DNA of 64,000 nt from Ruminococcus sp. Its GTDB lineage: Bacteria > Bacillota > Clostridia > Oscillospirales > Ruminococcaceae. A program made the translations under genes and the position numbers. The stretch lies in the NCBI GenBank assembly GCA_015066975.1, contig SVNI01000001.1, forward strand, positions 124,001-188,000, read 5' to 3'. The notes beneath the pieces are model-generated. The model saw only the letters and a program-made list of their open reading frames with translations, searched no databases and was not told the DNA's origin. Below, one piece after another: positions 1 through 64,000 of this stretch (position 1 is its first letter; each line of letters starts with the position of its first letter).

Positions 1-886
1 GCCCGCAGTTATCGGAATAGGCCAGATATAATTTTCCATCTGCTGAAAAATCACCGTGCAGAGGATACATCCCCGGCAAGTTTGCCGGAAGTGCTTCCCA
101 TGATGCACCATTATCGGAAGATGTATAAATACAGTTTCCGTCTTTCTGCGCAACACCCACATAAATATCATGATTCACAGGATGGAATTCTACCCACATG
201 ATACCGATAGCATTGCTTTCCTGTGTGTAGTCGCCTTTGACAGGAAAGTTTTCTACTTCATTCCACGTTTTGCCGAAATCTTCGGATTTCCAAAGACCTG
301 CATTTCTTGTCCCCATGTAGATGATATTGTTTTCCGCCGGATTGACTTTCAGACGTTCGCCTGTCCCTCTGCCGGAATTGTTTGCACCGCAGTCAAACGG
401 CATGTCATGCTGTTCCCATGTTTCACCGTAATCTTCCGAAACCAGTACAGCTCCGTGATTCCCCATATACGTTCCGCCAAGTGCGTAAACTCTGCCGGCA
501 TCCACAGGGTCACAGGCGATACTTTCAATGCCGATTAAATTCCAGTTTTCTGAACCAAGATGGTCTGTAATCGCTTTCCATCTCTGTTCCGATTCTACCC
601 ACCTGTAAGCTCCGCCGATATCCGTCCGGGCATAGATGAGATTTTCCTCTGCTTCGCTATATACCATGCCTGTGACATAACCACCTCCGCCGATAGCCAC
701 ATTGCTCCAGGAATAAACATCTTCTGAAATTTTAGAATTCGATTCCGGAGCAGTTTGTTCTGCATCATCACTTTGATTTGCAGACGTTTCTGCAGTACTG
801 CTGTTAGTTTCGGCATGACTGCATCCGGCGAGCACCATGGCAACACACAGGCAGAGCGCAAAAAGAATATATTTTTTTCTTATCAT
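1..886 (-). CDS. GH74-type xyloglucanase lipoprotein, N-terminal part (truncated by window edge)
   Basis: Not in the ORF track as a full frame. Reading minus from ATG at 886 gives MIRKKYILFALCLCVAMVLAGCSHAET... (lipobox LAGC), then SWSNVAIGGGGYVTGMVYSEAEENLIYARTDIGGAYRW and BNR-like repeats (VSEDYGETWE, KSEDFGKTWNE, SSDNGASWE), typical of GH74. Confidence 0.85.
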   Translation of the reverse strand, partial: MIRKKYILFALCLCVAMVLAGCSHAETNSSTAETSANQSDDAEQTAPESNSKISEDVYSWSNVAIGGGGYVTGMVYSEAEENLIYARTDIGGAYRWVESEQRWKAITDHLGSENWNLIGIESIACDPVDAGRVYALGGTYMGNHGAVLVSEDYGETWEQHDMPFDCGANNSGRGTGERLKVNPAENNIIYMGTRNAGLWKSEDFGKTWNEVENFPVKGDYTQESNAIGIMWVEFHPVNHDIYVGVAQKDGNCIYTSSDNGASWEALPANLPGMYPLHGDFSADGKLYLAYSDNCG

Positions 887-923
887 AAATCTGTCCCCTT
901 TAATGATTCTTAATTTATGTTTA

Positions 924-3137
924 TCAGTCACTGAGTTCCATTGTGATATGAAGTAATCTGCTTACACCGTCGCCCCACATGGGTGCTATCGGCAGGCCGA
1001 TTTTCATAAGCTGTCCGCCTGTATAGCGTTTCCCGTCAAAAAGATAGATACCTTCCGGAATCAGGCCTTGTAATTTCAGATGCTTCCTGACCTGATTGGC
1101 CTGATTGCGAATCTGAATGACAGTTACCAGCGTTTCTGTATGTTCCGTGCTGACAAACTGCCATGCAATCCAGTATTTATTCTGCATTAATCTGTAAAAA
1201 CGGCCTTCTCTTGTCAGATGCGAATACTGATGATATAATTTCAACTGCTCCTGAATCTGCTTTACCTGTTTGGCTGTCAGGCGCATCAAATCCATTTCAT
1301 AGCCAAATGTTCCGGCAAGCGCAACATGTGCCCTGGTCATGAAATCTGTATTTCTGCCAACGGTATGATTCGGACAAACGGAGATATGCGCTCCCATACA
1401 GGATGGCGGATAACAAAGCGATGTTCCAAGTTGAATTTCAGCTCTGTCACAGGCATCTGTATTATCAGAACACCAGATTTGCGGACTGTAATAAAGCATT
1501 CCGCAGTCGAAACGTCCTCCCCCGCCGGCGCAGTTTTCCAGAAGCAAATCCGGAAAAGTTTTCAGCAATTGTTCCTGAAGTTCATACACGCCGAGAATAT
1601 ATCTGTGGAAAAATTCTTTCTGTCTGTGAGGCGGAAGCGTCGGGGTATACGCTTCTGTGATTTGCCGGTTCATATCCCATTTGACATACGAAATATCTGC
1701 TTCGTGAATAATATCTGCCATACTCCGGAATAAATAGTTCCGGACTTCTGGCCTTGTCATATCCAGTACACATTGATTCCGGGAAAGTGTCATATCTCGG
1801 CCGGGAATCTGCACTGCCCATTCAGGATGCTTCCGGAACAGCTCACTGTCCTGCGATATCATTTCCGGCTCGAACCACAGCCCGAATTTCAGATTTCTTC
1901 TTTGGATTTCCTCACCAAGCCATTCCATGCCCTCCGGAATTTTTTCTTCATTTACGAACCAGTCGCCAAGTGATGTTGTATCATCATCACGATGCCCGAA
2001 CCAGCCATCGTCCAGCACAAGCATATCAAGTCCGCAGGCAAGCGCAGTATCTGCCAGATGAAGAAGCTTATCTGTATCAAAATCGAAATAAGCTGCCTCC
2101 CAGCTGTTGACGAGTACGGGGCGTTCCTGATACTGCCACTTGCTTCTGATAATGTGATTCCGAATAAAGTCATGATAATTCCGGCTGAACCTGCCAAGGC
2201 CTCTGGGGGAGTAATTCAGAAGCACTTCCGGTGTATAGAAAGATTTTCCGGATTCCAGCTCCCAGCAGAATGTATCCGGATGGATGCCCATCAGAATCTG
2301 GGTTTTCTCCTGATAATCCTTTTCCGCACAGGCAATGAAATTTCCAGAATAGACAAAAGCCATTCCCCATGCCTCGCCGGAAGTTTCGGTAGTTTCCGGA
2401 CGAACAACAGCTAAGAACGGGTTATGCGTATGAGAAGATGCCCCGTTCAGACTGCCGATACTCTGCACACCGTATCTGACAGGCTCACGCTGTACATGAC
2501 GTTCTCTTGCCCATGTGCCGTTCAGGGTAATCAGTTCCAAATCGCCCTCTAAATGCAGACAGGAAGAAAACGCTCGCCTGAGCATCACAGGCTTCTGTCC
2601 CTGATTCTGAATCTTGACATCCTGTGCAATAACATCACTATCCTGAAAAAGCGTATACATGATTTCAGCAAGCACACCTGCCTGTGCATCATGCAGATAG
2701 AGAATCAGAGTTTCGGTATTGCAGTTTCTGGTAAAACTTTGGGGAAGATTCGGAATTTTCGGTTTTTCTTTGGATGTACTGCATCCGATATACTTGAAAC
2801 AGCAAGTATCCGAACCGTCAGCCTGTTCCACCCTGAAAGCCGATTCTCTGTAATTTCCGCACCCATAAAAAGGGTAAACATGCGGAAAGGCACTGTGAAA
2901 GCTGACTCCTTCGCCGGGCAGTTTATCGGGAGTAAACGGACGGACATCTGTCCGGCAGAGGTAGTCCGTTTCCGCGAATCTGATTTTTTCCCCGTAATAC
3001 GCAAGCCCGACAAAACCGTCACAAGCTTTCAGTATCATGCAGGTATGTTTGGTGTACAGTGCAAAGATGCCTTTTTTCTCATCAATTCTAATCAAATCTT
3101 CTCCCTCCGTTTCCGGATTGTTTTTGATATTCTGCAT
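924..3137 (-). CDS. GH36 alpha-galactosidase
   Basis: 737 aa; LVLDDGWFGHRDDDTTSLGDW, GLWFEPEMIS and YVKWDMNR motifs of GH36. Confidence 0.93.
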   Translation of the reverse strand: MQNIKNNPETEGEDLIRIDEKKGIFALYTKHTCMILKACDGFVGLAYYGEKIRFAETDYLCRTDVRPFTPDKLPGEGVSFHSAFPHVYPFYGCGNYRESAFRVEQADGSDTCCFKYIGCSTSKEKPKIPNLPQSFTRNCNTETLILYLHDAQAGVLAEIMYTLFQDSDVIAQDVKIQNQGQKPVMLRRAFSSCLHLEGDLELITLNGTWARERHVQREPVRYGVQSIGSLNGASSHTHNPFLAVVRPETTETSGEAWGMAFVYSGNFIACAEKDYQEKTQILMGIHPDTFCWELESGKSFYTPEVLLNYSPRGLGRFSRNYHDFIRNHIIRSKWQYQERPVLVNSWEAAYFDFDTDKLLHLADTALACGLDMLVLDDGWFGHRDDDTTSLGDWFVNEEKIPEGMEWLGEEIQRRNLKFGLWFEPEMISQDSELFRKHPEWAVQIPGRDMTLSRNQCVLDMTRPEVRNYLFRSMADIIHEADISYVKWDMNRQITEAYTPTLPPHRQKEFFHRYILGVYELQEQLLKTFPDLLLENCAGGGGRFDCGMLYYSPQIWCSDNTDACDRAEIQLGTSLCYPPSCMGAHISVCPNHTVGRNTDFMTRAHVALAGTFGYEMDLMRLTAKQVKQIQEQLKLYHQYSHLTREGRFYRLMQNKYWIAWQFVSTEHTETLVTVIQIRNQANQVRKHLKLQGLIPEGIYLFDGKRYTGGQLMKIGLPIAPMWGDGVSRLLHITMELSD

Positions 3138-3140
3138 ATT

Positions 3141-3554
3141 CTAAAGATTGGATTCGATAACTATAATATCAGATTCTGACACTGCCTGTTCCAGCCATTG
3201 CAGAAAGGCCTGATAAAACGCAGTCTGTTCCGGAGGGATGGTATCTTTCCGGATAGCGTCTGTCAGTTTATGATATTCTGATACAGAAAGCCAGTTATCG
3301 AAACACAGGTCAAAGTTCTGCTGAACCGAACCATCGCAGGCATCTTGAGACGGAAACAACAGCAGAACATATTTTCTTAACAACTGCTCAAAATCCGTCA
3401 GGTAAATTCTGAGCGGATTCGGATAGGAATGCCATGCTTCCCACTGCATCCAGTCCGGAGCAAAATTTTTCTTCACGGGCTGGAAGTCATAATATATTTT
3501 TTCACCCAGTTGTGAATATAATCTTAATTCTGTAAAATTCTGCACAGGCATCAC
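3141..3554 (-). CDS. hypothetical protein, overlaps end of SMI1/KNR4-like frame
   Basis: 137 aa ORF; 4-bp overlap (3551..3554) with upstream frame. Confidence 0.55.
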   Translation of the reverse strand: MMPVQNFTELRLYSQLGEKIYYDFQPVKKNFAPDWMQWEAWHSYPNPLRIYLTDFEQLLRKYVLLLFPSQDACDGSVQQNFDLCFDNWLSVSEYHKLTDAIRKDTIPPEQTAFYQAFLQWLEQAVSESDIIVIESNL

Positions 3555-3982
3555 TCCGTAATTTTTTTGATGAATTGTATCATATCTTCGAGAAAATCGG
3601 TGAACGTTTCAAAAATTTCTTCTTCGCCGTCAAAATAGCGGATGAATTTTCCTGTTTGCGCAGAAAAGCAGAGCATTTCCCCATCACCGATGATGTCAGC
3701 AAGCAAGATATAATCTGCCGGAAACCAGTCAGCTTTTTCCGTATCGCTCAAACTGATGATTTCAGAAACAGAAAATAAGTCAGCAGTAAAGTGATTCAGT
3801 TTTGCACCATTCGAGAACCGCAGAAAATTTTTATAATCTTCCGGCAGTGAAACATGCAGATGCTGTTCCAGTTCCTGAAGTTCGGTTTCTGGAGCCGGAG
3901 GATAAAATACAAATTTTCTTTCTGAATTCAGTTCTTCGGCAAGATGCAGAAGTTCCTGAATCTGCTGGTTTCATTCTTTCAT
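3551..3982 (-). pseudogene. SMI1/KNR4 family protein interrupted by an in-frame TGA at codon 4
   Basis: SD-like AAGGAG, then ATG AAA GAA TGA AAC CAG CAG ATT...; the same frame stays open for 73 codons (NQQIQELLHLAEELNSERKFVFYPPAPETELQELEQHLHVSLPEDYKNFLRFSNGAKLN...) into the 3551..3751 ORF. Confidence 0.7.
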
Positions 3983-3996
3983 AATACAGAATCTCC

Positions 3997-6360
3997 TTAA
4001 TTGCCGAATACCTGCTTTGCAATATCGACAGTTTCTTTTGCATCTTTCGCGTAGAAGTCCGCACCAATCTGTTCAGCATAATCAGCAGTGAGCACAGCAC
4101 CGCCGACTACTGTCTTGCACCACGGGCAACGCTCATGGAGCAGTTTGATAGTATTCTCCATAGAAGGGAGCGTTGTCGTCATGAGTGCTGAAAGCCCTAC
4201 CAAAGGCGCATGAGATTTTTCAGTTGCTTCGGCAACAGCTTCATAAGAAACATCTTTCCCCAAATCAATCACCTGATAGCCGTAGTTTTCGAGCAGAATT
4301 TTGACGATATTCTTTCCGATATCGTGAATATCACCTTTGACAGTTGCAAGAACTATTGTTCCCCGGTTTACTGTCTCCGTGCTGTTTTCACAGAGATAGG
4401 ATTTAATCACTTCAAAAGCAGACTGCGCAGCACTCGCGGAAGAAATCAACTGCGGAAGAAAGATTTTCCCCTTCTCAAATTCCATACCAGCTTTATCAAG
4501 AGCCGGAATCAGATACTGATTGACAATATGCATCGGCTCGGTATTTTGTAATAATACGCTGGTGATAGCACCTGCTTCGGATTTCAGTCCGGCAGAAACA
4601 GCGGCTTCAAGAGTCATATCCGCGCTCTGAGGTTTGGCAGGAGTGCTCTGCTGTGCGTTTTCACCGCCGTAGTGCGCGATAAAATCAACAGCATTTTTAT
4701 CAATATTGGCTAATAATTTATATGTCCGCACAGCGGAAGTCATGCTATCTGTATTCGGATTGATAATCGGCAAATCCAGTCCGGCATAAAGTGCCATTGT
4801 CAGGAAATTTCTGGTCACAAGTTCTCGGCTCGGCAGTCCGAACGAAATATTCGATACACCCAGAACCGTCTTCAAGCCTAATTCCGTCTTGACTCTGCGG
4901 ACGGCTTCAAGTGTCTGCATCACACCTTCCTGTTCAGCAGATGCTGTCAGGGTCAGACAGTCGATATAAACATCTTCTCGGCGAATCCCCAGAGAAAGTG
5001 CTCTGTTCAGGATACGTTCCGCAATTTCAAATCTGCCCTGTGCGGTTTTCGGAATACCGTTCTTATCAAGAGTCAGACCTACAACGGCCGCGCCGTATTT
5101 TTTGACCAGCGGCAGAACCGTCTGCATAGAATCTTCTTCACCGTTGACAGAATTGACTATCGGCTTGCCGTTATAGATTCTTAATCCGGTTTCAAGCGCA
5201 TCCGGCTTTGTCGTATCAAGCTGTAAAGGCGTATCTGTAATACCTTGAATCGCCTTGACGGCCGTCTGCATCATTTCGGTTTCGTCGATTTCCGGCAGAC
5301 CAACATTCACATCCAGAATATCCGCCCCGGCTTCAATCTGCTGGATAGCCTGATTGAGAATATAATCCGTATCATGTTCGATTAATGCCTGCTTGAAACG
5401 CTTTTTTCCGGTCGGATTAATTCTTTCCCCGATAATCCGGGGCTGGTTGATGATAACTGTCTTATTGGCAGAACATACTGCTGCCGGAATCTGCGGATGT
5501 CTCCGGACAGGTTTCTGCTGTTTCATCATATCAGATAAAGCCTTGATATGTTCGGGGGTTGTTCCGCAGCATCCGCCGAAAACAACAGCTCCCATCCGGA
5601 CAAATTCTTCACAGCATGTCCCGAACCGGGAAGCATCAAAATGATAAGTATTCGTCACCGGGTCGGGAAGTCCCGCATTCGGCTTGACGATAACAGGAAG
5701 CGTTGTCCATTCACAAAGCTGTTTCACGATAGGTGTTAATTCTTCCGGCCCTAAAGAGCAGTTGACACCTATCGCATCAACACCCAGCCCCTCCAGTGTC
5801 AGAGCCATTGCCGGTATTTCACATCCTGTGAATGTTCTGCCGTTTTCCTCGAAACTCATTGTCACAAAAATCGGCTTGTTTCTGCCGTGTTCTTTGGCGG
5901 CGAGCACTCCTGCACGAACTTCCAGCAGGTCAGTCATAGTCTCGAAAATGTATAAATCCGCATCCTGTCCGGCTTCTATCTGTTCTCTGAAAATATCATA
6001 AGCTTCTTCAAATTTGAGCGTTCCGGTCGGTTCTAAAAGCTGTCCGATAGGTCCTATATCTAAAGCGACATATTCAGGATTGGCTTTCCGGGCATTGGCA
6101 ACAGCCGTTCTGATAATCTGCTGTACGGATTTATGCGTTTTTGCCATTTTAAGCCGATTTGCCCCGAAGGTATTTGTATAGACAACTTCTGAACCGGCTT
6201 TGACATACATTTCATGAATACCAGTAATCAAATCAGGATTCGTAAAATTAAGCATTTCAGGGATTCCGCCAAGTTCCAGTCCAGCAGACTGTAACATTGT
6301 CCCCATACCGCCGTCAAGCAGAATAAATTCATGATGTTTAAGTTTTTCTTGTAGATTCAT
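3997..6360 (-). CDS. metH: cobalamin-dependent methionine synthase (homocysteine, pterin and B12 domains; no reactivation domain)
   Basis: LDGGMGTMLQ, GGCCGTTPEHI, IIGERINPTGKKRF, KGDIHDIGKNIV; SD GAGGAG precedes ATG at 6360. Confidence 0.93.
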   Translation of the reverse strand: MNLQEKLKHHEFILLDGGMGTMLQSAGLELGGIPEMLNFTNPDLITGIHEMYVKAGSEVVYTNTFGANRLKMAKTHKSVQQIIRTAVANARKANPEYVALDIGPIGQLLEPTGTLKFEEAYDIFREQIEAGQDADLYIFETMTDLLEVRAGVLAAKEHGRNKPIFVTMSFEENGRTFTGCEIPAMALTLEGLGVDAIGVNCSLGPEELTPIVKQLCEWTTLPVIVKPNAGLPDPVTNTYHFDASRFGTCCEEFVRMGAVVFGGCCGTTPEHIKALSDMMKQQKPVRRHPQIPAAVCSANKTVIINQPRIIGERINPTGKKRFKQALIEHDTDYILNQAIQQIEAGADILDVNVGLPEIDETEMMQTAVKAIQGITDTPLQLDTTKPDALETGLRIYNGKPIVNSVNGEEDSMQTVLPLVKKYGAAVVGLTLDKNGIPKTAQGRFEIAERILNRALSLGIRREDVYIDCLTLTASAEQEGVMQTLEAVRRVKTELGLKTVLGVSNISFGLPSRELVTRNFLTMALYAGLDLPIINPNTDSMTSAVRTYKLLANIDKNAVDFIAHYGGENAQQSTPAKPQSADMTLEAAVSAGLKSEAGAITSVLLQNTEPMHIVNQYLIPALDKAGMEFEKGKIFLPQLISSASAAQSAFEVIKSYLCENSTETVNRGTIVLATVKGDIHDIGKNIVKILLENYGYQVIDLGKDVSYEAVAEATEKSHAPLVGLSALMTTTLPSMENTIKLLHERCPWCKTVVGGAVLTADYAEQIGADFYAKDAKETVDIAKQVFGN

Positions 6361-6998
6361 GTGCAGTGGACTCCTCTCTTGCGATATGGACATGATTTTG
6401 ATAAATTACAGACAGCACAGCCCTTTTTGGCTTTTGGCAGAGGGGCATCAGACAGGCCAATAACAGCCGTCACGGATTTCGTCGGAATCAGCAGACCGCC
6501 CTCACTGACACAGATACCCAGACGCTTATCAGCATTGATAATCCTCAGAAAATCGGGCTGAACTTCTAAGGGCATATCGCCGTAGCCGGGGCTGAACCGC
6601 CATGTCGAAAATTTTTCCGGAAACTGGGACAGAATTTCCTGTTCAGCTTCGTCACAGAGCTGTTCCGTGAGAGCACTCGCCATAGCATCTGTCATCATAC
6701 CGGCAAGAACATCAGAAGTCTGGGCGATTCTGATGCAGGTATCAGCACCCTGTGAAAGCGTCGCACAGAACAGAATCACCTGACTGCAAAGTTCCAGATG
6801 ATTCTGAATATCCTGTCCGATTAAGATAGTCCGGAGCTGTTCTTTCTGGAAGGCTTTCCAGCAGTAACGGGGCTTGACGGCGGATAATAATTTTTTTTCG
6901 CAGATGTCAGCAGTCCGGAGCATCTGGGAATCGGGTTCGCAGTGGAGTCCCATATATCGGAAAGCCTGTTTTCTGTCTATAGATGATAGGGAAATCAT
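6357..6998 (-). CDS. methionine synthase activation-domain protein
   Basis: 213 aa; overlaps metH start by 4 bp (ATGA); YMGLHCEPDSQM and PGYGDMPLEVQPDF resemble the separate MetH activation domain of Firmicutes. Confidence 0.82.
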   Translation of the reverse strand: MISLSSIDRKQAFRYMGLHCEPDSQMLRTADICEKKLLSAVKPRYCWKAFQKEQLRTILIGQDIQNHLELCSQVILFCATLSQGADTCIRIAQTSDVLAGMMTDAMASALTEQLCDEAEQEILSQFPEKFSTWRFSPGYGDMPLEVQPDFLRIINADKRLGICVSEGGLLIPTKSVTAVIGLSDAPLPKAKKGCAVCNLSKSCPYRKRGVHCT

Positions 6999-7016
6999 AA
7001 AGTTTCTCCATGATTA

Positions 7017-7463
7017 TTAATAGCGTGCGCTTTCGATTTTTTCGATTTCTTCAAGAGAAATCCAGCGGATTTTATCAGACGGCTTTCCTGTTTCGAGAAA
7101 GTCTTTTATTGCAAGCCATGCAAGCTCTTTCGGCAGAAAAAGTCCGGCGGAATATTCATCACTGTTGAATATCATTTTAGATACTGAAAGTTTTGTCTCA
7201 TCATACAGAGAATATAAATATTTTTCTTTACTGGAATATTCCAATAAAATCATTTCATCATCTGTACAGTCGGCTTTAGCCATAAGTCCCGAAAAACATG
7301 GTTTGCTCCAAGAAGCCTGATTCAGATAATATCTGATTTCGGTTTCACTGTTGTCTGTATACCAAAAATTTACATAATCTGTTATCATTGCCTGATACAG
7401 TGCATTCAGGTCAGAACCCTCCCAATCTTCGCCGTTGGGGCATTCCATCATAAAATGTTTCAT
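7017..7463 (-). CDS. hypothetical protein inside methionine operon
   Basis: 148 aa ORF, tightly packed between metF and the activation-domain gene. Confidence 0.6.
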   Translation of the reverse strand: MKHFMMECPNGEDWEGSDLNALYQAMITDYVNFWYTDNSETEIRYYLNQASWSKPCFSGLMAKADCTDDEMILLEYSSKEKYLYSLYDETKLSVSKMIFNSDEYSAGLFLPKELAWLAIKDFLETGKPSDKIRWISLEEIEKIESARY

Positions 7464-8314
7464 GCCTGTTCTCTCCCCAAAATACCGGAAACAGCTTCGG
7501 TGATTCTTCTGGCAACATAAGGGTTATTCATCGTGTAGAGATGAATCCCGTCCACATCGTTTGCGACTAAATCAACAATCTGGTCAACCGCATAAGCAAT
7601 GCCGGCATCACGGATAGCTTCCGGACTGTGACCGAATCTCTGCATCATGACGGTGAACTTTCTGGGAAGACTCGCACCGCAGAGACTTACCATTCTTTGA
7701 ATCTGGGCAGCATTGACCACAGGCATGATACCAGCTTCAATGGGGACATCAATGCCGATGATTTCGCATTTTTCACGGAAATCATAAAAGCTTGTGTTAT
7801 CGAAGAAAAGCTGTGAAATCAGATGCTTTGCGCCTTTATCTACTTTTTCTTTGAGATGTTTCAAATCAGAAGCCGCAGAAAGGGCTTCGGGATGGATTTC
7901 CGGATAACATGCACCGTAAATCTTAAAATCACCCTGACTTTGAATGAAACTGATTAAATCGCTTGCATATCTGAAATCATTTTTTTCGGGTCTGTCAGGG
8001 CTTTTGTCCCCTCTGAGGGCGAGAATATCGGTAATACCGTGCTGTTTGAAATCAGCAAGAACCTGAGAGATTTCTTCTCTTGTGTAAGAAATGCAGGGCA
8101 GATGCGCAACGGATTTGATATGAAATTCATCCTGTAACCGGGAAGCGAGTTCACAGGTAATTTTTCCCCCGTTGACACCTCCGCCTGCACCGTAAGTGAC
8201 ACTGATGAAATCAGGCTTCAATGCCGATAAATTCTCAAAACAAGCAGAAACACTTTCCACCGGAGCAGTCGGCTTGGGAGGAAAAACTTCAAAAGAATAG
8301 ATTGTTTTTTTCAT
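7460..8314 (-). CDS. metF: methylenetetrahydrofolate reductase
   Basis: YSFEVFPPKP, ISVTYGAGG, LALRGD, SQLFFDN motifs. Confidence 0.95.
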   Translation of the reverse strand: MKKTIYSFEVFPPKPTAPVESVSACFENLSALKPDFISVTYGAGGGVNGGKITCELASRLQDEFHIKSVAHLPCISYTREEISQVLADFKQHGITDILALRGDKSPDRPEKNDFRYASDLISFIQSQGDFKIYGACYPEIHPEALSAASDLKHLKEKVDKGAKHLISQLFFDNTSFYDFREKCEIIGIDVPIEAGIMPVVNAAQIQRMVSLCGASLPRKFTVMMQRFGHSPEAIRDAGIAYAVDQIVDLVANDVDGIHLYTMNNPYVARRITEAVSGILGREQA

Positions 8315-8316
8315 AA

Positions 8317-8985
8317 TTAATATACCGTCCAGTCAATGGGAGTCATCCCATGTTCTTGTAAGAATTGATTTGCCTGTGAAAAATGTCTGCATCCGAGGAA
8401 GCTGTTTCCGGCCATCGGGCTGGGATGCGCTGCTTCCAGAATCAAGTGCTTCGGATTGGTAACGAGCTCTTTTTTGGCTCTGGCATGAGCCCCCCACAGA
8501 AGAAAAACAATCGGGTCTTCTCTGAGATTCAGCAATCTGATAATTTCATCTGTGAAAATTTCCCATCCCATGCCTTTATGAGAATTCGCCTGATGTGCCC
8601 GGACTGTCAGAACTGTATTCAGCATCAGCACCCCTTGCTTTGCCCAGCAGGTAAGCTCGCCTTCGGCTTTCATGTTGTCGATTCCGGTATCAGCAAGGAT
8701 TTCTTTGTAAATATTTTTCAGCGATGGCGGAACGCGAACGCCCTTTCTGACAGAAAAGCTCAGACCGTGCGCCTGACCCGGATTATGATACGGGTCCTGA
8801 CCGATAATGACAGCTTTCACGTCGCTGTAAGTCGTTAATTTCAGTGCATTGAAAATATCATGCATATCCGGATAGATGGTCTGTGTGCTGTACTCCTGCT
8901 TCAGAAACTGCCGGAGCTTCTGATAATACTCTTTCTGCATTTCTTCTGCAAGAAGCACGTCCCATTCGTTATTGAAATTCACCAT
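8317..8985 (-). CDS. ung: uracil-DNA glycosylase
   Basis: VIIGQDPYHNPGQAHGLSFSV, LLWGAHA, HPSPM; SD AAGGGG before ATG at 8985. Confidence 0.96.
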   Translation of the reverse strand: MVNFNNEWDVLLAEEMQKEYYQKLRQFLKQEYSTQTIYPDMHDIFNALKLTTYSDVKAVIIGQDPYHNPGQAHGLSFSVRKGVRVPPSLKNIYKEILADTGIDNMKAEGELTCWAKQGVLMLNTVLTVRAHQANSHKGMGWEIFTDEIIRLLNLREDPIVFLLWGAHARAKKELVTNPKHLILEAAHPSPMAGNSFLGCRHFSQANQFLQEHGMTPIDWTVY

Positions 8986-9020
8986 AATGTAAACCCCTTT
9001 TAAAAAAATCATATATCTCT

Positions 9021-9096
9021 ATTTTATCATAATTCTGATAATATTGCAAGAGCTTTTGAAAAAACTCTTGCAATTCTATAAAAGATATGCTAAAAT
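9021..9096. promoter_or_regulatory. symmetric divergent promoter: each -35 (TTGCAA) sits in one arm of a 10-bp inverted repeat
   Basis: Plus: TTGCAA 9068-9073, 17 bp, TAAAAT 9091-9096. Minus: TTGCAA 9049-9044, 17 bp, TAAAAT 9026-9021. Inverted repeat ATTGCAAGAG (9043-9052)/CTCTTGCAAT (9065-9074). Confidence 0.7.
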
Positions 9097-9133
9097 AGAG
9101 TATAGAAAATATATAACAGAAAGGGTGAAACGA

Positions 9134-11854
9134 TTGGGAATTTTTTCTTTTACCCGTCAGAATAAGATGTCTGTGTCATCTGACTGGAAACTGTTCGCCG
9201 AAATGTTCCAGCAGATAGGCGCATTTGTATACCGTGAACCGGTTCAGACAGCTTTTTTTGATGAAAATGCACAGAGGATTCTCGGAGTCCCGAAAACTTT
9301 ACAGAAAAATGAATATCAGGGGGTTATCAAAAAATTATCAGAATCACCCGTGCCGGATGAACAGAATTTGTATCTGCTGAAAACAGGTGCTGAAAAACGC
9401 TGGATTCGTATGCAGATTACTCACCGGAACGGTGAAGAAATCGGTTTTATTGAAGAAATGACAAATCGTCTGTCACGCGTGGAAACCAATCAGTCAGAAT
9501 ACGATACCGTGACAAATATGCTGAATTTTCCGGCATTTTCAGGAATTGTGCAGAGAAAACTGCAAACTGCCGGAAAACTTTGTCTCGCAGCAGTCCGCGT
9601 AACCGGACTGGATAAGATTGCAGACTTTTCATCGGCAGGTGATACTGATAACTGTATGGCTTCTGTCGCAGAAGTCCTGAACCGCTTCGCAGATGAAAAA
9701 ATTCTGCTTGCTGTAAAAGGCTTTCAGGAATTCTATGCATGTTTCATTGATGTGGAAGAACAAGCCGTTCTGATGCAGTTGGAACAGATGCGTCAGGCAG
9801 TTTCAGAATGCACCATTTCAGATGCTTTCGGACAGCTATTGCAGGACGAAAAACATAACAGCATTGATTTACATGCCGGGCTTGCGTTTTTTCCGTCGGA
9901 GGGAAACAGCATCCGGGAACTCATTACCCGTGCAGAATTTGCATTGTTCGAGACCAAGCACGACAGCCATAATGCCATCATCCGATTTTCCAATGATGAT
10001 TTCGAGCGCAAAAAAGATGAGTACCGCGAAGAACAGCTTTTTGATACGATTATGCGCGAAAATCAGCTGAGCTATCATTTTCAGCCAATTATTGATGCCC
10101 ATACAGGCGAAGTCGCCGGATATGAAACACTGATGCGTTCGGAACACTTTTCACCAGAACAGATGCTGACACTGGCCGAAAAATATGGCAGACTCTACGA
10201 AATTGAAAAAGCTACACTGTTTAATGCACTGAAATTCTTAAGCCAGCATCAGAATGCGTTCTCCAACCGGAAATTATTTATAAATTCGATTCCGACTTCT
10301 CAGCTCAGTGAGAGCGATTTCAACGAACTGCGCGTTACTTATGAAGACTTGTTCGAGAAAATTGTTATCGAAATTATCGAACAGTCCGAAGGTTCAGAAG
10401 AAATGCTGGAGCTTTTAAAGCGCAGATGCAAGGATTTGAAATCTCAGCTCGCTATCGACGACTACGGAAGCGGTTATGCCAATACCGCTACACTTCTGAA
10501 AAATATGCCACAGTATGTCAAAATAGATATCGAGCTGATTTCGGGCATCTGTAAAAATTCTAAAAAACAACAGTTGGTTTCCCAGATTATTGATTATGCA
10601 CATGAAAATCAGATTACCGTGCTCGCAGAAGGGGTCGAAGAAGAAGCCGATATGAAAACCCTTATCCGCATGGGCGTAGACCTGATTCAGGGCTTTTATG
10701 CGGCAAGGCCAAAACCCTATCTTCTGGAAGAAATCTCGAAAGAAATCCGTGATGTGATTATCACAACCAATCTCGAAAATTCTGCCGGACAGAAGAAAAT
10801 CTATAACGTCCATAATGATGAAACATTAGATTTAGTCGATTTGGCATTGCAGAACTATACAGATATTCATGTCTTCCGCCATCAGGTGACAATTATCGGC
10901 GACCCTGAAAAAACTGTCCCTATGCATATCGCCATTATGGAAAATCACAGTTGTGAAGTCCGCCTCCGGAATGTGAATATCATCTCACAGGATAAACCCT
11001 GCATCAGTATCGGAAATTATGCACAGCTCACACTTATTGCAGAAGGCACAAATACCTGTAATTATATGGGTATCCGTGTGCCGGAAGGCGCATTCTTCCA
11101 TCTGCTGGGAAGCGGTGATTTGAAAATTGACTGCTATTCCAAATTCGGCTATGGTATCGGCGGAGACTGCAACAGCAGTTACGGCTGTATTACTCTGGAA
11201 TCCACAGGCCGGACGGAAATCATCTGCAACAGTGACCGCAGTATCGGCATCGGCGGCGGAACTAACCCGGATGATTCCGAAATCTGTCTCGAATCCGGTA
11301 CTGTCTGCGTGAATGTCGGCTCGCCTAATGCCCTCGGCATTGGCTGTTCCGAAGGAAATTCCCTCGTTTATGCCAATCCCGGCTGTGAACTTCATCTGGA
11401 TGTGAACGGCATCAGCAGTGTCGGAATGGGAAGCCTTTCCGGTGAAACACATATCAAGTGCTATTCTGATTTGAAATTCAACGGCGCAGGCAGTAAAGTC
11501 GTCGGAATCGGCGTACTTAACAAGGGCGAAGGCGAAGTGCTGGTGGCAGATGCAAAACTGAAATTCTACATGAGAACAAATTTCGGTACATGTATCGGCA
11601 CAATCGGCGGCAGTGTCAGCGTCGAAACTTCACACTGCAAGATTGAAGTCAATGCCGAAGGCGGTGAAATTACCGGAATCGGCGACGCTAAGGGAAGCGG
11701 AGATGTCACACTCGACCATACCGAACTGAAAGCCTATATCCTGGCGGCAAAACCTCATGAAGCCGGTTCTAAAAGCGGTCAGTTCAGTATGAAAAGCAGC
11801 AGTATCATTGCTGATATCAATGATAAACATAATACACAAGAAACAGGAGATTAA
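9134..11854 (+). CDS. degenerate GGDEF + EAL c-di-GMP phosphodiesterase with C-terminal beta-helix-like repeat domain
   Basis: ETLMR, IDDYGSGYANTATLLKNMPQYVKID, LAEGVEEEADM...QGFY (EAL); degenerate GGDEF (GFQEFY); ~300 aa tail of GIGG/GIGC/GIG repeats. Start probably TTG 9134 after AAAGGGTG. Confidence 0.85.
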   Translation: MGIFSFTRQNKMSVSSDWKLFAEMFQQIGAFVYREPVQTAFFDENAQRILGVPKTLQKNEYQGVIKKLSESPVPDEQNLYLLKTGAEKRWIRMQITHRNGEEIGFIEEMTNRLSRVETNQSEYDTVTNMLNFPAFSGIVQRKLQTAGKLCLAAVRVTGLDKIADFSSAGDTDNCMASVAEVLNRFADEKILLAVKGFQEFYACFIDVEEQAVLMQLEQMRQAVSECTISDAFGQLLQDEKHNSIDLHAGLAFFPSEGNSIRELITRAEFALFETKHDSHNAIIRFSNDDFERKKDEYREEQLFDTIMRENQLSYHFQPIIDAHTGEVAGYETLMRSEHFSPEQMLTLAEKYGRLYEIEKATLFNALKFLSQHQNAFSNRKLFINSIPTSQLSESDFNELRVTYEDLFEKIVIEIIEQSEGSEEMLELLKRRCKDLKSQLAIDDYGSGYANTATLLKNMPQYVKIDIELISGICKNSKKQQLVSQIIDYAHENQITVLAEGVEEEADMKTLIRMGVDLIQGFYAARPKPYLLEEISKEIRDVIITTNLENSAGQKKIYNVHNDETLDLVDLALQNYTDIHVFRHQVTIIGDPEKTVPMHIAIMENHSCEVRLRNVNIISQDKPCISIGNYAQLTLIAEGTNTCNYMGIRVPEGAFFHLLGSGDLKIDCYSKFGYGIGGDCNSSYGCITLESTGRTEIICNSDRSIGIGGGTNPDDSEICLESGTVCVNVGSPNALGIGCSEGNSLVYANPGCELHLDVNGISSVGMGSLSGETHIKCYSDLKFNGAGSKVVGIGVLNKGEGEVLVADAKLKFYMRTNFGTCIGTIGGSVSVETSHCKIEVNAEGGEITGIGDAKGSGDVTLDHTELKAYILAAKPHEAGSKSGQFSMKSSSIIADINDKHNTQETGD

Positions 11855-11859
11855 TTTTT

Positions 11860-12954
11860 ATGAAATTAGGTATGGTAGGATTACCGAATGTCGGAAAAAG
11901 TACGTTATTCAATGCACTCACCAATGCCGGTGCGCAGTCAGCAAATTATCCGTTCTGCACGATTGAAAAAAATATCGGTGTGGTATCCGTTCCGGACAGC
12001 CGTCTTGACTATCTGGCAAAAATGTATGAACCAGACAGCTTCAAGCCCGCTACACTTGAATTTGTAGATATTGCCGGACTTGTAAAAGGCGCATCGAAGG
12101 GCGAAGGACTGGGGAACAAATTCCTTGCAGATATCCGCGAAGTAGATGCTATTGTGCATGTTGTCCGCTGTTTTGAAGATATGGATATCATCCATGTAGA
12201 CGGCAGTATCAATCCCGCAAGAGATATCGAAACTATCAATCTGGAACTGATTTTCGCTGATTTGGAAATGGTGCAAAGAAGAATCGACAGAGCAAAAAAA
12301 CTCCTCAAAGGCGATAAGAAAGCACAAGTTCAGGTAGATTTCTTTGAACGTCTCGCAGCACATCTGGAAGATGGCAAGTCTGCAAGAAGCTTTGAAATTA
12401 CCGAAGATGAACAGGCTTTCATGCATGATACCCCTCTGCTGTCCGCAAAACCCGTCATCTATGCCGCAAACCTCTGTGAAGCCGATTTCACTGGCAATCT
12501 TGACGAACAGGAACACTATCAGGCAGTCAAGAAAATCGCTGAAGAAGAAAATGCCGCTGTTCTGCCCATCTGTGCCCAGACAGAAGCCGAAATCGCTGAC
12601 ATGTCTGATGAGGATAAAGCCATGTTCTTAGAAGAATTAGGTCTTGAAGAATCCGGACTGAACAGAATCATCCAGACAGGTTATAGCTTATTAGGTCTGA
12701 TTTCATTCCTGACAGCCGGAAAACAGGAAGTTCGTGCATGGACAATCACCAAAGGCACGAAAGCACCGCAGGCAGCCGGAAAGATTCACACAGACTTTGA
12801 GAAAGGCTTTATCCGTGCGGAAATTGTCGCATTTGATGATTTACAGAAATGCGGTTCAATGGCATCAGCGAGAGAACAGGGCATGTTAAGGCTGGAAGGC
12901 AAGGAATATATCATGCAGGACGGTGATATTGTTGAATTCCGGTTTAATGTATAA
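11860..12954 (+). CDS. ychF: redox-regulated ATPase/GTPase YchF
   Basis: [36 protein letters not shown]. Confidence 0.96.
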
Positions 12955-13348
12955 AGAATTAATTCAGAAAGCAGAAGAAGCAAGCCACAAGGCATACTGT
13001 AAATATTCAAGATTTGCAGTTGGTACGGCATTGCTGACAGATTCCGGTGAAATCTATACCGGATGCAATATTGAGAACAGTTCTTATCCAGTCGGAATCT
13101 GTGCCGAACGTGTTGCATTTGGAAAAGCTATTTCTGAAGGTCATAAAAAATTCAGAGCGATTGCAGTCTGTGGATTTTTTCTCGGAGAACTCGACCCTGT
13201 TTTCTGTCCGCCGTGCGGAATGTGCCGTCAGTTCATGAGCGAATTCTGTGAAGATGATTTTGAAGTTATTCTATCAGACAAAATGAAAGGAATCAGATAC
13301 TATAAGTTAGGCACATTAGTTCCGGTCAGATTTGATTTTCAGATATAA
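12947..13348 (+). CDS. cdd: cytidine deaminase
   Basis: YCKYSRFAVGTALL, CNIENSSYPVGICAERVA, PPCGMCRQ; ATG 12947 overlaps ychF stop. Confidence 0.94.
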   Translation: MYKELIQKAEEASHKAYCKYSRFAVGTALLTDSGEIYTGCNIENSSYPVGICAERVAFGKAISEGHKKFRAIAVCGFFLGELDPVFCPPCGMCRQFMSEFCEDDFEVILSDKMKGIRYYKLGTLVPVRFDFQI

Positions 13349-13352
13349 AAAA

Positions 13353-13379
13353 TTCCCTGCTGAACGCATCAGCAGGGAA
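13353..13379. terminator. bidirectional terminator between cdd and solute-binding protein
   Basis: TTCCCTGCTGA-N5-TCAGCAGGGAA flanked by A and T tracts. Confidence 0.8.
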
Positions 13380-13397
13380 TTTTAATATCATCATAAA

Positions 13398-14798
13398 TTA
13401 CTGGATAGCGGCGTTATAGGTATCGAGAACGGCATCAATTGCAGATGACCAGTTATCACGCAGAACAGCCCATGAATCCACTTGGTCGGAATAGTTCAGC
13501 AGACCGTCCATTAGGTTATTCATGATACCTCTGGTTTCGTAAGTGTAATCACCGTCGCCGTACATAGTACTGCCCATGCCGTAGCCGAAATCAAATACAG
13601 TAACAGTATCTTCTTTATAAGACTGAATCGCATCATATTGTTCTTCAGTAACAAAGCCCAGCAACAGACCAGAAGCAGATTTTTCCTGAATCAGAGCTTT
13701 TTCTTTAGCAGCGGCCTTGTAGGCATCTTCGGTTTCAGCAAGTCTTTCACAATAGATGTATCTTGCGACAGCATCACCCTTTTCGGAATTCTTGACGAGC
13801 ATTTTCGCCGCATAGTTGCCACAGAGATAGTATTCATCAGAATCGGGAGACTTCGGGAACGGTACAACCATCAAATCAGCATCCTGATTTGCAGCATTAG
13901 AACCAGCAAGAGACCAGTCAGCCATACCATAGAACAGCACATCGTGCGTATCGGGGAAATTGCCGAACCAGCCGGGTTCATAAAGACCGAGGCTCTGCAT
14001 TTCTGCCATGAGGTTTTCAGCGGCTTCAATATCGGGGTCAGAAATATTGTTTGTGAATTTCTTGCCGTCGAAATTGATAATTGTTTTACCAGTAGACTGT
14101 ACCATAGCCTGACCGAACCAGCCACAGATGCCGTAACGGTCTTCGCCGTTCTTGACGAATTTCTTCATCATTTCCATGAAGACATCCCAGTCCCAGTCAC
14201 CTTCCTGATAGAGTTCATAAGGGTCATCAAGGCCGTTTTCCTGACACATCTGACGGCTGTAGGTAATCAGAAGCGGGTCGGAGACAGCATAAGGCACGAC
14301 ATAATGCTTGCCATTATATTCATACATATCAATTGCGCTTCTGATGCCGTCCCAGATGGAATCATCAAGGTCGATATAATCGTCAAGCGGTTCATACTGA
14401 TTTTTGTAAACGCCGTTTGGGAGAGCATCCCATTCATAAGGGAACATATCCACGGGGTCGCCACCGAGGATTCTGTTTGTCAGAGTATCGAATTTATTTT
14501 CGGAAGTACACTGAATCCAGTTGATTTTTCCGCCGAACTGGTCTTCAAACAGAGTGAGGGCGACAGAACGGTCATTATTATTGGTCGGATTGATGTCATA
14601 AGTAGCGAGCCAGTAGATTTCCTGACCGCTGATATCTTTCATAGAATCCTGCACAGCGGCAGTTTCGACAGCGACATCATCAGCTTCTTTGTAGTGACTG
14701 CTGTCCTCGACAGTTGTTTCTTCTTTGGAGCAGGCGGTCATGGCGAACACGAGAGACAGGCTCATAACGCCTGCAAAAATTTTGATTAATTTCTTCAA
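13398..14798 (-). CDS. extracellular solute-binding lipoprotein (family 1 type)
   Basis: Signal/lipobox MSLSLVFAMTACSKEE; 466 aa substrate-binding fold; no adjacent permease. Confidence 0.8.
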   Translation of the reverse strand: MKKLIKIFAGVMSLSLVFAMTACSKEETTVEDSSHYKEADDVAVETAAVQDSMKDISGQEIYWLATYDINPTNNNDRSVALTLFEDQFGGKINWIQCTSENKFDTLTNRILGGDPVDMFPYEWDALPNGVYKNQYEPLDDYIDLDDSIWDGIRSAIDMYEYNGKHYVVPYAVSDPLLITYSRQMCQENGLDDPYELYQEGDWDWDVFMEMMKKFVKNGEDRYGICGWFGQAMVQSTGKTIINFDGKKFTNNISDPDIEAAENLMAEMQSLGLYEPGWFGNFPDTHDVLFYGMADWSLAGSNAANQDADLMVVPFPKSPDSDEYYLCGNYAAKMLVKNSEKGDAVARYIYCERLAETEDAYKAAAKEKALIQEKSASGLLLGFVTEEQYDAIQSYKEDTVTVFDFGYGMGSTMYGDGDYTYETRGIMNNLMDGLLNYSDQVDSWAVLRDNWSSAIDAVLDTYNAAIQ

Positions 14799-14940
14799 AA
14801 CGCATCACACACTTTCTGTAATATTTTTTTGCATAGCCGGGCTTATGCAGTTATATTTATTATAACTGTTTTTTCACAGAATGTCAATATCTTTGTGAAA
14901 TTTTTTATTTATTTCATGTGTGATTTATGAATTGATTAAA

Positions 14941-15381
14941 TTATTTGCTGTAAAAATCTCTCTGCTCGACGGCGAGGGTATCACAGCGTTCATTTTCGGG
15001 ATGGCCTGCATGGCCTTTGACCCAGATAAAATTCACATCATGAATCTCTAATAATTTCAGCATTTCTTCCCATAAATCAATATTTAAGGCCATTTTGCCG
15101 TCAGATTTTTTCCAGTTTTTCTTTTTCCATGAATAGACCCATTTTTTTGTAATGCTGTCTACAACATATTTACTGTCAGTTGTAACAGTGACTGAACAGG
15201 GCTCTTTCAGTTTTTTCAAGCCCTCGATTACGGCTGTCATTTCCATGCGGTTATTAGTTGTATCGACTGCACCGCCGGAAAATTCCTTTTCATAATCTCC
15301 ATAACGGAGAATTGTTCCCCATCCGCCAGCACCGGGATTTCCAGAACATGCGCCGTCGGTAAACATTTCGATATGTTTCAT
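14941..15381 (-). CDS. rnhA: ribonuclease HI
   Basis: IEMFTDGACSGNPGAGGWGTILRY, NNRMEMTAVIEGL, WVKGHAGHPENERCD; start at MKHIE. Confidence 0.95.
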   Translation of the reverse strand: MKHIEMFTDGACSGNPGAGGWGTILRYGDYEKEFSGGAVDTTNNRMEMTAVIEGLKKLKEPCSVTVTTDSKYVVDSITKKWVYSWKKKNWKKSDGKMALNIDLWEEMLKLLEIHDVNFIWVKGHAGHPENERCDTLAVEQRDFYSK

Positions 15382-15481
15382 AAAAACCTCTTTTCTGAAT
15401 AAATCTTGAAATATAACAACAGGGCAGAGAAAACTTCTGCCCCGTACTTGCAATTTAATTTATATTATGTTATAATAATAA

Positions 15482-16681
15482 TTACTTGGAAATCAAAGCA
15501 AGAGTATCTCTTGCAATGAGCAGTTCTTCATTTGTCGGAACAACCCAGACTTCTACTTTGGAATCACCCTGAGAAATTTTGCAGAGTTTACCTCTGATAC
15601 CTGCATTGGTAACAGTATCAATCTTGATGCCGAAAATATCCATATCAGCACAGACTTCTTCACGGACATCCGGAGCATTTTCGCCGATACCACCAGTAAA
15701 CAGAACAGCATCCAGACCGTTCATGGCTGCGGCATAAGCACCGATATATTTCTTAATCTGATATACAAGCATATCTTTGGAGAGTTTCGCTCTCTTGTTG
15801 CCCTGTTCACAGGCAGCAGAAACATCACGATTATCAGAGCCGACACCGGAAACACCTAAGAAACCGGATTTCTTGTTCATATAGTCGGACATTTCAGCAG
15901 GTGTAAAGCCGTGCTTTTCCATGACAAATGTCACAGCAGAGGGGTCAACACAGCCTGTTCGTGTACCCATCAGAACACCGTCAAGAGGTGTGAAGCCCAT
16001 GGAAGTATCAACAGATTTTCCGCCGTCAACAGCCGTGATGGATGAACCGTTTCCAAGATGACAGGAAACAATTTTCAGATTCTTGATGTCTTTGCCCATA
16101 GCCTTAGCAAGTGCAGCAGATACAAATCTGTGAGATGTACCATGGAAACCATATTTTCTGACATGAAGATTTTCATAGTCTTCATAAGGCAGACCAAACA
16201 TGAAAGCCTTTTCCGGCATGGTCTGATGGAATGCAGTATCAAATACAACAGCCTGCGGAACAGATTCCGGCATGACTTTCTTACATGCACGCAGTGCCAG
16301 TGCATGGGCATGGTTATGAACCGGAGCAAGGTCACGGAGTGCATCAATCTTGTCAATAATTTCATCTGTCACAAGAGTGGTTTCAGAGAAAACTTCTGCA
16401 CCCTGCACGATTCTGTGGCCGACAGCAGCAATTTCGCTCATATCCTTGATGACAGCGGCATCACCTGTTGTAAGAACTTCCACAAGCTTCATGAAAGCTT
16501 CGGTATGTGTGGGAAAATTGCAGTCAGCATCATATGTTCTGCCGTCAGCGGTTTTGTGGGAAACATGACCATCAATACCGATTCTGTCGCAGTTGCCCTT
16601 TGCGAGAACGCTTTCGTCGTCCATGTTGAGGAGCTGATACTTAAGAGAAGAACTGCCTGCATTGACTACTAAAATTAACAT
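15482..16681 (-). CDS. ackA: acetate kinase
   Basis: LILVVNAGSSSLKYQL, HNHAHALALRA, YGFHGTSHRFVS, FTGGIGENA. Confidence 0.97.
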   Translation of the reverse strand: MLILVVNAGSSSLKYQLLNMDDESVLAKGNCDRIGIDGHVSHKTADGRTYDADCNFPTHTEAFMKLVEVLTTGDAAVIKDMSEIAAVGHRIVQGAEVFSETTLVTDEIIDKIDALRDLAPVHNHAHALALRACKKVMPESVPQAVVFDTAFHQTMPEKAFMFGLPYEDYENLHVRKYGFHGTSHRFVSAALAKAMGKDIKNLKIVSCHLGNGSSITAVDGGKSVDTSMGFTPLDGVLMGTRTGCVDPSAVTFVMEKHGFTPAEMSDYMNKKSGFLGVSGVGSDNRDVSAACEQGNKRAKLSKDMLVYQIKKYIGAYAAAMNGLDAVLFTGGIGENAPDVREEVCADMDIFGIKIDTVTNAGIRGKLCKISQGDSKVEVWVVPTNEELLIARDTLALISK

Positions 16682-16836
16682 ACAAATTTCGTTCCTTTCG
16701 ATTTAAAAAAATTTAGATAAAACAAATGCTGAAAAGCACCCTATTACTTATTATATACTTTTTTCAGAAAAAAGCAAGTCTTTTTTCTGAAAAACTCATA
16801 TCTTTTCTGTAAATAATCCGGAGAGGAGAACACAAC

Positions 16837-18021
16837 ATGAAAACCGGAGCGATTATCTGTGAATATAATCCCCTGCATAACGGACATGCATATCATATTC
16901 AGGAGACAAAAAAAAGAGGCATCACGCATCTTGTGGCCGTTCTGAGTGATGATTTTGTCCAGCGCGGAGATACCGCTTTACTGAATAAATTCGACCGCGC
17001 AGAGCTTGCTGTGAAAGCCGGCGCGGATTTGGTGATAGAACTCCCCGTTCCGTATTCCTGCGCAACGGCTGAACTGTATGCTCTGGGTGCTGTACAGATA
17101 CTGAAAGCATTGAATATTATAGAAATATTATCTTTCGGCTGTTCGGGCGATGTGTCTCTTTTACAGTCGCTTGCGTCGGAAGAACTGGAAATCGAAAATT
17201 CTCCCAGAATACAGGAGCTTCTGAAAAAAGGCTTTTCTTATCCGTCAGCAATGTATCAGGCACTCTCTGACACGCTTTCTCCGGAAATTTCAGAACTGCT
17301 GACCGACCCGAATAACCTGCTCGCCTTTGAATATCTGAAAGCAATCAGAAATCTGAATGCCCCGTTTCGGCCGTTCGCCGTGCAGAGGAATTCCGTTTCT
17401 CATGACAGCCCCCATCCGTCCGGAACGTTTGCCAGTGCAAGCCTTATCCGGAACAGATTTTTCAGCCATCAGGATTATGAAAGCTATCTTCCGGCATTCA
17501 CAGCAGAAAAACTTGCAGAATCTGCCCGGCAGGGAAAAACAGCAGAATTCGCAAATCTGGAAAAAATTATACTTTACAGAATGCGTATCATGTCCGAAAC
17601 AGAATTATTATCCCTGCCGGATATGTCTCCTAATCTTGCAAGCCGTTTCCGAAAAGCACAGAATGCCTGTTCTCTGGAATCATTTCTGCATTCTGTGAAA
17701 TCCAAATGCTTCACTATGGCCAGAATCCGGAGAATTGTCATTTATGCTTTGCTCGGCATCCGGAAAGAAGATTTTCAGATAGAAATCCCCTTTGCCCGGA
17801 TTCTTGCTTTCAATCAGAAAGGAACAGAGCTTTTAAGGCTCTGCAAAAACCGGAGCACTATTCCGGTCAGTACGTCCCTTGCGGAACTGCGCACAGTTTC
17901 CCCACAAGCAGAACGCTTTGCAGAACTGGAAACCAATACCGCACATCTCTACGGACTGGCACAGAAACAACTTACATCTGCGGAAACGGAATTCCGCCGG
18001 AAAATACAGCTTATCAAATAA
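16837..18021 (+). CDS. tmcAL: tRNA(Met) cytidine acetate ligase (YlbM family)
   Basis: GAIICEYNPLHNGHAYHIQETK, SDDFVQRGDTALLNKFDRAELAV. Confidence 0.9.
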   Translation: MKTGAIICEYNPLHNGHAYHIQETKKRGITHLVAVLSDDFVQRGDTALLNKFDRAELAVKAGADLVIELPVPYSCATAELYALGAVQILKALNIIEILSFGCSGDVSLLQSLASEELEIENSPRIQELLKKGFSYPSAMYQALSDTLSPEISELLTDPNNLLAFEYLKAIRNLNAPFRPFAVQRNSVSHDSPHPSGTFASASLIRNRFFSHQDYESYLPAFTAEKLAESARQGKTAEFANLEKIILYRMRIMSETELLSLPDMSPNLASRFRKAQNACSLESFLHSVKSKCFTMARIRRIVIYALLGIRKEDFQIEIPFARILAFNQKGTELLRLCKNRSTIPVSTSLAELRTVSPQAERFAELETNTAHLYGLAQKQLTSAETEFRRKIQLIK

Positions 18022-18042
18022 GCAGAAACGAGGAAAATATTT

Positions 18043-18720
18043 ATGTTTGACATCCGGAATATCAAATCAGCAGTTCTCGATATGGACGGCACTCTGATAG
18101 ATTCTATGGGCATCTGGCATGAGATTGATAAACGCTTCTTTGCCGAACACGGCCTGACACCGCCGGAAGGTATCTCCAATCAGGTCAACAAGATGACCAT
18201 GCAGGAATGGGCGGACTATTTTACCCGTGAATTCAAGATTAACATGACCAGTGAACAGGTCATTCAGCGAATCGGTCAGATGTGTTATGAATATTATGCC
18301 GAAATCATCCCCATCAAGCCATATGTAACTGAATTTCTGGACTTTCTGGACAGTCACGGGATAACCTACGGTATTGCAACAGCAACTTACCGGAAATCAG
18401 CAGAAGCAGTTCTGAAACGCTTAGGCATCCTGAACAGAATGCAGTTTGTCCTGACGGCTGAAGAAGTTCCCTCCAGCAAGAAAACGCCGGAAATGTTCCT
18501 GAAAGCTTCACAGCTTCTGAATAGCAGTCCGCGTGAAACACTTGTTGTGGAAGATTCGCTTCACTGTCTGGAAACCGCCGTCAGTGCAGGATTTCCAACG
18601 ATAGCTGTACATGATGATGCTGTTCCTGCACATGAAGAAAAAAATATTCAGCTTCTTGCTGATGTATGGGGCTGTGACCTGAAAGAAATCATAGAAAAAA
18701 TCAATCCGGAACGGCTTTGA
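18043..18720 (+). CDS. HAD-superfamily hydrolase, beta-phosphoglucomutase-like
   Basis: AVLDMDGTLIDSMGIWHEID, SSKKTPEMFLKA, VVEDSLHCLETAVSAGF. Confidence 0.9.
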   Translation: MFDIRNIKSAVLDMDGTLIDSMGIWHEIDKRFFAEHGLTPPEGISNQVNKMTMQEWADYFTREFKINMTSEQVIQRIGQMCYEYYAEIIPIKPYVTEFLDFLDSHGITYGIATATYRKSAEAVLKRLGILNRMQFVLTAEEVPSSKKTPEMFLKASQLLNSSPRETLVVEDSLHCLETAVSAGFPTIAVHDDAVPAHEEKNIQLLADVWGCDLKEIIEKINPERL

Positions 18721-18744
18721 ACCGTTCCGGATTTTCAGGAGAAA

Positions 18745-19317
18745 TTATTCTTCTGTCAGAATATAGATAACATTCGGGTCAGGATTTTCCAGCTCGTCAT
18801 ATTCCTCTTGCGTCATGACAGCAATACGATTCTGCAAAGCCTCAATCTGCTGGGTATGCGTATTCAGAAGTGTTCGCACCTGTGTCCAGAATGCAGTATA
18901 GCTGTCTTCGTCTGTTGCTTCGCTGACACCTTTCGGAATATCACGGATTTCAACAGGCGGAAGCTGATACCGGATAATCTGGTCAGGCGGGTCGGTTTCG
19001 GGATTCGCACCCGTGCCGTCATAACAGTAAGCCACCAAATCCAGAAAAAGCGTTCCTGCCTCGGTGGTGAACAGACTGCTGATATTCCATGTCAGATGAA
19101 CATAGTTTCCGTCAGCAGAAAGTTCCTGTGGCAGTTCCGTCTGCGTTTCTGCGCCGGATGCAGTCACGGCTCTCATGATGAATTGAAAATTATGCAAATC
19201 ATACACATCATAGAATCTGTCTACTTCGATAGCGACTGTATCAGACTGTGCTTCTTCGAGAGAAAGCAGATGCGCCAGCGGAAGGGTATCGATAAATTTT
19301 CCGATTGCTTTTAACAT
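18745..19317 (-). CDS. phage baseplate/tail-like hypothetical protein
   Basis: 190 aa; C-terminal MTQEEYDELENPDPNVIYILTEE resembles a motif common in phage tail/baseplate proteins. Confidence 0.55.
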   Translation of the reverse strand: MLKAIGKFIDTLPLAHLLSLEEAQSDTVAIEVDRFYDVYDLHNFQFIMRAVTASGAETQTELPQELSADGNYVHLTWNISSLFTTEAGTLFLDLVAYCYDGTGANPETDPPDQIIRYQLPPVEIRDIPKGVSEATDEDSYTAFWTQVRTLLNTHTQQIEALQNRIAVMTQEEYDELENPDPNVIYILTEE

Positions 19318-19423
19318 AGCAAATCAAACTCCTTTCATAAAAAGCGCAGAAACAGAAAAAACTGTACGTTTCCGTACAGTTTTTTTAAAAATTCACAAAT
19401 TGTTTACAAATTACAGGTTTGTG

Positions 19424-20521
19424 TCAGGAATTGCCGTATTTATTATATTTCTCAATATCATCATTAGTAATCAGCGTCAGGGCACTGAAACCACAGGTAA
19501 AAAGCGCGACAATAAAGAGAAGCACCACAACAGCTCCGCCGCCTTCGGTCTGCATGAGCAGAGGAATCCCCGGAAACAGCATCATCACAAACGCCACAAT
19601 ATCAATAAACTTGCATAAGCCTTTAAGCTGAGGAATCGGGGCAGCCAGCAGAAGCGAACCAAGTCCGAACACTGCACCTACATACCCGGCAATCGATTTT
19701 ATCTTGAGTGTCAGACCGCCTTCACCTGCTTCGATAAGCTTGTTTCCGACACCAAACAGATTGGAGAAATACAGACAGAAAGCTACTGCACCTATCACAC
19801 CGACAATCGTCAGCATAATCAGCGTTTTAAAGCCCTTTCTGGCCTGTTCACGTTCGCGCTGTTCGCGTTCCTGTGCCATGCGGCGACGGTTCTCCTGTTT
19901 TTCTTCCTCGGAAAGTTCCATTTGCGGAAGCGGCTCTTTTCTGGGCTGGGCAGCTTCACGCTTTGCGCGTTCAAGGTCTTCATCCTTGAACTGGGGAACA
20001 TATTCTTCTGCCTTAGGTGCATCTTCCAGCATGGCTTCTTCTCCGGCAGAAGCTTCTTCTGTGGGGGCAGGTGCTTTCGGACGCAGTTCGTTTGGAATCA
20101 TGGGCGCGGGAATGCCAAGGGCATCTGCACGCATCTTGACAACCTGCATCTGTTTTTCAGCATCCAGATTTATAAAAGCCTGTTTCAGATTTTCATCAAA
20201 CTGGAGTCTCTGACAGAAATCTTCTACAGGGTCATAGGCAGAAGGAGAATCATCTGCGAGCAGGTCTTCAGCATTTTCGATAACAGGGGCGGAAACATGG
20301 GCGGGAGATTGTTCCTGCCATGTCTGTTCTGGTTCGTCAAGCAAATTCTGAGTATCCAGAACGGGCGCACCGCGTTTCTGGTCATTGCCTGACCAGACGG
20401 CCGGTTCATCATCAAGCAAACCGGCCAAGTCGGCATCATCAAGCTTAGGAGCACCTTTTTTTTCAGTTTCCTGATAAGTCGGTTCTTCGAGAGTACCGAG
20501 CACATCATCTAAATCAGGCAT
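19424..20521 (-). CDS. hypothetical membrane protein with acidic N-terminal linear-motif repeats
   Basis: Repeated (G/S)AP-x-(L/I)-x-LLxDE motifs, charged coil, hydrophobic C-terminal segments. Confidence 0.7.
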   Translation of the reverse strand: MPDLDDVLGTLEEPTYQETEKKGAPKLDDADLAGLLDDEPAVWSGNDQKRGAPVLDTQNLLDEPEQTWQEQSPAHVSAPVIENAEDLLADDSPSAYDPVEDFCQRLQFDENLKQAFINLDAEKQMQVVKMRADALGIPAPMIPNELRPKAPAPTEEASAGEEAMLEDAPKAEEYVPQFKDEDLERAKREAAQPRKEPLPQMELSEEEKQENRRRMAQEREQREREQARKGFKTLIMLTIVGVIGAVAFCLYFSNLFGVGNKLIEAGEGGLTLKIKSIAGYVGAVFGLGSLLLAAPIPQLKGLCKFIDIVAFVMMLFPGIPLLMQTEGGGAVVVLLFIVALFTCGFSALTLITNDDIEKYNKYGNS

Positions 20522-20531
20522 TTATGTCACC

Positions 20532-21806
20532 TCAGCGTTCAATCATCTGGTCACGGTCAGGGCCTACACCGACCATGCAGACTTTGCATTCACAGAGTTC
20601 TTCCAGTCTTTCGATATATTTCCGGCAGGTTTCCGGGAGGTCTTCAAATTTTCTGCACTGTGTGATATCATCGTCAAAACCGGGGAAAGATTCGTAAACG
20701 GGAGCACACTCTGCAAGTTCTTCCAGACTGGAGGGAAAATCATGCAGTTTTGTACCGTCGGGCTTAACGTAGCCTGTGCAGATTTTCAAATCGCCGATAC
20801 CGGAAAGCGTATCCAGCTTGTTGATAGCCAAACCGTCAAGGCCGTTGACTCTTACGGAATGACGGACGATAACAGCATCAAACCAGCCGGTTCTTCTGGG
20901 TCTGCCGGTAGTTGTGCCGAATTCACCGCCCTTGTTGCGGATGGTTTCTCCGGTTTCATCAAAAAGTTCTGTCGGGAACGGTCCTTTGCCAACTCTGGTA
21001 GTATAGGCTTTTGCAACACCAATGATATTATCAATCATTTTAGGCCCTACGCCTGTGCCGACTGTCACACCGCCGGAAAGCGGATGAGAACTTGTAACAA
21101 AAGGATAAGTACCAAAGTCGATATCCAGCAGAGTTGCCTGTGCACCTTCAAACAGAATTGTTTTTCCGGCTTTGTAGGCTTCATAAGTCAGAACAGAAAC
21201 ATCAGCCACATAGGGTCTGAGACGTTCGCCATAGGCAGTATATTCCTCAATAACGGCATCCAGGTCATGTGCCTGACCGCCGTACACAGCAGTAATGATT
21301 TTATTCTTGAGTTCCCCTGTGGAACGTGCTTTCTGGGCGAACAGTTCCGGATTGACCAAATCGCAGACACGGATACCGCATCTTTCGTACTTGTCCATAT
21401 AAGTAGGGCCAATGCCTCTCTTGGTAGTACCGATGTCGTTGCCGCCGCGGAAAGCTTCGGAAAGTCCGTCAAGTGTAATATGCCACGGCATTACTACATG
21501 CGCACGGGGGTCAATTTTGAGATTCTTAGTAGAGATTCCACGGCGTTCCATTTCGTCAAGTTCGCCGATAAAATCTTTCGGGTCAAGGACAACACCCGCA
21601 CCAATCAGGCACTGTGTTTCCGGGTAGAGAATACCAGACGGTACAAGATGCAGTTTATAGGTCTGGCCATTGCTGACAACCGTATGACCGGCATTGTTGC
21701 CGCCCTGAGAACGAACAACCACCTGAGCACGGGAGGCAAGAATATCAATGACTTTGCCTTTTCCTTCGTCGCCCCATTGTGTTCCGATTACAATATTTGC
21801 AGGCAT
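20532..21806 (-). CDS. purA: adenylosuccinate synthetase
   Basis: IVIGTQWGDEGKGKVIDILA, RGIGPTYMDKYER, GVGPKMID; real start MPANIV at 21806. Confidence 0.97.
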   Translation of the reverse strand: MPANIVIGTQWGDEGKGKVIDILASRAQVVVRSQGGNNAGHTVVSNGQTYKLHLVPSGILYPETQCLIGAGVVLDPKDFIGELDEMERRGISTKNLKIDPRAHVVMPWHITLDGLSEAFRGGNDIGTTKRGIGPTYMDKYERCGIRVCDLVNPELFAQKARSTGELKNKIITAVYGGQAHDLDAVIEEYTAYGERLRPYVADVSVLTYEAYKAGKTILFEGAQATLLDIDFGTYPFVTSSHPLSGGVTVGTGVGPKMIDNIIGVAKAYTTRVGKGPFPTELFDETGETIRNKGGEFGTTTGRPRRTGWFDAVIVRHSVRVNGLDGLAINKLDTLSGIGDLKICTGYVKPDGTKLHDFPSSLEELAECAPVYESFPGFDDDITQCRKFEDLPETCRKYIERLEELCECKVCMVGVGPDRDQMIER

Positions 21807-21948
21807 GAAAATTTCCTCTTTTCCTGATATTTTCTGTTTTTTGAAAAACAGAATGACATACATGTATATTATACCAGAAAGATTCCGGAAATGCAAGTGT
21901 TTTTTCAAAAAAAATCTGCCGGAAGCAAAATCCGGCAGATAATTGTAT

Positions 21949-22329
21949 TTAATTTGCAGAAGGATTCTGGTTGCTGTATCTCTTGACCATTTCTTTTGTG
22001 ATGGTAATTGTTTCATCTTTCGGAAAACGGTAGAGATTATCTTCTGTAACATAAATCCATGTCTCTACACCTGCGTTGTTTTTAAGCGTAATTCTGTAAT
22101 TGTTATTATTGTCTCTTGCAGTCACGGCGGTAACTTCTGTAACAGTATATTCTACTTCCGTGGTCTGGTCAAGGTCATAGCCGATTTTGGCCGCGCTCAG
22201 ACCGGCTACCAGAAGCAGAATGCCTATGATAATAGTAGAAATTTTTCCGTGATTGAGCAGCATCAGCAGGCCAAGAACCGCTGCAAGTCCACCGCCGATT
22301 AAAACCCATATACCTAAATTTAAACTCAT
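21949..22329 (-). CDS. small hypothetical membrane protein
   Basis: 126 aa with two hydrophobic segments at N-terminus. Confidence 0.6.
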   Translation of the reverse strand: MSLNLGIWVLIGGGLAAVLGLLMLLNHGKISTIIIGILLLVAGLSAAKIGYDLDQTTEVEYTVTEVTAVTARDNNNNYRITLKNNAGVETWIYVTEDNLYRFPKDETITITKEMVKRYSNQNPSAN

Positions 22330-22608
22330 AATAAAATTCCCCTTTCTGGTGATATTTTCTATATTATAACATATCCGGAAGAAAAAATCAATACGACAGT
22401 TCAGAAAAAATTCAAAAAAAATTAATTTTTCATCTGATTTTCACAGTGAGAAATTACCAGTTGCAAAACCCGAATTTCTGCATAGAATATCATCAGCAGA
22501 AGATTCTGTATTCCGGAGGAGAGTGGCTGATTCTGTACTGTGCAGAAGCAGTCTGTAAACAGCTCTCTGCACAGTCGGAACAGTATGACACTGCTTTTGG
22601 AATAACAA

Positions 22609-22633
22609 AGCCCCTGTTCGTACGGCAGGGGCT
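22609..22633. terminator. terminator of the R-M operon
   Basis: AGCCCCTG-N9-CAGGGGCT followed by T-run. Confidence 0.75.
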
Positions 22634-22641
22634 TTTGTAGA

Positions 22642-23499
22642 TTAGAGGAGTTTCAAAAGAATATCCTGTTCTAAATCCTGAATTGAATAAAGATGCTCCA
22701 TCACTGCAAAAGTTTCTTCAAGATTATGCCTTGCACTGCGCCAGCCTTTGCCGTCTGTGAACCAGACAAACCCAAAGCCGGGAATCGTATCTGCTTCCAG
22801 TGCAAGCTGTTTATAACTCCGGGCTGTTTCATTAAGCTTAGAACCGCCGGAAGAATAGAAATTCGTCTCAATGCCGTAAATCGCCGAATCTGTTTTCAGA
22901 ACAAAATCAAAACGCTTTTCTGTCTTGCCCTGATTGGAAATTGCTGATAAATCAATCCCGAATTTCTGGGTGATTTCATGGATATATATTTCTTTGAAAT
23001 AATTCTGGTTTCTGATGAATCCAGCTTTTTGCAGATAGGATTCTACCAGATTTTCCATCAGATGTCCGCCCCGGTTTTTGCGTCCGTTGGAATCAAGACC
23101 GGTTTCCACCCCTGTGACATAATCAACCAGATTACTGATAATATGATTCTTCAGCAAATCAAACAGACCCGTTTCACGCATGAAAATCTGATATTGTTCC
23201 ATACTGTAATTTGGTTTTGAAAACTGATACAGATATTCGCCTGTACTGTCAAGTACAGGAATTTCACTGGCTCTGACAGCAAGCAGTATCGGGATGCATC
23301 TGAGCGTTTCTGGATATTTCTGCACAAGTTCTGCGAATTTTTCTTCAATATTCTGACAGCCGATAAGAGAATTAAGCAGATGCAGTTCGATTCTGACAGA
23401 CTCTGCATTTGCATACACTTTTTGGAAATCAATATAATAATCATAACTGGCGATACTGTCCCGGAAGCCGGACAGCCATGTTTGAAAATCTCTTTTCAT
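22642..23499 (-). CDS. type II restriction endonuclease, DpnII/MboI family (GATC)
   Basis: 285 aa; GVETGLDSNGRKNRGGHLMENLVESYLQKAGF, FDFVLKTDSAIYGIETNFYSSGGSKLNETARSYK, FVWFTDGKGW characteristic of DpnII. Confidence 0.9.
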   Translation of the reverse strand: MKRDFQTWLSGFRDSIASYDYYIDFQKVYANAESVRIELHLLNSLIGCQNIEEKFAELVQKYPETLRCIPILLAVRASEIPVLDSTGEYLYQFSKPNYSMEQYQIFMRETGLFDLLKNHIISNLVDYVTGVETGLDSNGRKNRGGHLMENLVESYLQKAGFIRNQNYFKEIYIHEITQKFGIDLSAISNQGKTEKRFDFVLKTDSAIYGIETNFYSSGGSKLNETARSYKQLALEADTIPGFGFVWFTDGKGWRSARHNLEETFAVMEHLYSIQDLEQDILLKLL

Positions 23500-23520
23500 A
23501 GGAGACTCCTTTCTGAGGCT

Positions 23521-24405
23521 TTACCTGTTGCAGATTAATAATTCACTGACATCATATCGTTCTGCACCTTTACAGCTAATCGCACGTTTTGCGGTAATGC
23601 GCCGGATATGATAATTCTGGTAGAGGTCATCGAAAAAATTATCTTCCGTATTGCTGTTTTTGGGATCGGAATTACTGGCGGTGACTTTAGCACCCTCTGC
23701 GGTAATTCTGTCGATAAATTTTTTCAGGGCAATCTGTTCGGCATCCTGAAATTTATCAGGACAATATGCCGTGAAAGAAGCCGTATCACTGAGAGGACGA
23801 TAAGGCGGGTCAATATATACGAATGTATTTTTGTCGATAAAGTCAAGACACTGACTGTAATCACCGCACCGGATTTCGGCATGTTGAAGTGCCCTGCTGA
23901 CGTTCAGGAGATTCTGTGCATCACAGATGCAGGGTTTTTTGTATCGTCCCATCGGAACATTGTATTCTCCCTTCTGATTGACGCGATACAGGCCGTTAAA
24001 GCAGGTCTTATTGAGAAAAATAAACAGAGAAGCCTTTTCAAGTACATACTGCTTCCCTGAAGTCGACAGAAGCGTGTTAAAACGCTTTCTTTTTTCGAGA
24101 TACATTTGTTTCCGGATTTCTGGTTCTGCATTAAGAAAACAGTTCTGTAATTCATCCAGATGCAGAATTAAATCTTTGGGATGTTTCTGAATCTGCATAT
24201 AAACATTGATTAATTCCGGATTAATATCATTGATTAAAACTTCCTCAGGGCGGTGATGTTCAAGCACATCCAGCAGAACTGCTCCGCCCCCGACAAAAGG
24301 CTCACAGTATCTGATGATTTTTTCCGGGTAAGTAGCCCGGATATTCTGGAGCAGTTTTTGTTTTCCGCCAGCCCATTTGAGAAAAGGCTTGATTTGATTC
24401 TGCAT
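23521..24405 (-). CDS. dam: Dam-family DNA adenine methyltransferase (GATC), partner of DpnII-like enzyme
   Basis: IKPFLKWAGGKQKLL, CEPFVGGGAVLLDVL, FVYIDPPYRPLSDTASFTAY; start MQNQIKPF at 24405. Confidence 0.93.
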   Translation of the reverse strand: MQNQIKPFLKWAGGKQKLLQNIRATYPEKIIRYCEPFVGGGAVLLDVLEHHRPEEVLINDINPELINVYMQIQKHPKDLILHLDELQNCFLNAEPEIRKQMYLEKRKRFNTLLSTSGKQYVLEKASLFIFLNKTCFNGLYRVNQKGEYNVPMGRYKKPCICDAQNLLNVSRALQHAEIRCGDYSQCLDFIDKNTFVYIDPPYRPLSDTASFTAYCPDKFQDAEQIALKKFIDRITAEGAKVTASNSDPKNSNTEDNFFDDLYQNYHIRRITAKRAISCKGAERYDVSELLICNR

Positions 24406-24519
24406 GAGAGCGTTCCTTTCTGATTTCCATCTGATAAGTCTTAATTTTATGATAACACAAATCCGGAAAGATGTCAATCAAAAAATCCCTGTTCAAAAAC
24501 AGGGATTTTTGTGCTGATT

Positions 24520-26514
24520 TTATTCTTCGGTGAAATCCTGCATCTGGGAAACCGGTGTTTCCGTGAATCCTGCGGATTCTGTAGAATCAGAAGTTTCGGG
24601 AGCAGTTTCAAGAGATTCACCCTGCATGAGCTTCTCAAATTCAGCCCCTTCGATTTTCTCATTTTTGATGAGATACTGGGCAACTGTGTGGAGCTGGTCA
24701 ATGTGTGTGCGGAGAATTTCTTCGGCTTTTGCATAGCCTTGTTCTACAAAGTTTCTGATTTCGGCATCAATTTCAGCGGCTACTTCATTGGAATAATTGG
24801 GAGTACTGCTGAAATCACGGCCGAGGAACGGTTCACTCTGGTCATTGCCATAGACAACAGGGCCTAATTTTTCGCTGAAACCGTAGCGTGTAATCATGTT
24901 TCTGGCTGTCTGTGTTGCACGTTCAAGGTCATTGGAAGCTCCTGTGGAAATATCATCCATGATTAATTTTTCAGCAACACGTCCGCCAAGCAGAACGATA
25001 ATTTCTTCATGCATTTCTTTCAGGCTGTTGTAAGATTTGTCATGTTCCGGAAGTGAGAGGGTATAACCTCCTGCCATGCCTCTGGGAATGATGGAAATCT
25101 GGTGTACTTTATCCTGGTGCGGACAATAGTAAGTGCAGATAGCATGACCTGCTTCGTGATAAGCTGTAAGCTTAACTTCTCTTTCTGTCTTGACACGGGA
25201 TTTCTTTTCAGGCCCTGCCACAACTTTGATAGTCGCTTCTGCAATATCCTGATTGGTGATAGCTTTTCTGTTGGCTCTGGCAGCGAGCAAAGCGGCTTCG
25301 TTAGTGAGATTTTCCAAATCTGCACCCGTAAAACCAACAGTTGTCTTGGCAATATCAGTCAGATTGACATCCGGTGCAAGGGGCTTGTTTTTGGTATGCA
25401 CTTTCAGAATATCTTCTCTGCCCTTGATATCCGGATAGCCGACAACAATCTGTCTGTCGAAACGGCCGGGACGGAGAAGTGCAGGGTCAAGAATATCTCG
25501 TCTGTTCGTTGCAGCGATAACAATAACACTTTCATTTCCGGTGAAACCGTCCATTTCCACCAGAAGCTGGTTCAGGGTTTGTTCGCGTTCATCATGACCG
25601 CCGCCAAGGCCTGCACCTCTGTGTCTGCCGACAGCGTCAATTTCATCAATGAAGATAATAGAAGGCGCATTTCTCTTAGCAGTATCGAACAAATCACGCA
25701 CACGGGAAGCACCGACACCCACAAACATTTCTACGAAATCCGAACCGGAAATCGGATAAAACGGGCATCCTGCCTCGCCGGCAACTGCTCTTGCAAGCAG
25801 AGTTTTACCAGTACCGGGAGGACCTAACAGCAGAACACCTTTCGGGATTCTTGCGCCGATTTCGGAATATTTCCGCGGATTCTTGAGAAAGTCAACAATT
25901 TCGGCCATCTCGAATTTTTCTTCATCCGCTCCGGCAACATCTTGGAATGTGGCTTTCTTGCCGTCGGCCTGTGTCTTGATATTCGCTTTTCCGAAATTGG
26001 TATATTTAGTCCCCCCTGCCTGACGCATCATGAAGACGAACAGCACCACGCCCATGACAAGAATAATAAAAGTCGGGACATAGGTAATCAGCCATGAATT
26101 ATCCGTAATCCGGTAATAATCCTGATCGAGAGGGGTATCAGGATTGGCCTTGTTGTACTCGATTCTGTAATCTTCAGTATCATTGAGAAAGATAGAGACA
26201 TTCGGAACGGAATATTCCACTTCTTCGGTACTGCCTTCCAGAGTAAGTTTCAGGTCGCCTGTACCTAAATCCAGCGTATAGCCGGTGACTTCAAGATTAT
26301 CGAAATGGGAGATGATTTCCGAATATGTGTACTCCGGTTCTTTTTCATTGAGGCGCGGCAGCATATAGGCTGCAAGGAAAATGAGCAGTGCCGCAATCAA
26401 GAGATAGGCCGCAATACCTCTGCTTCTTTTTGGTGTCAAGAGCTTCACTCCTTTTTGATTTTTACTTTTTGGGAATAGAACTGATAAAAATATTAAAATT
26501 GGCACTCTCGTCAT
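24520..26514 (-). CDS. ftsH: ATP-dependent zinc metalloprotease FtsH
   Basis: [28 protein letters not shown] segments at N-terminus; real start may be internal. Confidence 0.96.
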
Positions 26515-26535
26515 GAGACTGCTAATTTTGATGCT

Positions 26536-27909
26536 TTAGTATACATCAGAAATGTGATAATCTGATGTGCATTCCGTGTTTGCTGTGTGAACATGCAGAA
26601 TTAGCATGTTCTGGGTATGTTCTGTCACACAGGCACGGCAGGAAACGCCCAGATTCTGCACCCAGACGAGTCCGGAGGCATCCGAAAGGCAGTGCAGGGA
26701 GTTTCGCAGGGAAACAGGCTGGGTCTGAAGCCATTTTTTTACGCTGACAGTGTGATTTTTTCCGTCCGGCTTCAGATAAAGGCCGTTTGTTCTGCCATGA
26801 AGCACTGCGGACTCTTTTATTATATCATAATCTAAAGCAGAATTTGCAAATATTCTGTGAATTTTTTCAAATTCGGAAAAATTTTTTTTCTGCACGAGTT
26901 CTGCTGTGACCAGATAACCCGGGAAAATCTGATTTTCGCCGATAATAAGAGGTTTCGGAAGCACGTCGGGAAGCTTCCGTTCGAGAAACAGTACATGATG
27001 GCTGACATGGACGGTGAGTTCACCGCGGATAATTTCAGCCTGACCACCGTGCTGTAATAGTTTCTGGACTGTGAGGACATTAAGATAATTAGAAGAAACT
27101 TGATGAGATTCCAGAAATATCCGGATACATCTTCTCTGTACAGCCGGATGCAGATTCTGCAAGTCTTTCAGCGTTCCGTCCGGAAGAAGATGTTCTGCAT
27201 AGGCAGTTTTCGCGGAAAATGCGAGAAAATTTTCTTCTTCTGTGAGAATGTCCGTCATCATGGAAATGCTTTTTTCCGTACTGCCAGGACAGATGCCGGA
27301 AAGCAGAGGTGTGATGTGATGCCGGATAAAGTTTCGGGTATAGATATCCTGCTGATTGGACGAGTCTGTAATATAATCAAGATGCTGTTCTGACAGAAAG
27401 TGTTCAATCTCCTGCCGGCTGGATTTTAGTAACGGCCGGATATAAATATCACGTTTCTGAGGAATGCCACAGAGACCTTTTAAGCCCGTCCCTCTGGCAA
27501 GCCGGAATATCACCGTTTCGAGATTATCAGAAGCATTGTGCGCCGTCGCAACAAGGCCTTCTGCATGTTCACAAAATGCCTGATAACGACATTCTCTTGC
27601 AGCAGTTTCAACAGAACAGCCGGAATGTTCCTGTTGATAAGTCTGCACATCCACAGAAACAATTTTCAGAGAAACATGAAATTTCTGACACAAATCAGCA
27701 CAGAATCTTTCATCCCGAATGCTTTCCGCACCTCTCAGATTATGCTGAATGTGAATTGCCGAAATCCGGAGCTGATATTTTTTCTGCCATTTCAGCAGAC
27801 AGTACAGAAGGCAGACACTGTCCGCACCGCCGGAGAGCGCACAGACAACAGCCTGATTCTGTATCTGTTCCCGTTCAAGAAACTGCCGGACAGCATCAAG
27901 CGGGCGCAT
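26536..27909 (-). CDS. tilS: tRNA(Ile)-lysidine synthase
   Basis: VVCALSGGADSVCLLYCLLKW, IQHNLRGAESIRDERFC. Confidence 0.92.
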   Translation of the reverse strand: MRPLDAVRQFLEREQIQNQAVVCALSGGADSVCLLYCLLKWQKKYQLRISAIHIQHNLRGAESIRDERFCADLCQKFHVSLKIVSVDVQTYQQEHSGCSVETAARECRYQAFCEHAEGLVATAHNASDNLETVIFRLARGTGLKGLCGIPQKRDIYIRPLLKSSRQEIEHFLSEQHLDYITDSSNQQDIYTRNFIRHHITPLLSGICPGSTEKSISMMTDILTEEENFLAFSAKTAYAEHLLPDGTLKDLQNLHPAVQRRCIRIFLESHQVSSNYLNVLTVQKLLQHGGQAEIIRGELTVHVSHHVLFLERKLPDVLPKPLIIGENQIFPGYLVTAELVQKKNFSEFEKIHRIFANSALDYDIIKESAVLHGRTNGLYLKPDGKNHTVSVKKWLQTQPVSLRNSLHCLSDASGLVWVQNLGVSCRACVTEHTQNMLILHVHTANTECTSDYHISDVY

Positions 27910-29239
27910 CAGATTTCTCCATAGACGAGAATCTTGTATACTGACCGTCCCAGATTAAATTAGCTGTACCGCATTCGCCGTGACGGTTTTTCGCAACAAT
28001 ACATTCTGCCACGTTGGGCGTTTTGCTGTCTTTGTTATAATACGCATCACGGTAGAGAAATAACACAATATCGGCATCCTGCTCGATAGACCCTGAATCA
28101 CGCAGGTCAGAAAGCATCGGACGCTTGTCGGTACGGCTTTCCGGCCCTCTGGAAAGCTGTGACAGCAGAATAACAGGAACATTCAGTTCTTTTGCCATAA
28201 TCTTGAGCTGACGGGTGATTTCAGCAACAACCTGTACTTTATTTTCCGTTCGCAGAGTACTCTGAATTAATCCAAGATAGTCAATCACGACCAGTCCCAG
28301 ATTTTTCATTCTGCGCAGTTTGGATTTAATCTGCGGTACGGTGATGCTGGCAGTATCGTCAATATAAATCGGCTGATTGCTCAGATAACTTGCCGCTACG
28401 GCAAGATTTGTCCAGTCTTCGCCGGGCGGAATGCGTCCACTCCGGAGCTTATTAGAATCAATCCTCGCGATAGAAGACAGCAGACGGGATGCAAGCTGAG
28501 TTTTCGGCATTTCCAGTGAGAAGATACAAACTGCTTCATTCGGATGATTTTTTGCGACGTTTTCAGCAATATTGAGTGCGAATGCTGTTTTACCCATAGC
28601 CGGACGGGCAGCAATCAGAATCAGGTCAGATTTATTCAGCCCGGAAATTAAGCTGTCAAGATAGGCAAACCCTGTGCCGATGCCTTTATATTTTTCTCTG
28701 TCAGGCCCTGCAAGTCTGCCGATTTGTTCATAAGTTTCCGCAACTACTTCCCGGATAGGAGTCAGACCGCTGACATCACGTCCCTGACGGATAGCGAAAA
28801 TCTGCTGTTCTGCGCTGTCCAGAAGCATCTGGGCATTGGTTTCGCCGTTCTGGATGTCCGTCAGAATATGCTGGGAGACTTCCGCAAGCGAGCGGATATA
28901 ATACTTATTGGCAACAATTTTACAATAGCTTTCCAAATTGGCGACAGTAGGAACCATTTCCACCAGATTGGCAAGATAGTTCCGGCCTTCGGAAGCGGTT
29001 TCAAAGATATGCGCTGCAACAGCTTTATCCAGAACCGTAACAGCATCTACATGATTTCCGGAAGCCGACATGCTGGCCATGATGGAAAATAAGGCTCTGT
29101 GCTGTTCGATATAGAAGCATTCGGGCTTGATGGATTCCAGTACAGTTCCCAGCGAATCGGAATCAATTAGGATTGCACCGAGAATCGTCTGTTCTGCATC
29201 CAAGCTGTAGGGCATGTTGATATGTTCAAAATCTGGCAT
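27896..29239 (-). CDS. dnaB: replicative DNA helicase
   Basis: LDAEQTILGAILID, IAARPAMGKTAFALNIAENVA, LSQLSRGPESR. Confidence 0.97.
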   Translation of the reverse strand: MPDFEHINMPYSLDAEQTILGAILIDSDSLGTVLESIKPECFYIEQHRALFSIMASMSASGNHVDAVTVLDKAVAAHIFETASEGRNYLANLVEMVPTVANLESYCKIVANKYYIRSLAEVSQHILTDIQNGETNAQMLLDSAEQQIFAIRQGRDVSGLTPIREVVAETYEQIGRLAGPDREKYKGIGTGFAYLDSLISGLNKSDLILIAARPAMGKTAFALNIAENVAKNHPNEAVCIFSLEMPKTQLASRLLSSIARIDSNKLRSGRIPPGEDWTNLAVAASYLSNQPIYIDDTASITVPQIKSKLRRMKNLGLVVIDYLGLIQSTLRTENKVQVVAEITRQLKIMAKELNVPVILLSQLSRGPESRTDKRPMLSDLRDSGSIEQDADIVLFLYRDAYYNKDSKTPNVAECIVAKNRHGECGTANLIWDGQYTRFSSMEKSDAPA

Positions 29240-29292
29240 AAAATTTCCCCTTTCCCTGAATAAAAGGCGGCTTTTGGGATGCCGCCTGTGGA

Positions 29293-29739
29293 TTATGCTT
29301 CAATAACTTCGATAGTAACAGATGCAGTAATACCGGTATAAAGACGAATTTCAGCAGAAAATGTGCCAAATGCCTTGATATCGGATTTCAGGATAATTTT
29401 TTTCTTATCGATTTTGCAGCCATGCTGTTTTTCAATTTCCTGAGCGATTTGCGCAGAAGTCACAGAACCGAACAGTCTGCTCCCTGTGCCGGCTTTTGCA
29501 GAGATGGTAACCGTTTTTCCGTCAATAATTTTTTTGATATCTTCGGCATTCTGTTTTTCAACATCTTTCTTGTGCTGAGCAGAAGCCTGCTGACCCTGTA
29601 ATTTATTGATATTTTCAGGGGTAGCTTCTACAGCAAGGCCTTTCTTGAGAAGCATGTTGCGGGCATAGCCGTCAGCGACTTCTTTAAGTTCGCCTTTTTT
29701 GGCAGAACCTTTGACATCCTGAATAAAGATAACTTTCAT
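29293..29739 (-). CDS. rplI: 50S ribosomal protein L9
   Basis: [36 protein letters not shown]. Confidence 0.97.
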
Positions 29740-29778
29740 AGGGAGAATCTTCCTTTCTGTTAAGTAGATATATTATAA

Positions 29779-31731
29779 TTATTCCTGTTTGGGAATATCT
29801 TCAGCGAGAACTTCCAGAAGAAGATTTTTGGCTTCTTCAGGAGTGATATTGGGAATCTGTGTCGCGGCCATGGTCTGATGACCGCCGCCGCCGAGCTGTT
29901 CCATAATGACCTGAACGTTGACTGCACCTAGCGAACGGGCAGAAATCGAAACGGAATCTTTTACCGCATAGATGACAAATGCGGCATCTACATGAGAGAT
30001 GCTTAATAATTCATCAGCGGCCTGAGGTGCAACAAGACGAACTTCGGGAGTATTTTCTGGTGCAATGGCGACAGCGTGACAGCCGACAATTTCAGCAGAA
30101 CTGACAATTTCAGCACGGCTCTTGTAAGCTTCGATAGAGCCGGAGAACAGGCCTTTGACCTTGACGGTATCTGCACCGATTTTCTTGAGATAAGCTGCGG
30201 CTTCAAACGTCCTGACACCTGTACGCATGACGAAATTTTTCGTATCAAGCATAATTCCAGAAAGCAGACAGTCTGCACAGCAGGCATTTACTTCTTCATT
30301 CAGTTTGAAATACTGGATAAGCTCCGTCACCATTTCACAGGCAGAAGAGGCATAAGGCTCATGATGAAACACAACAGCATTATCAACATAATTGATATTT
30401 TTCCTGTGATGGTCAATTACAACAACCTGCTTCGCAGCCTGATATAATGCAAGGCTTTCCAGAATATCTTTGTTATGCGTATCCACAATAATCAGAAGCG
30501 TGTCTTCTGTAATTGTATCAAGTGCCTGTTTCGGGGTTAAAAACAAATCTTTTCCGAGTTCTTCTTCGGCAAGGGAGATAAGCTGTTTCGAGAGATTTTT
30601 CTCTGGATCAACAACAACATTGACAGGAATCTCCATCAGTCTGACCGCACCGGCAAGTCCGCAGGCAGAGCCGATAGAATCCAAATCCCCGAATCTGTGC
30701 CCCATGATATAAACATTGGCACTGTTAAGAATTAAATCTTGAATCGCTCCAGCGATAATGCGCGTTTTGGCTCTTGATTTTTTTTCAACACCTTTGGACA
30801 CACCGCCGAAGAACCGGAAACCACTTTCTGTTTTGACAGCGGCCTGGTCTCCTCCTCTGCCGAGTGCCATATCAAGACACTGTGCAGCAAGAGCTTCGCT
30901 TTCCTGCATACTGGAAGCACCATGTCCTACACCAATAGAAAACGTCAGACAGTTTTTCTCATCCGCACGGATATTCCTTGCTTCATCAAGAATGCTGAAC
31001 TTTCCGGCGATAAGCTGCTGTACATGTTCTTCTTCCAGAACAGCAATGAATCTGTCATTCTTCAGCCGTTTCAAAATGCCGTTTGTCTGGGAGATGAACT
31101 GCTCCAGCAGTTTTTCAACCGCCGCACTGACTTCAAGCCGGGTGCTTTCTTTGGCATTCTGGATTAAGTCTTCATAATTATCAACAACAATCAGGAGAAC
31201 GCACGGACGGGAATTCTGATAAAGCTGTTTCGTTTTTTCCAGTTCTGTCATATCTGACCAGAGGTAGGCAGTAAGATTTTTTTCCTGTCCGGCATAGGAA
31301 ACAGCCTTTACCTGATAATAACAATCCTGCCAGTGGATTTCCTGAACAGCAAGAGTGGTATCCAGCGGAAGAAAATCACACAGTTTTCTGCCAAACATAT
31401 CTTCTGTATCAAGAATATGTTCGCTGAAATATTCATTGTAATGCAGAAGAATGCCGTCTTCATCCAAAACACACAGCCCCATATCCAACTGCTGGAATGT
31501 GGCGAGTTCTGCTTCTGTGCATTCCCGGTTCAGTCGTGCAATATAGCGGATACGGTTTCTGTTGGAATCCAGAAGTGTGAATCCGGCTACACCCGCCAGC
31601 AGAAAAGCCGGCACACTGTACAGAAAACCATATTTCAGACCGCTGTGAAATAATACAGCAGTCGTGATGACAGTCAGTAAAAGCAGCAGTATGGTCAGCC
31701 CCCAGAGAACTGCATGATATCTGGGCTTCAC
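29779..31731 (-). CDS. gdpP: c-di-AMP phosphodiesterase GdpP (TM + PAS + degenerate GGDEF + DHH/DHHA1)
   Basis: MGHRFGDLDSIGSACG, VVIDHHRKN, GGGGHQTMAA. Confidence 0.94.
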   Translation of the reverse strand: MKPRYHAVLWGLTILLLLLTVITTAVLFHSGLKYGFLYSVPAFLLAGVAGFTLLDSNRNRIRYIARLNRECTEAELATFQQLDMGLCVLDEDGILLHYNEYFSEHILDTEDMFGRKLCDFLPLDTTLAVQEIHWQDCYYQVKAVSYAGQEKNLTAYLWSDMTELEKTKQLYQNSRPCVLLIVVDNYEDLIQNAKESTRLEVSAAVEKLLEQFISQTNGILKRLKNDRFIAVLEEEHVQQLIAGKFSILDEARNIRADEKNCLTFSIGVGHGASSMQESEALAAQCLDMALGRGGDQAAVKTESGFRFFGGVSKGVEKKSRAKTRIIAGAIQDLILNSANVYIMGHRFGDLDSIGSACGLAGAVRLMEIPVNVVVDPEKNLSKQLISLAEEELGKDLFLTPKQALDTITEDTLLIIVDTHNKDILESLALYQAAKQVVVIDHHRKNINYVDNAVVFHHEPYASSACEMVTELIQYFKLNEEVNACCADCLLSGIMLDTKNFVMRTGVRTFEAAAYLKKIGADTVKVKGLFSGSIEAYKSRAEIVSSAEIVGCHAVAIAPENTPEVRLVAPQAADELLSISHVDAAFVIYAVKDSVSISARSLGAVNVQVIMEQLGGGGHQTMAATQIPNITPEEAKNLLLEVLAEDIPKQE

Positions 31732-31768
31732 CTTTTCACGCTCCTTTCGCGAAGATAGGCATTTCGAC

Positions 31769-33583
31769 TTAGATTTCCATAATAATGGGCAGAATCATAG
31801 GACTGCGCTTTGTCTGTTCAAAGATGAATTCAGACATGCGGTCACGGAGTTTGGTCTTCAGGGAAGACCATTCACGAAGTTCGGCATAGGTACAGCCGTC
31901 AAGAGTACGGCGCATGATTTGTCTGGCCTGTACCATCATGTCTTCTGCTTCACGGACATAGACGAAACCGCGGGAGACAATATCAGGCCCTGCAACAATT
32001 TCGTTTGTATTTCTCTGAATGCCAATAACGATAATAATCAAGCCGTCTTCGGCGAGATGCTTTCTGTCACGGAGCACGATAGAGCCGACATCACCGACAC
32101 CAAGACCGTCTACAAGCGTACGTCCGGCAGGCACTTGACCGACAATCTGCATGGAATTGCCGTCAGTTTCGATAACATTGCCGATAGAAGCAAGAATGAT
32201 ATTTTCTTTCGAGATGCCCATTTCAAGTGCAAGCCCCTGATGCTTCACAAGATGCTTGTATTCGCCGTGCATAGGAATGAAAAATTTCGGTCTGGTAAGG
32301 GCAAGCATAAGTTTCAGTTCTTCCTGACAGGCATGTCCGGAAACGTGTACATCATACATGGATTCATAGATGACTTCTGCACCGGATTTGAGCAGTTCAT
32401 TCACAACTTTGGTGACATGCTTTTCATTGCCGGGAATCGGGGTCGCGGATAAAATAATGAAATCCATCGGCGTGATGTTGATTTTATTATGGTCATGCAT
32501 GGCCATTCTGGTCAGGGCAGACATTGGCTCGCCCTGACTGCCTGTCGTAACCAGTACAAGCTGTTCCGGCGCATACTGATTGATAGTTTCAATATCAATA
32601 ATAATATTTTTGGGAACTTCCAGATAGCCCAGTTCCAGAGCAGTCGCAATGACATTGACCATGCTCCTGCCAAGTACAGCGACTTTGCGCTTTGTCTTGA
32701 CAGCCATGTTGATAATCTGCTGTACTCTGTGAATGTTAGAAGAAAATGTCGCGATAATGATTCTTCTGTTCCCGGCTTTGGTGAATAATTTCTCGAACGA
32801 TACACCGACCTTGCTTTCCGACGGCGTATAGCCGGGGCGTTCAGCATTGGTGGAATCTGCCATCAGCGCAAGAACACCTTTGTTGCCGAGTTCCCCGAAA
32901 CGGCCTAAGTCAATGCGTTCCCCGTCCACAGGAGAAAAATCAACTTTGAAATCCCCTGTATGAATCATAACTCCAGCCGGAGTATAGATAATCAGACCCA
33001 TAGAACCAGGGATAGAATGATTTACTTTGATGAATTCTACAGTCATGCATCCCATCTTGATAGTTTTCCGGGCATCCATGACATGAAGCGGTACTTTATT
33101 GAGAATGCCGTGTTCTTCAAGCTTATGCTTGATTAAGCCGATAGTCATTGCCGAACCGTAAACAGGCGCATTGACTTTCTTAAGCAGGTAGGCCAGTCCG
33201 CCGATATGGTCTTCATGGCCGTGCGTAATCACAATGCCCCGGAGTTTGTCTTTGTGATGTTCCACATAGGAAAAATCCGGAATGACAATGTCAACGCCGG
33301 GCATTTCGGCATCAGGAAAGGCAAGACCGCAGTCAAGGATGAACATGTCATTACTGCATTCAAAAACAGTCATATTCTTGCCGATTTCGTTCAGACCGCC
33401 CAGAGGAATAATGCGCACAGGCGCACGACGCTGTTCATAGGCTTTGTTGTTATTTTTTCTCTGTGGTCGGAAAGGTTTTTGTTCCGGAGTCTGCGAAGCG
33501 GTATATCTTCTTTGTCTGGGTTCCAGACTGCCTTGACCGCCACGGTTCGGGTGTAAATTCTGATTGTTCAATAGATACCTCAT
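31769..33583 (-). CDS. rnjA: ribonuclease J
   Basis: IIPLGGLNEIGKNMTVFEC, VITHGHEDHIGGLAYLL, MHGEYKHLVKH. Confidence 0.95.
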   Translation of the reverse strand: MRYLLNNQNLHPNRGGQGSLEPRQRRYTASQTPEQKPFRPQRKNNNKAYEQRRAPVRIIPLGGLNEIGKNMTVFECSNDMFILDCGLAFPDAEMPGVDIVIPDFSYVEHHKDKLRGIVITHGHEDHIGGLAYLLKKVNAPVYGSAMTIGLIKHKLEEHGILNKVPLHVMDARKTIKMGCMTVEFIKVNHSIPGSMGLIIYTPAGVMIHTGDFKVDFSPVDGERIDLGRFGELGNKGVLALMADSTNAERPGYTPSESKVGVSFEKLFTKAGNRRIIIATFSSNIHRVQQIINMAVKTKRKVAVLGRSMVNVIATALELGYLEVPKNIIIDIETINQYAPEQLVLVTTGSQGEPMSALTRMAMHDHNKINITPMDFIILSATPIPGNEKHVTKVVNELLKSGAEVIYESMYDVHVSGHACQEELKLMLALTRPKFFIPMHGEYKHLVKHQGLALEMGISKENIILASIGNVIETDGNSMQIVGQVPAGRTLVDGLGVGDVGSIVLRDRKHLAEDGLIIIVIGIQRNTNEIVAGPDIVSRGFVYVREAEDMMVQARQIMRRTLDGCTYAELREWSSLKTKLRDRMSEFIFEQTKRSPMILPIIMEI

Positions 33584-33870
33584 TTCATGACACACAAATG
33601 CTGCATTGCTGCCTTGCTGACATAGAGCTGCTGGTAAGTTGTGAAACAGAATCGTCTGAAATTATGTTGCAGAAGGAGAATGCAGTAATTCATTTGTAAT
33701 TGTTTGGGCTGTCAGCAAACGGCTGACAGAACGGATGTTAAGTACGGAAGCCGGAGGGCTTCCCTTTGGTGTAACGAATTGAATTTATTTCAGGCATACA
33801 GCCAAAAAATCAGAAGTAATTTAGAAAAACGTACTCTCATAAAACAGAGAGCCTGCAATACTTAATTTAT

Positions 33871-33899
33871 ATTATAACGGAAATCAACAGATTTGTCAA
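33871..33899 (-). promoter_or_regulatory. sigma-A-like promoter upstream of rnjA
   Basis: Minus strand TTGACA (33899-33894), 17 bp, TATAAT (33876-33871). Confidence 0.85.
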
Positions 33900-33973
33900 G
33901 TGCAGAGAGCACGTTACTGGATAGAATTGGATAGTTTACATAAAAAAATTGAAAAAAAGAGATAAATTGCTTT

Positions 33974-35848
33974 TCAGGGTTCTGCGGATTCCAGAAGACG
34001 CAGTTTTTTCTCCCACAAACCGCAGAGTTCCGCTGCGGTTTCGACAGAATCGGCATGGGCACGCAGTTTCACAAGTTTACTGTGCATCGGCATGACAATG
34101 CTAATTCTTGCATCCGGATTGGAAAGCTGAAGCTGTTCGACACTCTGCCGGGTGAGCGAAGTGGTCACTTCATGCTGTACGGTACAGAGTTTGGGAAGCA
34201 GACAGGCAGCCTGTGCAAGTGTCATCTGATTCTGGTGCAGTACATGCAGTACATGACAGAATAATTTTATACCGTCCGTGCAGATGCCCTGTCTGCGATA
34301 TAAATCCGCTTCTGGAGAATCAGACCGGGAAACTCTCCTGATTTCTGCATCATATTGAGATGCAAAATCTTCCGCAGAAAGATGAAAGCTTTCGGGCAGG
34401 GCAAGAGGCTGGCTCTGTTCCTGTACAGACAAAAGCGATAATAATAAAAGCTGTTCGTGGCGAATCATGCCGGATTCTGAAGAAAATGCCGAAATCCGTG
34501 TGCCGTCTTCCGAGAGCGAAAGCGTGATTCTCTGCCCTGTACCGCCAGAAAATAATTCCTGTGCTGTCATGCGGAGAACAGAATTGGCACAGCTTACAGT
34601 AATATCAAACTGCGCTGGAGGAAGAAGATTCCGGCAGGAATCCTCCCAGAGCGCAAGAAGTGACTCTGCATGATGCAGTCTGCCCGGCTGTAACGCATGA
34701 CAGCAGGTTTCGGCTTCAATCGCCTGCCAGACACGGTGCGCCTGTTGTTCAGTAAGCGGAAAGCCCCCGGCATTGAACGGCTTTATCTGCATGATTTTCT
34801 CGCCCTGAATCCAAAGCAGAATCTGACAGGAAGTTAGCTCCCCAATATAGATAAGCTGTGAAAGCGCACAGTTTCCGGCAAGCCAGACAGATGCCCCGTG
34901 AGAAGATGCTCCCGAAGCAGAAGCCAGAGCAAGACTTTCAGCATGTCTGTGACTGTAGCCAATGAGAATTCTGTTGCCGAGTACAGTCAGGGCAGACCCG
35001 GCTTTCAGAGCAGTTTCAGCAGTATTCCATTTCGGAAGACCGTCACAGATGCCGTCATCCGGAAGAACAAGATGCTTTTTCGCTTTTGCCGTGCCGTTAT
35101 CAGGATAAAGAACTGTATTTTCAGGAATTACAGCATTTTCAAGCTTCGTTCCGGAATCAATAAAGGCTTTCGGACAGATAACACAGTCTTTCAGGGTGAC
35201 GTTTGCGCCAACCTGTACACCGCTCCCGAGACAGCATCCTTCCAGATGTGCATTTTCCCCGATAGTACAGTCATTGCCGATAATAGTACTTTCATCTGCA
35301 TACGCAGAATTGGATAAAGAAGTTCCTTCACCGATTCGTTTCTTGCGGAGCATTCTGGAAGAAACAAGCAGTTTCTGCTGAATTGTCCGGTATTCTGCCG
35401 GAGTGTTTGCCCGCTGAAAAAGCGATGTTTCAGCAACAGCATCCGTTTCGGGTTCGAGCAGAACAGAACCCTGCGGATGAAGTTCGGCATAAGCCGGTGT
35501 GCCGTCTTTATGCAGAAGCCTGACAGCATTCTGACTGCATAATGAAAAAAGTTCGCCCATATCCCATTCAGGAACACAGAGACGGCGCAGAAGAAGCGTC
35601 GGCATATCGGCACGGAGTGATGCCATGGAACGCGCGTATTGTACGGATATCTTCAGACGCAGACTTTCTGCAAGATGTCTGACACGTTCGTCAGGCGCAA
35701 GAAGCACAGCTTTCTGAAAGCCTTTCTGTTCGATATAGTGTAAAAGATATTCCAGCAGAGGAATATTGCAGAACGGGAGCAGTGCTTCGGGACAGTCCCG
35801 GACAGGGATACAGTCTGTTTTTCTGTCACAGTAAAGAATCGCTTGCAT
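33974..35848 (-). CDS. degenerate nucleotidyltransferase / left-handed beta-helix / phosphohexomutase-like fusion
   Basis: EALLPFCNIPLLEYLLHYIEQKGF (NTP-transferase-like), IIGNDCTIGENAHLEGCCLGSGVQVGANVTLKDCVI (hexapeptides), IGYSHRHAESLALASASGASSHGASVWLAG (PMM/PGM-like); catalytic signatures missing. Confidence 0.65.
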   Translation of the reverse strand: MQAILYCDRKTDCIPVRDCPEALLPFCNIPLLEYLLHYIEQKGFQKAVLLAPDERVRHLAESLRLKISVQYARSMASLRADMPTLLLRRLCVPEWDMGELFSLCSQNAVRLLHKDGTPAYAELHPQGSVLLEPETDAVAETSLFQRANTPAEYRTIQQKLLVSSRMLRKKRIGEGTSLSNSAYADESTIIGNDCTIGENAHLEGCCLGSGVQVGANVTLKDCVICPKAFIDSGTKLENAVIPENTVLYPDNGTAKAKKHLVLPDDGICDGLPKWNTAETALKAGSALTVLGNRILIGYSHRHAESLALASASGASSHGASVWLAGNCALSQLIYIGELTSCQILLWIQGEKIMQIKPFNAGGFPLTEQQAHRVWQAIEAETCCHALQPGRLHHAESLLALWEDSCRNLLPPAQFDITVSCANSVLRMTAQELFSGGTGQRITLSLSEDGTRISAFSSESGMIRHEQLLLLSLLSVQEQSQPLALPESFHLSAEDFASQYDAEIRRVSRSDSPEADLYRRQGICTDGIKLFCHVLHVLHQNQMTLAQAACLLPKLCTVQHEVTTSLTRQSVEQLQLSNPDARISIVMPMHSKLVKLRAHADSVETAAELCGLWEKKLRLLESAEP

Positions 35849-35978
35849 AATGCATAACCGCCTTTCATGAATCGCATATCATGCTTTTTGATAAGTATAG
35901 GCAGATTATGAAAAAATATACGCATTGATGCGAAAAAGCCCTGCTATGTGCAGGGCTTTCTGAAAATCCGGGACAGAA

Positions 35979-36503
35979 TCAGAGTTTTGTACCGCATTTG
36001 GAGCAGAACGCATGGGATTTAAGTACTTCGCTCCCACAGCAGGGACAAATCAGAACGTCATCCGGTTCAGCTTCATATTCTTCTTCATACTGTGCTTTCG
36101 CAAAAGAAGAAACAGTACTGCCGATGCTGTTTTCGATAAAAGTAAAAATATCAGTCGGCAAAACAGCCTGACGTATTGCGCCGACACCGGCAGCAACAAT
36201 CAGGGGATAGAAGAACAGTGCTCCAACCGCAGCCACACCGACTTTATCGAGCCATTTGGCATTGCCGATAGCAACTGTTAAAGTATCATTTTCAGTTTCG
36301 GCGAGTTCGATTGTCAGAGCCGCATCCAGTCCCAGAAACTGCTTCCAGTTGGAATCGCTGTCCATACACTGGAGAATCGCTTTGTTTCCGAGCATGAATT
36401 TCTGTGTGGTCAGATGCTTGTTGATACTCAGATACTGTTCAAGCAGTCGTACAAGTTCGTCGAGGGTGATGTTACCCATCTGAAAAATTCTTTTTTCATC
36501 CAT
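35979..36503 (-). CDS. zinc-ribbon protein
   Basis: C-terminal CPCCGSEVLKSHAFCSKCGTKL; SD GGAGGA before ATG 36503. Confidence 0.75.
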   Translation of the reverse strand: MDEKRIFQMGNITLDELVRLLEQYLSINKHLTTQKFMLGNKAILQCMDSDSNWKQFLGLDAALTIELAETENDTLTVAIGNAKWLDKVGVAAVGALFFYPLIVAAGVGAIRQAVLPTDIFTFIENSIGSTVSSFAKAQYEEEYEAEPDDVLICPCCGSEVLKSHAFCSKCGTKL

Positions 36504-36574
36504 GATAGATTCCTCCAATGAAATATATTTTTAATATTATAGCAGGATTTGACAAAAAAGTCAAGCATTCCAGA

Positions 36575-36990
36575 TTATAATTTCAATTTTTCGGCAGGGT
36601 CAGCAAAGCCGATATGTTCATTTTTATAATTCGTCAGGATAATCTGAATTTCATGCTTTTGCTTGTCGATAGCAGTCCTGATGGAAATACTTTGGGTATT
36701 TTTTGAGAATTTCCTGAATCTTTTCCAGTGTGCCGAATTCAACAAAAAGGCTGATACAGGGAATAACAAGTTCCCGATAAGCTCTAAGATATTTTAGGGC
36801 AGAGACAGTTCCGTGCTTGCACTTTTGAAATGTCAGTGTTGTCAGAGCCGCACAGTCACGGAATCCGCCGCCATCAATGCTGCTGAATTTCTTTCAGACT
36901 GTAGCTGTACATATATTCCTGAAATCCGATTTCCGGCATGCTTTTGGGAGAAATCAGAATGCCTCTGGAATCGATATTTTTAACTGCCAT
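36575..36990 (-). pseudogene. BspA-like leucine-rich-repeat protein remnant with at least two frameshifts
   Basis: Frame 1 MAVKNIDSRGILISPKSMPEIGFQEYMYSYSLKEIQQH*; frame 2 SIDGGGFRDCAALTTLTFQKCKHGTVSALKYLRAYRELVIPC...; frame 3 TAIDKQKHEIQIILTNYKNEHIGFADPAEKLKL*. Confidence 0.7.
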
Positions 36991-37202
36991 TTTAGAAAAT
37001 CTCCCTTTCTGATATGAAAATAATTTATTATCATTATAACATAATTTTTCAATAAAATCAAGCTTTTTCTGTAAAAGAAGACGGAAATGCATTTCGCCGT
37101 GATTCTGTGTCTCAATGCCCTGGCATTTTGTGAAAAATGACCGGAAATAACGGGCGAATTTTGGGCAAGGAGTCAAATTTCAATAAGATTGAAATCCATA
37201 TA

Positions 37203-37231
37203 TTGACTAATTAAAAAAAGTATGTTATAAT
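37203..37231 (+). promoter_or_regulatory. sigma-A-like promoter of repeat protein
   Basis: TTGACT 37203-37208, 17 bp, TATAAT 37226-37231. Confidence 0.8.
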
Positions 37232-37330
37232 AATTCTATAATTGGGGTGGAGTCTAATCTTTTGAAATTGTATCAGATGTCACGCTGTCCCCAAAGAAAT
37301 CTAGAAGAGAAAGAAAAGAGGATTGTTTTT

Positions 37331-39526
37331 ATGAAAAATAGTCAGAAAATTGCTGCCGGTGTCCTCGCTGCCGTTGTTGTGACATCAGGTGCTGCCGCTC
37401 TGCCGGTGCTCCATGCAGAGAATACATCTGTCAGCCTCACCGCTTCTGCGGCAAATGACGCTATCACAATCACAAACGGTACACAAGTGCCGGATACTGT
37501 AGCACAAGGAAACGGAGTCGGTGTACAGGGTGTTGTTTCTTCCGAAGATTCCAATATCACTTCTGTGACTGTAGGTATCTACGATTCCAGCAGAAAACTG
37601 GTAACAGGCAAGAGCGCACTGCCAAAAGCAAAATCTTATGACATTTCCAAGCTTGACAGCTATGTTGCATTCAGCAAGCTTGCCCCCGGTTCTTATACTT
37701 ACATGGTATTTGCAACCAACGGTACAAATACAAACTATGTGCTGACAAACAAGAGCTTCACTGTGACAAGTGCATCCAGCACAGCAGAAACAACAACAGA
37801 TACAATGAGCATTTCTAACGGCACATCCCTGCCAAGTGCTCTGAAGAAGGGCAAGTGCGTGACCGTCAAGGGTACAGTCACTTCTGCATCTTCCAATATT
37901 ACATCTTTGACAGCCGGTATCTATGACAGTAATAACAAGCTGGTTTCCGGCAAGACTGTTCAGCCGAATGCAAAGTCCTATGATGTCAATAAGCTTGATA
38001 ATGATATTGCATTCAACAAGCTTGATAACGGCACTTACACCTACAAAGTTATTGCAACTAACAGTGCCAACAAGGATTATGTCATTGTAACACAGAGCTT
38101 TGCAGTTTCCGTAGACGGCACAGCACAGCCCGCATCCACAACTACAGAAGAAAAGCAGACTTCTGAAACCAATACCCAGACTGTATCCAACAGCACAGAT
38201 ACACTGACTATCACCAACGGCACAGCCGTTCCGGATAAACTGGCAAAGGGAAAGGCTGTTCTGGTAAAGGGTACAGTGACATCTGCATCTTCCAATATCG
38301 AATCTCTGACTGTAGGTATTTACGATACCACTGGTAAGCTCGTGAGCGGAAAAACAGCTATTCCGAACGCAAAGACTTATGATGTATCTAAACTGGATAA
38401 TTATATTGAATTTGACAAGCTGGCTGACGGTACTTATGCATACATGGTATTTGCAAGCAACAGCGTGAACAAAAATTATGTTATGGTGAATAAAGCATTT
38501 ACAGTAGGCGAAGGCGGACAGGTAGCATCTGATGCTATCGCAATTGCAAACGGCACAACCGTGCCCACAACACTTGCAAAGGGTAAAGGCGTTGCAGTCA
38601 AGGGAACACTGGCATCTGCAAGCTCCAATATTACATCTGTAACCGTAGGCGTTTATGACAAGGACGGCAAGCAGGTGACAGGCAAAACCGCAGAACCAAA
38701 TGCCAAGACTTACAACATCAACAAGCTGGACAGTGCTGTAGAATTCAACAAGCTTCCGGCAGGTACTTATAATTACAAAGTCATTGCAAGCAACGGCGCA
38801 AACAAGAACTATGAACTCGTAAACCAGGCATTCACAGTATCTGACGGCACTGATGTGATGACAATCACAAACGGTACAACCATTCCGGATACGCTCAAAA
38901 AGGGTGCTTGCCTGACGGTAAAGGGCACAGTTACTTCTGCAACCTCCAATCTGACATCTGTTACAGTCGGTGTATATGACAGCAATAAGAAACTGGTAAC
39001 CGGCAAGACCGCAGTACCAAACGCTAAGAGTTATGATGTTTCCAAGCTGGATAACTATGTAGAATTCAACAAGCTGACAGACGGCAATTATACTTACATG
39101 GTATTTGCAAGCAATGCAAATAACAGTAACTATGTCATTGTGAATAAGAACTTCACAATCGGCAATGCAACATCTACAGTATCCACAACTGACGGCAGTC
39201 AGGGAACTACAAACAAGGGTGTAACGCTCACAAACGGCACAAGTATTCCCGAAAGCATTTCCAAGGGGCAGGCAGTCACTGTAAAGGGTACAGTATCTTC
39301 CAACGATACTATCAAGGCAGTTACAGTTGCTGTTTATGACTCCAATAACAAACTTGTAACCAGCAAGTCTGTTGCTCCGAATGCTAAGAGCTATGACCTG
39401 AAGAACGTGGATAAATATATCACATTCAACAAGCTTGGCGCAGGCAAGTACACCTACAGAGTTGCTGTTACGACAACAGCAAACAAGGACGTTACTGCTG
39501 ACAGACAGGTATTCAATGTAAAGTAA
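37331..39526 (+). CDS. secreted protein made almost entirely of six ~105-130 aa repeats
   Basis: Signal peptide MKNSQKIAAGVLAAVVVTSGAAALPVLHA; six ITNGT..P..L.KG..V.VKGTVTSASSNI.SVTVGIYDS..KLV.GKT..PNAKSYDV.KLD units. Confidence 0.9.
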   Translation: MKNSQKIAAGVLAAVVVTSGAAALPVLHAENTSVSLTASAANDAITITNGTQVPDTVAQGNGVGVQGVVSSEDSNITSVTVGIYDSSRKLVTGKSALPKAKSYDISKLDSYVAFSKLAPGSYTYMVFATNGTNTNYVLTNKSFTVTSASSTAETTTDTMSISNGTSLPSALKKGKCVTVKGTVTSASSNITSLTAGIYDSNNKLVSGKTVQPNAKSYDVNKLDNDIAFNKLDNGTYTYKVIATNSANKDYVIVTQSFAVSVDGTAQPASTTTEEKQTSETNTQTVSNSTDTLTITNGTAVPDKLAKGKAVLVKGTVTSASSNIESLTVGIYDTTGKLVSGKTAIPNAKTYDVSKLDNYIEFDKLADGTYAYMVFASNSVNKNYVMVNKAFTVGEGGQVASDAIAIANGTTVPTTLAKGKGVAVKGTLASASSNITSVTVGVYDKDGKQVTGKTAEPNAKTYNINKLDSAVEFNKLPAGTYNYKVIASNGANKNYELVNQAFTVSDGTDVMTITNGTTIPDTLKKGACLTVKGTVTSATSNLTSVTVGVYDSNKKLVTGKTAVPNAKSYDVSKLDNYVEFNKLTDGNYTYMVFASNANNSNYVIVNKNFTIGNATSTVSTTDGSQGTTNKGVTLTNGTSIPESISKGQAVTVKGTVSSNDTIKAVTVAVYDSNNKLVTSKSVAPNAKSYDLKNVDKYITFNKLGAGKYTYRVAVTTTANKDVTADRQVFNVK
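37457..39523 (+). repeat. six in-frame protein-coding repeats (units begin about 37457, 37799, 38198, 38531, 38852, 39218)
   Basis: Aligned by eye from the translation; inter-repeat linkers vary. Confidence 0.85.
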
Positions 39527-39550
39527 TCAGGATTTCCTGAACAGTAAAAA

Positions 39551-39574
39551 ACGGCTGTATGAAAATACAGCCGT
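39551..39574 (+). terminator. terminator of repeat-protein gene
   Basis: ACGGCTGTAT-N4-ATACAGCCGT flanked by A/T runs. Confidence 0.8.
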
Positions 39575-39593
39575 TTTTTATGCAATCAGAAAA

Positions 39594-39623
39594 GACTCAC
39601 CGCTGAACTGTCAGCGGTGAGTC
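39594..39623 (-). terminator. 13-bp stem terminator downstream of ROK kinase
   Basis: GACTCACCGCTGA-ACTG-TCAGCGGTGAGTC. Confidence 0.65.
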
Positions 39624-39642
39624 TGATTTATCATAAGAAAAA

Positions 39643-40602
39643 TTATTTCTTAGCCGCGCCGAGGAAAGCTGCACCGATAAGGCCGGCATCATTCCCAAGT
39701 TCAGCAATGACAATTTTCGTATTTTTCGGAGAATTTCTGGTGTAGACTTCCTTTTCAACAAGTGCTTTCATCGGGAGAAGAAGCGGGTCACCTTCGTTGC
39801 AGACACCACCACCGATACAAAGCACATCCGGCTGGAAAATATTAATAGTATTCGTGATACCTGCGGCAAGATATTTGATATAATCATCAACAACTTCCTT
39901 ACCAGCCTTATCACCCTGACGCATAGCATCAAAAGCAGTTCTTGCAGAAACTTTTCCGTTTCGTTCAGCAGTGATGGTATGCAAAGCCGAATCCGGGCAC
40001 TGTTCCATTTTTTCTTTTGTCATGCGGATTAAGCCCGTTGCAGAGGAATAAGCTTCAAAACAGCCTTTTCTTCCGCAGGAGCAGGGCGCACCATCCACCT
40101 GAATGACTGTGTGTCCGATTTCTGCACCGCCGAAATTCGAGCCGGCATAAATCTGCCCGTCGATAATGATGCCGCCGCCAACACCTGTACCAAGTGTGAT
40201 GCAGACAGCATTTTTCGAGCCTTTGGCTGCACCTGCAACATATTCGCCGTAAGCGGCAGCATTCGCATCATTTTCAACAAAGACAGGTTTATCAATATGC
40301 TTTCTGATATATTCAGCAAGAGGTGTATTGACAAAACCAAGATTATTGGAAAATTCAACAATGCCTGTCTGACTGTTGGCAAGTCCGGGAGTGCCTACGC
40401 CAACCCATTCGATTTGTTCGAGAGTCAGGCCTGCATCTTTTACAGCCTTGAGTGCCATAGCAGCCATATCATCAGCGATTTCCTGCGCAGGTCTGGGACG
40501 GTTGGTTTTTGTGCTTGCCTTAGTCAGAATCTGATAGTTTTCATCTACAACAGCAGCCACAATATTCGTACCGCCAAGGTCAATGCCGATATAATATTTC
40601 AT
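39643..40602 (-). CDS. glcK: ROK-family glucokinase
   Basis: IGIDLGGTNIVAAVVD, LGTGVGGGIIIDG, CSCGRKGCFEAYSS. Confidence 0.9.
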   Translation of the reverse strand: MKYYIGIDLGGTNIVAAVVDENYQILTKASTKTNRPRPAQEIADDMAAMALKAVKDAGLTLEQIEWVGVGTPGLANSQTGIVEFSNNLGFVNTPLAEYIRKHIDKPVFVENDANAAAYGEYVAGAAKGSKNAVCITLGTGVGGGIIIDGQIYAGSNFGGAEIGHTVIQVDGAPCSCGRKGCFEAYSSATGLIRMTKEKMEQCPDSALHTITAERNGKVSARTAFDAMRQGDKAGKEVVDDYIKYLAAGITNTINIFQPDVLCIGGGVCNEGDPLLLPMKALVEKEVYTRNSPKNTKIVIAELGNDAGLIGAAFLGAAKK

Positions 40603-40628
40603 GATAAATAAACCTCCGTTCGGGATAA

Positions 40629-41891
40629 TTAAGAATTAGCAAAAGCCTGTTTGATATCATCAAGAATATCGTCAACATTTTCAAGGCCGACCGAGAAACG
40701 GATAAGCCCTGCGTTAATACCTGCTGCAACAAGCTGTTCATCTGTGAGCTGACGGTGTGTCATGCTTGCCGGATGCAGTACACAGGTGCGAATATCAGCA
40801 ACATGTACTTCACGGGAAGCAAGTTTCAAAGCATCCATGAATCTGGTAGCACGCTCACGGCCTCCCTTGATAACAAAGGAAATAACACCGCTTGTGCCAT
40901 TAGGAAGATATTTTTTAGCTCTTTCATAATACTTGTCACCTTCTAAGCCCGGATAGCTGACAGATTCAACATTTTCGCTATTCTTAAGAAATTCTGCAAC
41001 TGTGAGTGCATTCTTGCAGTATCTTTCCATGCGGACAGCAAGCGTTTCCAGACCCAGATTCAGCAGAAAAGCAGAATTTGCAGCCGGATAACAGCCAAAG
41101 TCACGCATGAGCTGCATTCTTGCCTTGATGATATAGGCAATATTGCCGAATGTTTCAGAATACACAACACCATGATAGCTTTCATCAGGTTCTGTGAATT
41201 CAGGGAACTTGCCGTTAGTCCAGTCAAATTTGCCGGAATCGACAATCACACCGCCCCCCTGAAGTGCATGTCCATCCATATATTTTGTAGTGGAATGAAT
41301 GACAATATCAGCACCGAATTCAATCGGACGGCAAAGAATAGGCGTCGGGAAAGTATTATCAACAATTAACGGAATCTTATTCTTATGCGCAAAATTTGCA
41401 AAACGTTCAATATCAAAAACATTTAAAGCCGGATTGGCAAGCGTTTCGCCAAATACTAATTTTGTATTCGGTTCAAGCGCATTCTGTAATTCTTCATCAG
41501 TCGCTTCCGGGTCAACAAAAATACACTTGATGCCGAGTTTCTTAAGAGAAACTGCAAATAAATTGATAGTCCCACCATAAAGAGAGCTGACTGCTAAGAT
41601 GCTGTCTCCAGCATTGCACAGATTAAGAACAGAAAGCAGAGAAGCAGCCTGTCCGCTGGTAGTACACATTGCAGCAGCACCGCCTTCAAGGGCAGCAATT
41701 TTCTTTTCGACAGCATCCACAGTAGGATTTGCAAACCGGGAATACATATATTCCGTCGGCATATCGAACAAATCAGCGATATGCTGAGTAGAATCAAATA
41801 CATAAGTTGTGCTCTGCACAATCGGGAGCGCACCGGGGTCGCCGTTTTTGCGTTCATAGCCTTCGTGGAGGCATTGTGTTTCAATCTTCAT
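40629..41891 (-). CDS. metY: O-acetylhomoserine aminocarboxypropyltransferase/cysteine synthase
   Basis: CLHEGYERKNGDPGALPIVQSTTYVFDS, SRFANPTVDAVEKKIAALEGG, HSTTKYMDGHALQGGGVIVD. Confidence 0.9.
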   Translation of the reverse strand: MKIETQCLHEGYERKNGDPGALPIVQSTTYVFDSTQHIADLFDMPTEYMYSRFANPTVDAVEKKIAALEGGAAAMCTTSGQAASLLSVLNLCNAGDSILAVSSLYGGTINLFAVSLKKLGIKCIFVDPEATDEELQNALEPNTKLVFGETLANPALNVFDIERFANFAHKNKIPLIVDNTFPTPILCRPIEFGADIVIHSTTKYMDGHALQGGGVIVDSGKFDWTNGKFPEFTEPDESYHGVVYSETFGNIAYIIKARMQLMRDFGCYPAANSAFLLNLGLETLAVRMERYCKNALTVAEFLKNSENVESVSYPGLEGDKYYERAKKYLPNGTSGVISFVIKGGRERATRFMDALKLASREVHVADIRTCVLHPASMTHRQLTDEQLVAAGINAGLIRFSVGLENVDDILDDIKQAFANS

Positions 41892-42255
41892 GAGAAACAG
41901 TCCTTTCTGGAAATAATTGATAAATCTATTATAGCATATTTTAAAAATAAATGCAAGTATTCCATAAGGAACATTGAAAATTTTCTTACACTTCTTTCAG
42001 AAAATTGGAAGATACCCGCATCACAAATTTCCTCTTTTGTTCCAATAAATGATACATCAGCTGCAAGGAGGGAAAGCCTCTGTCAGCCACTCTCTGTTCT
42101 GTAAAATATCAGCTTCACATACCGTAGATTTCGTTTTTCTATATGGATTTTCCTTGTAACAATTCGTCCAACAATCATTGCTTTTTGAGTTGCACAGGTG
42201 CAGTTTCAGGGGTAATTTTCGCACTTGCAACTGCCCTGAAAATGCAAAAAAGAAA

Positions 42256-42284
42256 CCGTATATAGGCTTTTTCAGCTATATACG
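42256..42284 (-). terminator. terminator downstream of tRNA-Pro
   Basis: CCGTATATAG-N9-CTATATACGG followed on minus by TTTCTTTTTT. Confidence 0.8.
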
Positions 42285-42297
42285 GTCTTTTGTGATA

Positions 42298-42375
42298 TGG
42301 TCGAGGTGACAGGATTCGAACCTGCGGCCCCTACGTCCCGAACGTAGTGCTCTACCAAACTGAGCCACACCTCGA
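42298..42375 (-). tRNA. tRNA-Pro (anticodon CGG), CCA encoded
   Basis: TCGAGGTGTGGCTCAGTTTGGTAGAGCACTACGTTCGGGACGTAGGGGCCGCAGGTTCGAATCCTGTCACCTCGACCA; loop TTCGGGA. Confidence 0.95.
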
Positions 42376-42474
42376 TGATGTTTCTCAACTCAACAGATAC
42401 TATTATAGCATAAAACTTCTGATTTGTAAAGAGGTAAAATGCATAAATTTCAAAAAACTTTTTTTGCGTTTTTG

Positions 42475-42503
42475 TTGACTTTCTTCATAAAATGTGATAT
42501 AAT
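42475..42503 (+). promoter_or_regulatory. citrate synthase promoter
   Basis: TTGACT 42475-42480, 17 bp, TATAAT 42498-42503. Confidence 0.8.
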
Positions 42504-42562
42504 TAAATTTATATATTCAAAAAATAAAATATATCACACATGAAAGAAAGGAACTGAGTATT

Positions 42563-43927
42563 ATGGCGCGTTATGATTATGCACAGGCCGCTTGTCCGCT
42601 GATTGACAAGCTCGCAGAAGCCTGCAAACAGGAATTCCCTATCAATCCGGAACTGTATACAAAATATGATGTCAAAAGAGGACTGAGAGACCTGAACGGA
42701 AAAGGCGTTCTTGCAGGTCTGACTAATATTGGTAATGTGGTAGCTTCCAAAATGGTTGATGGTGTCAGCGTACCATGCGACGGAAAACTGTATTACAGAG
42801 GAATCGACGTAGAAGATTTGGTCGCCGGATTTATTGCAGATGACCGGCTCGGTTTTGAAGAAACAACATATCTGTTATTATTCGGACAGCTTCCCGATAA
42901 GAAACAGCTTGCTGATTTTACGGAACTGCTCGCAGAAATGCGGAATCTTCCGGCGATTTTCACCAGAGATGTGATTATGAAAGCCCCCAGCGACAATATG
43001 ATGAATACACTTGCAAAATGCGTTCTGGCATTGTATTCTTATGACAGTGCGGCAAATGATATTTCAATTCCGAATGTACTCAGGCAGTGCCTGTCGCTGA
43101 TTAGCCTGTTTCCGCTGATTTCGGTTTATGGATATCAGGCATATCATTTCAAGGCAGGCCAGAGCCTGATTATCCGTCAGCCAGACAAGAAACTTTCACT
43201 TGCGGAGAATATTTTATATATGCTTCGTGAAGATGGAAAATTTACACCTCTGGAAGCCAAACTGCTGGATATGGCATTAGTGCTCCATGCAGAACACGGC
43301 GGCGGTAATAATTCGACATTTACGGTGCATGTAGTCTCTTCTTCCGGAACGGATACCTATTCGGCAATTGCAGCGGCACTCGGTTCGCTGAAAGGGCCTA
43401 AGCACGGCGGTGCGAATATCAAAGTTTGTCAGATGTTCGACGACCTGATGCAGCATGTCACTGACTGGGAAGATGAAGAAGCACTGGAAACCTATCTGCG
43501 TTCGCTTCTGCATAAGGAAGGCTTTGACCATTCCGGCCTGATTTACGGCATGGGTCATGCGGTATATTCCATGTCTGACCCCCGTGCAAGAGTTTTCAAG
43601 GGATTTGTCCAGAAATTATCCGTTGAAAAGAACCGCGAAAAAGAATATGAGTTATATGCAAGAGTCGAAAGACTTGCTTCGGAAGTGATTGCTTCAGAAA
43701 GAAAGATTTACAAGGGGGTCTGCGCTAATGTGGACTTTTACAGCGGATTTGTTTACAGAATGCTCGGACTGCCGGAAGAATTATTCACACCGATTTTTGC
43801 TATTGCCAGAATTTCCGGCTGGTCTGCACACAGAATCGAAGAACTGATTAATTCCAATAAAATTATCCGTCCGGCTTATAAGGCCATTGTTGACCCCAGA
43901 CCTTATACTCCTTTAGCAGAACGCTGA
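42563..43927 (+). CDS. gltA: citrate synthase
   Basis: LYYRGIDVEDLVAGF, LHAEHGGGNNSTFTVHVVSSSGTDTYSAIAAALGSLKGPKHGGAN, GMGHAVYSMSDPRA. Confidence 0.94.
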   Translation: MARYDYAQAACPLIDKLAEACKQEFPINPELYTKYDVKRGLRDLNGKGVLAGLTNIGNVVASKMVDGVSVPCDGKLYYRGIDVEDLVAGFIADDRLGFEETTYLLLFGQLPDKKQLADFTELLAEMRNLPAIFTRDVIMKAPSDNMMNTLAKCVLALYSYDSAANDISIPNVLRQCLSLISLFPLISVYGYQAYHFKAGQSLIIRQPDKKLSLAENILYMLREDGKFTPLEAKLLDMALVLHAEHGGGNNSTFTVHVVSSSGTDTYSAIAAALGSLKGPKHGGANIKVCQMFDDLMQHVTDWEDEEALETYLRSLLHKEGFDHSGLIYGMGHAVYSMSDPRARVFKGFVQKLSVEKNREKEYELYARVERLASEVIASERKIYKGVCANVDFYSGFVYRMLGLPEELFTPIFAIARISGWSAHRIEELINSNKIIRPAYKAIVDPRPYTPLAER

Positions 43928-44012
43928 TTTTTCCGGAACAGCTCTTGCAATTTGCCTAGAAATATGTTATACTGAAAACAGATAAATTTTACTTTTCAGG
44001 AGGTTTTTTATT

Positions 44013-44693
44013 ATGGGATTTTTAGATAAATTAGGTGCAAATCTTACAAACGAAAGCAGAAAGCTTTCCCAGAAAGTAAAGAATTCCACAGATGCCAGCA
44101 AGCTGATGAGCGAAATTACCGCAGAAAATAAAAATATTCAGGAAAATCTGACGGCTATCGGCAAGCTGTATTATGATGTGTACAGAGAAGAACCGGAAGA
44201 AGCATTCAGAGAAATGGTGGATGCTATCACCAAATCAGAGCAGAGAATTACAGAATTGCAGGAGTCTATTAGAATTATCCGCGCCAGAGAACCGGAACTT
44301 GTTCCAGTGCCGGAAGATGTGCCTGCACCTGCCAGAATTACAGCACAGGCCAAACCTTCTGCCATGGTCTGCATGGGATGCGGAAATACTTACCCCGGCG
44401 GAACGGCCTTCTGTTCTGTCTGCGGTCAGAAGTTAGTGCCACAGTATCAGGATGCGGCCGCTGCGGCTGCTGCCCCTGCACAGACTGCTGCTGATGTACA
44501 GGTACAGCCGGAAGAACCTATCACAGAAGAAGAAAAAGCACAGGTCGTGGATGCCGAAATTGTAGATAGTCCTGCACAGGAAACAGAAGCAGAAAATATT
44601 CCGGATGATGCAACAAAATTCTGCCCGTACTGCGGAAAGAAGATTGAAACTCCCGGTCAGCAGTTCTGCGAAAACTGCGGTCATGCAGTCTGA
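44013..44693 (+). CDS. coiled-coil protein with two zinc ribbons
   Basis: CMGCGNTYPGGTAFCSVCGQKL and CPYCGKKIETPGQQFCENCGHAV. Confidence 0.8.
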   Translation: MGFLDKLGANLTNESRKLSQKVKNSTDASKLMSEITAENKNIQENLTAIGKLYYDVYREEPEEAFREMVDAITKSEQRITELQESIRIIRAREPELVPVPEDVPAPARITAQAKPSAMVCMGCGNTYPGGTAFCSVCGQKLVPQYQDAAAAAAAPAQTAADVQVQPEEPITEEEKAQVVDAEIVDSPAQETEAENIPDDATKFCPYCGKKIETPGQQFCENCGHAV

Positions 44694-44696
44694 ACC

Positions 44697-46658
44697 GTGA
44701 TGAAACAGCATATTCATATTGCAGTCATTGCTTCTACAATTGATGAAGATTATCAAAGCGGTATCCTGAGCGGTATCCGTCAGTTTGCATCAGCAAACGG
44801 TATTACTCTGGCGCATTTTGCGGCATCCGGCAATATCGGTGGTGATGAAAGACATGATACAGGAGAATATAATATTTTCTCTCTGGTGGATTTTCAGCAG
44901 TTTGACGGTGTCATTCTGCTGATTAATACCATCCAGAATGTGAAATATCGTGAAGCCGTTCTGGAACGGGTACGACATATCCATGTGCCGACAGTCTGCA
45001 TTGATAAGGATGTGCCGGAACTTTACAGCATCTGCATTGATAACGAGAAGGCAATGTGCAATATCGTGGAGCATTTTATTCTGCATCACGGGTACACGCG
45101 CATTAATTATGTATCAGGGCCGGCGGATAATATCGACAGCAGTCAGAGACTGAAAGCTTATCGGGATGTGCTAAAAAAATACGGCATTCCGTTGGAAGAA
45201 AAACGCATCTATCATGGAAATTTTGTCTCGCATGACGGTGCAAATGCCGTGCAGAAGTTTTTGCAGGATGAAATGCCGCAGGCGATTGTCTGCGCCAATG
45301 ACAATATGGCAATCGGTGTGATGAATGCTCTGGCAGTGCGTGGTATTCGTGTACCGGAAGAAATCGCTGTTTCCGGATTTGATTATACTTACAATGCCCG
45401 GAATTATGCGCCGTCGCTGACTTCTGTAGAACGCCCTTTGGAGCGTGTCGGACAGCTTGCCTGCCGGAAGATTCTCAATCATCTGGAGGAAATTCCGCAG
45501 GAACGAAGCGAAATCATGGATACACAGTGCCGTTTTTCCCAAAGCTGCGGATGCAATCAGGTGTCTCTTATGGATACAGATGAATTCAAAAAACGGAATT
45601 TTACTGTTCTGGAGTCTTTTTCGGAAGATATTTCCCTTATCAGCCGGATGGCTTCTGCCCTGACATCCTGTGACAGTCTGGAACATTATGCAGAGAATCT
45701 GAAGCCGTTTATCCGGGAAATCAACTGCAAAGAATTCTGGCTCTGTCTGTGCGATAGCTGGACACAGGGCATCATGGCTGATGAGAATGAAGAAAATTAT
45801 CTGATGCATATTCTGTCGCCGGAGGATTATATCATAGAAGGCTACGGAAACAGAATGCTTGTTCCGCTGGCATACCGGGACGGCAGTTTCTTTGAAATGT
45901 GGGATTTTTCGGTTTTGGAAATGCTTCCGGGCTTGTTCTCTGATGAAAACGAACGCGGAGAATATTATTTCGTGCCTTTGCATATCGGCGAGCGAACGCT
46001 CGGATATTGTGTCATGAAAGACAGTCCGTTTCCGGTGAACAGCAAGCTGTTTCATAATTTTATTACCAATATCAGCAATTCTCTGGAAAGTGTCAGAAAA
46101 TTTCTCTGTCTGAACCGTATCACCCAGAAATTAAATAAATTATACACTGTCGATACGCTTGCCAATATCAACAACCGGAACGGATTCCGCATCAGCACAC
46201 AGCATTTGTTTCAGGCATGTATCCGGGAACGGAAGCCTGTCATGCTGATGTTTCTGGATATGGACGGACTGAAATATATCAACGATACATTCGGCCATAA
46301 GGCAGGAGATAATGCTATCTGGTGCATGGCAGAAGTGCTTCGTCAGGTATGCACAGAACAGGAAGTCTGCTGTCGGTTCGGCGGTGATGAATTCATCATA
46401 TTTGCGGCGGATTATACAGAACAGAAAGCAGAAAACCTTTCCCGGAAAATCAGGAATCTTCTGGAAGAAACCAATCGGAAGAAAAAATTCTCCTATACAT
46501 TGGCGGCAAGTCTGGGATATTATATCTCTGTGCCGGAAGAAGATACAAATTTATTTCAGCTTGTGACGATTGCTGACCATATCATGTATGAAGAAAAGAA
46601 AAGGCATAAAAATTCGCACTATCTCAAACAGGGCATTTTTCGCCCTGGTATGGAATAA
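44697..46658 (+). CDS. LacI/GalR-type substrate-binding domain fused to GGDEF diguanylate cyclase
   Basis: N-term IAVIASTIDEDYQSGILSGIRQFA...AIVCANDNMAIGVMNALAVRGIRVPEEIAVSGFD without HTH; C-term MFLDMDGLKYINDTFGHKAGD...CRFGGDEFIIFA. Confidence 0.92.
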   Translation: MMKQHIHIAVIASTIDEDYQSGILSGIRQFASANGITLAHFAASGNIGGDERHDTGEYNIFSLVDFQQFDGVILLINTIQNVKYREAVLERVRHIHVPTVCIDKDVPELYSICIDNEKAMCNIVEHFILHHGYTRINYVSGPADNIDSSQRLKAYRDVLKKYGIPLEEKRIYHGNFVSHDGANAVQKFLQDEMPQAIVCANDNMAIGVMNALAVRGIRVPEEIAVSGFDYTYNARNYAPSLTSVERPLERVGQLACRKILNHLEEIPQERSEIMDTQCRFSQSCGCNQVSLMDTDEFKKRNFTVLESFSEDISLISRMASALTSCDSLEHYAENLKPFIREINCKEFWLCLCDSWTQGIMADENEENYLMHILSPEDYIIEGYGNRMLVPLAYRDGSFFEMWDFSVLEMLPGLFSDENERGEYYFVPLHIGERTLGYCVMKDSPFPVNSKLFHNFITNISNSLESVRKFLCLNRITQKLNKLYTVDTLANINNRNGFRISTQHLFQACIRERKPVMLMFLDMDGLKYINDTFGHKAGDNAIWCMAEVLRQVCTEQEVCCRFGGDEFIIFAADYTEQKAENLSRKIRNLLEETNRKKKFSYTLAASLGYYISVPEEDTNLFQLVTIADHIMYEEKKRHKNSHYLKQGIFRPGME

Positions 46659-46660
46659 AA

Positions 46661-46681
46661 CCCCTGCTGAATCAGCAGGGG
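46661..46681. terminator. bidirectional terminator between GGDEF gene and dockerin gene
   Basis: AAAACCCCTGCTG-AAT-CAGCAGGGGTTTT. Confidence 0.8.
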
Positions 46682-46718
46682 TTTTATTCTGTGAGGATTA
46701 AAGATAATAAGAAAGAAA

Positions 46719-49160
46719 TTATTTGGCATTAATTGGGCAGTCTTCCTGTTTGAGCAGGCCGACAATCAATTTCATAACATTCAGAGAGTCAATATTATCC
46801 GGCACTTCGTTCAGGTTCAGGTCAGCATTTGCCAGACCCTGTTCTGTCATAGTATCTTTGCCGAGAATCGTCTTGTTAATCAGAATCACATCAAGAATAT
46901 CAACAGAACCGCTTTCATCCGCATCGCCCCATACTTCGGCAGCGGCTTTTTCTTTGTAGAAGACTTCCACAGATTTGAGGGTGATTTCGCTGAGTTCTGT
47001 TTCGCCCTGACCGCCGTACCAGAAACCAAACTGAATATTGCCGTATTCTTCGTTGAGGTCAATGCTTGCCGGAGGCATCCAGGCAATTTCGATATCGCCG
47101 GCTTCGGTATTGGTGACTACATAATTCCAGTCTGCGCCTTCGGGAGCCCACTGCATCCAGTCATCGCCGACAGATGCGCCGATTCCATAAACAAGCTTGT
47201 CGAGGTCGGTATCAGCAGATACTGTGAAGACAACAGCATGAACGTCATCTCTTTCATTGAGGCCTAAATCATCCATAAAGCTGATTTCGCCGGACATATC
47301 GCCTGCTTTGATAGTTTTATTGAGGGTAGTCTTCTTGCTGGCAGTATACTTGAAAGTCTGTGTTTCAGTGTAGGTTACAGCACCGCCTACGAGGTCAACA
47401 GCGGGAATTTCGGTATATTCTTCTGCATCTTCCACACCGTACCAGTACTGGAAGGAAATCGCGCCGGATGTTTCATAAGGCTGTACAGCTTCCGGAACGT
47501 CCCAGATAACACTGAAATATTCACCAAGCTGATTATCTTCGGAAGACAGATAATAGCCGTAACCCGGAGTGATACCGAATTCAACGCCTGCTTCTTCATA
47601 TTCTGTGATTTTATCCTGACCCATGTCATTATACCAGTAACCTGCATCTTTGGTAGTAGCAACACCCTTTGCAGCCTTTGCAGATTCGGTATCAGCAGCA
47701 GAGCCGTTTTCCACGTTCAGGCCACCGCCGTACATGAAATTCTTGACACTCTGTGTACTCTGGATAGTTGCCTGAAGTGATTCGATAGTAACACTGCCCT
47801 TTGCGCCGACACTGGACAGACCGAAATCAGAATAATTGAACTTGTGGCTGTTGAGAGGGTCGGTGCCTTCTACAGGGTTGACTTCAAGCTTGGCATAATA
47901 TTCTTCATCATAGCCCTGAGTCAAAGTGAGAGGAGTTGCAAATTCAATCTGACGAGCCTGTGTTGCACTCATAGTGCCTGTGCCGTCGCCGTTATCTGTG
48001 AACGACCATGTACCGCTCTTTCTGTTGGTAGTTGTCTGACCGTCCTTGATGGAAAGAGAATGTTCATCTTCGGTCGGTTCAGTTGTATCCGGAGTTACTG
48101 CCGGAGTTGCTTCTTTATTGCTGTTTACTTCAATCGACTTGATAGTGATGGTATTGCCGTCACTGTAGTAGTTTCTGAATTCAAATTCACCGTCATACTT
48201 GCTGTTGTAAGCATCTTTATATTTCAGGTCGAGTTTGGAAGTATCAATGACGATAACAATTTCGCCGTCAACGGCAGTCACGCTTGTGCCGGGAACTTCA
48301 GAGCCGTCAGAGGTATCAACCCAGCCTGAGCCATCCCATTCCATCCAGTAGGGGGAATCTGCAATGCCGATACCGAAACCGTAGGAAACAGAACCGGTAT
48401 AACTGCCTGTATCCAGCGTAATGGTGATATTCTTGATGCCTTTTTCAGCCAAATCTGCGGTGAAAGCTCTGTAAGTGCCTTTTTCCTTGACATCTGCAAC
48501 GGAAGAAGAAGTTTCTTTTTCGGTAGTTGCTTCTGTTGCTTCTGTTTCTGTTGCTTCGGTAATTTCTGTAGCTTCCAGCGTGTCGTCAGTGGCATCTGTT
48601 ACGGCTTCTGTTTCAGTTTCGGTAGCTTCAGTCACAGCAGGGGTTTCATTAGCGGTAATCTTATTGATAGTGACAGTTCCGCCTGTACCGCTGTAGTAGT
48701 TTCTGAACTCGAAAGTGCCATCATATTTACTGTTGTAGGCATCTGCATATTTAAGAACGAGGTCAGAAGTGTCGATTGTGACAGTCACTTCTTTTCCGGC
48801 GGTGACTGGAACGGAAATTCCCTCAACGGAAACAGTACCGCCTTTGGTATCAACCCAGCCTGAGCCGTCCCATTCCATCCAGTAAGGGGAATCTGCAATG
48901 CCGATACCAAATCCATAGGAGAAATTTCCGGTATAATCGGCGGTCAGTGAAACGGTAATAGTCTTGATACCGCTTGCGGCGATATCGGCAGTATAGCCCT
49001 TATAAACGCCGTCAACTTCGAGAGTATCCAAAGCAGCAGCAGAAACGCTCATAGAAGCTGTTTCCACAAAAGTCGGCAGAACAAAAGCGTTTGCAGAAAT
49101 GCACATGACAGCGGCAACAGCGGCAGCTTTCATACGGTTTGTCATGCTTCTTGTTATCAT
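46719..49160 (-). CDS. secreted dockerin protein with repeated CBM-like modules and no recognised catalytic domain
   Basis: Signal peptide; two near-identical modules (YGFGIGIADSPYWMEWDGSGWVDT...YNSKYDG.FEFRNYYS) plus diverged copy (YGIGASVGDDWMQWAPEG); dockerin GDADESGSVDILDVILINKTILG and NADLNLNEVPDNIDSLNVMKLIVGLLKQ. Confidence 0.88.
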   Translation of the reverse strand: MITRSMTNRMKAAAVAAVMCISANAFVLPTFVETASMSVSAAALDTLEVDGVYKGYTADIAASGIKTITVSLTADYTGNFSYGFGIGIADSPYWMEWDGSGWVDTKGGTVSVEGISVPVTAGKEVTVTIDTSDLVLKYADAYNSKYDGTFEFRNYYSGTGGTVTINKITANETPAVTEATETETEAVTDATDDTLEATEITEATETEATEATTEKETSSSVADVKEKGTYRAFTADLAEKGIKNITITLDTGSYTGSVSYGFGIGIADSPYWMEWDGSGWVDTSDGSEVPGTSVTAVDGEIVIVIDTSKLDLKYKDAYNSKYDGEFEFRNYYSDGNTITIKSIEVNSNKEATPAVTPDTTEPTEDEHSLSIKDGQTTTNRKSGTWSFTDNGDGTGTMSATQARQIEFATPLTLTQGYDEEYYAKLEVNPVEGTDPLNSHKFNYSDFGLSSVGAKGSVTIESLQATIQSTQSVKNFMYGGGLNVENGSAADTESAKAAKGVATTKDAGYWYNDMGQDKITEYEEAGVEFGITPGYGYYLSSEDNQLGEYFSVIWDVPEAVQPYETSGAISFQYWYGVEDAEEYTEIPAVDLVGGAVTYTETQTFKYTASKKTTLNKTIKAGDMSGEISFMDDLGLNERDDVHAVVFTVSADTDLDKLVYGIGASVGDDWMQWAPEGADWNYVVTNTEAGDIEIAWMPPASIDLNEEYGNIQFGFWYGGQGETELSEITLKSVEVFYKEKAAAEVWGDADESGSVDILDVILINKTILGKDTMTEQGLANADLNLNEVPDNIDSLNVMKLIVGLLKQEDCPINAK

Positions 49161-49473
49161 AATCAAATCTTCCTTTCTGAAATAATCAGTAAATAAATTA
49201 AATAACGTACAAAATTTTATACACAGTGATGACAAAAACTGTTCACTATGTGTTCATATTACTATTATATCACATACGAAAACGTTTTTTGTGAATAAAT
49301 TATGAATTTTTGCTAACTTGGGGGAGTCTTTATGTAGAAAAAATTTGTCACAATTCGTGCAGTTTGAACAAAGTGTGAACAATTTAAAGATTGATTTAAT
49401 AAACTGCATAAAACTATTATACCAGATAGCAAAAAAAGTTCCCTTTGATAAAGGGAACTTTTCAGAAGTTTCA

Positions 49474-50076
49474 TTACATTGCATTCCGGTTTTCCAGAGC
49501 CTTATAGAGCGTGACTTCATCTGCATATTCCAGCATACCGCCCACAGGCAGACCAAACGCCAGACGGGAAACTTTCACGCCGAGCGGTTTCAGAAGCTGT
49601 GAGATATAAGCCGCAGTGGCATCACCTTCAACAGTCGGATTCGTTGCCATGATGACTTCTTTCACATCACCGTCCTGTACTCTCGAAAGCAGGGAACGGA
49701 TTTTCAAATCATCCGGCAGAACGTTCTTCAAAGGCGAAATTAACCCGTGCAGAACGTGATAAACGCCGTGATATTCTCCGGTGCGTTCAAAAGCGGAAAT
49801 ATCTTTCGGAGTTTCCACCACACAGATGACAGATTTATCTCTGGAAGCATCTTCGCAGATGGGACACAGGGGCTTGTCTGTCAGATTTTCACAGCACTGA
49901 CAGTAATGCACGGTATTCCGTGCATTCAGCAGAGCCTGTGCAAAGGCTTCGACATCAGCCGTATCCATCGCCATGACATGATAGGCAAGCCGGGCAGCGG
50001 ATTTCATCCCGATACCCGGCAGTTTTGCAAACTGTTCTGTCAGTACGACAAGCGGCAGTGCATCATGATTTGCCAT
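49474..50076 (-). CDS. recR: recombination protein RecR
   Basis: LPGIGMKSAARLAYHV, CENLTDKPLCPIC, VVETPKDISAFERTGEYHGVYHVLHGLISPL. Confidence 0.96.
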   Translation of the reverse strand: MANHDALPLVVLTEQFAKLPGIGMKSAARLAYHVMAMDTADVEAFAQALLNARNTVHYCQCCENLTDKPLCPICEDASRDKSVICVVETPKDISAFERTGEYHGVYHVLHGLISPLKNVLPDDLKIRSLLSRVQDGDVKEVIMATNPTVEGDATAAYISQLLKPLGVKVSRLAFGLPVGGMLEYADEVTLYKALENRNAM

Positions 50077-50084
50077 ATGGATTC

Positions 50085-50432
50085 TTAGAATAAGCCGGGC
50101 AGGGAAACACCGCCGGTGATTTTGCTCATTTCATCTTCAGTCGTCTGTTCAATCTGGCCGACTGCTTCGTTGACGGCACTGATGATTAAATCCTGAAGGG
50201 TTTCGATATCTTCGGGGTCAACGACTTCTTTCTTGATGTTCAGAGACTTGATAGTTTTCTTACCGGTCATGACCAGCTCAACAGCACCGCCGCCAACAGT
50301 GGCTGTAAAGTCACGGGCTTCGATATCATCTTGCAGTTCGGTAATCTGGTCCTGCATTTTCTGTGCCTGACGTATCATCTGGTTCATGTTCTGGGCGTTA
50401 TTGCCTGCGCCCTTGGGTACTCTTGCTCTCAT
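50085..50432 (-). CDS. YbaB/EbfC nucleoid-associated protein
   Basis: NMNQMIRQAQKMQDQITELQDDIEARDFTATVGGGAVELVMTGKKTIKSLNI. Confidence 0.93.
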   Translation of the reverse strand: MRARVPKGAGNNAQNMNQMIRQAQKMQDQITELQDDIEARDFTATVGGGAVELVMTGKKTIKSLNIKKEVVDPEDIETLQDLIISAVNEAVGQIEQTTEDEMSKITGGVSLPGLF

Positions 50433-50482
50433 GATGGTTTTTCTCCTTTTGATTAGAATAATTTTAAAAAAATAAAAATCTT

Positions 50483-52057
50483 TTATATAACAGTGGTCTG
50501 TAAACCGCTGTTTTTAGCGCGTTCAATCATTTCTTCCACAGGTCTGGGCTTCACGGCTTCGGCAGAACATTTCGCACGGATAACAAAGCGTTTTCCGGTG
50601 ATGCGGAAGATGGCTTCGCTCAGGGAACGGGCATTTTCTTTCTGCTTGAACATGGTAAGAAACATTGTGTTTTCGGCAGTGATGAGAATAATATTCGCAT
50701 AGAAAACAGCTTTTGCCCCTGCAAGTGTTCCCTGTACTGCCGGATTGAGTTTTCCGCATTCTTCAAGAATTTCATTCCACTGTGGAAACGGTTTGAAATC
50801 GGACATTTTGAGACTTTTCAAATCGACTTCGGGCTTGGGTTCGGGTTCGGGAGAAGCGTGCGGTTTTGTCAGCGGATGTTCTGTGACAGGCTGATGCTGT
50901 TCGAGCTGTGTGATTCTCTGCATTAACTGCTGAATTTCGGCAGAATCTGCCGGGGCGGAAACAACAGCAGACGGTGCGGAAGTACTGCAAATCCGGATAA
51001 GCATCATTTCCAGCTCCACACGCTGGCTGACAGCACGGCTCATGCGTTCCCGGCAGGTCTGAAAGTGATTTAGAATCTGCATGATAGTGTCCATATTCTG
51101 TTCAGATGCAAGCTTCTGTAAAGCAGGAACTTCATCTGCCATGCAGTGCAGAAGGGAAATATCTCCGGAAGCTTTCAGAAGCATGACATCTCTCTGCATG
51201 AGGATTAATTCTTCACAGAGTCTTTGCAAATCTTTTGAATTTTCGTGAAGCTGTGCGATAATTTCCAGAATGCCGGAAATATCTTTTTGCTGAATTTTTT
51301 CAAGAATCTGTGTTAAATATTCCCGTCCGGCTGTGCCGGAAGCTTCTGCTGTCATCTGTGCAGTGATGGTTTCACCATAAGCAGAGCACCTGTCAAGCAG
51401 GGAAATGGCATCACGCATACCGCCGTCAGAAAGCTTGGCCATGAGTTCGGCCGCAGAGGGTTCAATGCTGATATGTTCCTGTTCTGCAATGTAAAGCAGA
51501 CGGGAGACTAAATCTTTTTGCCGGATTCTGCGGAAGTCATAACGCTGGCATCTGGAAATAATAGTTGCCGGAACTTTATGGATTTCTGTCGTTGCTAAAA
51601 TAAATTTGACATACGGGGGCGGTTCTTCCATGATTTTGAGAAGCGCGTTGAAAGCACTTGTGGAAAGCATGTGTACTTCGTCAATGATGTAAATTCTGAA
51701 TCTGCATTTTTCCGGCGTATAGACAGTGGCATCACGCAGGTCACGGATATCTTCCACACTGTTATTGGAAGCGGCATCAATTTCGGTCAAATCTGACAAA
51801 ATGCCCTGTTCAGCGGCTTTGCAGATTTCGCATTCCAGACAGGGGTTGCCGTCGGGGGTAGGATGCAGACAGTTGACTGCTTTTGCGAGGATTCTCGCAC
51901 AGGTCGTTTTGCCAGTTCCTCTTGAGCCTGTAAACAAATAGGCATGTGCAGTTGTTCCGGATTTTATCTGATTCTGGAGTGTGGTTGTCACCTGTGGCTG
52001 AGAAAGCACATCGGCGAAAGTCATAGGTCTCCATTTTCTGTATAAAGCCTGATACAT
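50483..52057 (-). CDS. dnaX: DNA polymerase III subunit gamma/tau
   Basis: YQALYRKWRPMTFADVLSQPQVTTTL, HAYLFTGSRGTGKTTCARILAKAVNC. Confidence 0.96.
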   Translation of the reverse strand: MYQALYRKWRPMTFADVLSQPQVTTTLQNQIKSGTTAHAYLFTGSRGTGKTTCARILAKAVNCLHPTPDGNPCLECEICKAAEQGILSDLTEIDAASNNSVEDIRDLRDATVYTPEKCRFRIYIIDEVHMLSTSAFNALLKIMEEPPPYVKFILATTEIHKVPATIISRCQRYDFRRIRQKDLVSRLLYIAEQEHISIEPSAAELMAKLSDGGMRDAISLLDRCSAYGETITAQMTAEASGTAGREYLTQILEKIQQKDISGILEIIAQLHENSKDLQRLCEELILMQRDVMLLKASGDISLLHCMADEVPALQKLASEQNMDTIMQILNHFQTCRERMSRAVSQRVELEMMLIRICSTSAPSAVVSAPADSAEIQQLMQRITQLEQHQPVTEHPLTKPHASPEPEPKPEVDLKSLKMSDFKPFPQWNEILEECGKLNPAVQGTLAGAKAVFYANIILITAENTMFLTMFKQKENARSLSEAIFRITGKRFVIRAKCSAEAVKPRPVEEMIERAKNSGLQTTVI

Positions 52058-52092
52058 GCCGGCACTCCTTTCTGCTGTGCTCAAAAAAATTT

Positions 52093-52212
52093 CGGAACAT
52101 AGGTGTGCAGGCTTGCTGCGGCACATGAGACAATCCGCTTAATGCTGCTCGCTTCCACGCCTGACATGGTTCACGGCGAATCATTGCACAGGGCCCGCAC
52201 ACCTATATTCCG
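52093..52212 (-). ncRNA. ffs: signal recognition particle RNA, small bacterial type
   Basis: Minus strand CGGAATATAGGTGTGC...CGTGAACCATGTCAGGCGTGGAAGCGAGCAGCATTAAGCGG...GCACACCTATGTTCCG; conserved apical motif, terminal pairing, position upstream of dnaX. Confidence 0.9.
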
Positions 52213-52600
52213 AAAGAAAATCCAGACTTTTCTGAACTCTGTAGCTTATTATAACACATTTTAAAAGAAAATGCAAGTGCCAAAAAGAATTTTTCTGAAA
52301 ACCGGAATCTTTTTGTCTATAATGTCAAAAAATAAATCCGATTTTTGTGCATGTATACGAATTTTTTTATTTTTCAAAAAATACTTGTCATCTTGTGAAA
52401 TTTTTGGTATAATGAAATAGGAAAATGATTTCTAACCTCTTTCTCTTATTTTTTGCTGAAAAAGGCATGGCTGTGCTGTGTCTTTTTCACTTCTTTGTTT
52501 TTTCAGCTTTTTTGCTTTTGACAGATAAAACAAAAGGCGTTTCTGATTTGCAGAAATGCCTTTTGGTATTATATTTTAATCAATCAAACAAAATCAGAAA

Positions 52601-53221
52601 TTACTTGTCTGTTTTCTTGGTTGTTTTTTTGGTAGTTTTCTTTGCAGTTTCAGTTCTGGGCTTTCTGCCGGATTTCTTTTTGGAAGCAGGAGTTTCTTCA
52701 GCCTTTACTTCTTCCACAGTCGGAACAGGAGTTTCTTCTGCTTTTACTTCTTCGGCAGGAACTTCTTCACCGAAAGCGAGCTGGCCTTCTGCGGGAGTTT
52801 CTTCAGCAGACTGTTCTGCTTCAGCCTTGGGCTTTCTGCCGGGTTTCTTCTTGGGCTTTTCTTCTTCTGCCGGAGCTTCTGCCTTGGGTTCTTCTGCTGA
52901 CGGAATAATATTGCTCAGAACAAGAGTTTTGTCCCAGTTGCCTTCGTGAGTGATAACACCTTCTGTGATAGCTGCTTCCAGAGTTTTCTTGCCCTGTGCA
53001 ACTGCAAGGATTTCTTCGCCGTCACATGTCAGCAGGAAGTCGCGGTCATTGTAGTCAAACGGCTTTACAACAAGTTCGCCGTCTTTAATTTCGATATAGA
53101 ATGCGCCCTCAGCTTCACCCTGTACATTTACCTGTGCAGCGATATGCTCCTCGATTTTAGAAGCATCTGTCTTGACTACAAGTGCAATTCTAACCTTTTC
53201 TACCAGTTCATGATAAGTCAT
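52601..53221 (-). CDS. SCP2-like domain with lysine-rich AT-hook-like tail
   Basis: N-terminal FYIEIKDGELVVKPFDYNDRDFLLTCDGEEILAVAQGKKTLEAAITEG; tail KKKPGRKPKAEAE...KKKSGRKPRTETAKKTTKKTTKKTDK. Confidence 0.75.
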   Translation of the reverse strand: MTYHELVEKVRIALVVKTDASKIEEHIAAQVNVQGEAEGAFYIEIKDGELVVKPFDYNDRDFLLTCDGEEILAVAQGKKTLEAAITEGVITHEGNWDKTLVLSNIIPSAEEPKAEAPAEEEKPKKKPGRKPKAEAEQSAEETPAEGQLAFGEEVPAEEVKAEETPVPTVEEVKAEETPASKKKSGRKPRTETAKKTTKKTTKKTDK

Positions 53222-53512
53222 TGCCTTTTCACCTTTCTTTTCTTCAGTTGCAGCAAGCGAAAACATTACGCATTGACCGCAAAAAATAATTATTGGCTTA
53301 TGGAATTATTATACAAGATATTGCGCCGTTCGTCAATGAAAAAACGGAATTTTCTATATTTAACACAAGATTTTCTTGAAATTCCGGCGATTTTTTAGCC
53401 AAAAACTCAAAAGCAGATTTTATGCCGAAAATGCCTGAAAGCGCGGTTCTGATTTATTTTTGCAGGTTTTTGTCTTTTTATACAAAGAATTGAAAAAATT
53501 GTGAAAAATCCC

Positions 53513-53541
53513 TTGACTACTCCGGCAAAAAAGAGTATAAT
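53513..53541 (+). promoter_or_regulatory. glgA promoter
   Basis: TTGACT 53513-53518, 17 bp, TATAAT 53536-53541. Confidence 0.8.
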
Positions 53542-53575
53542 AGAAATATAAATAAACTATCAAGGAGGGATTTCT

Positions 53576-55030
53576 TTGACTAATATTCTTTTTGCGGCCT
53601 CTGAATGTGTACCATTCGTCAAGACGGGAGGTCTGGCCGATGTTGTCGGCGCACTGCCTAAGAATCTCAATAAAGAACGTTTCGATGTCCGTGTGATTAT
53701 TCCGTATTATACCTGTATTCCCGGCAGATACAGAAATTTCTTTCACTATCGTCATCATTTCTTCATGGACTATGCAGGACGGCAGGAACATGTCGGTATT
53801 ATGGAATATGAATATCATGGCATTAAATATTACTATGTTGATAACGAGTATTATTTCAACGGCGAAACACCTTACAGCAGTGACCTGAAGTGGGACATTG
53901 AGAGATTTACTTTCTTCTGTAAAGCAGTGCTGGCTATGATGCCGGTTATCGGCTTCCGCCCGGATATCATTCACTGCCATGACTGGCAGACCGGCCTGAT
54001 TCCGGTGCTTCTGCATTCCACATTTGCAACACATCCGTTTTATCAGGGTGTCAAAAGCATTATGACCATCCATAACCTGAAATTTCAGGGTGTGTGGGAT
54101 ATTGATGCATTCCAGCATAATACACAGCTTCCGGATTACATGTTCACACCGGACAAGCTGGAATTTCACAAGGATGCCAACATGCTGAAAGGCGGTCTGG
54201 TTTATGCGGACTATATCACCACCGTCAGCGAAACCTATGCGGAAGAAATCAAAACCCGTGAATACGGCGAAGGCCTTGACGGTCTGCTTTCTTCTCGCAA
54301 GATGTCTCTGAGAGGCATTGTCAACGGCATTGACTACAGCATTTTTGACCCCAAAAACGACAAGAAGATTTTCTATAACTATGATGTCAGTGATGCCATC
54401 ACAGGCAAAGCCGAAAACAAGCGCAAACTACAGGAAGAACTCGGACTGGAACAGGACAGCAGAAAAATGCTCATTGGCCTGATTTCCAGACTGACAGACC
54501 AGAAAGGCCTGAATCTTCTGAGTGATGTTTTCGAGGGCAGATTCCTGGACGATAACACACAGTTTGTACTTATCGGCACAGGCGAACCGGGCTATGAAAA
54601 CGCATTCCGTTATTTTGCAGGACGCTATCCGGGCAATGTTTCGGCAAATATCTGCTATAATGACGAACTGGCGCATAAGCTCTATGCGGCTGCGGATATG
54701 ATGCTTGTACCGTCCAGATTCGAGCCGTGCGGCCTGACTCAGCTCATTTCCCTTCGATACGGTTCTATTCCGCTTGTCCGCGAAACAGGTGGGCTGAAAG
54801 ATACTGTACAGCCCTATAATGAATTCGACCTCACAGGCACAGGCTTCACTTTCAAGGAATTCTGGTCAGAAGCATTCTTAGGCTCTGTGAACTATGCAAA
54901 GTCTGTCTTCTTTAATTATCGTGACAACTGGAATGATATGCTCCGCCGGGGCATGGAACAGGATTTCTCATGGAACAATTCCGCAAAGCAATATGAAGGC
55001 ATGTATGAATGGCTTCTGGGCAAAAATTAA
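53576..55030 (+). CDS. glgA: glycogen synthase (TTG start)
   Basis: ILFAASECVPFVKTGGLADVVGALPK, RFEPCGLTQLISLRYGSIPLVRETGGL; SD AGGAGGG. Confidence 0.95.
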   Translation: MTNILFAASECVPFVKTGGLADVVGALPKNLNKERFDVRVIIPYYTCIPGRYRNFFHYRHHFFMDYAGRQEHVGIMEYEYHGIKYYYVDNEYYFNGETPYSSDLKWDIERFTFFCKAVLAMMPVIGFRPDIIHCHDWQTGLIPVLLHSTFATHPFYQGVKSIMTIHNLKFQGVWDIDAFQHNTQLPDYMFTPDKLEFHKDANMLKGGLVYADYITTVSETYAEEIKTREYGEGLDGLLSSRKMSLRGIVNGIDYSIFDPKNDKKIFYNYDVSDAITGKAENKRKLQEELGLEQDSRKMLIGLISRLTDQKGLNLLSDVFEGRFLDDNTQFVLIGTGEPGYENAFRYFAGRYPGNVSANICYNDELAHKLYAAADMMLVPSRFEPCGLTQLISLRYGSIPLVRETGGLKDTVQPYNEFDLTGTGFTFKEFWSEAFLGSVNYAKSVFFNYRDNWNDMLRRGMEQDFSWNNSAKQYEGMYEWLLGKN

Positions 55031-55145
55031 ATCTTGATTTTCTTTAAAATCTCACAGTCAGGGGAAAAGCATCAGTTTTCTGATGCTTTTTTCTGTTGCT
55101 ATTTTACAAAATTTCTGGATTTCATGCAAAAAAAAGCCTGTTGTC

Positions 55146-55174
55146 TTGACTTTTCGGCACAATCGGGGTATAAT
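55146..55174 (+). promoter_or_regulatory. promoter of polysaccharide cluster
   Basis: TTGACT 55146-55151, 17 bp, TATAAT 55169-55174. Confidence 0.8.
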
Positions 55175-55210
55175 AAATTATGTTATCTATCAAAAAGGGA
55201 GTTCTTTTTA

Positions 55211-55990
55211 GTGAAATTATGCAAGGAATTATATGCGTATCGAGAGATGATTTTCAGTCTTGTCCGTAAGGATTTGCGCGGACGGTACAAAGGCAGTGTC
55301 CTCGGATTTCTGTGGACATTCATCAATCCGCTGTTTCAGTTGATTATCTACACAATAGCGTTTTCATTTATTCTGCCCAGCCCGATTGAAAAATATTATC
55401 TGCATTTGTTTGTCGCACTGATACCATGGATATTTTTTTCATCCAGCTTGCAGGGCGGTGCAAATTCAATTATGGCGGCGAAAAATCTGGTTTCCAAGAT
55501 TTATTTTCCCCGTGAAGTGATTCCGATTTCGTATGTCACAAGCTGTTTTGTGAATATGCTTCTGACGTTTATAATTATTTTCTTTGTGGTGATATTTTCG
55601 GGAGTGGGGCTGAATCCGCTGGCCATAGCCTGTCTGCCGGTTATCATGCTTGCAGAATATATCATGGCACTGGGATTAGCTTTGCTGTTCTCAGCAGTGA
55701 CAGTATTTTTCCGCGACATGGAACATATTCTTAGCATCATCACAATGGCATGGATTTATTTGACCCCGGTATTATACCCGATTGATATGATTTCTGACGA
55801 GAAAATTCAGAAATTATTTTATCTCAATCCCATGACTTCTGTGATTGTGGCTTACCGGGATGTATTATATTATGCGAAAGTGCCGGATTTGTCTACGCTG
55901 GTGATGGCTTTCCTGTTCGGAATTGCAAGCCTGATTCTGGGCGAACTGGTATTCTCAAAACTGAAAACAAGATTTGCGGAGGTATTATAA
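55211..55990 (+). CDS. ABC-2 polysaccharide export permease (Wzm/TagG type)
   Basis: LVRKDLRGRYKGSVLGFLWTFINPLFQLIIY; GTG start 55211. Confidence 0.92.
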   Translation: MKLCKELYAYREMIFSLVRKDLRGRYKGSVLGFLWTFINPLFQLIIYTIAFSFILPSPIEKYYLHLFVALIPWIFFSSSLQGGANSIMAAKNLVSKIYFPREVIPISYVTSCFVNMLLTFIIIFFVVIFSGVGLNPLAIACLPVIMLAEYIMALGLALLFSAVTVFFRDMEHILSIITMAWIYLTPVLYPIDMISDEKIQKLFYLNPMTSVIVAYRDVLYYAKVPDLSTLVMAFLFGIASLILGELVFSKLKTRFAEVL

Positions 55991-55992
55991 TC

Positions 55993-57258
55993 ATGAATCC
56001 AGAAAATGCCATTGAAGTCCGCAATGTGAAGAAAAAATTCAAGATTTTCTACGACAAGGGAAATGATTTGAAAGACAGAATTCTGTTCCGGAATCGGAAT
56101 CATTATGAGGACAGATGGGTGCTGAAAGGTATCAGTTTCAGTGTCCGGAAAGGCGAAGCTGTCGGCTTAATCGGGCACAACGGATGCGGAAAAAGTACCA
56201 CGCTCAAACTGCTGACAAAAATTCTCTATCCGGATGAAGGGACTGTCGAAATGGCGGGGAGAGTTTCCAGCCTGATTGAACTTGGTGCTGGCTTTCATCC
56301 CGATATGACCGGACGGGAAAATATCTATACAAATGCTTCTATTTTCGGGCTGACCAGAAAGGAAATTGATAAGAGATTACAGGAAATTATTGATTTTTCT
56401 GAACTTGAAGAATTTATCGACAATCCGGTGAGAACCTATTCTTCCGGCATGTATATGAGATTAGCCTTTTCCGTGGCGATTAATGTTGATGCCAATATTT
56501 TACTGATAGATGAAATACTTGCCGTCGGTGATGCCAATTTTCAGAAGAAATGCTTCGACAAGCTCAGAGAAATCAAAGCACACGGCACGACTATCGTGAT
56601 AGTTTCCCATGCTCTTGAACAGATTGAGCAAATCTGCGAAACATCCTACTGGATTGAAGACGGCCTGATTAAAGATTCCGGTACGCCGAAAACCGTTCAT
56701 GACCATTATCTAAAAAGCATGGAGGAAAGACGAAATCAACAGCTTGAAAAACAGCATCATCAGAAAAATCAGGACAAGTCCGAAAATACAGAATCTCCCG
56801 AAGCAGAACAGCTTCCGGATTTCTGCGAGAAAACCGCCGTCCGCATGGGGAACGGTGCTGTCCGGTTCACGAATGCCATGCTCTGCAATCTGGAGAATCA
56901 AAAGCAGTTTATTTTCAATTCCGAAGATAAAATTAAAATCATTCTGGAATATGAATCTTTTCAGCCGGATTTGAAAGGCAATTTCGGCTACGGCATTTTC
57001 AGGGAAGACAGCCTGCACTGTTACGGAACTAATATTCTGATTGAAACAGGCGAATGCATTCCGGTGCAGAAAAAAGGCAGAGTGGAAATCATCTTTCAGA
57101 ACAGTCTGCTTCCGGCGAAATATTTTCTGGATATTGCAGTACATTCCCATGACGGAATTATTTTGGATGACATCCGGCAGGTGCTTTCGTTCGTCGTTTC
57201 CTCTGATAAGCATGATATCGGGGTCTGCCGTCTGCATTCTGCATTTTCATGGAGGTGA
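55993..57258 (+). CDS. ABC polysaccharide export ATPase with Wzt-like C-terminal domain
   Basis: GLIGHNGCGKSTTLKLLTKI, SSLIELGAGFHPDMTGRENIY, YSSGMYMRLAFSVA; ~170 aa C-terminal extension. Confidence 0.92.
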   Translation: MNPENAIEVRNVKKKFKIFYDKGNDLKDRILFRNRNHYEDRWVLKGISFSVRKGEAVGLIGHNGCGKSTTLKLLTKILYPDEGTVEMAGRVSSLIELGAGFHPDMTGRENIYTNASIFGLTRKEIDKRLQEIIDFSELEEFIDNPVRTYSSGMYMRLAFSVAINVDANILLIDEILAVGDANFQKKCFDKLREIKAHGTTIVIVSHALEQIEQICETSYWIEDGLIKDSGTPKTVHDHYLKSMEERRNQQLEKQHHQKNQDKSENTESPEAEQLPDFCEKTAVRMGNGAVRFTNAMLCNLENQKQFIFNSEDKIKIILEYESFQPDLKGNFGYGIFREDSLHCYGTNILIETGECIPVQKKGRVEIIFQNSLLPAKYFLDIAVHSHDGIILDDIRQVLSFVVSSDKHDIGVCRLHSAFSWR

Positions 57259-57264
57259 ATTTTT

Positions 57265-58356
57265 TTGAGTCTCTATACAAAAATACTCCGGTTTCTGCTT
57301 CGTGACCTGTATGCCCGGAATGAAAGCGCAAGAGCAGAAACAAAATCTGTTTCAGAATCACTGAACAGTCAGTTTGCAGAAGCAAAGCAGAAAAATAAGG
57401 AATTACAGAACCGGATTTTACAGCTCGAACAGCAGACAAGCGAACTCATACAGGAACTGACACATTCACAGAATTATTTTCAGGAAATTATCGAACAGTC
57501 CAATGAGGCACACGACCAGCGCGACGAACGCTCCGAAAAGCGTCTCGACTGTCTCGAACATTACCGGACTGAAACCGAAAAGCGTATGCAGTCTGATGAT
57601 GAAACAACTCTGGGACTGGCGCACAGAACCGAATGTATTGAACAAGCTCTCCGGGAGTGTCATATCTATGAAAATCCGCTCCAGTTGTTCAATAAGAAAA
57701 CCTATTCACAGGCCGGTGAAGATGCAATTCTGCTCTATGCCTGTGCTATGCTGGGAATCCCTCTGCAAGAATGCAGTTATCTGGATTTGGGCGCGAATAA
57801 GCCCGTTGATATGAGCAACACTTATTTTTTCTATGAACAGGGTGCAAGGGGAGTGCTCCTCGAAGCGAATCCGTTATTAATTCCGGACTTGAAAAATCAG
57901 CGTTCGGGAGATATCATTCTGAATCAGGCCGTTTCGGACAAATCCGGCGAAACTGTAACATTCAATATTCTGAATCTGGACGGCCTGTCGAAAATTGGAG
58001 ATGTTTCCGATATTCTGGAACAGAACCCCTCGGCAAAGCTTGAAAAATCTATCGAAATCAAGACAGTCTGCTATAATGATATTATCGAAACATATTTCGA
58101 TAACAAAGCCCCTGTTATCCTGAATCTGGATATTGAAGGCCTCGAAATGCAGATTCTCCAAAGCATGAATCTGGAACAGTACCGGCCACTGTTCATCATC
58201 ATTGAGATGATACCCTATTCCAGAAAACTGACTGCCGGAATCAAGAACACAGAATTATTGCATTATCTGGAATCTAAAAATTATATTGAATATGCCTTTA
58301 CAGGGATTAACTCTGTTTTTATTGACAAATTCCAGTATGAAAAATTCATTTCCTGA
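57265..58356 (+). CDS. FkbM-family methyltransferase with N-terminal coiled coil (TTG start)
   Basis: SQAGEDAIL, YLDLGANKPVDMSNTYFFYEQGARGVLLEANP, LNLDIEGLEMQIL. Confidence 0.88.
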   Translation: MSLYTKILRFLLRDLYARNESARAETKSVSESLNSQFAEAKQKNKELQNRILQLEQQTSELIQELTHSQNYFQEIIEQSNEAHDQRDERSEKRLDCLEHYRTETEKRMQSDDETTLGLAHRTECIEQALRECHIYENPLQLFNKKTYSQAGEDAILLYACAMLGIPLQECSYLDLGANKPVDMSNTYFFYEQGARGVLLEANPLLIPDLKNQRSGDIILNQAVSDKSGETVTFNILNLDGLSKIGDVSDILEQNPSAKLEKSIEIKTVCYNDIIETYFDNKAPVILNLDIEGLEMQILQSMNLEQYRPLFIIIEMIPYSRKLTAGIKNTELLHYLESKNYIEYAFTGINSVFIDKFQYEKFIS

Positions 58357-58373
58357 AAGGAGTGCTCCGGTCA

Positions 58374-58883
58374 ATGCAGACCATTAACACAGAAGAAATT
58401 ATGAAACAAATCCGTGCGGAAATTAAAGAAAAAGGACTCGACAGCTCCATGCTGTCTTTTGAAGAAGTTCCATTTGCACAGGAAATCAGCCATGCAGACA
58501 AAAACTTTCAGCTTGCTTCGTTACAGCAGAGCGCAGAATATTTAAGTATCCGGAATCAGATTGAAGCTTACAAGCCGATTGAGGGAAATTTTCTGGTAGT
58601 CTTTATCAAGAAAGTCATCCGGAAACTGGTGAAATTCTATATCATGCCCATCATGACCGAACAGAATGCCCTGAACCTGCACACAGCAAATGCAGTTCAG
58701 CAGATGAACAATTATATTCAGGACAGACAGGAAGCAGATAGTATTGATATTTCCGCACTGATTTCCCGGATTGAAGAACTCGAAACCAGACAGTCTGCCA
58801 GCCGTCAGGAAATGAACGCCCTGAGAAGTCAGATAAAAGCTCTGCAAGCCGAAAATCAGGCACTGAGAGGGCTGAAATCATGA
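58374..58883 (+). CDS. coiled-coil protein of polysaccharide cluster
   Basis: C-terminal ISRIEELETRQSASRQEMNALRSQIKALQAENQALRG; in operon. Confidence 0.7.
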   Translation: MQTINTEEIMKQIRAEIKEKGLDSSMLSFEEVPFAQEISHADKNFQLASLQQSAEYLSIRNQIEAYKPIEGNFLVVFIKKVIRKLVKFYIMPIMTEQNALNLHTANAVQQMNNYIQDRQEADSIDISALISRIEELETRQSASRQEMNALRSQIKALQAENQALRGLKS

Positions 58884-59962
58884 GAATCATTCAGTTTCTG
58901 CCGACGCTTGCCTTTGGGGACGCTGTCGGAAATGATACAGTTGCCCTCCAGAATGCTATGAAAGAACTGGGCTATGAAACGGCAATTTTCGCGGAAGCCG
59001 TTGACCAGAGACTTCCAAAGGGAACAGCTTCTGACCTGTGTGCCGGAATGCCGGAACTCAATAAAGAAGATGTGATTTTATATCACATGTCCACAGGGTC
59101 AAAATTAAACTACGAACTTGAAAAATATCCCTGCCGGAAAATGATGATTTATCATAATATCACCCCCCCGCATTTCTTTCACGGCTATAACGCACAGGCG
59201 GAATCCAATGCACAATACGGGCTTGACGGTCTGAAACATCTCGCCGGAAAAATAGATTACTGTTTAGCCGATTCCGATTTTAATAAATCTGATTTAAGAA
59301 AAGCTGGTTTCGTCTGTCCGATAGATGTCCGTCCGATTCTGATTCCCTTTTCCGATTATGAAAAAAAGCCGGATTCCGGCATTATCAAGAAATATTCTGA
59401 CCAGTATCAGAATATTATCTTTGTCGGCAGAATCGCCCCGAATAAAAAACAGCAGGATATTATTTCGGCATTCGCATTCTATAAAAAAAATATCAATCCG
59501 AAATCGAGATTGATTTTTGTCGGAAACTGGGGCGGAATGGAAAAATATCACGACCGTCTTGTCAGTTATGTGAACGCTCTGGAATTGGATGATGTTATCT
59601 TTACAGGACATATTAAATTTCCGGAAATCTTAGCGTATTATAAAATTGCTGATTTGTTTCTCTGTATGAGCGAACATGAGGGCTTCTGTGTTCCTCTTGT
59701 CGAAGCGATGTATTTTCAAGTGCCTGTGCTGGCATATCAGAGCTGTGCTGTGCCATGGACACTCGGCGGAAGCGGATTTCTGACCGATTCCAAAAATCCC
59801 GCCGAAACTGCCCTCCTGATGCACAGAATTCTGTCCGATACGGAACTAAGAAAAACAATCATTCAGAATCAGAACGAAAGATTGCAGGATTTTCAGTATG
59901 AAAAAATTAAAACTCTGTTTGCAGGTCAGCTCAGGAGTTTTCTACAGGAGAAATCAATATGA
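58880..59962 (+). CDS. glycosyltransferase family 4
   Basis: IIFVGRIAPNKKQQDIISAF, FLCMSEHEGFCVPLVEAMYFQVPVLAY. Confidence 0.9.
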   Translation: MRIIQFLPTLAFGDAVGNDTVALQNAMKELGYETAIFAEAVDQRLPKGTASDLCAGMPELNKEDVILYHMSTGSKLNYELEKYPCRKMMIYHNITPPHFFHGYNAQAESNAQYGLDGLKHLAGKIDYCLADSDFNKSDLRKAGFVCPIDVRPILIPFSDYEKKPDSGIIKKYSDQYQNIIFVGRIAPNKKQQDIISAFAFYKKNINPKSRLIFVGNWGGMEKYHDRLVSYVNALELDDVIFTGHIKFPEILAYYKIADLFLCMSEHEGFCVPLVEAMYFQVPVLAYQSCAVPWTLGGSGFLTDSKNPAETALLMHRILSDTELRKTIIQNQNERLQDFQYEKIKTLFAGQLRSFLQEKSI

Positions 59963-61161
59963 AGAAAATAGCATTTGTTATTCCGTGGTATGCTGAAAAA
60001 ATTCCCGGCGGTGCGGAAATGGAAACCCGCGAAGTTACCAAGCATCTGCATCAGGCCGGCATGGATGTCGAAATTCTGACAACCTGCGTTCGGGAATTCG
60101 TCAGCGACTGGAATGAAAATTACTATCCGGAGGGAATCGAAATTATTCAGGGAATTCCTGTCCGAAGATTCAAAGTCCGGAAACGCAATACCAGAGCTTT
60201 TGATGAAGTGAATCTCAAGCTGATGAACCGGATTCAGCCCACTGAACCCGAAGAAAAGGTTTTTATTCAGGAGATGATAAACAGTCCGGATTTATATGCT
60301 TATATCGCAGAGCATAAAGACGAATATACAGCGTTTGTGTATATTCCGTACATGTTCGGAACGACTTATTACGGCATTGCACAGTGTCCGGAAAAAGCTG
60401 TCATGATTCCGTGCTTTCATGATGAAGCCTATCTCTATATGCAGATTTATAAAAAATTATATCCGCAGGTTGCCGGAATGATATTCAATGCCCGTCCGGA
60501 ACTGGAATTAACTGAAAAAGTCTATGATATTTCCGGAGTTGAAAAAATCGTCATGGGTATCGGCATGGATGTCGATTTGCAGACATATCCGGAAGAATTC
60601 CGGAAAAAATTCGGCATTCAGGAAAAATTTATTCTCTATGCCGGAAGAAAGGATTCCGGAAAGAATGTGCATACGCTTCTGAATTATTTCGGTGAATTCA
60701 AGAAACGCAATCCCTCGGATTTGAAACTTGTGCTTATCGGTGGAGGAGAAATTCACATTCCGGAGAGTGCCCGGAAAGATACTGTCGATTTAGGCTTTGT
60801 CGATATTCAGGACAAATATAATGCTTACGGGGCATCTGAGATTTTATGTCAGCCCTCGAAGAACGAAAGCTTTTCGCTGGTTATCATGGAAAGCTGGCTT
60901 TGTCACCGTCCTGTACTGGTGCATGATAAATGCGCTGTGACAAAAAATTTCGTACAGGAATCCAACGGCGGTCTGTATTTCAATGACTATTTTGAATTTG
61001 AAGGCTGTCTGAATTATTTTCTGCATCATTTGGAAGAATCCGACATCATGGGCGAAAACGGCAGGGAATATGTCATGAAGCATTTCGACTGGAATGTCAT
61101 TACCGAAAAATACAGGGCATTCTTTGAAAAAATAGAAAAACGGCAAGGGGAATGCCTATGA
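59959..61161 (+). CDS. glycosyltransferase family 4
   Basis: FVIPWYAEKIPGGAEMETREVTKHL, LYAGRKDSGKNVHTLL, CQPSKNESFSLVIMESW. Confidence 0.9.
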   Translation: MKKIAFVIPWYAEKIPGGAEMETREVTKHLHQAGMDVEILTTCVREFVSDWNENYYPEGIEIIQGIPVRRFKVRKRNTRAFDEVNLKLMNRIQPTEPEEKVFIQEMINSPDLYAYIAEHKDEYTAFVYIPYMFGTTYYGIAQCPEKAVMIPCFHDEAYLYMQIYKKLYPQVAGMIFNARPELELTEKVYDISGVEKIVMGIGMDVDLQTYPEEFRKKFGIQEKFILYAGRKDSGKNVHTLLNYFGEFKKRNPSDLKLVLIGGGEIHIPESARKDTVDLGFVDIQDKYNAYGASEILCQPSKNESFSLVIMESWLCHRPVLVHDKCAVTKNFVQESNGGLYFNDYFEFEGCLNYFLHHLEESDIMGENGREYVMKHFDWNVITEKYRAFFEKIEKRQGECL

Positions 61162-63632
61162 GTGTATTTCTGATTTTGATGGCAGTCAGCATGTTTCTGT
61201 GTCTCGCGACGAGCTGTCTTCTGTTTTATAAAAGGCATGTCGCGGAAATTCTGACATTGGGGATTTCCTGGTTTTTCTGTTCCTATGTATTCAGTACAAT
61301 GATATTATTTCTGCTGGATGTGTATCAGCTCGAACGCGGAATGCAGGCGACATGTTTCACGGATGCCGTGGCATTTCTAACGGCGGTGCTCACTTGCAGG
61401 AAAGTACCTTTGCAGGAGCTGAAAGAGGGATTCAGTCCCGAAAAGGAACTGAAAGTGTTTGTGATTCCTCTGCTGGTTGCCCTCATAGGAATGCCTTTTG
61501 TCAGTCAGAAGAATGAACTGTTCGGCATGGGACAGGATGAGGGCGTTTATCAGTGCGTGGCGATTAATTTCATGAATGGTTATGATGACCGCCAGCAGGA
61601 TTTTGAAGAATATCAGCTTCTGGAATCTGATGAAGCAAGGGAAAATTTTCAGATAGCCGTGCATAATAAGCTTGTCGGATATGATATTCCAAGCAAAGAT
61701 TATCCCGAAACCGTCTATGACCGTGATATCAGTCCGGTATCAGGGATTTATCACGGCATACCGACATATGCAGCATTGCTTGCCATGTGGGGAACGGTGA
61801 CGGGAATAGAACACATGGCGGATATTCAGACAGTATTCTATCTGCTGAGTGTTTTTCTGATTTGCTTTGTCTGCGATAATTTAAAGCTGAAAGCCTTTTC
61901 CAAATTGATTTCTGCTGTGATGTTAGCATTGTCGCCGGTGGTGATATGGGTAGCAAAATCTTCTCTGACGGAAATGTTTCTTGCTGTTCTGATATTATTA
62001 TTTTTATATTTCCTGACGGATAAAGAACATCCGGAAGATTATTTTTATTCTATCATTCCGATAGGGGTATTCAGTTGTTATCATGTTTCTATCTATACGG
62101 TGATGCCGTATGTGATGATAATCTATGCCGGAATGTATTTCTTCACAAAGCGGAAAGTTTTCGCTTCAATGCTGTTGTTTTCGGTGCTGGGCTATCTGAT
62201 AAGCTATCTCATGATGAGACATATTCAGCCGTTCTACACAATGAATAACTATCGTTTTGTATTCAATCAGCATATCACAATACAGAATATTACAGAAACG
62301 GTACTGCTTACCAGCGGAGTGCTGATAATCCTCTGCATGATATATATTCTAATAATCTGGAAGATGAAAAAAACAGTTTCTTTGGAAACGTTTCTGACAA
62401 AGCGTGAAAATATGGTCATGATGCAGTGGATTCTGGTTTGCCTGACAGCACTTCCGCTGATTTATATCTTATATAAGGCATTCAGCAAGCTGGATTCAAT
62501 TGCAGATGTTTCCGCACTGACACTTGCCGGATTTGTTCTGAATTCGGGAGTGCTGCTGATTCCTGCCGGAGTGATAGTATTATTCATCCGGCCGAAGATA
62601 TTTCTGGAACAGGAAAGCAGGCTTGTGATTTTTGTATCATTTTTCTACTGTATTCTGATATATTCGGCGTTTCTGCGATTCCAGATAGAGTATTATTATT
62701 ATTATGCAAGATATTTAGTGCCGTTTGTTCCGGTGGCAGTATTATTCGCCGTCACAGCACTTGATAAGCTGGATAAAAAAATCATCATGACGGCATCTGC
62801 TGTCAGTGTCTGTGCTGTGATACCCTATTCCGGATTTCTGGTTTCTCATAAAGATGATACTCGTATGGAATGGAATATTCTGGAAGATGTCACGGAACAA
62901 ATCGACAGTCATGACTGCGTTGTGATTGAAACCGGAGTTCTGCCGACAATGTGGCTTCCTGTCCGTGCTATGACGGATGCTTCTGTATTTCCCTCTGAAA
63001 AAAATCTGACAGAACAGCTCAGAAATCTTTCAGGACACTATGAAACAATTTATGTTATCAGTATGACAGATTACACCTATCGGCTTGACGGCAATCTGGA
63101 AATTCTTTACCGGAACACTGTACACTGTTCCGAAGATAAAAATCAGGGAGCATTTTCCTCTATGCCAATGGCATTTTCTGAAACAGAAGAAAATTTATAT
63201 CTCTATCGTTATCTGAATTATCAGACTTTCTATACAGCCGAAGATGTCGAACGCTTCCAGTTATACGGCATTGATGATTATGATAAAGATTTCTGCTGGA
63301 CAATCAGTCAGGCATCTGCGGTGCGCTGTACCCTCCGGAAGAAAGCCTACGCCATGACTCTGACCCTCGGAAGCACTCTCCCTCTGAAAGAAATGGGAAA
63401 GGAAAGATTCACAATCCGGCTTTCCGTCAACGGCATTCTGGCAGATGTGGAAGTCCTCACCCGGCAGAACAATCACCAGATAATTACACTGGAAATTCCC
63501 GAAATCTGCCTGAATGACGGCTCAAACATCATCAGTTTCCAGACAGATGTATGGCAGGCTTCTGCCGTCAATCCTGCTGATACCAGAACTATCGGCATCC
63601 CTATCAAATCACTTGTATTTCAAGAAAGGTAG
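61152..63632 (+). CDS. large polytopic membrane protein, putative GT-C-type glycosyltransferase or polysaccharide assembly protein
   Basis: 826 aa with many TM segments and C-terminal soluble domain; within polysaccharide operon. Confidence 0.65.
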   Translation: MPMSVFLILMAVSMFLCLATSCLLFYKRHVAEILTLGISWFFCSYVFSTMILFLLDVYQLERGMQATCFTDAVAFLTAVLTCRKVPLQELKEGFSPEKELKVFVIPLLVALIGMPFVSQKNELFGMGQDEGVYQCVAINFMNGYDDRQQDFEEYQLLESDEARENFQIAVHNKLVGYDIPSKDYPETVYDRDISPVSGIYHGIPTYAALLAMWGTVTGIEHMADIQTVFYLLSVFLICFVCDNLKLKAFSKLISAVMLALSPVVIWVAKSSLTEMFLAVLILLFLYFLTDKEHPEDYFYSIIPIGVFSCYHVSIYTVMPYVMIIYAGMYFFTKRKVFASMLLFSVLGYLISYLMMRHIQPFYTMNNYRFVFNQHITIQNITETVLLTSGVLIILCMIYILIIWKMKKTVSLETFLTKRENMVMMQWILVCLTALPLIYILYKAFSKLDSIADVSALTLAGFVLNSGVLLIPAGVIVLFIRPKIFLEQESRLVIFVSFFYCILIYSAFLRFQIEYYYYYARYLVPFVPVAVLFAVTALDKLDKKIIMTASAVSVCAVIPYSGFLVSHKDDTRMEWNILEDVTEQIDSHDCVVIETGVLPTMWLPVRAMTDASVFPSEKNLTEQLRNLSGHYETIYVISMTDYTYRLDGNLEILYRNTVHCSEDKNQGAFSSMPMAFSETEENLYLYRYLNYQTFYTAEDVERFQLYGIDDYDKDFCWTISQASAVRCTLRKKAYAMTLTLGSTLPLKEMGKERFTIRLSVNGILADVEVLTRQNNHQIITLEIPEICLNDGSNIISFQTDVWQASAVNPADTRTIGIPIKSLVFQER

Positions 63633-63638
63633 TGAACT

Positions 63639-64000
63639 ATGAAATTAATCATTCAGATTCCCTGCTATAACGAAGAAGAAACACTCGAGCTTGCCTACCG
63701 GGATTTGCCCCGGAAAATCAAGGGCATTGACGAAATCGAATATTTAATCATCAACGACGGCAGTCAGGACAATACCGTGCAGAAAGCCCGTGAACTCGGC
63801 TTTCATCATATTGTATCATTCAAACAGAACAAAGGACTTGCCAAAGGCTTCATGGCTGGACTGGATGCCTGTCTGCATCTGGGTGCAGATATTATTGTCA
63901 ATACGGATGCCGATAATCAGTACTGCGGTGCGGATATTAAAAAGCTTGTCCGTCCGATTCTTGAGAATAAAGCTGATATTGTCATTGGTGAAAGACCTAT
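63639..64000 (+). CDS. glycosyltransferase family 2 (truncated by window edge)
   Basis: Frame not in ORF track: [54 protein letters not shown]...VNTDADNQY. Confidence 0.92.

What the first reader, a model, noticed from the sequence alone, without database searches (positions are those of the whole stretch)
22642..24405. Extreme GATC depletion across the whole window, with a DpnII/Dam GATC R-M pair in the middle
A base-by-base scan of all 64 kb by eye found only three GATC tetramers: 23664-23667 (inside the dam gene), 26124-26127 (ftsH) and 30606-30609 (gdpP). Roughly 200 or more are expected at this composition (about 0.22*0.28*0.28*0.22 per base). TATC, AATC and CATC are abundant, so the deficit is specific to a preceding G. 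The window encodes a DpnII-like endonuclease and a Dam-like methylase, so long-term restriction-driven avoidance is the natural explanation. All three surviving sites lie within about 7 kb of the R-M genes, one in the methylase gene itself. The avoidance reaches core genes such as dnaB, dnaX, purA and citrate synthase, suggesting the system or its predecessors has been resident for a long time.
Basis: partly seen in the sequence, partly recalled or inferred. Interest (0 to 1): 0.85.

Follow-up and report, generated by a model that had tools for sequence, protein, structure and literature searches.

The report
Genome nearly emptied of GATC sites
A gut bacterium that carries a GATC-cutting restriction enzyme has purged almost every GATC from its DNA by silent codon choice, and it and its relatives have done the same for many other restriction sites, so their genomes appear to record which enzymes their lineages have faced.

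Summary
It is synonymous avoidance: GAT before C 7/384 against 69% elsewhere, ATC after G 2/1213 against 51%. The window holds an intact-looking DpnII and Dam/DpnM pair, a cassette of about 1.84 kb between ftsH and a DUF3185-like gene. Restriction-driven avoidance is well supported, but this pair is not the whole cause. Of 38 species of the genus 11 are depleted (O/E at most 0.13); only 5 have a DpnII gene, one of them decayed. The place is empty in two depleted sister species, and 20 DpnII carriers elsewhere in the class are only mildly depleted (median 0.43). Depleted sisters differ at 36-40% of silent sites, so near-zero GATC must be, or very recently was, actively maintained. GATC is one of a panel: this genome is also purged of RGCGCY, GGNNCC, CTGCAG, GCATGC and TTCGAA, and relatives of GGCC, CGCG, CTAG, GCGC or CCGG. 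A known phenomenon, unusually extreme and unusually dissectable.

The parts
1..64000 (.). GATC-depleted DNA, whole window (3 sites against 285 expected)
   Evidence: same in 335 kb of the genome
22642..23499 (-). dpnII: DpnII-family restriction endonuclease, 285 aa, apparently intact
   Evidence: PF04556 E=1e-108 over 276 of 278 positions; keeps the residues nearly invariant among 32 relatives, such as D198, E211, N213
23521..24405 (-). dam/dpnM: Dam-family N6-adenine methyltransferase, about 294 aa, apparently intact (DPPY motif)
   Evidence: TIGR00571 290 bits, PF02086; 2dpm (DpnM) best solved relative
22639..24479 (.). R-M cassette: extent of the insertion relative to the empty place in sister species
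   Evidence: G026 aligns 22331-22638 and 24480-24513 side by side; G061 and G008 have the same short interval without the pair
23664..23667 (.). surviving GATC, inside dam
26124..26127 (.). surviving GATC, inside ftsH (GACC in G026 and G019)
30606..30609 (.). surviving GATC, inside gdpP (GACC in G024, G028, G061)
24520..26514 (-). ftsH, conserved upstream neighbour of the cassette
   Evidence: TIGR01241 E=2e-244; synteny in the genus
21949..22329 (-). small DUF3185-like membrane protein gene, conserved downstream neighbour of the cassette
   Evidence: weak PF11381 match below cut-off; synteny

Best explanation
Type II restriction of the DpnII kind (one enzyme cuts unmethylated GATC, the partner Dam methylates it) makes each GATC in the chromosome a liability. 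A site can be cut whenever methylation lags or the methylase is lost, or when the DNA passes between strains that differ in the system. Mutations that remove the site are therefore favoured, almost always by a synonymous change (GAT-C to GAC-C, G-ATC to G-ATT or G-ATA). Over long residence and repeated gain and loss of such cassettes in this gut genus, GATC has been driven to about 1% of expectation and is held there. Shown: the depletion, its synonymous nature, its limitation to palindromes and known Type II sites, the intact-looking gene pair, and presence, decay and absence of the cassette at one place. Inferred: cleavage and methylation activity, the cost of a site, and the history of earlier systems. 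The present cassette is the identified agent here; related or different systems probably maintain the depletion in sister species.
For: Synonymous avoidance in all three codon phases. Orthologous sites that most non-depleted relatives keep as GATC are GATC in only 4 of 260 cells in depleted species. Palindromes only: 68/588 against 0/8984. All DpnII-bearing species of the genus are depleted, 5/5 against 6/33, Fisher P=9e-4 without correction for kinship. DpnII carriers elsewhere in the class have median O/E 0.43 against 0.89 in background loci. Other depleted words of this genome are Type II sites, including complete degenerate sets GGNNCC, RGCGCY, CYCGRG. A HaeIII-family gene in G014 goes with GGCC at 0.01. 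A conjugation-gene contig of the same genome is less depleted, 4/14.
Against: Six depleted species have no visible DpnII, Sau3AI/MutH or DpnI gene. The kinship-corrected association is not significant. Class-wide DpnII carriers never reach below 0.13, so the gene alone does not predict this degree. Most other purged sites have no matching enzyme found by the families tried. Enzyme activity and methylation are untested.
Confidence: 0.78

Rival explanations
1. Population-level restriction filter. The sites are purged because alleles that carry them are cut when DNA is exchanged between strains with different restriction systems. Site-free alleles spread by recombination even in genomes that lack the enzyme, much like biased gene conversion; the pressure comes from the pan-genome and not from the resident pair.
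For: Depletion without the gene in six species, kept near zero despite 36-40% silent divergence between sisters; many sites purged at once in one genome; purged sets change between species; the pair comes and goes at one place. Rusinov et al. suggest that GATC avoidance eases exchange between strains of different methylation (PMC4687349).
Against: Recombination rate, competence and strain-level R-M content were not measured; all five carriers are depleted, as the resident model also predicts.
Confidence: 0.25
2. Trace of a lost system: the depletion dates from an earlier GATC system and has simply not yet faded; the present pair is incidental.
For: Depletion without the gene, and a decayed pair in G024; such traces are described in PMC4687349. 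G008 and G034 (O/E 0.49, 0.70), placed inside the depleted clade, may be recovering.
Against: In a simple neutral simulation O/E reaches 0.12 after 2.4% silent change, while depleted sisters differ by 36-40%; species at 0.00-0.02 cannot have been free of the pressure for long.
Confidence: 0.1
3. Mutational or codon-usage bias unrelated to restriction removes GATC.
For: CTAG, also low here, is low in most species of the genus.
Against: Codon choice depends on the neighbouring codon, not on overall usage; no non-palindromic tetramer is comparably low; replacements include transversions of several kinds; close relatives of similar composition have normal GATC (G035, G032).
Confidence: 0.02
4. Assembly or binning artefact.
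For: The genomes are fragmented (this one has 179 contigs), which fits metagenome bins.
Against: Reading frames are intact and the changes are synonymous; the window lies inside a 216 kb contig; other palindromes are lost too, and related species keep normal GATC.
Confidence: 0.01

Closest known systems
DpnII/MboI-type Type II restriction-modification (Streptococcus pneumoniae DpnM-DpnII)
   Same: Full-length DpnII-family endonuclease next to a Dam/DpnM-type methylase, the same two-gene core; expected target GATC.
   Different: Only two genes in the cassette here; from own knowledge the S. pneumoniae DpnII locus has a second methylase (DpnA) for single-stranded DNA. Activity and specificity untested.
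Restriction-site avoidance in prokaryotic genomes (Rusinov et al. 2015, PMC4687349)
   Same: Under-representation of palindromic Type II sites in genomes with the system and in relatives without it.
   Different: The degree (O/E 0.01 against their threshold of 0.78), many sites purged at once, and rapid changes between species of one genus; the lack of recovery despite large silent divergence argues for current or very recent pressure and not for an old trace.
GATC avoidance with DpnI-like systems (same paper)
   Same: Strong GATC avoidance in genomes whose own system is not the obvious cause.
   Different: No DpnI family gene was found in the genus, though the control for that search was silent.

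Membership tests
DpnII-type R-M system | DpnII-family endonuclease, full length with conserved residues | tested here: met
   PF04556 E=1e-108, 276 of 278 positions; nearly invariant residues kept
DpnII-type R-M system | adjacent Dam/DpnM-type N6-adenine methylase | tested here: met
   TIGR00571 290 bits, 2dpm best solved relative, DPPY motif
DpnII-type R-M system | cuts unmethylated GATC; methylates GATC | not testable with these tools
   needs an enzyme assay or long-read methylation data
Restriction-site avoidance | site under-represented genome-wide against a Markov expectation | tested here: met
   18/1471 in 335 kb
Restriction-site avoidance | limited to Type II recognition words, mainly palindromes | tested here: met
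   68/588 palindromic tests below 0.1, 0/8984 non-palindromic below 0.3; degenerate hexamer sets
Restriction-site avoidance | associated with the cognate system across genomes | tested here: inconclusive
   5/5 carriers against 6/33 others, P=9e-4 uncorrected; 2 concordant pairs and no discordant one after correction for kinship
DpnI-type (methyl-directed) or Sau3AI/MutH system | PF06044 or PF02976 gene in the genus | tested here: not met
   none in 38 genomes; the DpnI control was silent, so that absence is weak

The most novel reading that the evidence does not exclude
Restriction acts as a recombination-linked drive. In a genus that exchanges much DNA and shares a changing pool of Type II enzymes, site-bearing alleles are destroyed in transit, so whole panels of sites go to near extinction in every strain, whether or not it carries the enzymes. 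The missing words of a genome would then list the enzymes of its population.
Probability: 0.25. Interest if true: 0.85.

Novelty: new variant of a known kind. Interest (0 to 1): 0.62.

Why it matters
Restriction-site avoidance is well known but usually mild, so its cause and speed are hard to study. Here one genus offers near-complete purges of different sites in different species, intact, decayed and empty states of the same R-M cassette at one place, and intermediate species (O/E 0.49 and 0.70). That makes it a natural series for measuring how strongly restriction selects on a chromosome, how fast sites return after loss, and whether the pressure comes from the resident enzyme or from the population. 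In practice, the missing words predict which unrecognised Type II specificities to look for in uncultured gut bacteria.

Tried and rejected
Other GATC enzymes as the source in depleted species without DpnII: MutH/Sau3AI and DpnI not found. Dam-like methylases as a guide to hidden GATC systems: G026 and G010 carry one beside an EcoRV-family endonuclease (GATATC), and those of G030 and G034 sit beside a second methylase-like ORF; none is evidently GATC-specific. EcoRV and GATATC as a second enzyme-site pair: too few sites and low values in many species. NgoBV, HaeII and NgoPII as cross-tests gave no match over their cut-off, HaeIII one. Clustering of the three survivors near the R-M genes as a signal: rejected. 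Mutation-only and artefact explanations: rejected on codon and spectrum data. Named close relatives: the genome-contig scan showed only one record of the genus, an Oscillospiraceae MAG from goat abomasum that matches G006 in contig length and FtsH identity.

Full report
Observation. The count is exact. GATC occurs three times in the window (23664, 26124, 30606) against 284.6 expected from trinucleotide frequencies and 243 from base composition; no other tetramer is as low. In 335 kb taken from 22 pieces of the same genome there are 18 against 1471. The pair is real: a full-length DpnII endonuclease (22642-23499, PF04556 E=1e-108) and a Dam-family methylase (23521-24405, TIGR00571 290 bits, nearest solved structure DpnM, 2dpm), both on the minus strand. 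Aligned with their relatives, both keep the nearly invariant residues of their families.

How the sites were removed. In open reading frames of this genome, aspartate before a codon starting with C is written GAT in 7 of 384 cases, against 3059 of 4443 elsewhere. Isoleucine after a codon ending in G is ATC in 2 of 1213, against 2447 of 4817. Serine after xGA is TCN in 0 of 117, against 3697 of 5283. Non-depleted relatives show no such contrast. At 33 positions where most non-depleted relatives have GATC, depleted species keep it in 4 of 260 cells. The replacements are of many kinds, transversions included. The proteins are kept and the silent choices avoid the word. The survivors in ftsH and gdpP read GACC in near relatives, one transition away, which suggests recent re-entry.

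Comparison across the genus. Thirty-eight genomes of the genus were searched. Eleven species are depleted, O/E 0.00 to 0.13; G008 (0.49), G002 (0.52) and G034 (0.70) are intermediate; the rest lie at 0.77 to 1.36. On a tree of ten proteins depletion lies in several separate places, with at least five changes of state: a clade of G003, G031 and G030; the window's own clade; and G025 alone. A DpnII gene was found in only five species: G000, G019, G031, G003 (a piece running off a contig end) and G024 (fragments). All five are depleted, against 6 of 33 others (Fisher P=9e-4 ignoring kinship). With kinship corrected, only two informative pairs remain, both concordant.

History of the cassette. In G000 and G019 the pair sits between ftsH and a small DUF3185-like gene, with purA beyond. 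In G024 the same place holds a frame-broken dam and a short piece of dpnII. In G026, sister of G019, and G061, sister of G024, the place is empty. In G026 the flanks 22331-22638 and 24480-24513 align side by side, which bounds the cassette at about 22639-24479. The simplest reading is one insertion in the ancestor of these five species, with two losses and one decay in progress; repeated insertion at the same spot is not excluded. In G031 and G003 the dpnII gene lies elsewhere in the genome. Relatives of the endonuclease also occur on plasmids of other bacteria and in one phage record.

Why the pair alone is not enough. G061 (0/135), G028 (0/107), G025 (0/83), G026 (3/163), G030 (2/35) and G014 (10/78) have no DpnII, MutH/Sau3AI or DpnI gene that these searches could see. 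For most of them this is unlikely to be a faded trace. Sister species in this clade differ at 36-40% of four-fold sites, and in a simple neutral simulation GATC climbs to O/E 0.12 after only 2.4% silent change and to 0.60 after 40%. So these species lost their system very recently, hold an unrecognised one, or feel pressure from other strains. Missing genes in incomplete genomes (57-100% complete) are a real possibility. Conversely, a DpnII gene does not by itself give such depletion: 20 carriers elsewhere in the class have a median O/E of 0.43 and a minimum of 0.13. In 68 background loci, mostly of other bacteria, the median is 0.89 and three are below 0.1.

GATC is one of a panel. In the genus, palindromic tetramers fall below O/E 0.1 in 68 of 588 species-word tests (GATC, GGCC, CGCG, CTAG, GCGC, CCGG in differing combinations), whereas none of 8984 non-palindromic tests falls below 0.3. 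In the window's own genome, hexamer sites are equally purged: RGCGCY 1/139, CTGCAG 4/299, GCATGC 2/112, TTCGAA 4/168, GGNNCC 24/626 with all 16 members low, CYCGRG 10/126, CAGCTG 18/244. The only non-palindromic hexamers below O/E 0.15 belong to GGNNCC, RGCGCY or CYCGRG; the next one, GAAGAG, is also a known Type IIS site (own knowledge). This negative imprint of many Type II specificities is strong support for restriction as the cause. Direct enzyme matches are few: a HaeIII-family gene in G014, whose GGCC is at 0.01; NgoBV and HaeII gave no match and NgoPII only one weak fragment below its cut-off, in searches whose controls were silent.

Mechanism. Best supported: GATC-specific Type II restriction makes chromosomal sites costly, and synonymous loss is selected until almost none remain; the present DpnII-Dam pair is the identified agent here. 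The cost per site, enzyme activity and methylation are inferred. The main rival is that the pressure acts through DNA exchange in a population with many enzymes, which would explain purges without the cognate gene and the many purged sites; Rusinov et al. suggest a version of this for GATC (PMC4687349). The two are not exclusive.

Known or new. Avoidance of Type II sites, and avoidance in relatives without the enzyme, are published (PMC4687349). What stands out is the degree (0.01 against a published threshold of 0.78), the many sites purged at once, the changes between species of one genus, and the intact, decayed and empty states at one place. No paper describing such a case turned up in the searches made here, which cover only an open-access library.

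Limits. The genome sample is 335 kb of 2.61 Mb; relatives are represented by 4-40 kb; the tree is a quick one with partial rows; the simulation is simple; all expectations are Markov estimates.

Noticed in passing
window 22331-22638 (most conserved about 22460-22638): A non-coding stretch beside the R-M cassette is conserved in the genus, with a CTGTACTGTGCAG hairpin, other conserved helices and a terminator-like end; 6 of 47 predicted pairs show changes on both sides. No Rfam family reaches its gathering score. It may be a small RNA.
   Followed up: partly
whole genome sample of G000, window included: Near-absence of other Type II sites: RGCGCY 1/139, GGNNCC 24/626, CTGCAG 4/299, GCATGC 2/112, TTCGAA 4/168, CYCGRG 10/126. 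The enzymes are not identified.
   Followed up: partly
relatives across the genus (L066-L105, L186-L245): GGCC, CGCG, CTAG, GCGC and CCGG are each near-absent in different species of the genus, with many changes of state on the tree.
   Followed up: partly
L041 and L042 (G010, G026): A Dam-like methylase beside an EcoRV-family endonuclease (PF09233 E=1e-55 in G010; a shorter reading in G026).
   Followed up: partly
L221 (G000:C170): A contig with one long ORF that looks like a VirB4/TraE-type conjugation ATPase (by eye) has 4 GATC in 3 kb against 14 expected, far more than the genome rate (P about 1e-5), as expected of a recent arrival.
   Followed up: partly
L109, L119, L112: Three MAG loci outside the genus with GATC O/E below 0.1 (0/30, 1/31, 4/44), so strong GATC depletion is not unique to this genus.
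   Followed up: no
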